From NCBI GenBank assembly GCA_029781935.1, contig JAKOVT010000294.1, forward strand, positions 1 through 42,434: a stretch of 42,434 bases of DNA, given 5' to 3'. Both the position numbers and the translations under genes were made by a program. The notes under the pieces are model-generated. The model made no database searches. It worked only from the letters and a program-made list of their open reading frames with translations, and was not told the DNA's origin. The stretch comes from Actinomycetes bacterium (GTDB lineage Bacteria > Actinomycetota > Actinomycetes > S36-B12 > CAIYMF01). This document shows, piece by piece, positions 1 to 42,434 of the stretch. Positions within the stretch are counted from its first letter, which is position 1. The number at the start of each line of letters is the position of its first letter.

Positions 1-126
1 CGTCTCGATCTCGACGCCGTCGGACATCGCCGCCATCGCCCCCGACTCGGCGACCACCTCGCCGCCGGCCGGGATGGTGATCGTGGCGAACGAGAACGCG
101 GGGTTGGCGGTGATGTCGACCTGCAT
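1..126 (-). CDS. AIM24/TIGR00266-family protein, N-terminal 42 codons
   Basis: Only the first 42 residues lie in the window; the gene runs off the left edge. The translation starts MQVDITANPAFSFATITIP and continues with GGEVVAESGAMAAMSDGVEI. This resembles the opening of AIM24-family proteins, where a short strand is followed by a 'vESGAMvaMs' segment. These are beta-sandwich proteins of unknown biochemical role in bacteria. The ATG at 126 is chosen because it directly precedes the conserved start; no clear ribosome binding site is visible. It reads in the same direction as the ABC exporter genes, 53 bases after the permease stop. The family call rests on memory of the motif. Confidence 0.7.
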   Translation of the reverse strand, partial: MQVDITANPAFSFATITIPAGGEVVAESGAMAAMSDGVEIET

Positions 127-179
127 GCGCGCAGGCTACGGCCGGCCTCGCGACCCGGCGTGGATGCGCCCGGTCGCGC

Positions 180-2678
180 TCAGGTCGACTGGATCGCGTC
201 GAGCACCTCGAGCCGGGTCGAGCGCCGCGCGGGCAGGAACGACGCCATCACGCCGAGGACGATGCCGAGCACGAGCACCAGCAGCAGTCGTCCGAACGGG
301 AATCCGAGCGAGATCGACGCGTCCGAGAGCCGGTTGATCGCGACGAGCAGCCCCCAGCCCACCAGCAGGCCGAGCACGATGCCGGTGAGCGTGCCGAGCG
401 CGGAGATGAGTCCCGACTCGAGCCGGACCATCCGCTGGACGCGTCGATCGGTCATGCCGACGACCCGCAGGAGCCCGAGCTCCCGCCGTCGCTCCAGGAT
501 CGACAGCGAGAGCGTGTTCACGATGCCGATGAGCGCCACGATCACGCTCATCAGCAGCAGGCCGTTCACCGCGTTGATCATGAAGTCGAAGATGCTGCCG
601 ACGATCTGCGCGAGCGAGTTGCCGACGAAGACCGAGATGTCGGGCCGCTGCTCCACGACCTTGTCGATCGCCTTCTTCGTCTGGGTCTCGGTCCCTTCCT
701 TCGCGTCGATGAACGCGACGGTCGGAGCGGTCGCGCCGACGAGCTCGTCGAACTGACCCGTCGCCACCAGGTTGCCGATCTGCGACGCGTCGATCGTGTC
801 GTCGAGCAGCGCGACGACCTTCAGGTCGACGCTGCGACCGTCGGCGTTCGCGACGCTCACGGTGTCGCCGAGGTGCTGCTTCGAGCTGCTCAGCATCGCG
901 ATCGTGCCGGTGCCGAGGTCCGAGAGCGAGCCCTTCGCGACCTTCACGTTCGCGACCTTCAACAGCCCGCCGCCGTCGTCGGTGGAGACCTGCGACGGCT
1001 GGCCCGCGATGGTCACCGACTCGCGGCGGAAGGGGGTGACCTGCTCGACGCCCTTCACCTCGCCGAGTCGGCGCACGATGGACTCGTCGAGCGAGCCGCC
1101 GGTGCTGGCGACGACGTAGTCGGCGCTCTTCAGCTGCTGGATCTCGGCGACCACGAAGTCCTTCAGGCTCGTGCCCGCGACCGTCACGAACGTCACGAGG
1201 AACACGCCGATCAACAGCGCGTTGGCGGTGGTCGCCGTGCGCTTGGGGTTGCGGGCGGAGTTGTCGATCGCGAGCCGGCCCTCCAGCCCGGCGCGCCCGA
1301 TGACGGGTCGGAGCAGGTGGGCGCCGAAGGTCGCGAGCATCGGTCCAGCGACGATCGTGCCGATGACCACGAGCAGGGCGCCGAACCCGATCAGGACGGC
1401 GGAGCCGCCGAGGAACAGCGCGAGCAGCCCCAGGCCGACCATCGCCACGGAGGTCACGACCCGGCTGCGGGGGATCGCGCGGGACTCCACCGCCGCGTCG
1501 CGCAATGCCTCGATGGGCTCGATCCGCGCCGCCCGCCGGGCGGGGATCATCACCGAGAAGAGCGTGACCAGGGTGCCGAGGACGATCCCGGCGATCACGT
1601 TGCTCGGCGAGACGATGATGCCGCTGCCCGGCAGCGTCACGCCGACGAGCTCGAGCACCCACACCAGGACGAACGTGAGCCCGAGTCCGACCACGACGCC
1701 CAGGGACGAGCCGAGCAGTCCGACGGCGATGCCCTCGTAGCGCAGGGACCGCTTGATCTGCTTCGGGGTCGCGCCGATGGCCGAGAGCACGGCGAGCTCG
1801 CGCTGGCGCTGGGCCACGATCACGCTGAACGTGTTGTAGATGACGAACGCGCCCACGAAGAGCGCGAGCGCAGCGAACGCCTGTAGTCCCATCTTGAGGA
1901 AGCGGCCGAACGATCCCGCCTGCTCGCGCTGGTCGGCGCGGAACTCGTCGCCGGTCTGGGTGACGAAGCCCTTCGGCGCGAGCGGTGCGACCCGCTTCGC
2001 GAGGGTCGCGGGGTCGCCGTCGCCGCGGAGGAAGAGGTTCTGGTACTCGACCCGTCCGGCGGTCAACCAGTCGAAGGCGGCTGCCGGCGGGATCGAGACC
2101 GTCCCGCCCTGGTCGATCGCCTCCGACGATCCGAACGAGGTGATGCCGACGATCGTCGCCGCATGCTTCCCGCTGACCGACAGCACCGTGGTGCTGCCTC
2201 CGAGCCGCAACGACTCGCGTGATGCGAGGCCGCCGTCGATCGCGATCTCGTCGGTGCCGCGTGGGGCCCGGCCCTTCGTGAGCTGGATCGGGTTCAGCTC
2301 CTTGTCGGTCACCCAGAGGCGACCGGTCGAGCCGGCACCGAAGCTGCGGCCGCTCGGGGCGAGGAACGCGACCGGACCGGTCACCGTGCCCGCCACGGCG
2401 GTGACGCCGGGCACCGTCCGGATCCGGGTGGCGGTGGCGCCCGGGATCCGCAGCTTCTCGGCGAACGAGCCGCCGGGCGCCTGGGTGGTGGTGTCGGCGA
2501 CGACCGCGACGTCGACGTTGCCGTACTGGCGGTCGACGTCGCCCTCGAGCGAGTTGATGACCCGGTCGCTGACGAAGCCGGTCGCGGTGAAGAACGCGAC
2601 CCCGGTGAGGATCGCGAGCAGCGTGGCGACGTAGCGGCTGACGTTGTGCCGGACGCCGCGGAGGGCGAGGTGGAGCAT
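180..2678 (-). CDS. ABC transporter permease, FtsX/MacB-like, two FtsX domains
   Basis: An 832-residue membrane protein, probably the permease of a type VII (MacB/LolCDE-like) ABC exporter or mechanotransmission complex. The first membrane helix is at about residues 17-37, followed by an extracytoplasmic domain to about residue 260. A first FtsX unit (about 262-385) contains QRQRELAVLSAIGAT, a central set of helices lies at about 408-505, and a second FtsX unit at the C-terminus contains ERRRELGLLRVVGMTDRR and ends in SFLPARRSTRLEVLDAI. Two FtsX units in one chain suggest it acts with the ATPase without a second permease. The start lies 3 bases after the ATPase stop, so the two are almost certainly co-transcribed. 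Substrate unknown. Confidence 0.9.
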   Translation of the reverse strand: MLHLALRGVRHNVSRYVATLLAILTGVAFFTATGFVSDRVINSLEGDVDRQYGNVDVAVVADTTTQAPGGSFAEKLRIPGATATRIRTVPGVTAVAGTVTGPVAFLAPSGRSFGAGSTGRLWVTDKELNPIQLTKGRAPRGTDEIAIDGGLASRESLRLGGSTTVLSVSGKHAATIVGITSFGSSEAIDQGGTVSIPPAAAFDWLTAGRVEYQNLFLRGDGDPATLAKRVAPLAPKGFVTQTGDEFRADQREQAGSFGRFLKMGLQAFAALALFVGAFVIYNTFSVIVAQRQRELAVLSAIGATPKQIKRSLRYEGIAVGLLGSSLGVVVGLGLTFVLVWVLELVGVTLPGSGIIVSPSNVIAGIVLGTLVTLFSVMIPARRAARIEPIEALRDAAVESRAIPRSRVVTSVAMVGLGLLALFLGGSAVLIGFGALLVVIGTIVAGPMLATFGAHLLRPVIGRAGLEGRLAIDNSARNPKRTATTANALLIGVFLVTFVTVAGTSLKDFVVAEIQQLKSADYVVASTGGSLDESIVRRLGEVKGVEQVTPFRRESVTIAGQPSQVSTDDGGGLLKVANVKVAKGSLSDLGTGTIAMLSSSKQHLGDTVSVANADGRSVDLKVVALLDDTIDASQIGNLVATGQFDELVGATAPTVAFIDAKEGTETQTKKAIDKVVEQRPDISVFVGNSLAQIVGSIFDFMINAVNGLLLMSVIVALIGIVNTLSLSILERRRELGLLRVVGMTDRRVQRMVRLESGLISALGTLTGIVLGLLVGWGLLVAINRLSDASISLGFPFGRLLLVLVLGIVLGVMASFLPARRSTRLEVLDAIQST

Positions 2679-2681
2679 CGG

Positions 2682-3428
2682 CTACGCCTCGAACCGCTTC
2701 ATGCGGTCGAGCACGGCGTCGGTGGTCGGGTTCGGCATCTCGTCGATGATCTGACCGTCGGCGAGGAAGAGCACGTTGTCCGCGTAGGACGCGGCGTGCG
2801 GGTCGTGGGTGACCATCACGATCGTCTGGCCCGAGTCGTCGACCGCCGAGCGCATGAAGCTCAGGATCTCCATGCCGGTGCGGGAGTCGAGGGCGCCGGT
2901 GGGCTCGTCGGCGAAGATGATCTCGGGACGCGGCACGAGCGCCCGGGCCACCGCCACGCGCTGCTGCTGGCCACCCGAGAGCTGGCTCGGCAGGTTCTCG
3001 AGCCGTTCGGTGAGCCCGACGGTGCGGATGATCTGGTCGAACCACGGCTGGTCGACGTCGCGGTCGGCGAGCGTCAGCGGCAGCAGCACGTTCTCCTTCG
3101 CGCTGAGCGTCGGGATGAGGTTGTACTGCTGGAAGATGAACCCGAGCCGGTCGCGCCGCAGCAACGTGAGCTCGGTCTTGTTCAGCGTCGACAGCTCGGT
3201 CTCGCCGATGAAGACCGAGCCCGACGTGAGCCGGTCGAGGCCCGCGACGCACTGCATCAGCGTGCTCTTGCCCGAGCCCGACGGGCCCATGATCGCGGTG
3301 AACCGCTGCGCCGGGAACGTGACGGTGACCCCGCGTAGCGCGTGGACGACGGCATCGCCGATGCCGTAGGTCTTGACCGCGTCGACGGCACGCGCTGCGC
3401 CGAGATCGGTGGGGGCCGTGGCCGTCAT
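2682..3428 (-). CDS. ABC transporter ATP-binding protein, MacB/LolD type
   Basis: A 248-residue nucleotide-binding subunit that would power the adjacent FtsX-type permease. The Walker A motif GPSGSGKST is at residues 48-56, the Q-loop at about 100-101, the signature LSGGQQQR at 150-157, Walker B IIFADEP at 170-176 and the switch histidine at 208. The LSGGQQQRVAVARAL and ADEPTGALD segments are typical of the LolD/MacB/FtsE group. I chose the ATG at 3428 because GGAGAGG sits about 8 bases upstream; an in-frame start at 3470 would add 14 residues but lacks a good site. The downstream permease begins 3 bases after its stop. Confidence 0.92.
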   Translation of the reverse strand: MTATAPTDLGAARAVDAVKTYGIGDAVVHALRGVTVTFPAQRFTAIMGPSGSGKSTLMQCVAGLDRLTSGSVFIGETELSTLNKTELTLLRRDRLGFIFQQYNLIPTLSAKENVLLPLTLADRDVDQPWFDQIIRTVGLTERLENLPSQLSGGQQQRVAVARALVPRPEIIFADEPTGALDSRTGMEILSFMRSAVDDSGQTIVMVTHDPHAASYADNVLFLADGQIIDEMPNPTTDAVLDRMKRFEA

Positions 3429-3514
3429 CGCATCACCTCTCCGGGGGAAGTCACCGGAGGGTAATGGCACGTCTGTGTCATGCGGGGCACGCTGCGCGCA
3501 GCCTGAGGGTCCGG

Positions 3515-4009
3515 CTACAGCATGCGTTGCATGACCACGACGTCGAGCCAGCGGCCGAGCTTGCGGCCGACCTCGCGCTCGGTCCCGACGACCTCGAATC
3601 CGCAGCGGCGGTGGAGCGCGATGGACGCGCCGTGGCCGCCCACGATCCGGGCGATCACCGAGTGGTAGCCGAACTGGCCGGCGAGGCGGACGAGCTCGGT
3701 GAGCACCTGGTGGCCGACCCCGGTGCCCCGGTGCGTGTCACGGACGTAGACCGAGTCCTCGACGGTGGTGCGGTAGGCGGGCCGCTCCTTGTAGGGCGAG
3801 AGCGATCCGAATGCGACGATCTCGCCGATCTCGTCCTCGGCCACGATCGCCGGATGACCGCCGGCGTGCTCCTCGATCCAGGCGATCTGCTCCCCGAGGC
3901 TGCGGGGCACCAGGTCGAAGGTGACGGTCGAGCCGGCGACCTCGACGTTGTAGATCGCCCGGATGGCCTCCGCGTCGGCGCGCACGGCGGGTCGGAGGCG
4001 GGTCGGCAC
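3515..4009 (-). CDS. GNAT N-acetyltransferase, phosphinothricin acetyltransferase-like
   Basis: A 164-residue single-domain GNAT enzyme that would transfer acetyl from acetyl-CoA to a small amine. The N-terminal AIRAIYN, the block GSTVTFDLVPRSLGEQIAWI, SLSPYKERPAYRTTVEDSVYV and the acetyl-CoA loop RGTGVG (about residues 98-103) match the Pat/Bar/YncA family, which acts on phosphinothricin, methionine sulfone or sulfoximine, or similar amino acid analogues. The start is a GTG at 4009. It is divergent from the tRNA-Thr gene and separated from the ABC ATPase by 86 bases. Family is clear; the real substrate cannot be told from sequence. Confidence 0.88.
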   Translation of the reverse strand: MPTRLRPAVRADAEAIRAIYNVEVAGSTVTFDLVPRSLGEQIAWIEEHAGGHPAIVAEDEIGEIVAFGSLSPYKERPAYRTTVEDSVYVRDTHRGTGVGHQVLTELVRLAGQFGYHSVIARIVGGHGASIALHRRCGFEVVGTEREVGRKLGRWLDVVVMQRML

Positions 4010-4042
4010 GCGCTGGACGGTAACCGACGAGGTCGGCCTTGC

Positions 4043-4048
4043 TAGTCT
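4043..4048 (+). promoter_or_regulatory. Possible -10 element for the tRNA-Thr/tRNA-Met unit
   Basis: TAGTCT lies 35 bases before the tRNA-Thr 5' end and resembles the TAGnnT elements found before tRNA-Trp, rpoB, rpsL and rplC in this window. No convincing -35 box is found 17-18 bases upstream, so the call is weak. Confidence 0.3.
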
Positions 4049-4082
4049 CTTCGGGCTCCGTCCGGTTCGCCGGAAGGCGCGC

Positions 4083-4155
4083 GCCCCCTTAGCTCAGTCG
4101 GCAGAGCACTTCCATGGTAAGGAAGGGGTCTACGGTTCAAGTCCGTAAGGGGGCT
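4083..4155 (+). tRNA. tRNA-Thr (anticodon GGT)
   Basis: A full cloverleaf can be folded. The acceptor GCCCCCT pairs with AGGGGGC, the D arm contains AGCTCAGTCGGCAGAGC, the anticodon stem CTTCC/GGAAG closes the loop ATGGTAA with anticodon GGT, and the T arm contains GGTTCAAGTCC. The 3' CCA is not encoded. It is 6 bases upstream of tRNA-Met, the usual start of the rpmG/secE region in actinobacteria. Confidence 0.97.
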
Positions 4156-4161
4156 CCCGGC

Positions 4162-4238
4162 GGCGGGATAGCTCAGCTGGTCAGAGCGCACGGCTCATAA
4201 TCGTGAGGTCGAGGGTTCGATCCCCTCTCCCGCTACCA
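4162..4238 (+). tRNA. tRNA-Met (anticodon CAT), CCA encoded
   Basis: The acceptor GGCGGGA pairs with TCCCGCT (first pair G-T), the anticodon stem CACGG/TCGTG closes CTCATAA with anticodon CAT, and the T arm contains GGTTCGATCCC. The discriminator A is followed by an encoded CCA. A CAT anticodon can also belong to the lysidine-modified tRNA-Ile, but the body and its position next to tRNA-Thr fit elongator tRNA-Met. Confidence 0.94.
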
Positions 4239-4245
4239 GAACTCG

Positions 4246-4271
4246 TTCGGAGCCCGTCTCCCGGGCCGAAC
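4246..4271 (+). terminator. Hairpin just after tRNA-Met
   Basis: GTTCGG (4246-4251) pairs with CCGAAC (4266-4271), and inside it CCCG (4254-4257) pairs with CGGG (4262-4265) around a 4-base loop with a 2-base bulge. It starts 8 bases past the tRNA CCA end. It may be a terminator or a processing stem; no long T tract follows. Confidence 0.45.
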
Positions 4272-4291
4272 CGAGTGTTCTTCCAATGCCC

Positions 4292-4313
4292 GCGACGCAG
4301 TGGTCTGCGTCGC
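4292..4313 (+). other. Perfect 9-bp hairpin upstream of rpmG
   Basis: GCGACGCAG (4292-4300) and CTGCGTCGC (4305-4313) form a perfect 9-bp stem with loop TGGT, 21 bases before the rpmG start codon. There is no T tract, so it looks more like a leader element or RNase-processing stem than a terminator. Function is unknown. Confidence 0.5.
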
Positions 4314-4334
4314 CACGAACGGAGCGAATCGACG

Positions 4335-4496
4335 ATGGCGTCGGACAAGCGGATCAAGGTGACGCTGGCCTGCGAGGAGTGCAAGCGGCGGAACTACATC
4401 ACGATCAAGAACAAGAACAACGATCGTGAGCGCATCGAGATGAAGAAGTACTGCCGCTTCGACCGCCGGCACACGGTCCACAAGGAGACCCGCTAG
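4335..4496 (+). CDS. rpmG: 50S ribosomal protein L33
   Basis: A 53-residue L33 of the large ribosomal subunit. The start at 4335 gives [19 protein letters not shown], which matches the family; upstream codons in the frame run back through the tRNA and are not coding. The zinc-type pair C13xxC16 and C40 are present, but the fourth ligand expected at about residue 43 is Asp (YCRFDRRH), so only three of four cysteines remain. GGAG at 4321-4324 is a plausible ribosome binding site. It follows tRNA-Met, as is usual in actinobacteria, and is followed by a hairpin terminator. Confidence 0.96.
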
Positions 4497-4510
4497 CCGC
4501 CTCGGTCGGT

Positions 4511-4528
4511 CCCCGCCGCCCGGCGGGG
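4511..4528 (+). terminator. Hairpin terminator after rpmG
   Basis: CCCCGCC pairs with GGCGGGG around GCCC in an 18-base palindrome that starts 15 bases after the rpmG stop. It is very stable but lacks a T tract, as is common in GC-rich actinobacteria. It separates rpmG from the sigma-factor gene. Confidence 0.55.
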
Positions 4529-4582
4529 TCGCGGAGTAACCTCGTCGTGTCCTCCCGGGTCTGATCCCCGCTCGAAAGCGGT

Positions 4583-5152
4583 GTGCCGATGCCCGACCAG
4601 TCCGCCCTGATCCAGGCCGCCCGTGACGGCGACCGGCAGGCGTTCGACGAGCTCGTGCGCCTGACCTACGTGGACCTGTTCACGCTCGCCGTCCGCCTGA
4701 CCGGCAACGAGGAGGACGCCCGGGACGTCGTCCAGGACGCCTATCTGCGGGCCTGGCGGGGGATCGGGAAGTTCCGGGGCGACGCCCAGCTCAGCACCTG
4801 GCTCTACCGGATCACCGCGAACTGCGCGTCGACCCACCTGTCGCGGCGGCGCCGGAACCGCACCGAGCCGCTGCTGCCCGGGTTCGAGCCGGTGGAGCTG
4901 GCGGGCGACGTCCTGCCGGAGCAGGCCACGGAGTCGGGCCTCGACCTGGCCCGGATCGGCACGGCGGTCGACGCGCTGCCGGCGAAGCTGCGTGCCGTGG
5001 TGGTGCTGCGCGACGTCTACGGCCTGAGCCACGAGGCGATCGCCGAGGAGCTCGGCATCTCGGTGTCGGCGGCGAAGGTCCGGCTGCACCGGGCCCGCAA
5101 GCGCCTCCGGGACAGCGTGTTCGAGGAGCGGAGGTCGGCCCGTGCGGTATGA
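4583..5152 (+). CDS. ECF-type RNA polymerase sigma factor
   Basis: A 189-residue sigma-70-family protein with only regions 2 and 4, so it belongs to the extracytoplasmic-function group. Region 2 covers about residues 15-85 with the segment NEEDARDVVQDAYLRAWRGI. Region 4 covers about 135-180 with the helix-turn-helix LSHEAIAEELGISVSAAKVR. Start is GTG 4583 or ATG 4589; both give the same domains and neither has a strong ribosome site. A TAACCT hexamer at 4536-4541 could be a -10 element. It overlaps the next gene by 11 bases, which strongly suggests translational coupling with a cognate anti-sigma. Most actinobacteria I recall carry hadAB-like genes at this spot, so this pair is unusual. Confidence 0.9.
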   Translation: MPMPDQSALIQAARDGDRQAFDELVRLTYVDLFTLAVRLTGNEEDARDVVQDAYLRAWRGIGKFRGDAQLSTWLYRITANCASTHLSRRRRNRTEPLLPGFEPVELAGDVLPEQATESGLDLARIGTAVDALPAKLRAVVVLRDVYGLSHEAIAEELGISVSAAKVRLHRARKRLRDSVFEERRSARAV

Positions 5153-5498
5153 GGACGTCGCGGATCTGATCCCGGGCCTCGTCGACGGCACCGTCGAGGT
5201 CGACGCGCGGACCCGGGCGTTCATCGACTCGGACCTCCGGTGCCAGGCCGAGCTGGCCCGCTACCGGCGCTTGCTGCGCGGCCTCGGAGCCCTGCGGACC
5301 ACCTATCTCGAGCCGGCGCCCGGCGGTCTGGCCCAGACGCTGAACGCGCTGGCGGCCGAGGGCGAGCGCAAGGTCGCGCGGTCGTACCTGCGCGGTCGGC
5401 GGGCGCTGGTCGCCGGCGCGGCCCTCGGTGGCGCCGCCGTCGCCACCGCCGCGGCGGTGGTCGCCGCCCGCTCGCGCCGGCGGGTCCTCGCCGGCTGA
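5142..5498 (+). CDS. Putative anti-sigma factor, single membrane helix, zinc motif lost
   Basis: A 118-residue protein that starts (GTG 5142) inside the end of the sigma gene, with GGAGCGGAGG just upstream. The N-terminal half (LIPGLVDGTVEVDARTRAF ... LRCQAELARYRRLLRGL) resembles the helical anti-sigma domain in pattern, but the HxxxCxxC zinc motif is reduced to the single C34. A hydrophobic Ala/Val/Gly helix spans about residues 88-109, followed by a short basic tail, so the protein would sit in the membrane with its N-terminus in the cytoplasm. Function is inferred from overlap with the sigma gene and topology; no diagnostic motif proves it. Confidence 0.65.
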   Translation: MRYEDVADLIPGLVDGTVEVDARTRAFIDSDLRCQAELARYRRLLRGLGALRTTYLEPAPGGLAQTLNALAAEGERKVARSYLRGRRALVAGAALGGAAVATAAAVVAARSRRRVLAG

Positions 5499-5526
5499 GC
5501 CGTGCCGCACCCCGGTCGTTCCCGGC

Positions 5527-5556
5527 GTGAGTCCCGCCGTCCCGCGCGGCTAGGCT
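5527..5556 (+). promoter_or_regulatory. Promoter candidate for tRNA-Trp-secE-nusG
   Basis: GTGAGT (5527-5532) and TAGGCT (5551-5556) are separated by 18 bases. The -10 matches the TAGnnT form seen at three other sites here; the -35 keeps only the TGA core. Transcription would start near 5563, about 20 bases before tRNA-Trp. Confidence 0.5.
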
Positions 5557-5582
5557 CGCCCCTCCGGCCCCCGCGCGCCCGG

Positions 5583-5656
5583 AGGGCAGTAGCTCAATTT
5601 GGCAGAGCTCCGGTCTCCAAAACCGGCGGTTGGGGGTTCGAGTCCCTCCTGCCCTG
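5583..5656 (+). tRNA. tRNA-Trp (anticodon CCA)
   Basis: The acceptor AGGGCAG pairs with CTGCCCT, the D arm contains AGCTCAATTTGGCAGAGC, the anticodon stem CCGGT/ACCGG closes CTCCAAA with anticodon CCA, and the T arm contains GGTTCGAGTCC. The discriminator is G and CCA is not encoded. It sits just before secE, the standard bacterial arrangement. Confidence 0.97.
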
Positions 5657-5704
5657 CTCCGAAGACGACCAGCCAGGGACCCTGTCCCGGGAAGGCCTGC
5701 AGCG

Positions 5705-5992
5705 GTGAACCAGCAGAACCGACAGATGCGGCGAGCCGCGCAGAAGGCCGGAGCGGATCAGCCGCGCCGTCCCGAGCGTCGCTCCGCCGCGCCTGCTGCT
5801 GCGACGGAACGCACCAGCCCCACCCAGTTCTTCACCGAGGTGCGTGCCGAGCTCCGCAAGGTCGCGTGGCCGACCAAGAACGAGGTCATCAACTCGACGA
5901 TCATCGTGCTGATCGCCGTCGTGGTGATGACCTCGCTGATCTTCGCCGCGGACTACGTGTTCGCCAAGGGCGTCCTCTTCCTCTACGACTGA
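5705..5992 (+). CDS. secE: Preprotein translocase subunit SecE
   Basis: A 95-residue single-span SecE, which clamps SecY in the Sec translocon. The conserved amphipathic segment [19 protein letters not shown] is at about residues 42-60, followed by one membrane helix at about 63-84. The basic N-terminal 40 residues are low-complexity. The start is the GTG at 5705, preceded by GGGAAGG. It lies between tRNA-Trp and nusG, 4 bases before the nusG start, so the two are co-translated. Confidence 0.96.
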
Positions 5993-5996
5993 GCCG

Positions 5997-6743
5997 ATGA
6001 CCGTGACCGACGACTTCTCGAATCCCTTCGCGTCCGCGGACGACGGCGACGCGGGCACCGATCCCGTGGCCGAGCCCGCGGCGGACGCACCGGCCGACGT
6101 GTCGCCCACCGAGGTGGAGCTGCCCGGCGACGCCGAGATCCTCGAGGTCGCCGAGTACGACGACGACGAGGAGCTCGAGGCCGAGCCGAGCCCGTACGAC
6201 CGGCCCGGGCGCTGGTACGTGGTCCACACCTACGCGGGCTACGAGAACAAGGTGAAGCAGAACCTCGCCAGCCGTGTGCGCTCCATGAACGTCGAGGAGC
6301 GGATCTTCGAGGTCGTCATCCCGATGGAGGACGTCATCGAGTTCAAGAACGGCCGCAAGGTCGTCGTGCAGAAGAAGGTCTGGCCCGGCTACCTGCTGAT
6401 CCGCATGGCCCTCGACGACGACTCCTGGTACGTCGTGCGCAACACCCCGGGCGTCACCGGCTTCGTCGGCAGCGGCGCCAAGCCCACCCCGCTCACCCGT
6501 CGCGAGGTCGAGGAATGGCTCGGCAAGGGCGAGGAGCGCGAGGGCCAGCAGGAGAAGAAGGTCCGGCCGCGGCTCGAGTACGAGGTCGGCGAGCAGGTCC
6601 GCGTCACTCAGGGTCCCTTCGCCGACTTCAACGGCGCCATCAGCGAGATCGACGTCGACCGGTCCCGCCTCAAGGTGCTCGTCAACATCTTCGGCCGGGA
6701 GACCCCGGTCGAGCTGGAGTTCGGCCAGGTGGCCAAGCTCTAG
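5997..6743 (+). CDS. nusG: Transcription termination/antitermination factor NusG
   Basis: A 248-residue NusG, the universal elongation factor that binds the RNA polymerase clamp and couples to Rho or to S10 on the ribosome. The NGN domain begins at about residue 71 with [20 protein letters not shown] and a C-terminal KOW domain covers about 195-248 ([15 protein letters not shown]). The first 70 residues form a strongly acidic extension rich in Asp, Glu and Ala, also found in other actinobacterial NusG proteins. Start ATG 5997 is 4 bases after secE. Confidence 0.96.
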
Positions 6744-6999
6744 CCGTCACCGCGAGAATCGTGGGCCGCCGGGGGGTCCCGGGGTCCGGGGTGTGAGGGA
6801 TGCCTCCACCCGAACAGCTCAATCGAAGACACGATCGCGGTCCCAACGACCCGAGCCCGAAGCGCAGCGGAGGGCGAACCGCGGAGTGAGTGGCCGCGAA
6901 CCGGGCCACTGGTAGCAACGACGATCGAACGCGGAACCGCGGTCCGGTGAGCCGGTTCGCAACGAACGACGCCGACAAGGCGTGAACGGAGCCGAAGAG
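6744..6999 (+). other. nusG-rplK intergenic leader, 256 bases
   Basis: No gene seen. The stretch contains GC-rich partial hairpins, including AGTGGCC (6889-6895) with GGCCACT (6904-6910) and two copies of GAACCGCGG. An L1-binding mimic is known in this position in other bacteria (established for E. coli), but I could not identify one with confidence. No clear promoter was found. Confidence 0.3.
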
Positions 7000-7425
7000 A
7001 TGGCGAAGAAGAAGCTCGCCGCAGTGGTGAAGATCCAGATCCAGGCCGGCCAGGCGACGCCCGCGCCGCCGGTGGGTACCGCGCTCGGTCCCCACGGTCT
7101 GAACATCATGGACTTCTGCAAGGCGTACAACGCGGCGACCGAGAACCAGCGGGGCCAGATCATCCCGGTGGAGATCTCGATCTACGAGGACCGCACGTTC
7201 ACCTTCATCACGAAGACCCCGCCGACGCCGTTCCTCCTGCGTCAGGCCGCGGGGATCGAGAAGGGCTCGTCGGTCACGCCGCGCGAGAAGGCGGGCAAGG
7301 TCACCAGGGACCAGGTCCGCGCGATCGCCGAGCAGAAGATGCCCGACCTGAACGCCATCGACCTCGAGGGCGCCATGGCCCAGGTCGAGGGCACGGCCCG
7401 TTCCATGGGCCTCGACGTCGTCTGA
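7000..7425 (+). CDS. rplK: 50S ribosomal protein L11
   Basis: A 141-residue L11, the usual length is about 142. It forms the GTPase-associated centre of the 50S subunit with L10 and L7/L12 and binds 23S rRNA where thiostrepton acts. The N-terminus [19 protein letters not shown] and the proline-rich [17 protein letters not shown] segment are diagnostic; a C-terminal rRNA-binding domain follows. ATG 7000 is preferred over an in-frame GTG at 6982 because it fits the family start and has GGAG nine bases upstream. rplA follows. Confidence 0.97.
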
Positions 7426-7501
7426 CGTCACGGCAGCACCCACCGGTGGAGGACCTCGCCACCGGGCTCGGGACCACGAGGGAGCTTGAAGGAGCGACCA
7501 C

Positions 7502-8221
7502 ATGAAGCACGGCAAGAAGTACGCCGACGCGGCGAAGCGGTTCGACCGGGACCGCCTGCACGAGCCGGTCGAGGCGCTCGACCTGGTGAAGAACCTGGCG
7601 TCGGCCAAGTTCGACGAGACGGTCGAGGCCGTGTTCCGCCTCGGCGTCGACCCCCGGAAGGCCGACCAGATGCTGCGCGGTACGGTGTCGCTGCCGCAGG
7701 GCACGGGCAAGAGCGTGCGGGTGGCGGTGTTCGCCCAGGGTGACGCGGCGCGTGCAGCCGAGGAGGCCGGCGCCGACGTCGTCGGCGCGGAGGACCTCGT
7801 GGCCCGCGTCGAGGGTGGCTTCATGGACTTCGACGTCGCGATCGCGACGCCGGACCTGATGGGCCAGGTCGGCAAGCTCGGCCGGGCGCTCGGACCGCGT
7901 GGTCTGATGCCGAACCCCAAGACGGGCACGGTGACGCCCGACGTCGCCAAGGCCGTCAACGAGTTCAAGGCCGGTCGGGTCGAGTACCGCACCGACCGCT
8001 ACGGCAACGTGCACGTGCCGCTCGGGAAGGTGAGCTTCTCGCAGGCGGCGCTCGTCGAGAACTACTCGGCGGTGCTCGACGAGCTGATGCGGGCGAAGCC
8101 GGCCGCGGCGAAGGGCAAGTACATCAAGGGCGTGAGCCTGTCGTCGACGATGGGCCCGGGCGTGCGGATCGATCCGAACCGCGTGAAGATCGATGAGCAC
8201 GCCGGGAGCACGGCGGGGTAG
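7502..8221 (+). CDS. rplA: 50S ribosomal protein L1
   Basis: A 239-residue L1 of the mobile L1 stalk. It binds 23S rRNA and, in many bacteria, represses its own rplKA operon through a leader mimic. The sequence [17 protein letters not shown], the [18 protein letters not shown] block (about residues 131-148) and the [17 protein letters not shown] segment are typical. GGAG lies shortly before ATG 7502. It is followed by the L10 leader. Confidence 0.97.
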
Positions 8222-8245
8222 AGTCCCCGGACTTTCGATTTCCAC

Positions 8246-8350
8246 GCCGCAGACCTCCGGTCGCCCACACGGGCGGTAATGGGCCGAGTGCCCGCCGGAC
8301 GAGGCGATCCTGACCGGCCCTCCTCGGGTCCGTCGGTGTCGTTCTGCGGC
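8246..8350 (+). promoter_or_regulatory. L10-type ribosomal protein leader (rplJL autoregulation)
   Basis: GCCGCAGA (8246-8253) pairs perfectly with TCTGCGGC (8343-8350), closing a multibranch structure. Inside are hairpins GACC/GGTC (8252-8262 region) and GCCC/GGGC (8263-8274). In many bacteria the leader in this place folds around a GCAGAC core and binds the L10(L7/L12) complex to repress translation. Position and the closing helix are seen; equivalence to the known L10 leader family is inference until a covariance model is run. Confidence 0.65.
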
Positions 8351-8375
8351 CCGGACCGAGTGAGAGGAAGCCAGG

Positions 8376-9062
8376 TTGGCCAGACCCGAGAAGGTGGCGG
8401 CCGTCGCGGAGATCCGTGAGCGGCTCGCGGAATCCGACGCCGCCGTCCTGACCGAGTACCGGGGTCTCAAGGTCGCTGAGCTCGCGGAGCTGCGGGCGTC
8501 GCTGCGGACCGCGGGCACCGACTTCAAGATCTTCAAGAACACCCTGGCGCGTCGCGCCGCCGAGGAGGAGGGGCTCTCCGAGCTCGTCCCGATGCTCGAG
8601 GGTCCCACGGCGATCGCGTTCGTGAAGGGCGACGCGGTGGTGGCCGCCAAGGCGCTGCGCGACTTCGGCAAGACGAACGCCGCGCTCGTCATCAAGGGCG
8701 GACTGCTCGCCGCGCGGGTCCTGAACCCCGCCGACGTGGGCGCGCTCGCCGACGTCGAGCCCCGTGAGGTCCTCCTCGCCCGGCTCGCCGGCGGCTTCCA
8801 GGCCCCGCTCACCAAGGCGGCCGGCCTGTTCCAGGCGTTCACCCGCAACATGGCCTACGGCGTGAAGGCGCTGATCGACCAGCGGATCGAGAGCGGCGAG
8901 GCCGCGCCCCCGGCCGATGCCCCCGCCGAGGAGACCCCCGACGAGGCAGCGACCGACGCGCCGGCGCCCGAGGCGGACACGCCTGCAGAGGCCCCGGAGG
9001 CATCGGGTGACACCGACCGGCCGGCCGAGACCACCGAATCGGACGCCCCCGCGGGCGACTGA
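8376..9062 (+). CDS. rplJ: 50S ribosomal protein L10 with acidic C-terminal tail
   Basis: L10 anchors the L7/L12 dimers to the 50S stalk. The 228-residue protein starts at TTG 8376 (MARPEKVAAVAEIRERL), with GAGAGGAAG upstream. The core, including TEYRGLKVAELAELR and FKIFKNTLARRA, ends near residue 175, the normal family length. Residues 176-228 form an Ala/Pro/Glu/Asp tail that ordinary L10 lacks. It is preceded by a structured leader and followed by rplL after 33 bases. Confidence 0.96.
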   Translation: MARPEKVAAVAEIRERLAESDAAVLTEYRGLKVAELAELRASLRTAGTDFKIFKNTLARRAAEEEGLSELVPMLEGPTAIAFVKGDAVVAAKALRDFGKTNAALVIKGGLLAARVLNPADVGALADVEPREVLLARLAGGFQAPLTKAAGLFQAFTRNMAYGVKALIDQRIESGEAAPPADAPAEETPDEAATDAPAPEADTPAEAPEASGDTDRPAETTESDAPAGD

Positions 9063-9095
9063 CCCATTCTCGAAAACGAAAGAGAGACACACGAA

Positions 9096-9488
9096 ATGGC
9101 GACGATGAGCACCGAAGAGCTCCTGGACGTCTTCAAGAACATGACGGTCCTCGAGCTGAACGACTTCCTCAAGGCGTTCGAAGAGGAGTTCGGCGTGACG
9201 GCGGCGGCCCCGGTGGCCGTGGCCGCGGCCGGCGCGGCTCCCGCGGGCGGCGGCGGCGAGGCGGCGGCCGAGGAGAAGGACGAGTTCGACGTCATCCTCG
9301 CGGCGGCCGGCGACAAGAAGATCCAGGTCATCAAGGAGGTCCGCGCGCTCACGAGCCTCGGGCTGAAGGAGGCCAAGGAGCTCGTCGACAACGCCCCGAA
9401 GCCCGTGCTCGAGAAGGCGTCCAAGGAGGACGCCGAGAAGGCGAAGGCGGCCCTCGAGGGCGCCGGCGCCTCGGTCGAGCTCAAGTAG
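9096..9488 (+). CDS. rplL: 50S ribosomal protein L7/L12
   Basis: A 130-residue L7/L12, the multicopy stalk protein that recruits translation GTPases. The N-terminal dimerisation part ([20 protein letters not shown]), an Ala/Gly hinge at about 45-55 and the C-terminal factor-binding domain ([35 protein letters not shown]) are all present. Start is ATG 9096; ATG 9105 is an alternative. A hairpin terminator begins 5 bases after its stop. Confidence 0.97.
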
Positions 9489-9492
9489 TCCC

Positions 9493-9512
9493 CTCCGGGC
9501 AGGGGCCCGGAG
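9493..9512 (+). terminator. Hairpin terminator/attenuator after rplL
   Basis: CTCCGGGC (9493-9500) and GCCCGGAG (9505-9512) form a perfect 8-bp stem with loop AGGG. It starts 5 bases after the rplL stop codon. Partial termination here is known in other bacteria to set the rplL to rpoB ratio. No T tract follows. Confidence 0.6.
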
Positions 9513-9527
9513 CGAGGACCCGAGTCG

Positions 9528-9556
9528 TTGACTTACCGGGGGAGGATTTGTATCCT
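9528..9556 (+). promoter_or_regulatory. rpoB promoter P1, TTGACT-N17-TATCCT
   Basis: TTGACT (9528-9533) and TATCCT (9551-9556) are spaced by exactly 17 bases, the best primary-sigma match in the window. The start would be near 9563, about 175 bases before rpoB. The -10 lies inside the right arm of a perfect inverted repeat (9536-9563). Confidence 0.65.
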
Positions 9557-9563
9557 CCCCCGG
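9536..9563 (+). repeat. Perfect 12-bp inverted repeat across the rpoB promoter
   Basis: CCGGGGGAGGAT (9536-9547) and ATCCTCCCCCGG (9552-9563) are exact complements around TTGT; A9535/T9564 adds a thirteenth pair. In read-through RNA from rplJL it forms a very strong stem; as DNA it covers the spacer and -10 of P1. It may be an attenuator, an RNase III site or an operator. Confidence 0.8.
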
Positions 9564-9611
9564 TTCGTCCAGACGGCACCCCGCCGGGGGTGGCCGTCTG
9601 ATTCGGTGTGC

Positions 9612-9641
9612 TTGCGCCCACGCGCGCGCGGGCGATAGGAT
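9612..9641 (+). promoter_or_regulatory. rpoB promoter P2 candidate, TTGCGC-N18-TAGGAT
   Basis: TTGCGC (9612-9617) and TAGGAT (9636-9641) are 18 bases apart, the same architecture as the rpsL and rplC promoters. The start would be near 9648, about 90 bases before rpoB. Confidence 0.5.
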
Positions 9642-9737
9642 CCGCCGAGCCGTGTCGATCCGCCCGCACCACCTCTGTTCCTCCCTGGTGTGGGTCCGCG
9701 CGCGCCTGCACACCCCCCTCAACCTCGAGGAGTTGCG

Positions 9738-12700
9738 TTGACTCGTCTCGCGTCCCGTGAGCGGTACTCCTTCGGCCAGCTGCGTGAGGTGCTGGCCCTC
9801 CCGGATCTCATCGCCGTGCAGCGTGAGTCCTTCCAGTGGTTCGTGGAGACCGGCATCGCCGAGGTCCTCCGTGACATCTCGCCGATCGAGGACTTCACCG
9901 GTCAGCTCAAGCTGGAGCTGACCGACCACGTCTTCGACCCGCCGAAGCACTCCGAGGACGAGTGCCGCGAGCGGGACATGACGTTCGCGCGGCCGCTGTT
10001 CGTGACCGCCCGCTTCATGAACGCCGCCACCGGCGAGATCAAGGAGCAGACCGTCTTCATGGGCGACTTCCCCATGATGACGGCGCGCGGCACCTTCATC
10101 ATCAACGGCACCGAGCGGATCGTGGTGTCCCAGCTCGTGCGGTCGCCGGGCGTGTACTTCGACGTGACCCCCGACAAGACGTCGCCCGAGAAGGACATCG
10201 TCAGCGCCAAGATGATCCCGGGCCGCGGCGCGTGGCTCGAGTTCGAGGTCGACAAGAAGAACGTCGTCTACGTCCGGATCGACCGGAAGCGCAAGCAGCC
10301 GGTCACGGTGCTGCTGAAGGCGCTCGGCTTCGGTGAGACCGAGGAGGAGCTCCTCAACCTCATCACCGACCCCGCCGGTCGGCCGTACGACTCGATGCGC
10401 AACACGCTCGACAAGGACCCGACCGACAGCGTCGACGCCGCCTTCATCGACATCTACCGCAAGCTGCGCCCGGGCGAGCCGCCCACGCCGGACAGCGCGC
10501 GGAGCCTGATCGAGAACCTCTTCTTCAACCCCAAGCGCTACGACATGGCCAAGGTCGGCCGGCACAAGGTCACCAAGAAGCTCTCGGACGAGTACCCGAA
10601 GATCGCGGCCACGCTGAAGCGCTTCGACATCACGGTGCCGAACGCCGACCCCGACGCGGGCCCGGTCGAGTACACGATGAGCCGCGCCGACATCCTCGCG
10701 ACGGTGTCGTACCTCGTGAAGCTGCACGCCAACGACCAGCCGAACGACTACTTCCCCGACGACATCGACCACTTCGGCAACCGCCGGGTGCGCTCGGTCG
10801 GCGAGCTGATCATGAACCAGGTCCGCGTGGGCCTCTCCCGCATGGAGCGGGTCGTGCGCGAGCGGATGACGACCCAGGACGTCGAGGCGATCACGCCCCA
10901 GACCCTGATCAACATCCGGCCGGTCGTGGCGGCGATCAAGGAGTTCTTCGGCTCCAGCCAGCTCAGCCAGTTCATGGACCAGACGAACCCGCTCGCGGGC
11001 CTGACCCACAAGCGGCGGCTCTCGGCGCTCGGCCCGGGTGGACTGAGCCGTGAGCGCGCGGGGTTCGAGGTCCGTGACGTGCACCCCAGCCACTACGGCC
11101 GGATGTGCCCGATCGAGACGCCGGAGGGCCCGAACATCGGCCTCATCGGCTACCTGTCCTGCTACGCGCGGATCAACCGGTTCGGCTTCATCGAGACGCC
11201 GTACCGCAAGGTCGTCGACGGCGTGGCCACGGACACGATCGAGTACCTCGCCGCCGACGACGAGGACCGCAACGTCATCGCCCAGGCGAATGCCGTGATC
11301 GACGAGAACGGCCGGTTCGTCGACGAGCGCGTGCTCGTGCGCGCCGGCCGCGGCGAGGTCGCCTTCGTGGACCCCCACGAGGTCGACTACATGGACGTCT
11401 CGCCGAAGCAGATGGTCTCGGTGGCGACCGCGCTCATCCCGTTCCTCGAGCACGACGACGCCAACCGGGCCCTGATGGGCGCCAACATGCAGCGCCAGGC
11501 CGTGCCGACGCTGCGCCCGGAGGCCCCCTACATCGGCACCGGCGTCGAGGCGCGTGCGGCGCACGACGCCGGCGAGCTGCACGTGGCCGAGGGCGACGGC
11601 GTGGTCACCGAGGTGACCGGCACCACCATCACCGTCGCGTACAACCACACGGCGAAGCCGGTCACCTACCGGCTCTCGAAGTTCAGGCGGTCGAACCAGG
11701 GCACCTGCATCAACCAGAAGTCGCTGGTCAAGACGGGTGACGAGGTGGTCGAGGGCGACATCCTCGCCGACGGCCCGTCGACCCACCAGGGCGAGCTGGC
11801 GCTCGGCAAGAACCTGCTGGTCGCCTTCATGCCCTGGAAGGGCCAGAACTTCGAGGACGCGATCATCCTCTCCGAGCGGCTCGTGCGCGACGACGTGCTC
11901 ACCTCGATCCACATCGAGGAGCACGAGATCGACGCCCGTGACACCAAGCTCGGCGCCGAGGAGATCACCCGGGACATCCCGAACCTCTCCGAGGACACCC
12001 TGAAGGACCTCGACGAGCGCGGCATCATCCGCATCGGCGCCGAGGTCGGCCCGGGCGACGTCCTGGTGGGCAAGGTCACGCCGAAGGGCGAGACCGAGCT
12101 CACGCCGGAGGAGCGCCTCCTGCGCGCGATCTTCGGTGAGAAGGCGCGTGAGGTCCGTGACACCTCGCTCAAGGTGCCCCACGGCGAGAACGGCAAGGTC
12201 ATCGACGTCCGCGTGTTCAGCCGCGAGGACGGCGACGAGCTGCCGCCCGGCGTGAACCAGCTGGTGCGCGTCTACGTCGGCCAGAAGCGCAAGATCAGCG
12301 CGGGCGACAAGCTCGCCGGCCGTCACGGCAACAAGGGCGTCATCTCGATCATCCTGCCGGTCGAGGACATGCCGCACCTCGCCGACGGCACCCCGGTCGA
12401 CATCGTGCTGAACCCGCTCGGCGTGCCGAGCCGCATGAACGTCGGCCAGGTGCTCGAGGCGCACCTCGGCTACGCCGCCCGCCACGGGTGGGAGGGCCAG
12501 CGGGTCGCCCCGCGCAGCGAGCGGGCCACCCGTCCGATCACCGAGCCCGCGGTGTGGGTCAACACGCCGGTGTTCGACGGCGCGCACTGGGACGAGGCCG
12601 AGGCCGCGGGTCACCAGGGCACGATCCAGAACCTGTTCGCCACCCTCCACCCCGACGGTGCCGACGGCCGCCGGCTGGTCAACACCGAGGGCAAGGCGAC

Positions 12701-13232
12701 GCTGTACGACGGCCGCACCGGCGAGCCCTACGACTCCCCGGTCACGGTCGGCTACATGTACATCCTGAAGCTGAGCCACCTCGTGGACGACAAGATCCAC
12801 GCCCGGTCGACCGGCCCGTACTCGATGATCACCCAGCAGCCGCTGGGCGGAAAGGCGCAGTTCGGCGGTCAGCGCTTCGGAGAGATGGAGGTGTGGGCCC
12901 TCGAGGCGTACGGCGCGAGCTACGCCCTGCAGGAGATCCTCACCATCAAGTCCGACGATGTCCTCGGCCGCGTGAAGGTCTACGAGGCGATCGTCAAGGG
13001 CGAGAACATCCCCGAGCCGGGAATCCCCGAGAGCTTCAAGGTGCTCATCAAGGAGATGCAGGCCCTCTGCCTCGACGTCAAGGTCATCGACGAGGAGGGC
13101 GCCGAGATCGTGATCCGCGAGCTCGACGAGGACGCGTTCCGCACCACCGAGGCACTCGGCATCGACCTCAGCCGCCCCGAGCGCGGGACGGACGAAGAGG
13201 ACGAGGCCCGACGCAACGCCCAGATGCCGTAA
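9738..13232 (+). CDS. rpoB: DNA-directed RNA polymerase subunit beta
   Basis: A 1164-residue beta subunit of RNA polymerase, of normal actinobacterial length. The start is TTG 9738 ([19 protein letters not shown]) with GAGGAG five bases upstream; the frame is open further back but lacks a better start. The rifampicin-binding region begins near residue 403 with [20 protein letters not shown] and continues [19 protein letters not shown]; the Asp, His and Ser positions linked to rifampicin resistance are wild type, so the enzyme is predicted sensitive. The active-site segment GHNKGVIS-like reads [10 protein letters not shown]. The gene is followed by rpoC after 84 bases. Confidence 0.98.
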
Positions 13233-13316
13233 CCGATCGGCACCGCGACCGCTGCGTCGGAGCGACACCCGGACACGGCACACCGAAACACCGAGAACCA
13301 AGAGAGAAGGCAACTG

Positions 13317-17474
<4,158 letters not shown>

Positions 17475-17503
17475 GGACGGTTCGTCCCGACGACCGACGG
17501 TGT

Positions 17504-17540
17504 GCGCCACGTCGTCCGCTTCGAGCGGGCGGCGTGGCGT
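17504..17540 (+). terminator. 16-bp hairpin terminator after rpoC
   Basis: 17504-17519 pairs along its whole length with 17525-17540 (three G-T wobbles) around TTCGA. A smaller stem GGGACG/CGTCCC (17474-17488) overlaps the rpoC stop just before it. No T tract follows, but this stem between rpoC and the rpsL promoter is the strongest terminator candidate here. Confidence 0.75.
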
Positions 17541-17560
17541 CCGCCCCAGCGGGTCATGAG

Positions 17561-17590
17561 TTGAATCGCCCCCGCTCCGGCGCCTAGCCT
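17561..17590 (+). promoter_or_regulatory. rpsL promoter, TTGAAT-N18-TAGCCT
   Basis: TTGAAT (17561-17566) and TAGCCT (17585-17590) are 18 bases apart and lie between the rpoC terminator and rpsL. Transcription would begin near 17597, about 100 bases before the rpsL start codon. Confidence 0.65.
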
Positions 17591-17600
17591 TCCGAGGTTT

Positions 17601-17621
17601 GTGCGATCGGTCCGGTCGCAC
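17601..17621 (+). promoter_or_regulatory. Hairpin at the expected 5' end of the rpsL mRNA
   Basis: The 21 bases fold into a 9-bp stem (GTGCGA with TCGCAC, then a T-G wobble and CG/CG) around GTC, beginning about 4 bases after the predicted transcription start. It could stabilise the mRNA or act in S12/S7 regulation; the role is not known. Confidence 0.5.
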
Positions 17622-17698
17622 GATGTTCGTGCTGCTCGTCCGGGTGTCGCGACGAGCCCCCACGGGACCCCCGGTCCCGAGAATCCGCCAGGAGTGCT

Positions 17699-18067
17699 GT
17701 GCCCACGATCGCCCAGTTGGTCCGCAAGGGCCGGGAGACGAAGACCGACAAGTCGAAGACGCCCGCGCTGAAGGGCTCCCCCCAGCGCCGCGGTGTCTGC
17801 ACGCGGGTGTTCACGACCACGCCGAAGAAGCCGAACTCGGCCCTGCGGAAGGTCGCGCGTGTCCGGTTGACCACCGGGGTCGAGGTCACCGCCTACATCC
17901 CCGGGATCGGCCACAACCTCCAGGAGCACTCGATCGTGCTCGTGCGCGGCGGCCGGGTGAAGGACCTCCCGGGTGTCCGCTACAAGATCATCCGCGGCGC
18001 GCTCGACGCGAGCGGTGTCGCGAACCGCAAGCAGGCCCGTAGCCGCTACGGCGCCAAGAAGGGTTAG
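17699..18067 (+). CDS. rpsL: 30S ribosomal protein S12
   Basis: A 122-residue S12 of the decoding centre. The sequence [32 protein letters not shown] and [12 protein letters not shown] is typical. K43 and K88, the positions whose change causes streptomycin resistance, are both wild type. The start is GTG 17699 with AGGAG upstream. It heads the rpsL-rpsG-fusA-tuf-rpsJ run and ends 2 bases before rpsG. Confidence 0.98.
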
Positions 18068-18069
18068 TC

Positions 18070-18540
18070 GTGCCGCGCAAGGGTCCCGCCCCCCGCCGAG
18101 AGCTCCTGCCCGACCCGGTCCACCGGTCCGTGGTCGTCACGCAGCTGGTCAACAAGGTCCTCCAGCGCGGCAAGCGGTCCACCGCCGAGCGCATCGTGTA
18201 CGAGGCCCTGACCGAGATCGAGCGCAAGACCGGCAGTGACCCGATCCCGACGCTGAAGCGCGCGGTCGAGAACGTCCGTCCGGTCCTCGAGGTCAAGCCC
18301 CGCCGGGTCGGGGGCGCCACCTATCAGGTCCCCGTCGAGGTGCGCCCCCGGCGGGCCACGACGCTCGCGATCCGCTGGATCGTGGGGTACTCGCGTCAGC
18401 GGCGCGAGAAGACGATGGCGGCCCGCCTCGCCGCCGAGCTGCTCGACGCGAGCAACGGGATCGGCGCGGCGGTCAAGCGTCGCGAGGACCTCCAGAAGAT
18501 GGCGGAGTCGAACCGGGCGTTCGCGCACTACCGCTGGTGA
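18070..18540 (+). CDS. rpsG: 30S ribosomal protein S7
   Basis: A 156-residue S7, the primary assembly protein of the 30S head and the classic autoregulator of the str operon. [40 protein letters not shown] and the C-terminal [10 protein letters not shown]-like end ([10 protein letters not shown]) fit the family and its length. The start is GTG 18070, two bases after the rpsL stop. A structured spacer precedes fusA. Confidence 0.98.
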
Positions 18541-18551
18541 TCGCGGTGGGT

Positions 18552-18643
18552 GCCGGCGTCGGCATCCGCCCAGTCGCTCGGACAGCTCTGCTCGCCTGGC
18601 GGCTCGCAGAGAACTCGCTTGGTGGACGGACGCCGACGCCGGC
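18552..18643 (+). promoter_or_regulatory. Structured rpsG-fusA spacer, possible S7-responsive leader
   Basis: 18552-18568 pairs with 18627-18643 (12 bp, one A-C mismatch, then 4 bp), enclosing a second hairpin CTCTGC (18586-18591) with GCAGAG (18606-18611). The compact multibranch fold occupies most of the 160-base rpsG-fusA gap. In E. coli S7 binds between rpsL and rpsG; a comparable role here is only a hypothesis. No good promoter was seen in the gap. Confidence 0.5.
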
Positions 18644-18700
18644 CTGAGGCCGAGCTCCCCACCGAGCGCGTACACCCGTATGTAGAGGGAAGTAAACGAA

Positions 18701-20800
<2,100 letters not shown>

Positions 20801-20886
20801 CCACGCGACCGGTTCCACACCAACTGCAAGGAACAACCACGCGCGCCGGCAGGTAGACCCGGCGGGCAACGAACGGAGATTGAAGG

Positions 20887-22074
<1,188 letters not shown>

Positions 22075-22085
22075 CGATTCCGACC

Positions 22086-22400
22086 ATGGCGCAGAAGATT
22101 CGCATCCGCCTGAAGGCGTACGACCACGAGATCATCGACCAGTCGACGAAGAAGATCGTCGAGACGGTCGTGCGGACGGGGGCGCGCGTGCGGGGGCCGG
22201 TTCCGCTCCCCACCGAGATCCACCGGTACTGCGTGGTGCGCGGTCCCCACGTCGACAAGGACTCACGCGAGCACTTCGAGATGCGGATCCACAAGCGCCT
22301 GCTCGACATCGTCGAGCCGGCGGGCAAGACCGTCGAGTCCCTCCAGCGCCTGGACCTGCCGGCGGGGGTCGACATCGAGATCAAGTTCCCGGAGGTCTAG
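22086..22400 (+). CDS. rpsJ: 30S ribosomal protein S10
   Basis: A 104-residue S10 (NusE), a 30S head protein that also binds NusG and NusB in antitermination. [20 protein letters not shown] and [13 protein letters not shown] are diagnostic. It is 12 bases behind tuf and so most likely transcribed with it. It is separated from rplC by 261 bases carrying a promoter and hairpins, while in most bacteria rpsJ directly precedes rplC. Confidence 0.98.
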
Positions 22401-22428
22401 GGAGCGTCGCGGTCCGGGGCCGGTCGGC

Positions 22429-22458
22429 TTGAGACCGGTCCGCGGCGCCGACTAGGTT
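22429..22458 (+). promoter_or_regulatory. rplC (S10/spc operon) promoter, TTGAGA-N18-TAGGTT
   Basis: TTGAGA (22429-22434) and TAGGTT (22453-22458) are 18 bases apart and lie 29 bases after the rpsJ stop. The start would be near 22465, giving a leader of almost 200 bases before rplC. Confidence 0.65.
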
Positions 22459-22531
22459 CTCCAGGCTCCTCAATCGACGTCCGTACAGGCCGCACCCGCC
22501 GGTGACGGAACCGTACGGCACAACCTGACCG

Positions 22532-22622
22532 ACGCTCCGCCGGGATCCTTCCCGACGGAGCGTTCGCGTGCGGACCGGGCCCCCGAGGCCCGGTCCCGGA
22601 CCCGCCGGCTCCCGCCGGTGGG
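22532..22622 (+). promoter_or_regulatory. Three consecutive hairpins in the rplC leader
   Basis: Stem 1 is ACGCTCCG (22532-22539) with CGGAGCGT (22556-22563), continued by CGGGA/TCCCG after a C-A mismatch. Stem 2 is a perfect 10-bp pairing of 22572-22581 with 22587-22596 around CCCGA. Stem 3 pairs 22601-22609 with 22614-22622 around TCCC. Leaders with termination and translation control by L4 are known for the gammaproteobacterial S10 operon; whether this one responds to a ribosomal protein is unknown. Confidence 0.6.
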
Positions 22623-22661
22623 AACGAACGGCCTCCGGGCCGAAGAGTTGAAGGCGAAACG

Positions 22662-23306
22662 ATGGCTTCCAAAGGGATCCTCGGGCGCAAGCTCGGCATG
22701 ACCCAGATCTGGGACGAGGAGAACCGGGTGATCCCGGTCACCGTCATCCAGGCCGGGCCGTGCCAGGTCGCGCAACTCAAGACCCCGGAGCGGGACGGCT
22801 ACGCCGCGGTGCAGCTCGCGTTCGGCGAGACGAAGGCCTCGCGGCTCAACAAGCCCGAGCTCGGGCACCTGAAGGCGGCCGGCGCCGGCCCCGCCAAGCA
22901 CCTCGTCGAGCTGCGGGTCGACGACCTCGGTGAGTTCACCGTCGGTCAGACGATCGCGGTCGACGTGTTCGCCAAGGGCGACCGTGTCGACGTCACCGGC
23001 GTCTCGAAGGGCAAGGGCTTCGCCGGCGGGATGAAGCGTCACAACTTCAAGGGCCAGGGCGCGTCGCACGGAAACCACAAGAAGCACCGCGCCCCGGGTT
23101 CGATCGGCGCCTGCGCCACGCCGGCGCGCGTGTTCAAGGGCATGCGCATGGCGGGCCAGATGGGGAACGTGCGCACGACGACCCTGAACCTCGAGGTGAT
23201 CGAGGCCGACCCCGAGCGGAACCTCCTGCTCGTGAAGGGCGCGGTCCCGGGTCCGAACGGTGGTCTGGTCTTCGTGCGCAACGGCGTGAAGGCGGGTGCG
23301 AAGTGA
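22662..23306 (+). CDS. rplC: 50S ribosomal protein L3
   Basis: A 214-residue L3, an early assembly protein near the peptidyl transferase centre. [20 protein letters not shown] and the [20 protein letters not shown] loop are diagnostic. It is the first gene after the leader. Its stop overlaps the rplD start by four bases (GTGA), indicating coupled translation. Confidence 0.98.
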
Positions 23307-23977
23307 GCACGCTGACGGTGAGGAACCAGAGTGGCGGCGACGCCGGCTCGGTCGAGCTGCCGGAGGCGGTGTTCGGCATCGAGCCGAACGTCGCGGTGAT
23401 GCACCAGGTGGTGACCGCGCAGCTCGCGGCCGCCCGCGCCGGTACCCACAGCACCCGGACCCGCGCCGAGGTGGCGGGTGGTGGCGCGAAGCCGTGGCGC
23501 CAGAAGGGCACCGGTCGCGCCCGCCAGGGCTCGATCCGGGCGCCGCACTGGCGGGGCGGGGGCGTCGCCCACGGCCCGAAGCCACGGTCGTACCGGCAGC
23601 GCACCCCCAAGAAGATGGTGCGGCTCGCGCTGCTGTCCGCGTTGTCGGACCGCGCCGCGGAGTCGAAGGTGGCGGTGATCGACGCCTGGAGCTTCGACGC
23701 CCCCCGCACCAAGGACGCGATCACCGCGCTCGGCGCGCTCGGCTTCCGGCCCGAGGGTGAGCGGGCGCCGCGCGTGCTGCTCGTGCTCGACCGCACCGAC
23801 GAGACCGCGTGGAAGTCGTTCCGCAACCTCGGCGACCGCGTGCAGATCATCCTGCCCGAGGAGCTCAACGCCTACGACGTGCTCGTCAACGACTGGCTCG
23901 TGTTCACCTCGGCGACGCTCGAGGCGATCGTGAGCCGGCTCACCGACGGCGGATCGAACGAGGAGGCCGCGGCATGA
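23303..23977 (+). CDS. rplD: 50S ribosomal protein L4
   Basis: A 224-residue L4 lining the exit tunnel. The tunnel loop [19 protein letters not shown] is clear. The start is GTG 23303, overlapping the rplC stop by 4 bases; its own stop overlaps rplW by 4 bases (ATGA). L4 regulates the S10 operon in E. coli, but the leader here shows no recognisable similarity. Confidence 0.98.
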
Positions 23978-24273
23978 GCGGGCTCGGCAACCCCCGTGAC
24001 GTGATCCTCCGGCCGGTCGTGTCGGAGAAGTCCTACGCCGGCCTCGACGCGAACGTCTACACGTTCGAGGTCGCGCCGGGCGCCAACAAGATCCAGATCA
24101 AGCAGGCCGTCGAGGAGATCTTCGGCGTGCGGGTCGTCAACGTGAACACGCTCAACCGCGCGGGGAAGCGCAAGCGCAACCGCCGCACCGGCACCTGGGG
24201 CAGCCGCCCCAACCAGAAGCGGGCCGTCGTCTCGCTCGCCGCCGGTGACACGATCGAGATCTTCGGGAGCTGA
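23974..24273 (+). CDS. rplW: 50S ribosomal protein L23
   Basis: A 99-residue L23, the tunnel-exit protein that docks trigger factor and [19 protein letters not shown] and [20 protein letters not shown] are diagnostic. ATG 23974 overlaps the rplD stop (ATGA) and gives the normal family length; the frame is open further upstream only because it runs inside rplD. Confidence 0.97.
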
Positions 24274-24275
24274 CG

Positions 24276-25112
24276 ATGGCCATCCGCAAGCGCAAGCCGA
24301 CCTCGGCCGGTCGTCGGTTCCAGTCCGCCTCGGACTTCGCCGAGATCACGAAGGCGAAGCCCGAGCGAACGCTGCTCAAGCCCAAGCCGCGCACCGGCGG
24401 TCGCAACACCTACGGCCGGATGACGTCGCGCCACCGTGGTGGCGGTCACAAGCGCCAGTACCGCGTCATCGACTTCCGCCGGAACAAGGACGGGGTGCCG
24501 GCGAAGGTCGCGGCCATCGAGTACGACCCGAACCGCAACGCCCGCATCGCGCTGCTCCACTACCGCGACGGCGAGAAGCGCTACATCCTCGCCCCGTCGG
24601 GCGTCGGGGTCGGCGACATGCTCCAGAGCGGCCAGGGCGCGGAGATCCGCCCCGGCAACGCGCTGCCGCTGCGGTACATCCCGGTCGGGACCGTCGTGCA
24701 CAACGTCGAGCTGAAGCCCGGAGCGGGCGGCAAGATGGGCCGGGGCGCGGGCGCGGCGATCCAGCTCGTCGCCAAGGAGGGCCAGTTCGCCACGCTGCGG
24801 CTCCCCTCCACCGAGATGCGCCGCGTCGCCATCGACTGTCGCGCCACCGTCGGCTCGGTCGGCAACTCCGAGGCCGCGCTGGTCTCGATCGGCAAGGCCG
24901 GTCGCAACCGGTGGAAGGGCAAGCGCCCGCACGTGCGCGGCGTCGCCATGAACCCCGTCGACCACCCGCTCGGCGGTGGTGAGGGCAAGACCTCGGGTGG
25001 ACGTCACCCGGTGTCGCCCTGGGGCAAGCCCGAGGGCCGGACCCGCAAGAAGGGCAAGGCTTCCGATTCCATGATCGTCCGTCGTCGCCGCACGCGCGGC
25101 AGCCGGAGGTAG
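24276..25112 (+). CDS. rplB: 50S ribosomal protein L2
   Basis: A 278-residue L2, needed for subunit joining and peptidyl transfer. [20 protein letters not shown] and the C-terminal [20 protein letters not shown], with the conserved His of the active region, are present. Length is normal. It begins 2 bases after the rplW stop and ends 6 bases before rpsS. Confidence 0.98.
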
Positions 25113-25118
25113 TCCCCC

Positions 25119-25393
25119 ATGCCGCGCAGCCTGAAGAAGGGCCCCTTCATCGACGAGCACCTGCGGGTGAAGGTCGAGCGCATGAACGAGTCGGGTGACC
25201 GCAAGGTCATCAAGACCTGGTCGCGTCGCTCCACCATCACGCCGGAGTTCGTCGGCCACACGTTCGCGGTGCACGACGGCCGCAAGCACGTCCCGGTGTA
25301 CGTCACCGAGGCGATGGTGGGCCACAAGCTCGGCGAGTTCGCGCCGACCCGCACGTTCCGCTACCACGCGGGGCAGGAGAGGCAGGGCCGGCG

Positions 25394-25397
<4 letters not shown>
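25119..25397 (+). CDS. rpsS: 30S ribosomal protein S19
   Basis: A 92-residue S19 of the 30S head. [15 protein letters not shown] and [20 protein letters not shown] are diagnostic. Length is normal. Its stop overlaps the rplV start by 4 bases (ATGA). Confidence 0.98.
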
Positions 25398-27033
<1,636 letters not shown>

Positions 27034-27157
27034 CGCCCCCATGGTCGCCTTCGCTCGCCTTCATGGTCGCCTCCGCCCGGTCGCGGTGACCGCCGTTCTG
27101 ATCGGGACGCTGCGGCTCGATGCTGCGCACGCGTGCTCGGCCCAGGAGTTGATGTAG
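27034..27157 (+). other. rpsC-rplP spacer, 124 bases, with direct repeat
   Basis: No gene seen. CATGGTCGCCT occurs at 27040-27050 and 27062-27072. A small stem CGGTC/GACCG lies at 27078-27092. The rplP ribosome site AGGAG is at 27144-27148. Neighbouring genes in this operon overlap or nearly touch, so this spacer stands out. Confidence 0.5.
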
Positions 27158-27574
27158 ATGTTGATGCCCAGAAAGGTCCGCCACCGGAAGGTGCAGCGCG
27201 GACGGATGAGCGGGACCGCCAAGGGCGGGACCAGGGTGACCTTCGGCGACTACGGCATCCAGGCGCTCGAGCCGGGCTGGATCACCAACCGCCAGATCGA
27301 GGCCGCCCGTATCGCGATGACCCGTCACATCAAGCGTGGCGGGAAGGTCTGGATCAACATCTTCCCGGACAAGCCCATCACCCAGAAGCCGGCCGAGACC
27401 CGGATGGGCTCGGGCAAGGGCAACCCGGAGCGCTGGGTCGCGGTGGTGAAGCCGGGCCGGGTGATGTTCGAGCTGTCCGGCGTGGCCGAGCCGCTCGCCC
27501 GCGAGGCGATGCGCCTCGCCATGCACAAGCTGCCGATCAAGACGCGCTTCGTGGTGCGTCACGACGAGGCGTGA
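27158..27574 (+). CDS. rplP: 50S ribosomal protein L16
   Basis: A 138-residue L16, which helps position tRNA in the A site. [19 protein letters not shown] and the [19 protein letters not shown] segment are diagnostic. The start ATG 27158 gives the family's usual MLMP beginning with AGGAG nine bases upstream. It ends 10 bases before rpmC. Confidence 0.98.
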
Positions 27575-27584
27575 GCAGGTCCTG

Positions 27585-27803
27585 ATGACGAAGGCAACGG
27601 AACTCCGAGAGCTGAACGACGGCGAGCTGATCCAGAAGCTCGCGGAAGCCCGGGAGGAGCACTTCAACCTCCGCTTCCAGCTGGCCACCGGTCAGCTCGA
27701 CAACTTCGGACGGCTGGGTGACGTGCGGCGTGAGGTCGCCCGTCTCAACACCCTGCTGCGCGAGCGCGAGATCGCGGCTGCCGAAGCGCAGCAGGAGGCG
27801 TGA
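27585..27803 (+). CDS. rpmC: 50S ribosomal protein L29
   Basis: A 72-residue L29 at the tunnel exit. The sequence [20 protein letters not shown] and [17 protein letters not shown] is typical of the two-helix family. Start ATG 27585. Its end lies at the beginning of rpsQ. Confidence 0.97.
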
Positions 27804-27823
27804 GCGACATGAGCGGAGATGCG

Positions 27824-28093
27824 ATGAGCGAGGAAACCACCGAGCGCAACCGGCGCAAGGTGCGCGAGGGCATCGTCGTGTCCACGAAGATGGACAAGAC
27901 GGTGGTCGTGAGCGTCGTGGACCGGGTCCAGCACCCGCGGTACCGCAAGACGTTGCAGCGCACCACGAAGCTCTACGCGCACGACGAGGCGAACGAGGTC
28001 CGCGACGGCGACCGGGTCCGGGTCGCCGAGACCCGCCCCCTGTCGAAGCAGAAGCGCTGGCGGATCGTGGAAGTCCTGGAGCGTGCGCGGTGA
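27824..28093 (+). CDS. rpsQ: 30S ribosomal protein S17
   Basis: An 89-residue S17, a primary 16S rRNA binder. [20 protein letters not shown] and [19 protein letters not shown] are diagnostic. I prefer ATG 27824 ([12 protein letters not shown]) because GGAG lies 5 bases before it and it matches actinobacterial S17 starts. ATG 27809 (GGAGG ten bases upstream) and GTG 27800 (4-base overlap with rpmC) are alternatives in the same frame. Its stop overlaps rplN by 4 bases. Confidence 0.95.
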
Positions 28094-28458
28094 TCCAGCA
28101 GGAGTCGCGGCTCAAGGTCGCGGACAACTCGGGCGCCCGCGAGGTGCTCTGCATCAAGGTGCTCGGCGGTACGCGCCGGCGCTACGCGGGCATCGGCGAC
28201 GTGTTCGTCGCGACGGTCAAGGACGCGACGCCGGGTGCCGCGGTGAAGAAGGGCGACGTCGTCAAGTGCGTGGTGGTGCGCACGAAGAAGGAGCGGCGCC
28301 GTCCCGACGGGAGCTACATCCGCTTCGACGAGAACGCGGCGGTGCTCATCAACGACCAGATGCAGCCGCGTGGCACCCGCATCTTCGGTCCCGTCGGCCG
28401 CGAGCTTCGCGACCGCAAGTTCATGCGGATCGTGTCGCTCGCACCGGAGGTGTTGTGA
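28090..28458 (+). CDS. rplN: 50S ribosomal protein L14
   Basis: A 122-residue L14, exactly the family length, at the subunit interface. [20 protein letters not shown] is diagnostic. The start is GTG 28090 in the sequence GTGA shared with the rpsQ stop. Its own stop shares one base with rplX. Confidence 0.98.
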
Positions 28459-28763
28459 TGAAGATCAAGAAGGGCGACACCATCCAGGTGATCGCCGGCA
28501 AGGACCTCGGCAAGGTCGGTCAGGTGACCCGGGTGCTCCCCGAGTCCGACCGCGTCATCGTCGACGGCGTGAACGTCGCCAAGCGCCACCAGCGGGCGAC
28601 GCGGGCGACCATGCAGGGCGGCATCATCGACAAGGACATGCCGATCCACGTCTCGAACGTGGCGATCGTCTGCACGTCCTGTGGCAAGCACACGCGCATC
28701 GGGTACCGCTTCGAGGGCGACACCAAGCTGCGCGTGTGCCGCAAGTGCGGGAAGGACCTGTGA
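28458..28763 (+). CDS. rplX: 50S ribosomal protein L24, zinc-ribbon form
   Basis: A 101-residue L24, an assembly initiator. The KOW segment [20 protein letters not shown] and [12 protein letters not shown] are present. The C-terminus holds two CxxC pairs ([13 protein letters not shown] and VCRKCGKDL) that would bind zinc; many actinobacterial L24 proteins have lost these cysteines. Start ATG 28458 shares one base with the rplN stop; the stop overlaps rplE (GTGA). Confidence 0.97.
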
Positions 28764-29329
28764 CCGTGGCGACCACGACCCCGCGTCTCAAGACCCGGTA
28801 CCTCGAGGAGCTGCGTCCGCAGCTCAAGACCGATCTCCAGCTCGGCAACGTGATGGAGGTTCCGCAGCTGGTGAAGATCGTCCTCAACATGGGCGTCGGC
28901 CGCGCCACGCAGCAGGCGTCCCTGCTCGACGGCGCCGTCGCCGACCTCACGCTCATCACGGGCCAGAAGCCCGCGGTGACCCGGGCGAAGAAGTCGATCG
29001 CGACGTTCAAGCTCCGTGAGGGCAACGCGATCGGCGCCAAGGTCACCCTGCGCGGTGACCGCATGTGGGAGTTCTACGACCGGCTCGTGAGCGTCGCGAT
29101 CCCCCGGATCCGCGACTTCCGCGGGCTCAACCCGAAGAGCTTCGACGGTCGGGGCAACTACACGTTCGGTGTCACCGAGCAGCTGATCTTCCCGGAGATC
29201 GACTACGACAAGATCGACACGGTGCGAGGGATGGACATCACCATCTGCACGACCGCCCGTTCCGACGACGAAGGGCGTGCACTGCTCCGCGCGCTCGGGT
29301 TCCCGTTCCGCCGTGAGGCACAGGGGTAA
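28760..29329 (+). CDS. rplE: 50S ribosomal protein L5
   Basis: A 189-residue L5, which binds 5S r[43 protein letters not shown] and [20 protein letters not shown] are diagnostic. GTG 28760 overlaps the rplX stop by four bases; GTG 28766 is a close alternative. rpsN starts 3 bases after its stop. Confidence 0.97.
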
Positions 29330-29332
29330 GAG

Positions 29333-29518
29333 ATGGCCAAGACAGCTCTCAAGAACAAGCAGCAGCGGGCTCCGAAGTTCAAGGTCCGCGCCTACACCCG
29401 CTGCCGTCGCTGCGGCCGGTCCCGTTCGGTGTACCGCAAGTTCGGTCTGTGCCGGATCTGCCTGCGCGAGCTCACGCACGCGGGTGAGGTTCCCGGTGTG
29501 ACCAAGGCGTCCTGGTAG
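29333..29518 (+). CDS. rpsN: 30S ribosomal protein S14, zinc-binding type Z
   Basis: A 61-residue S14 of the short zinc form (also called rpsZ). It has CxxC pairs in [11 protein letters not shown] and [11 protein letters not shown] and ends in GVTKASW, all typical. Two copies (zinc and zinc-free) exist in some actinobacteria; only this one is in the window. Confidence 0.97.
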
Positions 29519-29529
29519 GGGGTGAGCAG

Positions 29530-29934
29530 ATGACGATGACCGACCCGATCGCCGACATGCTCACGCGGATCCGCAACGCGAACATCGCGATGCACGATCT
29601 CACCGAGATGCCGGCGTCGAAGCTGAAGGTGGCCCTCGCCAAGATCCTCGAGCAGGAGGGCTACATCGAGGGCTTCGAGGTCGCCGACGACCCCAAGCGT
29701 CCCGGCGACAAGCTGACGATCACGATGAAGTACACGTCGGACCGCAAGCGCACGATCTCCGGGATCAAGCGCGTGTCCCGTCCCGGCCTGCGCGTCTACA
29801 AGGGTGCCGGCGAGGTGCCCCGCGTGCTCGGCGGAATGGGGATCTCGGTCCTCTCGACCAACCAGGGTCTGCTGACCGACCGTGAGGCGCGCAAGCGCCG
29901 GGTCGGCGGCGAGGTCCTGTGTCAGGTGTGGTGA
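29530..29934 (+). CDS. rpsH: 30S ribosomal protein S8
   Basis: A 134-residue S8, the spc-operon repressor in E. coli and a central 16S rRNA binder. TDPIADMLTRIRNANIAMHD and GISVLSTNQGLLTDREARK are diagnostic. Start ATG 29530, with ATG 29536 as an alternative; GGGGGTGAG precedes both. It ends 3 bases before rplF. Confidence 0.97.
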   Translation: MTMTDPIADMLTRIRNANIAMHDLTEMPASKLKVALAKILEQEGYIEGFEVADDPKRPGDKLTITMKYTSDRKRTISGIKRVSRPGLRVYKGAGEVPRVLGGMGISVLSTNQGLLTDREARKRRVGGEVLCQVW

Positions 29935-29937
29935 GCC

Positions 29938-30477
29938 ATGTCACGCATCGGTAAGGCCCCCATCTCCGTGCCCTCCGGCGTCGACGTGACGATCGACGGC
30001 TCGAGCGTCTCGGTGAAGGGCCCCAAGGGCACGCTCGCATGGGACGTGCCGGACGACATCACGGTCGTGCGCGACGGCGACACGGTCACCGTCACGCGTC
30101 CCGACGACGAGCGCTCGCACCGGGCGCTGCACGGCATGACGCGCTCGCTCGTGGCCAACATGGTCGTCGGCGTGTCGGAGGGCTTCCGCAAGGAGCTCGA
30201 GATCGTCGGCGTCGGCTACCGCGCCACGGCGCAGGGACCGTCGAAGATCGAGCTGCAGGTCGGCTACTCGCACCCGGTGCCGGTCGACGCCCCCGAGGGC
30301 GTCAGCTTCGAGGTGCCGGCGCCGAACCGAATCGTGGTGTCGGGCATCGACAAGCAGCTCGTCGGCCAGGTCGCGGCCGACATCCGCAAGATCCGCAAGC
30401 CCGAGCCGTACAAGGGCAAGGGCATCCGCTACGCCGGCGAGCGCGTCCTGCGCAAGGCCGGGAAGTCAGCGAAGTAG
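29938..30477 (+). CDS. rplF: 50S ribosomal protein L6
   Basis: A 179-residue L6 near the sarcin-ricin loop. [20 protein letters not shown], the VGYRATAQG segment and the C-terminal [19 protein letters not shown] are diagnostic. Length is normal. It lies between rpsH and rplR with very short gaps. Confidence 0.98.
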
Positions 30478-30482
30478 GGCCG

Positions 30483-30842
30483 ATGAACATCAAGACGCTC
30501 GACGGTCGGAAGCGCCGCCATCTGCGCGTGCGCAAGAAGGTGCGCGGCACCGCCGCGCGCCCGCGCCTCGCGGTGTTCCGGTCCAACCAGCACATCTACG
30601 CCCAGGTGATCGACGACGTCGCCGGTCGCACGCTCGCGAGCGCCTCCACGATGGAGACCTCGGTCCGCGGCGCCGGCTCCACCGGCACGGTGGCCGCCGC
30701 CAAGGCGGTCGGCGAGCGGGTCGGCGAGCGGGCCAAGCAGGCCGGCGTCGACACCGTCGTGTTCGACCGCGGCGGATTCAAGTACCACGGCCGGGTGGCC
30801 GCGGTGGCCGACGGCGCCCGCGGCGCCGGACTGGAGTTCTAG
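30483..30842 (+). CDS. rplR: 50S ribosomal protein L18
   Basis: A 119-residue L18, a 5S rRNA binder. [37 protein letters not shown] and the end [20 protein letters not shown] are diagnostic. ATG 30483, 5 bases after the rplF stop, gives the family length. rpsE begins 3 bases after its stop. Confidence 0.98.
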
Positions 30843-30845
30843 GAC

Positions 30846-31397
30846 ATGGCCAACGATTCGCAGTACGAAGAGCGCGTCATCGCGATCAACCGGGTCGCCA
30901 AGGTGGTCAAGGGCGGCCGGCGCTTCTCCTTCACCGCCCTCGTCGTGGTCGGCGACGGCAACGGCAACGTCGGGCTCGGCTACGGCAAGGCCAAGGAGGT
31001 ACCGGCCGCGATCCAGAAGGGCATGGAGGAGGCCAAGAAGAACCTCTTCTCCGTCCCGCTCGCCGGTTCGTCGATCACCCACGAGATCGTCGGTCGCCAC
31101 GACTCGGCGCGGGTGCTGCTGAAGCCCGCCGCGCCCGGTACCGGGGTCATCGCGGGTGGCGCCGCCCGTGCGATCCTCGAGGCCGCCGGCGTGCACGACG
31201 TGCTCGCCAAGTCCCTCGGCAGCTCGAACGCGATCAACGTCTCGCGTGCGACGATCGCCGGCCTCGCCGGTCTGCGTCGTCCCGACGAGGTGGCCAGGAT
31301 CCGCGGGAAGTCGGCCGAGGAGGTCAGCACCGTCGGAATGCTGAAGGCGTACCGCGAGCGCAACGCGAAGAAGACCGAGATCACCGAGGTCGCGTGA
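30846..31397 (+). CDS. rpsE: 30S ribosomal protein S5
   Basis: A 183-residue S5 affecting decoding accuracy. [40 protein letters not shown] and the [20 protein letters not shown] block are diagnostic. Start ATG 30846; the stop shares one base with the rpmD start. Confidence 0.98.
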
Positions 31398-31576
31398 TGA
31401 AGCTCCAGGTCACCCAGGTCCGTTCGACGATCGGCGTCAAGCCCAAGCAGCGCGGCACCCTCCGCGCGCTCGGGCTGCACGGCATCAACACGAGCCGGGA
31501 GCACGACGACACGCCGGTCATCCGCGGGATGATCCAGAAGGTCCCGCACCTCATCCGTGTCGAGGAGTTGAGCTAG
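31397..31576 (+). CDS. rpmD: 50S ribosomal protein L30
   Basis: A 59-residue L30. KLQVTQVRSTIGVKPKQRGT and TPVIRGMIQKVPHLIRVEE are diagnostic. ATG 31397 shares a base with the rpsE stop; a GTG directly before it (31394, 4-base overlap) would add one residue. rplO follows without a gap. Confidence 0.97.
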   Translation: MKLQVTQVRSTIGVKPKQRGTLRALGLHGINTSREHDDTPVIRGMIQKVPHLIRVEELS

Positions 31577-32068
31577 ATGAAGGTCCACGACCTCAAGCCC
31601 GCGGCGGGATCCCGACGCGCGCCGAAGCGCATCGCCCGTGGCATCGGCGGCAAGGGCGGCAAGACCGCCGGCCGCGGCTCCAAGGGCCAGGGCGCCCGCG
31701 ACACGATCAAGCCGGGGTTCGAGGGTGGCCAGACGCCGCTGCACCGGCGCATCCCGAAGGCCAAGGGCTTCAAGAACCCGTTCCGGGTCGAGTACCACGT
31801 GGTCAACCTCGACACCCTCGACGCGTTCGAGGCGGGCAGCGAGGTCTCTCCGGCCACGCTGCGGGCCCGGGGCCTCGTGGCCAAGCAGGGACTGGTGAAG
31901 GTCCTCGGCCGGGGCGAGCTGAGCAGGAGCCTCACGGTGAAGGCCCACGCCTTCTCGGCGTCGGCGAAGCAGGCCATCGAGGCCGCCGGCGGGAGCGTCG
32001 AGGTCGTGCCGGCGCCGTGGGGCGACCGCCGTCCGCCCGCGAAGGGCAACGCCCTCACCAACCGGTAG
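31577..32068 (+). CDS. rplO: 50S ribosomal protein L15
   Basis: A 163-residue L15, a late assembly protein. MKVHDLKPAAGSRRAPKRIA, the Gly-rich RGIGGKGGKTAGRGSKGQ and PGFEGGQTPLHRRIPKAKGF are diagnostic. ATG 31577 follows the rpmD stop directly. A hairpin and a 102-base gap separate it from secY. Confidence 0.98.
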   Translation: MKVHDLKPAAGSRRAPKRIARGIGGKGGKTAGRGSKGQGARDTIKPGFEGGQTPLHRRIPKAKGFKNPFRVEYHVVNLDTLDAFEAGSEVSPATLRARGLVAKQGLVKVLGRGELSRSLTVKAHAFSASAKQAIEAAGGSVEVVPAPWGDRRPPAKGNALTNR

Positions 32069-32090
32069 CCCGTCACATCCCGTCCCGGAG

Positions 32091-32109
32091 CCCCGGAAGC
32101 GTTCCGGGG
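32091..32109 (+). terminator. Perfect 8-bp hairpin between rplO and secY
   Basis: CCCCGGAA (32091-32098) and TTCCGGGG (32102-32109) form a stem around GCG, 23 bases after the rplO stop. It may be a partial terminator that lowers secY expression relative to ribosomal proteins. TAGTGT at 32123-32128 resembles the local -10 form but has no good -35. Confidence 0.5.
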
Positions 32110-32170
32110 TCCGGCTTGGCGGTAGTGTTCGAGCCCTCTCCGGGGACTCGTCGAGGAGGTCGTCACACCC

Positions 32171-33472
32171 ATGCTGTCCCGGCTGCGGAACATGTTCCGG
32201 GTGCCCGACCTGCGCAACAAGATCTTCTTCACGATCTTCATCGTGCTGATCTACCGCCTGGGGACCCACGTTCCGGTCCCCTACGTCGACTACGCGCAGA
32301 TCAAGGCGCTGCAGCACTCCTCGACGAACTCGGGCGTGGTCGGATTCCTCGACCTCTTCTCGGGCGGTGCGATCACCAGCGTCTCGGTGTTCTTCCTCGG
32401 GATCATGCCGTACATCACGGCGTCGATCATCATGCAGCTGCTCGGGGTCGTCATCCCGAAGCTCGAGCAGTGGCAGCAGGAGGGTCAGACCGGCCAGAAG
32501 AAGATCACGCAGTGGACCCGGTACGTCACCGTCGGCCTCGCGCTGCTGCAGTCGTCCGGCCTGGTGATCGCCCTGCACGAGGGTAAGCAGGGCCTCCTGC
32601 AGACGATCGGCTTCCAGGGCAAGGACATGATCCCGCACTACAACGGGCTGCGGGCCGCGCTGATCGTGATGACGTGGGTGGCCGGCACCGCGCTGGTCAT
32701 GTGGCTGGGTGAGCTGATCACCCAGCGGGGTATCGGCAACGGCATGTCGATCATCATCTTCGCCTCGGTCGTGTCCCGCCTGCCCGCGCAGGGCGGCGCG
32801 ATCTTCGCCGAGGGCGGCTGGTTCAAGGGCGTGGTGATCATCCTCATCGGCATCGCGATGATCACCGGCATCGTCTTCGTCGAGTCGGGTCAGCGGCGAA
32901 TCCCGGTGCAGTTCGCGAAACGGGTCGTGGGCCGGCGCATGTACGGCGGCCAGAGCACCTACATCCCGCTCAAGGTCAACCAGTCCGGGGTGATCCCGGT
33001 GATCTTCGCGAGCTCGATCCTCGCGTTCCCGGCGCTGATCGCCACGGCCACCAACTGGACGTGGCTGCAGAACTTCGCCAACGACTACCTGGTGAAGGGC
33101 ACCAGCTGGGTGTACATGTTCCTGTACTCGCTGATGATCCTGTTCTTCGCGTACTTCTACACGGCGATCGCGTTCAACCCGCAGCAGCAGGCGGACATCA
33201 TCCGCAAGCAGGGCGGGTTCATCCCTGGCATCCGCCCGGGACCGCCCACCGAGAAGTACCTCGCGAAGGTCCTGAATCGCATCACGTTGCCCGGTGCGAT
33301 CTTCCTGATGATCATCGCCCTGGTACCGCTGCTCGTGTTCAAGCTGTGGAACATCAGCCAGTTCCCGTTCGGCGGGACCGCGTTGCTCATCACGGTGGGG
33401 GTGGCGCTCGAGACGATGAAGCAGATCGACAGCCAGCTCATGATGCGCAACTACGAGGGCTTCCTCTCCTGA
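32171..33472 (+). CDS. secY: Preprotein translocase subunit SecY
   Basis: A 433-residue ten-span SecY, the protein-conducting channel of the Sec translocon. MLSRLRNMFRVPDLRNKIFF, the plug region after RLGTHVPVPYVD, the VVIPKLEQWQQEGQ segment and the cytoplasmic RRIPVQFAKRVVGRRMYGGQ loop are conserved. GAGGAGG precedes ATG 32171. It partners with SecE encoded at 5705-5992. adk follows 7 bases after its stop. Confidence 0.98.
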   Translation: MLSRLRNMFRVPDLRNKIFFTIFIVLIYRLGTHVPVPYVDYAQIKALQHSSTNSGVVGFLDLFSGGAITSVSVFFLGIMPYITASIIMQLLGVVIPKLEQWQQEGQTGQKKITQWTRYVTVGLALLQSSGLVIALHEGKQGLLQTIGFQGKDMIPHYNGLRAALIVMTWVAGTALVMWLGELITQRGIGNGMSIIIFASVVSRLPAQGGAIFAEGGWFKGVVIILIGIAMITGIVFVESGQRRIPVQFAKRVVGRRMYGGQSTYIPLKVNQSGVIPVIFASSILAFPALIATATNWTWLQNFANDYLVKGTSWVYMFLYSLMILFFAYFYTAIAFNPQQQADIIRKQGGFIPGIRPGPPTEKYLAKVLNRITLPGAIFLMIIALVPLLVFKLWNISQFPFGGTALLITVGVALETMKQIDSQLMMRNYEGFLS

Positions 33473-33479
33473 GGGTCTG

Positions 33480-34061
33480 ATGTCGGCGCGGCGAGGACCA
33501 CGCATCGTCCTGCTGGGGAAGCAGGGCTCGGGCAAGGGCACGCAGGGCGTACGTCTCGCGCGCCACTACGGCATGCAGCACCTGTCGACCGGGCAGATGT
33601 TCCGTGACTCCGCCGAGGTCGGCGTGCGCGCCGGGCTCGAGGCCAAGGAGTACATGGACCGGGGTGAGCTGGTGCCCGACGACCTCGTGATCGCGGTCGT
33701 GGAGGAGCGGTTCGGCAACCCCGGCGAGGTGCACCCCGGCTTCGTGCTCGACGGGTTCCCGCGCACCCGCCAGCAGGCACTCGAGCTCGACCGGATCCTC
33801 GGCGAGCACGGCCTCGACATCGTGATCGACCTCGAGGTCCCGAGCGACGTCGTCGTGGAGCGCATGCGCTCGCGCGGCCGCGAGGACGACACCGAGGAGT
33901 CGATCCGGCGGCGTCTCGCGCTCTACGAGTCCGAGACCAAGCCGCTCGTCGACTTCTACCGCGACCGGTCGCTGCTCGTCACCGTCGACGGGCTCGGGAG
34001 CGAGGAGGACGTCGAGCGGGCGCTGCTCGCCGCGATCGCGAGCCGCTTCGGCGCTCCGTGA
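33480..34061 (+). CDS. adk: Adenylate kinase
   Basis: A 193-residue adenylate kinase (ATP + AMP to 2 ADP). The P-loop reads GKQGSGKG (residues 13-20), where most family members have GPPGAGKG, so two positions before the Gly-Lys differ. DGFPRT (about 91-96) for AMP binding and a short LID (SRGREDDTEESIRRRL) without a zinc domain are present. It lies between secY and map; its stop overlaps map by 4 bases. Confidence 0.96.
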   Translation: MSARRGPRIVLLGKQGSGKGTQGVRLARHYGMQHLSTGQMFRDSAEVGVRAGLEAKEYMDRGELVPDDLVIAVVEERFGNPGEVHPGFVLDGFPRTRQQALELDRILGEHGLDIVIDLEVPSDVVVERMRSRGREDDTEESIRRRLALYESETKPLVDFYRDRSLLVTVDGLGSEEDVERALLAAIASRFGAP

Positions 34062-34807
34062 CGCTGCGCAAGTCCCCGGCGCAGATCCGCATCATGCGGC
34101 GGGCCGGGCGCGTCGTGGCCGAGATGCACTCGGTGTGCGCGGCGATGGCCCGACCCGGGGTGACCACCGCGGAGATCGACCGGGCCGCCCGTGAGGTCCT
34201 GGCCCGTCGGGGGGCGCGATCGAACTTCCTCGGGTACCACGGCTTCCCGGCCGTCGTGTGCACGTCGCCGAACGACGTCGTCGTCCACGGCATCCCCGGT
34301 GGCTACGCCCTCGAGGAGGGCGACATCATCTCGCTCGACTGCGGGGCGATCATCGACGGCTGGCACGCCGACGCGGCGATCACCGTCGGCGTCGGCGAGA
34401 TCGAGCCGGACGCGCGGCGCCTGATCGACACCGCGGTGCACAGCCTCGACGCCGCCATCGCCGAGCTCGCCACCGGGCGCACCCTCGCCGACGTCGGCGG
34501 CGCGGTGGAGGCGGTCGCGACGGAGGCCGGGTACTCGATCGTGCGTGAGTACGTGGGCCACGGGATCGGCACCGCGATGCACGAGGCGCCCGAGATCCCG
34601 AACTACCGGACGGTGCGCGGGCGGCGGACGAAGCTGCAGACCGGCATGGTGCTCGCGATCGAGCCGATGCTCACCACCGGCACGGCCGAGACCGCGGTCC
34701 TCGAGGACGACTGGACCGTGGTGACCGTCGACGGCGGACTCGCCGCGCACGTGGAGCACACCGTCGCCCTGACCGAGGACGGCCCGGAGATCCTCACGCG
34801 GCCGTGA
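34058..34807 (+). CDS. map: Methionine aminopeptidase, type I
   Basis: A 249-residue enzyme that removes the initiator Met. The metal ligands D94, D105, H168, E202 and E233 and the substrate His H77 are all present in the expected motifs (SLDCGAIIDGWHADAA, GHGIGTAMHE, IEPML, VEHT). The start is GTG 34058, overlapping adk (GTGA). It is the last gene of the ribosomal run; infA, rpmJ, rpsM and rpoA do not follow here. Confidence 0.97.
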   Translation: MTLRKSPAQIRIMRRAGRVVAEMHSVCAAMARPGVTTAEIDRAAREVLARRGARSNFLGYHGFPAVVCTSPNDVVVHGIPGGYALEEGDIISLDCGAIIDGWHADAAITVGVGEIEPDARRLIDTAVHSLDAAIAELATGRTLADVGGAVEAVATEAGYSIVREYVGHGIGTAMHEAPEIPNYRTVRGRRTKLQTGMVLAIEPMLTTGTAETAVLEDDWTVVTVDGGLAAHVEHTVALTEDGPEILTRP

Positions 34808-34822
34808 GCCGCCTCCGGCTCA
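34805..34822. terminator. Bidirectional hairpin made of both convergent stop codons
   Basis: TGAGCCG (34805-34811) and CGGCTCA (34816-34822) pair perfectly around CCTC. The left arm begins with the map TGA and the right arm ends with the TCA that is the stop of the minus-strand acetyltransferase. A short, compact signal that could end transcription from both sides. Confidence 0.5.
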
Positions 34823-35539
34823 GGCGGACGGTCGGTCGTCGAGCCAGTAGTGGAACTTGTACTGGCAGGCCACGACGCTGAATCCGCAGCCCTCGACGTA
34901 GCGGAGCACCGCGATGTTGCGTGCCGCGCACGGTCCCGCCTCGGTCGGACCGCCGTCGGCCCACTCGAAGAGCCCGTTCATCAGCGCCTGCGATGCGCCG
35001 GTCCCCGGCTTCGTGACCCCCATGAGGTCGACGCGGTGGACCGGGGTGCGGACGTTGGTGGAGAGGCCGGTGACCCCGTCGTCGTCCTCGGCGATGAGCA
35101 GCAGGTGCTCCTCGCCGTCGTGGGCGGCGCGTTCGACCCAGGCCCCGAACATGCGGCGCGCCGCCTCGTGGCCGAACCGCGGGTCCGAACCGAACCGGCT
35201 CCACGGCCCCAGCACCGAGATCGCGTGCTCGAGCCGGGGCAGGTCCTCGGGCGTCCCCCGTCGGACCCGTGACGTGGTGGGGCGCGGCGTGAAGGGGCCG
35301 GCGGGGCGGCCGAACCGGAGCGCGACCTCGACGAGACGGTGTCCGTGCGCCTGGACGAGGAACGCCTCGTCGGTGTCGATCTCGTCCAGCGTGCCGTAGA
35401 CGCACGCGAGCCCGAGGTCCCGGGCCTGCTCGTCGACGGCGCGCAGCATCTCGGGGGTGGCGCCCTCGAGCGCCACCCGGCCGATGGGGAAGCCGAAGAA
35501 CTCGGAGTCCCAGGGCAGGGGCTCGACCCGGGCCGTCAT
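34820..35539 (-). CDS. GNAT acetyltransferase, WecD/RffC-like sugar N-acetyltransferase
   Basis: A 239-residue GNAT protein. The N-terminal LPWDSEFFGFPIGRVAL is the signature of WecD/RffC-type enzymes, which acetylate the amino group of dTDP-4-amino-4,6-dideoxygalactose or related sugars; the C-terminal half (LLLIAEDDDGVTGLS, TGASQALMNGLFEWA, AARNIAVLRYVEGCGFSVV) is a GNAT fold. ATG 35539 overlaps the kinase-like gene stop (ATGA). As the last gene of the minus-strand operon it suggests amino-sugar decoration of a glycan, though the sugar substrate is inferred. Confidence 0.8.
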   Translation of the reverse strand: MTARVEPLPWDSEFFGFPIGRVALEGATPEMLRAVDEQARDLGLACVYGTLDEIDTDEAFLVQAHGHRLVEVALRFGRPAGPFTPRPTTSRVRRGTPEDLPRLEHAISVLGPWSRFGSDPRFGHEAARRMFGAWVERAAHDGEEHLLLIAEDDDGVTGLSTNVRTPVHRVDLMGVTKPGTGASQALMNGLFEWADGGPTEAGPCAARNIAVLRYVEGCGFSVVACQYKFHYWLDDRPSA

Positions 35540-36510
35540 GGGGTCGGATCGTATCCGGCGGGCGTCGCGGGTCGGTCGGGCAGGAGGCCCTGCGCACGCA
35601 GGTGGTCGACGGTGGCACGCACGGCGCCCTCGTCGGCCGCGCCGCGCGCGACCCCGAGCCCGACGAGCGCGTCGGCCACGCCGCCGGCGTCCGGCACCGA
35701 GGCCCACACGACGGCCGCGTCGCCGGCGAGGAGGTGCACCCGTCCGGTGACCGCGTCGTGCACGACGAGCTCGGTGCCGAGCTCGACGGTCGTCGTCGAC
35801 GGCGTGATCGGCCCGAGGACCGGCGTCGGCGCCACCGCGGTGGCGGGGGCCTCCGCCAGCTCCCGCACCAGGGCGACCGGTTCGGCGGCCGCCGGATAGG
35901 TGGTCTCCCATGCCGGGCAGGCGCGTGCGAGACCGGCGATCCACGGCAGCGCGGCGCCGCCCAGGCGGCCGAGATTGGTCGCGTGGGCCGCCAGCGCCAG
36001 GACCGCCCCGCCCGGGGTCAGTGCGGTGCGCCCCGGCGGCGCCTCCGGCGCGAACCGGGGGAACACGATGCCGCCGGGCGCCAGCTGCGGCGCGACGGCG
36101 TCGGCGCGGAGGGCCGATGCCGGCACGAGCCCGGCCGCGCCGAGATCGAGCGGCTTCGGGTACGCCGCGATGGTGCCCGTCCGCCGATCGAGCGCCGCGT
36201 ACTCGTCGGACAGATACGAGAGCCCGGCGCGGATGCAGGCCGCGGCGAGGGTGGACTTGCCGGCGCCGGAGGCGCCGGGCAGCAGGACGGCGCTGCGGTC
36301 GCCGACGACGGCTGCGTGGACGAGCAGGTGGGGAGCCATGGTGGCGGCGACCGTGTTGAGCCACCACACGACGGTGGCGGCCGCGACCGACTCCTCGACG
36401 CCGCGGTGCGCGACCGCGCCGTCGGCCACCAGGCGCCAGGTCCCGCCCGACTCCCGCTCGACCACGAGCTCACGCGCGGCACCGTCGGCGACGACGAGGT
36501 CGCCGACCAC
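35536..36510 (-). CDS. HPr kinase-like P-loop protein fused to a PqqD-like domain
   Basis: At least 324 residues. The P-loop GASGAGKST (about 79-87) preceded by LLVHAAVV and followed by SYLSDEYAALD resembles HPr kinase/phosphorylase and the HprK-related kinases of RiPP and exopolysaccharide clusters. Residues 240-312 (ELVVHDAVTGRVHLLAGDAA ... VDHLRAQGLLP) look like a PqqD domain. GTG 36510 is the first standard start, but the frame is open and protein-like upstream to 36582 (IVVDVLGIRVAL), so the true start may be a rare codon there. It overlaps the acetyltransferase by 4 bases. Phosphate acceptor unknown. Confidence 0.75.
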   Translation of the reverse strand: MVGDLVVADGAARELVVERESGGTWRLVADGAVAHRGVEESVAAATVVWWLNTVAATMAPHLLVHAAVVGDRSAVLLPGASGAGKSTLAAACIRAGLSYLSDEYAALDRRTGTIAAYPKPLDLGAAGLVPASALRADAVAPQLAPGGIVFPRFAPEAPPGRTALTPGGAVLALAAHATNLGRLGGAALPWIAGLARACPAWETTYPAAAEPVALVRELAEAPATAVAPTPVLGPITPSTTTVELGTELVVHDAVTGRVHLLAGDAAVVWASVPDAGGVADALVGLGVARGAADEGAVRATVDHLRAQGLLPDRPATPAGYDPTP

Positions 36511-36578
36511 GGTCGCCAGCTCCGCCGCCAGCGCCGGGGGCGCCGACAGGGCGACCCGGATGCCGAGGACGTCGACGA

Positions 36579-39530
36579 CTATCGGGTCGCCTCCGGCACG
36601 GGCCGGCCGGTCACCGCGGCGGCGACGTCGACCGCCTCGTCCTGTCTTCGGACGGGACGGACGGCCAGGAGCACGAAGAGGGCCGGGAGCACGAGCGATC
36701 GTTGTCGCACGAGGATCCCGAAGTTGGCGAACGACGCGAACGTCATCGCGTAGAGGATCGTCAGGACCCAGCAGTAGAGCAGGAACGGGGTCTCGCGCCC
36801 GCGGGAGAGCGACGTCCGGATCGACGAGAACCGCACGACCAGCGCGCCCGCGAGGATGACCGTCTCGAGCGAGGCGACGAGCCCGAGGGGGCTACCGGCC
36901 TCCCACGGGAACGGCCGCAGCAGCACGGTGGCGAAGCCGCGCGGCAGGTTGACGGGGCTCAGGTAGTCGCCACCGGTGTCGAAGCTCGACCCGCCCTCGC
37001 CGGTCTGCTGGGCCTGGGTGTTGAGGGTCTGTTCGACCGAGTTCAGTGACAGGTCCTTCATGCCCAGGAACTTCATGCCCTGACCGACCGTGAACGCGAC
37101 GAGCACCGCGATGACGACGAGCCCGATGGTGCGCGTGGCGACGCCCTTGTTCGGGTCCCGGGGCCGGAACATCCCGACGATGTAGGCGAAGCCGGATGCG
37201 ATGGTGACGAGCGCGAGCAGGTGCGGACGCACGACCCACAGCACCCACCCGCCGGCGAAGCCGAGGAGCAGACCCTTGATGAGCCGCTGCTTGAGGAAGA
37301 ACGCGGTCGCGAGCGCCATCGCCCCGATCCCGAGCTGCATCAGCGACTCCTTGCCGATGGAGCTCGGCCAGAACGCGATGCTCGGAGCGAAGAGCACGAG
37401 GAAGAGGTAGAGGCGCTTGTCGATGAAGGGGACCGACTCGACGGTCGCGCGGTACCAGAGGTACGAGCCCACGAGCGCCAGCAACCCGAAGATGAAGAAG
37501 CCGGCGACCATGTGGTCGCCGAAGACGTAGTACACGACGCCGGTGAACCACCGGAGGAAGTTGGTCTTGCGCAGGTCCTGGAGGTAGGGCTCGACCCCCT
37601 GCCCCATCCACGCCTTGGCGAACTCGCGTCCGTACTGGTCGAACCCGGCGGCGTCGCCGTTGCCGTTGTACGACGAGACGAGCGTGTAGTAGCGGAACAG
37701 CGACGCGAGGATCTTGACGACGACGCCGGCGATGAGCCAGTCGCCGACCCAGGCCTCGTCCGGCCGGGTGCGGGCGAGGCGCCGCGCCATGGCCATCGCG
37801 AACAGCAGGCCCGCGACGGGGACGAGGACCACGCCGGAGAACGCGATGCCGGTCCGCGCGATGGCCGCGGTGAGGAGCAGCGCGACCACGCCGCCGACGA
37901 AGTACCGGGTGCCGGTCTCGTACGCAGCGGCGGGTGCGGTCGTCGGGCCGGTGGCCGGTTCGGGGGCGCCGGGACCCGGGCGGGGCTCGCCTCCCGGTGG
38001 CCGGGGAGGTGGTGTGCGCGCGCCGCCGCGGTCGGCGTCGCCCGCCACGGGGCGCGGCGGGCGGGCGGCGGCCCACCGCTGCTGTCGGCTGACGGGCCCG
38101 GTCGTGTCGCGCGTCGTGGCCCGGGGTCGGAGCTGCGCGTGCTCGACCGCCGCCGCCGACAGGGACGCCCGCGCCAGGGCCACGGTGGCCCGGGGAACCC
38201 GCGGCGGGAGATCGACGGCGCGTGGGCCGACCTGCCCCGTCCCGTCGATGGTGCCGATCGGGCCCACGACCGCCGGCAGCCGGGGCGTCGGTCCACCCGG
38301 CGCACGCCGGAGCGGGCGAGGCGCCGCCGCGGCGGCGTCGGGGCGCGGCTCGGGGGGCTCGGGCCGGGCGGACAGCGGCGGGAGCACCGGCGGGACGGGC
38401 GCACCGGCCTCGGGCTCGCCCGCGGGTCCCGCGACCGGGTCCGGGGACGGCGGGCGCGCACCGCGCGACCGCTCGGAGAGGGTGCGCCAGCGCCGCCAGT
38501 ACAACGAGGGGGTGGACCCCTCGCCGTAGGTGAACCGCAGGAACTCGCGCGACGGCAGGACGAGCGAACGGGCGACGGCGATGCGCCGGCGGATCCCGCC
38601 GCCCCGCAGCTCCTCCATGCGTCGCTGCGAGGAGCGGTCCTCGGGCGCCACCGCCGCGTCGACGGACTCCCGCGGCTCGGAGCGGCCGGCGAGCTCGACG
38701 AGGGGGATCGGGAGCTCGGCGCCGACGTGCTCGGTCGCGGCCCGTACCGCGGCGGCCACCGTCGACGTCAGCTTCCAGCGCCGGGCCAGCTCGACGGCGT
38801 GCTCCGCGTCGACCTCGGGGTGACGGGCGACCTGGACGACGTCCCGGATCGACAGCGCGCGCGACAGACCGTCGCCGATGACCGCGTGCGCGCAGACCTC
38901 GACGAGGTGCGCGTCCCACGACGGGGCCGGCACCGGCCGGCCGTTGACCGTCACCGTCGTCCGGTCGGCGAGGATCTCGGGCACCGACACCGTCGCCCCG
39001 GCGAGGCCGGGGACGAGCGTCCGGTGCAGGTCGATGACGACGCCACCGGGGTGGACGAGGGTCAGGGCCTTGCCGATCGTGGCGTCGTAGCCGCGGATCG
39101 GCTCGGGCCGGGAGCGCGTGTACCCGAGGGTGCCGAGCGCCGCGACCGCCTCCTCGTGGCGGTCGCCGGTCACGAGGAGATCGAGGTCGGTGAAGGGACG
39201 GAGCGCGGGGTCGGGGTAGGCGGCGTGCGCGAGGACCGCGCCCTTGAGCACGACGGCGTCGAGCTCGGCGAGGACGGATTCGAGGCGGATGAGCTCACCC
39301 TCGAGCTGCACCGCGCGGATGGCCTCGGAGTCGAGGCGGGCGCGGAGGCGGTCGGCCGTGCCCGGGTCGAGGTCGACGAGACCCTCGTCCGCGGCGGCGG
39401 CGAGGAAGCCGGCGAGCCGGTGGGTGACCACGTCGTCCCAACGCGCCGCCCAACCGTCGCGCGGGAGGCGCGCCGGGTCGGAGCAGCCGACGCCCGCGAG
39501 CGCGAGGATCGCCGGGTCGATGGTGCTCAC
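36579..39530 (-). CDS. Nucleotidyltransferase (PF14907-like) fused to a polytopic membrane protein
   Basis: A 983-residue protein with three parts. Residues 1-355 resemble the uncharacterised nucleotidyltransferases of PF14907: VVLKGAVLAHAAYPDPALRP (K96-G97), TDLDLLV with D115 and D117, and VVIDLHRTL with D167. Residues 355-540 are a Pro/Ala/Arg-rich linker. Residues 541-960 contain about a dozen membrane helices with the loop FAPSIAFWPSSIGKE (714-728), a pattern I associate with exopolysaccharide polymerase-like proteins. The reading frame is continuous, so this is one gene unless an unseen internal start splits it. It overlaps the PqqD gene (ATGA). Function inferred: glycan polymerisation or tailoring. 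Confidence 0.75.
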   Translation of the reverse strand: MSTIDPAILALAGVGCSDPARLPRDGWAARWDDVVTHRLAGFLAAAADEGLVDLDPGTADRLRARLDSEAIRAVQLEGELIRLESVLAELDAVVLKGAVLAHAAYPDPALRPFTDLDLLVTGDRHEEAVAALGTLGYTRSRPEPIRGYDATIGKALTLVHPGGVVIDLHRTLVPGLAGATVSVPEILADRTTVTVNGRPVPAPSWDAHLVEVCAHAVIGDGLSRALSIRDVVQVARHPEVDAEHAVELARRWKLTSTVAAAVRAATEHVGAELPIPLVELAGRSEPRESVDAAVAPEDRSSQRRMEELRGGGIRRRIAVARSLVLPSREFLRFTYGEGSTPSLYWRRWRTLSERSRGARPPSPDPVAGPAGEPEAGAPVPPVLPPLSARPEPPEPRPDAAAAAPRPLRRAPGGPTPRLPAVVGPIGTIDGTGQVGPRAVDLPPRVPRATVALARASLSAAAVEHAQLRPRATTRDTTGPVSRQQRWAAARPPRPVAGDADRGGARTPPPRPPGGEPRPGPGAPEPATGPTTAPAAAYETGTRYFVGGVVALLLTAAIARTGIAFSGVVLVPVAGLLFAMAMARRLARTRPDEAWVGDWLIAGVVVKILASLFRYYTLVSSYNGNGDAAGFDQYGREFAKAWMGQGVEPYLQDLRKTNFLRWFTGVVYYVFGDHMVAGFFIFGLLALVGSYLWYRATVESVPFIDKRLYLFLVLFAPSIAFWPSSIGKESLMQLGIGAMALATAFFLKQRLIKGLLLGFAGGWVLWVVRPHLLALVTIASGFAYIVGMFRPRDPNKGVATRTIGLVVIAVLVAFTVGQGMKFLGMKDLSLNSVEQTLNTQAQQTGEGGSSFDTGGDYLSPVNLPRGFATVLLRPFPWEAGSPLGLVASLETVILAGALVVRFSSIRTSLSRGRETPFLLYCWVLTILYAMTFASFANFGILVRQRSLVLPALFVLLAVRPVRRQDEAVDVAAAVTGRPVPEATR

Positions 39531-39829
39531 GGCGCCGGTCGGGCGAGGTCGGCCCGGACGAGGCCCTGCGCGAAGTCGAGGACGACCCGCTCGACCTCCT
39601 CGGTGGAGCTTCGCGTCCGGTCGGCGAGGTCCACGGCCGCCTCGGCGACGCTGGCGCCGCCGGCGAACGCCTCCCAGAGGTCAGGGCCCGCGCCGCCGAG
39701 GCGCTGGACCGCCGCCGTCGCGCCGCCCACGTTGACGAGCAGGTCGCCGCCGACCCGGCGGGTCGCCGCGGGGACCAGCGCCAGGCGGCTCCGCCGGTCG
39801 AGGCGCGGTGCGTCCGGCGCCGGCTCCAT
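39527..39829 (-). CDS. PqqD-family protein
   Basis: A 100-residue PqqD-like protein. The pattern VGGDLLVNVGGATAAVQRLG, GPDLWEAFAGGASVAEAAVD and VVLDFAQGLVRADL matches the small winged-helix fold that binds RiPP precursor peptides. ATG 39829 shares one base with the upstream stop, and its stop overlaps the fusion gene (ATGA). PqqD is known as a peptide chaperone for radical SAM and other modifying enzymes; none is encoded in this window, so its partner here is probably the nucleotidyltransferase or kinase-like protein. Confidence 0.78.
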   Translation of the reverse strand: MEPAPDAPRLDRRSRLALVPAATRRVGGDLLVNVGGATAAVQRLGGAGPDLWEAFAGGASVAEAAVDLADRTRSSTEEVERVVLDFAQGLVRADLARPAP

Positions 39830-41454
39830 CAGGTGGGTTCGCTCACCATCGCCACGCCGAAGGGCGTCCCGCCCGCCAGTTCGAGCCGGGACGCGGCCTC
39901 GCGGGCCTCCTGGTCGGTGACCTGGCCGGCCTCGATGACCCAGAGCACGCTCCGGGTGCTCCAGGCGAAGATCGTCGCCGACGGGTCCTCGAGCAGCGCC
40001 GGTCCGGCGATGACGATCACGTCGACGCCGGCCGACGCCAGTCCCTCGAAGAGGCGTGGCAGGCCCTCGAGCAGGTCGTCGGCCTGGACCTCGCTGGGAG
40101 CCACGACCGTGAGGTTCGACAGGTCGCTCGTGACGAGCCGCTCGCGGATCTGGCCGTTGAGCCGACCGCTCTGGGCGACGGCGATCATGTCGGTCAGCGT
40201 GGGCGCGCCGGTCGCGGTGACCGCGTCGACGTACCACGACTGCCGGTCGTCGGTCGCGATCAGCGCCACGTCGAGGCCGAGATCGGCGAGGGCGCGGGCG
40301 AAGTTGGCGGCGACGCCGTCCTGCGCGTCGCCGACGGGCGACGTGACGACGATCGCGCGGGGCAGCTGGTCGGTCGCCACGCTGGTGGTGGCGAGCGCGC
40401 GGTAGGCGGCGTCGAGCGCGGATCCCGGGAGCGCGAGGCGGGCGAGGTCGGCCTCCGAGTGCACGGGCAGGGTCGACAGGACGGGCGCGCCGAGGGCCTT
40501 CATGGCCGATCGGGGCTCGCGGATGGTGCGGTCGAGCACGTCGATGAGCACCGGCACGCCGATGGCGAGGAGCACGCCGAGGCCGAGCGCCACGCCGACG
40601 GGCATCCAGGGCGAGGGGACCGGCGGGACGATCTCGGTCGGGTTGGGCCGCTCGACCACCGTCGCGAACGACGACGGGGTCAGCGCGTCGGCGCTGCTGT
40701 CGGCGTACTTCTGGCGGGCGACCGCGATGCGGTCGACGAGCGCGCGGTGCTGCGACGCGAGCAGGACCACGTCGGTGTTCGCGTCAGGAGGCAGGTAGAC
40801 GGCCGGGGGCGTCTGGCCCGGCGCCGTGGCCGCGGTCTGCGTGGCGTCGAAGGCCCGCAGCTGGTTCAGCACGTTGGCGTCGAGGGCCTGGAGCTGGGTG
40901 TCGACCTGGGCGAGCTGGTTCTTGTACACCTCGAGCGACGTGCGTGCGCCCTTGGTGCTCCCGTTGTCGTCCTCGCCGACCTTCTTCCGGCGGGCGTTGC
41001 TGTACGAGTCGGAGTAGGCGTCGATCAGCTTCACGGCCTGGGCCTGCTCGGGCGCGGTGACCGTCAGGGTGAGGATGTCGCCCTTGCCCGTGGTCTGGTT
41101 CCCCGTCTTGCCCGCCGTCGCGCTGGGGTCGAAGTTCGTCTTGAAGCCGAACGTCACGCGGTCGCGGTCGTCGCCCTTGATCCCGGCGGCGTCCATCGCG
41201 GCGGCGGTGGTCTCGCTGGAGAGCGCGATCTGGGCCTGCCCCTGGAGGAGCTCGGCCGGCACCCCGGCGGGCAGGGCCCCGTCCTTGCCGCGAACGGGGA
41301 CGAGCAGCAGCACCTGGGCCTGCCACTTGTCGCTCCCGCGAGCCTGCTTCCGGGTGAAGAGGAAGACGCCGAGCCCGATGATGGACAACAGGAACATCGC
41401 CACCGAAACCCGCCAATGGCGACGAACCGATCCGATGACGTCAGCGAACTGCAT
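39829..41454 (-). CDS. Wzz-like chain-length protein with degenerate BY-kinase-like P-loop domain
   Basis: A 541-residue protein. A membrane helix at about 14-33, a coiled extracytoplasmic region (about 35-280) and a second helix (283-305) form the Wzz/polysaccharide co-polymerase layout. The C-terminal domain (about 345-541) resembles tyrosine autokinases, but the Walker A position reads TSPVGDAQDGVAANFA (371-386) without Lys-Ser/Thr, and the Walker B position reads VDVIVIAGPALLED without the Asp-Thr-Pro motif. No C-terminal Tyr cluster is present. The start ATG 41454 has GAGGA just upstream. It heads the operon. Likely a regulator of glycan chain length without kinase activity. Confidence 0.85.
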   Translation of the reverse strand: MQFADVIGSVRRHWRVSVAMFLLSIIGLGVFLFTRKQARGSDKWQAQVLLLVPVRGKDGALPAGVPAELLQGQAQIALSSETTAAAMDAAGIKGDDRDRVTFGFKTNFDPSATAGKTGNQTTGKGDILTLTVTAPEQAQAVKLIDAYSDSYSNARRKKVGEDDNGSTKGARTSLEVYKNQLAQVDTQLQALDANVLNQLRAFDATQTAATAPGQTPPAVYLPPDANTDVVLLASQHRALVDRIAVARQKYADSSADALTPSSFATVVERPNPTEIVPPVPSPWMPVGVALGLGVLLAIGVPVLIDVLDRTIREPRSAMKALGAPVLSTLPVHSEADLARLALPGSALDAAYRALATTSVATDQLPRAIVVTSPVGDAQDGVAANFARALADLGLDVALIATDDRQSWYVDAVTATGAPTLTDMIAVAQSGRLNGQIRERLVTSDLSNLTVVAPSEVQADDLLEGLPRLFEGLASAGVDVIVIAGPALLEDPSATIFAWSTRSVLWVIEAGQVTDQEAREAASRLELAGGTPFGVAMVSEPT

Positions 41455-41515
41455 GCGTTCCTCGTGCCGTGGGCTGGGGCGGACGGTCGACCGCGCTCCG
41501 TCGCCCGGGCGGTTC

Positions 41516-41567
41516 CCGGACTGGGGGTCGACGCCCGCTGCGGGAGGCAATGGTACCCCCAGCCCGG
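41516..41567. repeat. Nested inverted repeat in the divergent promoter region
   Basis: CTGGGGGT (41521-41528) and ACCCCCAG (41555-41562) are exact complements; CCGG extends the arms after one mismatch. A smaller CCCG/CGGG stem (41534-41544) lies inside. It is within the 203-base region between the Wzz-like and GT39-like genes and could be an operator or an mRNA leader stem. TACGAT at 41618-41623 is a possible -10 for the rightward gene. Confidence 0.5.
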
Positions 41568-41657
41568 CCGGCCGAGGACGCGGCCCCGGCGTGACGGGGA
41601 GGGCCGGCGACGAGAGGTACGATTTCGGCTCGCTTTCGCTGGGAGTCCGCGGGTCGT

Positions 41658-42434
41658 ATGAGCGATTACTGGGAGGTCGCGGCCGAGGATCGCGTCGACG
41701 CGCCGGCCGCTGACGTACCGGACGATCCCGGGGACGACGGCCTGGCCCCACCGCCGAGGCCGCCGGCGCCGGCCGAGGCGCCCCCGGAGGACCGCCCGGC
41801 GACCGGTCGGGCCGCCCGCGCGTCGGGTCCGTGGACCCGGCACCGGTTCTGGCTGGGTCTGGGCGCGATCGCCGTGGTCGGCGCGGCGCTGCGGCTCTGG
41901 CGGGTCCTGGGCGATCACCGGGCGTCCATCGGCAATGACGGGGCCGACTTCCACCTGAGTGGGATCCGTCTCGCCGACGGCCACGGGTTCGTGAACACGC
42001 TCTCGGCCCTCGACGTGCCGGCGGCGCCCCATCCGCCCGGCTGGTCGCTCACGCTCGGCGCGGTCTCGTGGCTCGGCGGGCGCAGCATCGAGACCCATCA
42101 GCTGGTGGCGGCGGCGCTCGGCGTGCTCCTCGTCGTCCTCGCCGGACTCGTCGGCCGCCGGTACTTCAACCCCCGGGCCGGCCTGGTCGCGGCCCTGCTC
42201 GTGGCGGTCTACCCCGGCTTCTGGCTCGTGGAGAGCGACGTGCTCGGCGAGCCGTTGACCCTGGTGGTCCTGGCCGTGGCGATGCTGCTGGTGGCCGACC
42301 TGCGCGATCGGCCGACGCTCGGCCGCACGGCGTTGGTCGGCGCCGTGTGCGGCGTGCTGGCGATGACCCGGTCGGACGCGCTCCTGTACCTCGTCCTGGT
42401 CGTCGTGCCCGTGCTCGCGGCGGGCGGGGGGGGG
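41658..42434 (+). CDS. GT39-family-like membrane glycosyltransferase, 5' part (259 codons)
   Basis: An incomplete gene running off the right edge. After a Pro/Asp/Glu-rich N-terminal 60 residues there is a membrane helix (about 64-83), then SIGNDGADFHLSG (acidic residues D94 and D97, as in the first-loop catalytic motif of GT-C enzymes), HPPGWSLTLG (125-134), and LGEPLTLVV (197-205). These are hallmarks of the PMT/ArnT-like GT39 superfamily, which use polyprenyl-phosphate sugars. The last bases are a run of G and may be a contig-end artefact. Divergent from the glycan operon, so it probably acts in the same pathway. Confidence 0.8.
   Translation, partial: MSDYWEVAAEDRVDAPAADVPDDPGDDGLAPPPRPPAPAEAPPEDRPATGRAARASGPWTRHRFWLGLGAIAVVGAALRLWRVLGDHRASIGNDGADFHLSGIRLADGHGFVNTLSALDVPAAPHPPGWSLTLGAVSWLGGRSIETHQLVAAALGVLLVVLAGLVGRRYFNPRAGLVAALLVAVYPGFWLVESDVLGEPLTLVVLAVAMLLVADLRDRPTLGRTALVGAVCGVLAMTRSDALLYLVLVVVPVLAAGGGG

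Follow-up and report, generated by a model that had tools for sequence, protein, structure and literature searches.

The locus between rplL and rpoB raises the question of what it means for a core promoter of rpoB, the gene that sets RNA polymerase supply, to be written into a perfect palindrome. A preliminary description had suggested that such an element could act as an attenuator on incoming transcripts and as an operator or cruciform on DNA. We analysed the whole stretch of 42,434 nucleotides (contig JAKOVT010000294.1), hereafter the window, and compared the locus with related genomes.

The rplL-rpoB locus and its lineage

NCBIfam profiles identified the gene order rplJ-rplL-rpoB-rpoC in the window, with the genes placed as follows.

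Inside the open reading frame 8376-9062: L10 (rplJ), from NCBIfam
9096-9488, + strand: rplL (ribosomal protein L7/L12), the upstream gene, from the open reading frame and NCBIfam TIGR00855 (154 bits)
9738-13232, + strand: rpoB with a TTG start, from the open reading frame, the order comparison and NCBIfam
13317-17474: rpoC, from NCBIfam

The gap from the rplL stop (9488) to the rpoB TTG (9738) is 249 nt. Across the whole window, Rfam at gathering thresholds returned two tRNAs only and no known cis-regulatory RNA family at the site.

Because the N-terminus of the window's RpoB was ~61-65% identical to the "same genus" genomes of its own bin, and 94% and 93% identical in two genomes of another lineage, the first belonging to another order, the contig is probably a contaminant of its bin, that is, mis-binned (bin contamination figure, 8.67%). 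The comparisons therefore need the order matched by RpoB, not the bin's genus. This order is represented by 58 genomes, 44 of them with a match; some other members of its class showed ~80% identity over 65-70 residues to named Acidimicrobiaceae/Acidimicrobiales records. The order set consisted of 44 anchored rplL-rpoB loci, one of which (L177) lacked upstream sequence, leaving 43 informative loci.

The P1 promoter and its palindrome

The elements of the first promoter, P1, and the palindrome over it are listed below.

9528-9533, + strand: P1 -35 element TTGACT (mostly TTGACC in relatives), from direct reading, promoter scan and order comparison
9551-9556, + strand: P1 -10 element TATCCT, from direct reading, promoter scan and order comparison
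9563, + strand: predicted P1 transcription start, the seventh base after the -10 element, from spacing only
9535-9547 / 9552-9564: palindrome with perfect 13-bp arms and loop 9548-9551; it takes in most of the spacer of P1, the -10 element and the GC-rich bases that precede the start

The proposed promoter, TTGACT-N17-TATCCT at 9528-9556, was read directly, and a scan of both strands from 5000 to 12000 gave P1 as the sole promoter-like match in these 7 kb, with 0.2 matches in shuffled sequence. Its earlier characterization as near-ideal was overstated, P1 matching the consensus at 9/12 positions. P1 was present in 37/43 informative order loci (30 with TTGAC, 7 with a weaker -35 element and TATCCT), supporting it as a conserved promoter-like element on sequence grounds. 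In the second-nearest genome (G528), P1 sits on another contig (L197). The pattern TTGAC-N17-GTATCCT had 21 matches in 19/58 order genomes, 16 of them P1 by position and one other upstream of rpsL in G628. P1-like sites were also found between rplL and rpoB in the more distant relatives L032, L033, L034, L040 and L065, where the palindrome is absent.

Several loci showed individual arrangements. P1 is kept in L160, L150, L163, L164 and L181 even though the stretch covered shows no rplL immediately upstream. In L161 and L133, a hairpin encloses the P1 -35 element and carries a double change from GGCATCGG/CCGATGCC to GGTATCGG/CCGATACC. In G628 (L203), a TTGACC-N17-TATCCT-type promoter lies ~120 nt before rpsL, identified by our own reading of the encoded protein start; a strong hairpin immediately follows the promoter's transcription start.

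The palindrome had been described as 12 bp long. Its 12-nt arms, CCGGGGGAGGAT (9536-9547) and ATCCTCCCCCGG (9552-9563), are indeed perfect over the spacer and -10 element and enclose the loop TTGT, but the stem is really 13 bp (A9535:T9564); GAC/GTC further out pair loosely, giving 18-nt arms at 89%. No other perfect inverted repeat (loop 3-10) in the whole window is as long as this stem; per window, 60 dinucleotide shuffles gave an expectation of 0.12 stems of at least 12 bp and 0.017 of at least 13 bp. The RNA fold of 9528-9572 reached -31.9 kcal/mol (z -7.1), a stable GC-rich hairpin in the through-transcript as expected of an attenuator, and the DNA fold of the same hairpin was -17.7 (z -7.5). 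As had been proposed, RNA from P1 would begin at the hairpin's end, with a start near 9563 predicted from the -10 element alone. A canonical intrinsic terminator was rejected because the T-run is missing: TCGTCC follows the 13-bp stem, and the terminator scan gave no site there.

Folded as read-through RNA, the gap (9486-9740) was strongly structured (z -5.6), with hairpins at 9493-9512, 9535-9564 and 9570-9600. The two that flank the P1 hairpin are as follows.

9493-9512, + strand: hairpin right after the rplL stop, with the 8-bp perfect stem CTCCGGGC/GCCCGGAG
9570-9600, + strand: hairpin near the start of the P1 RNA, its arms 9570-9582 and 9588-9600 interrupted by a single bulge

Further downstream, just ahead of the ribosome-binding site of rpoB, lies GGTCCGCGCGCGCC (9693-9706); judged by eye, variants of it recur in many of the order's leaders.

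Fate of the palindrome in relatives

The perfect palindrome was kept in none of the other order loci. A promoter retained without its palindrome, the pattern named in the preliminary description as telling against its proposal, was thus found as far as the perfect palindrome is concerned; the two nearest relatives nevertheless keep a degraded hairpin. Among the window and these two relatives, the -10 arm is identical and all palindrome differences lie in the spacer arm. Of the 13 palindrome pairs, 5 are each broken in at least one of the two relatives, and none is compensated. Their P1 hairpins scored z -1.2 and -2.3 (window, -7.1), and those of L146 and L147 z -0.25 and -1.7.

Compensatory changes, which had been suggested as a check, were accordingly absent from the palindrome, and were found in hairpin 9570-9600 and at P2, the second promoter, of other species. 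All 12 counted pairs of hairpin 9570-9600 were kept in the two nearest relatives (three sequences only), with one A-U to G-C double change and one C-G to U-G change; the pair beside the bulge was omitted, since the position of the bulge differs in the relatives, and the outermost pair is represented in the window only. The contrast between the palindrome and 9570-9600 covers three sequences and is descriptive, the pair-shuffle control being not significant (147/500 reach it), as is to be expected of so few rows. The perfect hairpin appears to be specific to the window's lineage, as an extreme case. The perfection of the palindrome is probably recent or accidental; its arrangement probably is not.

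Recurrence of dyads at P1 with other sequences

Removal of 7 loci without P1 (including L177) and 6 near-duplicates from the 44 anchored loci left 31 loci. Complementarity between spacer and -10 element in these loci was 17.5 vs 14.7 with permuted partners (sd 0.5), and 0/20,000 permutations were as high. The value was reached by 0/500 of the loci's own shuffles, by 1/500 without the window (dinucleotide shuffles) and by 2/1000 when the window's whole family was removed (27 loci). Taken individually, 7/31 loci had a significant P1 dyad (0.05) and 24/31 did not; in a positional control within leaders, 8/31 loci fell in the top 5% (overall P 0.06). The dyads of L147 (10 bp), L172, L157 and L160 have different arms in each case, and that of L160 is strong though its rplL ends 1,353 nt before rpoB.

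Chimeras were then compared with real sequences in fold strength, the downstream half being swapped for another species' half. Across the order, the test gave z -4.6 at the P1 -10 element, -6.5 at the next hairpin, which corresponds to 9570-9600 and is thus recurrent, and -5.7 at P2. It was near 0 at -15 (z -0.6) and +50 (z -0.2), and the effect dropped just to z -2.3 between P1 and the next hairpin. Real sequences also outfolded cross-species chimeras 30-40 nt upstream of the P1 -10 element (z -3.3 and -3.5). When the chimeras were built from nearest relatives, the effect at P1 lost its significance (-1.05 kcal, P 0.17, n=37), whereas P2 (P 0.003, n=34) and the hairpin after P1 (P 0.018) remained significant. 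P1 dyads outside the order were weak (P 0.06; 0.08 and 0.02; z at most -2.2). The hairpin potential described at P1 therefore recurs with other sequences within the order, but without reaching significance under the nearest-relative control. A self-versus-cross comparison made on hairpins already selected as the best is circular and was excluded as evidence.

Hairpins at the second promoter, P2

The features of P2 in the window are as follows.

9612-9641, + strand: P2, TTGCGC 9612-9617, N18, TAGGAT 9636-9641, predicted from similarity to relatives
9649-9656, + strand: predicted P2 start region GCCGTGTC, conserved in the order
9615-9634: self-complementary stretch inside the P2 spacer, 92%

The P2 motif was found in 30/38 order loci examined. 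P1 and P2 (TAGGAT/GCCGTG) would form a tandem pair of sigma-A-type promoters on the same strand between rplL and rpoB. The -10 dyad score of the window's own P2 was not significant (P 0.47).

In other classes, 59 high-GC P2 promoters gave a chimera z of -8.0 when centred 7 nt upstream of the -10 element, and in the remaining 18 of 77 promoters, those of low GC, the signal was not clear (z -1.3 at -7, reaching no more than -2.3, at -15). Nearest-relative chimeras for P2 of other classes (n=70) gave P 0.01 at -7 and 0.002 at -4. The "first" promoters in other-class leaders showed little around the -10 element (z -1.1 at -7, at most -2.2). For Actinomycetes-type P2 (n=27), the chimera z was -5.6, and nearest-relative chimeras gave P 0.0005 at the -7 centre and 0.0004 at -4. 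The own-shuffle test of P2 outside the order was null with intervals centred on the -10 element (z 1.0 and 0.2) and gave z 5.8 (n=80) with the centre shifted to -5, placing the dyads a few nt upstream of the -10 element. The -5 centre was picked after seeing the data; later many-centre scans peaked at -7, both in other classes and in the separate Actinomycetes-type set.

Covariation was assessed in Actinomycetes-type P2 segments, including Streptomyces, Micromonospora and Nocardiopsis. Of 56 loci examined, 46 had the motif and 42 were aligned, four near-duplicates being omitted; an 11-pair stem model was taken from the fold of one of the 42. In these segments, 71.9% of cells were paired vs 63.9% in shuffled alignments and 36-46% in slid controls, and double-changed cells numbered 43 vs 18.4 shuffled (0/500). 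RNAalifold found no consensus structure in the P2 alignment. Opposite the invariant -10 T's, G exceeded A (30:5 and 25:8 of 42), which suits G-U pairs in RNA. These results suggest that high-GC genomes across the phylum carry hairpins at the P2 -10 element, a pattern that survives the nearest-relative control.

Specificity of the dyad and nature of the acting form

At 27 promoter-like control sites outside rpoB leaders, the same test gave z -2.7 at the same centre, -3.0 at -20 and -2.9 at 0. Because these unrelated sites show a weaker effect, part of the dyad effect may be background, and specificity of the dyad to rpoB is not proven; the genome-wide promoter-control pattern covered 2 sites only. 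Counts of G-T vs A-C were 35:4, compared with 67:14 in chimeras (P 0.23), and at P1 7:4, compared with 109:62 in chimeras.

Proposed mechanism and alternative explanations

The promoter is conserved, the palindrome lies over it, and structure recurs there with changed sequence. Our tentative reading, to which we give somewhat less than an even chance, is that the P1 palindrome forms part of an origin-discriminating attenuator in which rpoB core promoters double as hairpins in incoming RNA. The tandem promoters P1 and P2 would drive rpoB from the rplL-rpoB gap, and the P1 core (spacer, -10 element and GC-rich stretch before the start) also encodes both hairpin arms. RNA started at P1 would begin at the hairpin's far edge and could not form the hairpin, and RNA from rplL would hold all of it. 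The hairpin would close with the polymerase 8-12 nt further on, over the first transcribed bases of P1, and together with hairpins 9493-9512 and 9570-9600 would stall or end incoming transcription; rpoB would therefore be fed by its own promoters. We infer RNA as the acting form, stalling or termination as the outcome, and the start positions of P1 and P2. The same layout, spelled differently, recurs at P1 of a minority of relatives and, across the phylum, at P2 of many genomes with high GC; at P2 the incoming RNA would be P1 RNA. The perfection of the window copy may be a lineage accident atop a weaker ancestral hairpin. A wider claim, that Actinomycetota rpoB core promoters are dual-coded, with -35-side spacer and -10 element kept complementary so that RNA passing through the promoter, not from it, folds and stalls polymerase on the start site, seems to us rather unlikely.

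The perfect palindrome could also be a lineage accident without function of its own, which is possible, at a probability we set well below even. The 3' arm would be fixed by the -10 element and GC-rich stretch, and the free GC-rich 17-nt spacer would drift into a chance match, an imperfect repeat having perhaps been corrected by template switching. Such an origin agrees with the three nearest sequences differing in the spacer arm and never in the -10 arm, with the non-significant nearest-relative control at P1, with the 24/31 loci that have no significant dyad, and with the part of the effect seen at the 27 control sites. It accounts poorly, however, for a recurrence that beats permutation and own shuffles even without the window or its family, for a 13-bp stem that is expected 0.017 times in the window and falls on the -10 element, and for the same arrangement at P2, which also holds under the nearest-relative control.

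Two explanations place the function in DNA. A cruciform with an AT-rich centre would extrude under negative supercoiling and compete with the open complex, making rpoB supercoil-sensitive. The single-strand DNA fold is strong, the dyads at both promoters have their centres at the -10 element or slightly upstream of it, and no RNA-specific bias was significant against chimeras, all of which would fit. GC-rich 13-bp arms, however, extrude slowly, long perfect arms are absent in most species, and G opposite the -10 T's at Actinomycetes-type P2 would be mismatched in DNA; we consider a cruciform improbable. An operator that overlaps the -10 element and binds a dimeric regulator, although its location over spacer and -10 element would suit a repressor and its symmetry is perfect, is very improbable. 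No second copy with <=3 mismatches was found in the window's mixed, incomplete assembly, and five relatives yielded just one match, the orthologous site of one relative with 3 mismatches. The arms differ between species, so the suggested operator, for which a conserved or regulon-repeated sequence would be expected, was not borne out.

Comparison with known systems and implications

The origin-discriminating attenuator has partial counterparts elsewhere. Attenuation and RNA processing in E. coli rplJL-rpoBC were reportedly described by Barry in 1980 (cited in PMC5371410). The window shares with that system the gene gap and a limit, here proposed, on read-through from ribosomal protein genes into rpoB; unlike in E. 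coli, its rpoB promoters lie inside hairpins, and the likeness is one of arrangement. According to the main text of PMC6181997, E. coli rpoB shares an upstream promoter, Promoter I in M. smegmatis lowers Promoter II via transcription of the intervening region, read-through from upstream into rpoB was not seen in mycobacteria, and the promoter pair shapes the mycobacterial response to transcription inhibition. Like P1 and P2, mycobacterial rpoB-rpoC promoters I and II lie on the same strand, the first transcribes across the second, and the intervening region is conserved (PMC6181997, main text). The pair differs in that the word "hairpin" is absent from that main text and in the lack of upstream read-through, which speaks against the attenuator reading.

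Clustered hairpins act as intrinsic terminators according to PMC8355165; as in the window, several hairpins follow the stop codon and a T-run is not needed. Unlike in those clusters, one window hairpin doubles as the core promoter of the gene downstream, 22 nt separate the first hairpin from the second (<15 in the clusters), and the third extends to 112 nt past the stop codon, where that paper places 98% of sites within 80. Among the literature matches listed, none described a hairpin that overlaps an rpoB core promoter, a weak result as subscription papers were mostly missing.

If one set of bases serves as both promoter and hairpin, initiation and through-transcription would be coupled by sequence alone, without a protein regulator. 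Weaker, differently spelled hairpins at related rpoB promoters may likewise distinguish incoming from new transcripts, and an origin-sensing attenuator within the promoter could account for the lowering of Promoter II by Promoter I at mycobacterial rpoB. The conserved pairing offers a precise mutational test. Even with an accidental P1 palindrome, the covarying P2 hairpin would give an essential promoter a concrete feature that can be tested.

Follow-up and report, generated by a model that had tools for sequence, protein, structure and literature searches.

The closest described system is that of the linear polyphosphorylated peptides (LPP) of Bacillota, to which LPP are stated to be restricted, and in which discrete RiPP recognition elements (RREs) bind the motif [Y/W]xxPx[L/V/I/F/A] in the leader of the precursor (PMC13381572). 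The LPP set consists of the RRE, an HprK-like kinase, an NTP transferase, a SipW-like signal peptidase and an exporter, and lpp clusters are often found within capsule loci; that is to say, the link of this enzyme set to capsule loci is already known from the work on Bacillota (PMC13381572). The kinase LppK phosphorylates Ser 3 of the LPP core, located 18 residues after the Tyr, and LppN showed no activity in a heterologous system (PMC13381572). Among the lasso peptides, the kinase PsmK of pseudomycoidin phosphorylates a Ser, and the addition of hexoses to this phospho-Ser requires the nucleotidyltransferase-like PsmN (PMC9266682).

Layout of the locus and comparison with described systems

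The window, i.e., the whole stretch of 42,434 nucleotides that was analysed, contains in segment 34820-42434, according to the ORF calls, five closely spaced genes on the minus strand and a divergent one on the plus strand, the latter being cut by the contig end at 42434, about 0.8 kb into the gene. The operon and map are convergently oriented, and the ribosomal-protein genes, secY, adk and map immediately precede the operon. The order on the minus strand is Wzz with a degenerate P-loop, RRE/PqqD, PF14907 nucleotidyltransferase fused to a GT-C domain, HprK fused to a second RRE, and a WecD-like GNAT. The features are as follows:

39829..41454, minus strand: Wzz-like chain-length protein with a BY-kinase/ParA-like domain, Walker A lysine lost (SPVGDAQDGVAANFA); NCBIfam eps_fam E 3e-7, P-loop alignment
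39527..39829, minus strand: stand-alone PqqD-like RRE (predicted); PF05402 24.3 bits, family profile matches PDB 5v1u and 9x8z
38517..39524, minus strand: PF14907 nucleotidyltransferase domain (predicted); PF14907 125 bits, alignment, model pLDDT 90.5, MenT1 Z 14.9, ANT(2'')-Ia Z 12.0
37911..38516, minus strand: Pro/Ala-rich linker between the nucleotidyltransferase and the membrane domain; in frame, no stop, codon-position signal 0.83/0.76/0.90
36579..37910, minus strand: membrane glycosyltransferase domain of modelled GT-C fold; alignment of 42, AlphaFold pLDDT 90.5, ArnT Z 19.0, OST/PglB Z 15-18
35848..36582, minus strand: HprK-like kinase domain, start ATA 36582 or GTG 36510; TIGR04352 E 9e-28, alignment
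35536..35847, minus strand: second PqqD/RRE domain, fused to the kinase C terminus; TIGR04353 E 2e-5, profile match 35572-35796
34820..35539, minus strand: WecD-like GNAT acetyltransferase; NF008212 / WecD PRK10975 E 3.5e-14
41658..42434, plus strand: divergent GT39/PMT-like membrane glycosyltransferase, incomplete at the contig end; PF13231 (GT39/PMT_2) 34.8 bits

The Wzz and PqqD genes overlap by one base (TGATG), and overlaps of four bases are found between PqqD and the nucleotidyltransferase (GTGA) and between HprK and the GNAT (ATGA). At the junction of the nucleotidyltransferase and HprK, the four-base ATAG overlap exists only with the rare ATA start at 36582, the next standard start being the GTG at 36510; the alignment shows that kinase coding reaches 36582, since the closest relative (L083) starts with MVDVLG where the window reads VVDVLG. 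The sequence-only reading had described five minus-strand genes with 1- or 4-base overlaps at three junctions and a divergent GT39-like gene, with which the ORF calls and the bases agree, and its gene order and domain calls also stood in the Pfam and NCBIfam scans, the "membrane" half of the fusion being modelled as a GT-C glycosyltransferase.

Compared with the LPP system, the window likewise brings together a discrete RRE, an HprK-like kinase and a PF14907-like NTP transferase in a capsule or exopolysaccharide context. The Tat-exported proteins of actinobacterial relatives described below, which carry a WxxP motif (Tat/WxxP proteins), share with LPP the leader motif [Y/W]xxPx[LVIFA], a Ser 18-19 positions downstream of the aromatic residue, and leader removal by a signal-peptidase type of enzyme. 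Unlike LPP, the system belongs to Actinomycetota, a whole Tat signal serves as the leader, the precursors are secreted or LPxTG-anchored proteins of 100-400 aa, and in the window the nucleotidyltransferase is fused to the GT-C domain and HprK to an RRE. The LPP-type precursor leader YxxPxVLxHQxIxFETxxS was not found in the window, and relatives have WxxPx[VIL] within the Tat signal instead. Neither a SipW-like SpI peptidase nor an MsbA-like exporter is among the six genes of the window segment, the contig ending inside the sixth.

The paeninodin and pseudomycoidin lasso clusters (PadeK, PsmK, PsmN) also resemble the window in the HprK-like kinase and the PF14907-like enzyme, and their PqqD-family RRE reads a W/Y-x-x-P motif; they differ in that the window has no lasso precursor, B2 protease or cyclase. 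As for HPr-rel-A (TIGR04352, TIGR04353), its families are the best matches of the window kinase and of its C-terminal PqqD domain. However, the kinase scores 97.2 bits against TIGR04352 (curated cut-off 200) and the C-terminal PqqD_rel_X domain 25.4 bits against TIGR04353 (curated cut-off 35), and because both lie below the cut-offs, the set is not a formal member of HPr-rel-A, the name that had been given to it earlier. Judged by its parts and by the motif, the set is an actinobacterial counterpart of the LPP kind, with the Tat signal as leader and embedded in glycan assembly.

Enzyme domains and their conservation in glycan loci

First of all, the stand-alone PqqD protein scores above the threshold of PF05402 (24.3 bits, cut-off 23.4), and its family profile matches solved RREs in the PDB, namely TbiB1 (5v1u, E 2.6e-12) and LppB (9x8z, E 4e-8); on this basis it is predicted to be a discrete member of the RRE/PqqD family. 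In the nucleotidyltransferase domain, the K-G, R, DxD and DxH residues are intact in the alignment, and the model (pLDDT 90.5) has a fold near those of MenT1 (Z 14.9) and ANT(2'')-Ia (Z 12.0). A PDB sequence search with the nucleotidyltransferase profile returned nothing useful, whereas the structural comparison did give matches; by its score, the domain is assigned to the PF14907 family, with a predicted catalytic DxD. The kinase domain retains the His, the GxSGxGKST P-loop and the DE residues in the alignment.

The membrane half of the fusion, which makes up the last 443 of the 983 residues encoded by the gene, was aligned with 41 relatives and modelled with AlphaFold at pLDDT 90.5. The best match of the model is ArnT (5f15, Z 19.0, rmsd 4.3, 295 aligned), followed at Z 15-18 by many oligosaccharyltransferases (OST, PglB) and protein O-mannosyltransferases, while Foldseek alone gave weak matches (best E-value 0.02). 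An Asp in the loop following a transmembrane helix (residues 50-80) is invariant in 42 of 42 GT-C-domain sequences. As modelled, the membrane half has the GT-C glycosyltransferase fold, and it resembles the ArnT/oligosaccharyltransferase enzymes in this fold and in the invariant Asp after the transmembrane helix, but is only about 10-15% identical to them. A Wzy-type polymerase was considered for this domain and set aside, in that the model fits the ArnT/OST type of GT-C best and the O-antigen ligase WaaL ranks far lower (Foldseek rank 23, TM 0.22), which is no proof. Since the nucleotidyltransferase and the GT-C domain are separate adjoining genes in relatives, their fusion in the window is probably derived; in the linker the codon-position pattern is weaker and the reading frame is kept.

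With the GT-C domain alone as query, 80 loci were obtained, and the removal of one duplicate left 79, containing Wzz (61), PqqD (36), the nucleotidyltransferase (31) and HprK (24), with PqqD present in all 24 HprK-bearing loci. Where at least 9 kb was available on each side (39 GT-C loci), HprK was found in 17 and HprK together with PqqD and the nucleotidyltransferase in 14, the background of HprK-like kinases being 30 of 296 genomes at E<=1e-15, or about one in ten. The co-occurrence of the three is far beyond chance, and the gene order of the window (Wzz, PqqD, nucleotidyltransferase, GT-C, HprK, PqqD) is exactly matched in L083 and L147; the mapping of neighbourhoods proposed earlier shows a conserved module. 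The neighbouring genes in relatives, as judged from sequence, are glycosyltransferases, a sugar-phosphate transferase, UDP-sugar dehydrogenase types, a DegT aminotransferase and polysaccharide-deacetylase-like genes. This gene content and the neighbourhoods support the earlier view that the set is embedded in envelope-glycan synthesis; because more than half of the GT-C/Wzz loci have no HprK, the HprK module is an accessory of glycan synthesis and not its core.

Tat-exported proteins with a WxxP motif in relatives

In the neighbourhoods of relatives, small secreted proteins with a Tat signal adjoin PqqD, the nucleotidyltransferase or HprK, and the motif W-x-x-P-x-[VIL] sits inside this signal; it is the published RRE-binding motif, and was derived before the comparison with [Y/W]xxPx[L/V/I/F/A] was made. 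An initial scan for Tat signals by regular expression proved too noisy by itself (49 matches vs 31 on reversed sequence), and a profile was used instead, of whose 40 Tat/WxxP matches 33 lay within 1 kb of the module. Cultured relatives that have the module together with a local Tat/WxxP protein include Knoellia (L107, L112) and Janibacter (L143). The residues R, R, W and P were invariant in 16 and then in 31 diverse Tat signals, the W of the seed signals being invariant by construction, as the first search pattern contained it, and the later profile searches being free of that requirement. In row 15 of the seed alignment A2 (the signal of L054), the first residue is D in place of T, and the motif is untouched. 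Independently of the profile, the NCBIfam models TAT_signal_seq and LPXTG_anchor scored above cut-off in the relatives' proteins.

Across 38 genomes, all 22 Tat/WxxP matches at E<=1e-10 lay within 5 kb of an HprK match, with 0.12 expected; profile A2 was seeded with some loci later counted among these genomes, and only the sample of 296 genomes of the phylum is largely independent. In that sample, nine of ten genomes with a strong HprK (E<1e-40) had a Tat/WxxP match, which in seven of these genomes lay no more than about 2 kb from the kinase, vs 10 of the 286 others (Fisher p 2e-11), where most matches were long unrelated Tat proteins. These genome statistics rest on search matches. In three loci of the sample (L293, L294 and L295), the Tat protein occurs together with the nucleotidyltransferase, PqqD and HprK as well as GT-C and/or Wzz genes. 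When the module had no adjoining Tat/WxxP protein (17 genomes), a match was found elsewhere in 12, two of them weak and that of L142 without the W. Seven genomes were selected as having a GT-C locus that lacks the module, and none of them gave a match; L119 had first been picked as such a control, but its genome does carry the kinase. Among 22 Tat-like signals unlinked to HprK the motif occurred in two, one of which is not a real signal.

The position of Ser was also compared. In all 16 proteins of the Pro-rich, mostly LPxTG-anchored group, a Ser lies at +19 from the W, and in the EPS group a Ser lies at +17 in 10 of 14, the position being less strict there and the mature parts very diverse. 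In the literature searched, which was not exhaustive, no RRE was described as recognising a Tat signal or otherwise acting on one.

As to the organism of the window itself, searches of the window, of its bin (G000) and of the genomes of its two nearest relatives, L083 (the closest) and L087, gave no Tat/WxxP protein, and the bin scan returned only ordinary Tat proteins without the W. The sequence-only reading had noted the absence of a visible peptide substrate, which is right for this contig as far as its end at 42434 and not for the kind, since relatives encode a Tat-exported protein with an RRE motif. The Map of the contig is 52-55% identical to that of the supposed genus, whose members are 67-91% identical among themselves, and is nearer to other Acidimicrobiia-type genomes (60-66%); for Adk, the corresponding values are 44-51% and 71-90%. 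Because these identities lie below the genus range and the bin contamination is 8.7%, the contig is probably foreign to its bin, a contaminant. Therefore, the absence of a substrate in the bin says little, and the true host may encode one.

Proposed modification route and alternatives

The reading that is favoured, with somewhat more confidence than doubt, is that of a glycan-assembly operon carrying an RRE-HprK-nucleotidyltransferase module, which in the wider actinobacterial family modifies a Tat-exported protein, so that the protein is exported in modified form and ends beside, or linked to, the exopolysaccharide. The best reading of the module is that it is a Tat-exported, actinobacterial counterpart of the LPP system within glycan synthesis. 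First, the PqqD RRE would grip W-x-x-P-x-[VIL] within the Tat signal; the HprK-like kinase would then phosphorylate a Ser just past the point where the signal peptide is cleaved, and a further group, a hexose or a nucleotide, would be added by the PF14907 enzyme. The modified protein would leave through Tat and come to lie on the surface beside the exopolysaccharide or joined to it, and the GT-C domain, fused to the nucleotidyltransferase in the window, may extend the tag or join a glycan to it. The RRE motif match, the Ser spacing, the PqqD profile matches to solved RREs and the precedent of PsmK and PsmN together suggest this mechanism. ATP and other NTPs are confined to the cytoplasm, and proteins pass through Tat in finished form, so a modification that precedes Tat export fits. 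The set probably tags exported proteins ahead of their export. Of the earlier proposal that a peptide, or a PqqD-bound carrier, is coupled to polysaccharide, the exported partner is now likely to be a protein in view of the Tat/WxxP association, and its link to polysaccharide would be a further step.

If so, the unexplained HprK/PqqD/nucleotidyltransferase sets of Actinomycetota gain a candidate class of substrates, together with a definite motif for recognition and a probable site of modification; RRE-guided modification would no longer be limited to small peptides but would reach whole surface proteins, and the leader would merge with the export signal. This may explain the recurrence of such sets in capsule and exopolysaccharide loci, which the LPP paper left open (PMC13381572). 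A broader version is put forward tentatively, as something that may well prove wrong: a widespread actinobacterial route in which the Tat signal doubles as RRE leader, HprK and PF14907 enzymes modify surface proteins in the cytoplasm, and, after Tat export, GT-C enzymes join them to exopolysaccharide, that is, a protein-polysaccharide conjugation.

Among the alternatives, the one that survives best, though unlikely, is that the module acts on a small molecule, a lipid carrier or a glycan intermediate of the exopolysaccharide, the Tat proteins merely being encoded nearby as parts of one and the same surface structure. In the window and in L083, its closest relative, the module occurs without any Tat/WxxP protein, and the fusion of the nucleotidyltransferase to GT-C is a tie to glycan chemistry; however, such a target does not account for the RRE motif that the Tat signals share, its W and P being invariant, nor for the pairing in loci L049-L068, near which neither Wzz nor GT-C was detected. 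It is less probable again that an LPP-like or other RiPP with a short non-Tat precursor is encoded just past the end of the contig, or at an unlinked site in the genome of the true host: the contig stops 0.8 kb into the neighbouring gene and the nearest relatives L083 and L087 are likewise without a Tat/WxxP match, but most module-bearing relatives have Tat/WxxP proteins, either locally or at another genomic site. It is very improbable that the locus is an ordinary lasso-peptide cluster, or a remnant of one, inserted in a glycan locus. Paeninodin-type lasso clusters do contain PqqD, HprK and PF14907 enzymes (PMC9266682, PMC13381572), but with precursor A, B2 protease and cyclase C absent from the six genes, a lasso cluster is ruled out for segment 34820-42434, and the enzymes are intact and keep their order across relatives, with no decay.

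The Wzz of the window has lost the Walker A lysine in the P-loop alignment, as had been noted from the sequence, and does not classify as a bacterial tyrosine kinase (Wzc/CpsD). That HprK stands in for this lost activity and controls chain length by phosphorylation has hardly any likelihood and is rejected for want of any correlation across loci: the degenerate Wzz and an intact HprK do share one operon in the window, but the P-loop is intact in nearly all HprK loci and is also degenerate in L084, L085, L101, L109, L127, L138 and L144, all without HprK. The degenerate P-loop is common to the window, L083, L084 and L085, and because it is present with or without HprK, it is not compensated by the kinase.

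Genomic setting and origin of the contig

The glycan operon (34820-42434) is immediately preceded in the window by the cluster of ribosomal-protein, secY, adk and map genes (22000-34820), to which it is convergent at map, and it occupies the place of infA after map. In sequence comparison, Map and Adk of the window are outgroups to the supposed genus. Because of this outgroup position and of the operon, rather than infA, following map, the contig (1-42434) probably entered its bin as a contaminant. In the genome of the closest relative, L083, the gene call that follows map (L278) is not infA either.

The two-enzyme form

In the loci L049-L068, hosted for the most part by large actinobacterial genomes, a PqqD-HprK pair and the gene of a Tat protein diverge from each other across about 200 bp; the Tat protein is Pro-rich and often has an LPxTG anchor. 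No nucleotidyltransferase, Wzz or GT-C domain was detected near the pair in most of them, and this arrangement is a minimal two-enzyme form.

Additional genes, and parts with no strong kinase match

Further genes were found beside PqqD or HprK:

L293:9233-9970, protein of about 250 aa between HprK and PqqD
L094:15150-15926, protein of about 250 aa between HprK and PqqD
L077:7369-7668, short ORF with MQEQYQAPVLEVVGSVADVTGG, adjoining a PqqD

The two proteins of about 250 aa resemble each other by eye, and the L293 copy, which was tested, had no match in Pfam or NCBIfam. The short ORF looks like a lasso precursor.

Small matches to the Tat profile (143-146 aa) occur in G755, G765 and G783, genomes with no strong HprK match (E<1e-40); these genomes may be incomplete, or the signal may serve otherwise there. 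The GT-C domain is also found in Chloroflexota-type genomes (L100, L118, L132, L141, L145, L157), with Wzz present or absent, and HprK is absent from the stretch fetched around it. The related genomes G226 and G240 (loci L078 and L060) have 5-6 HprK and 7-8 Tat/WxxP matches, the latter in places on either side of a kinase.
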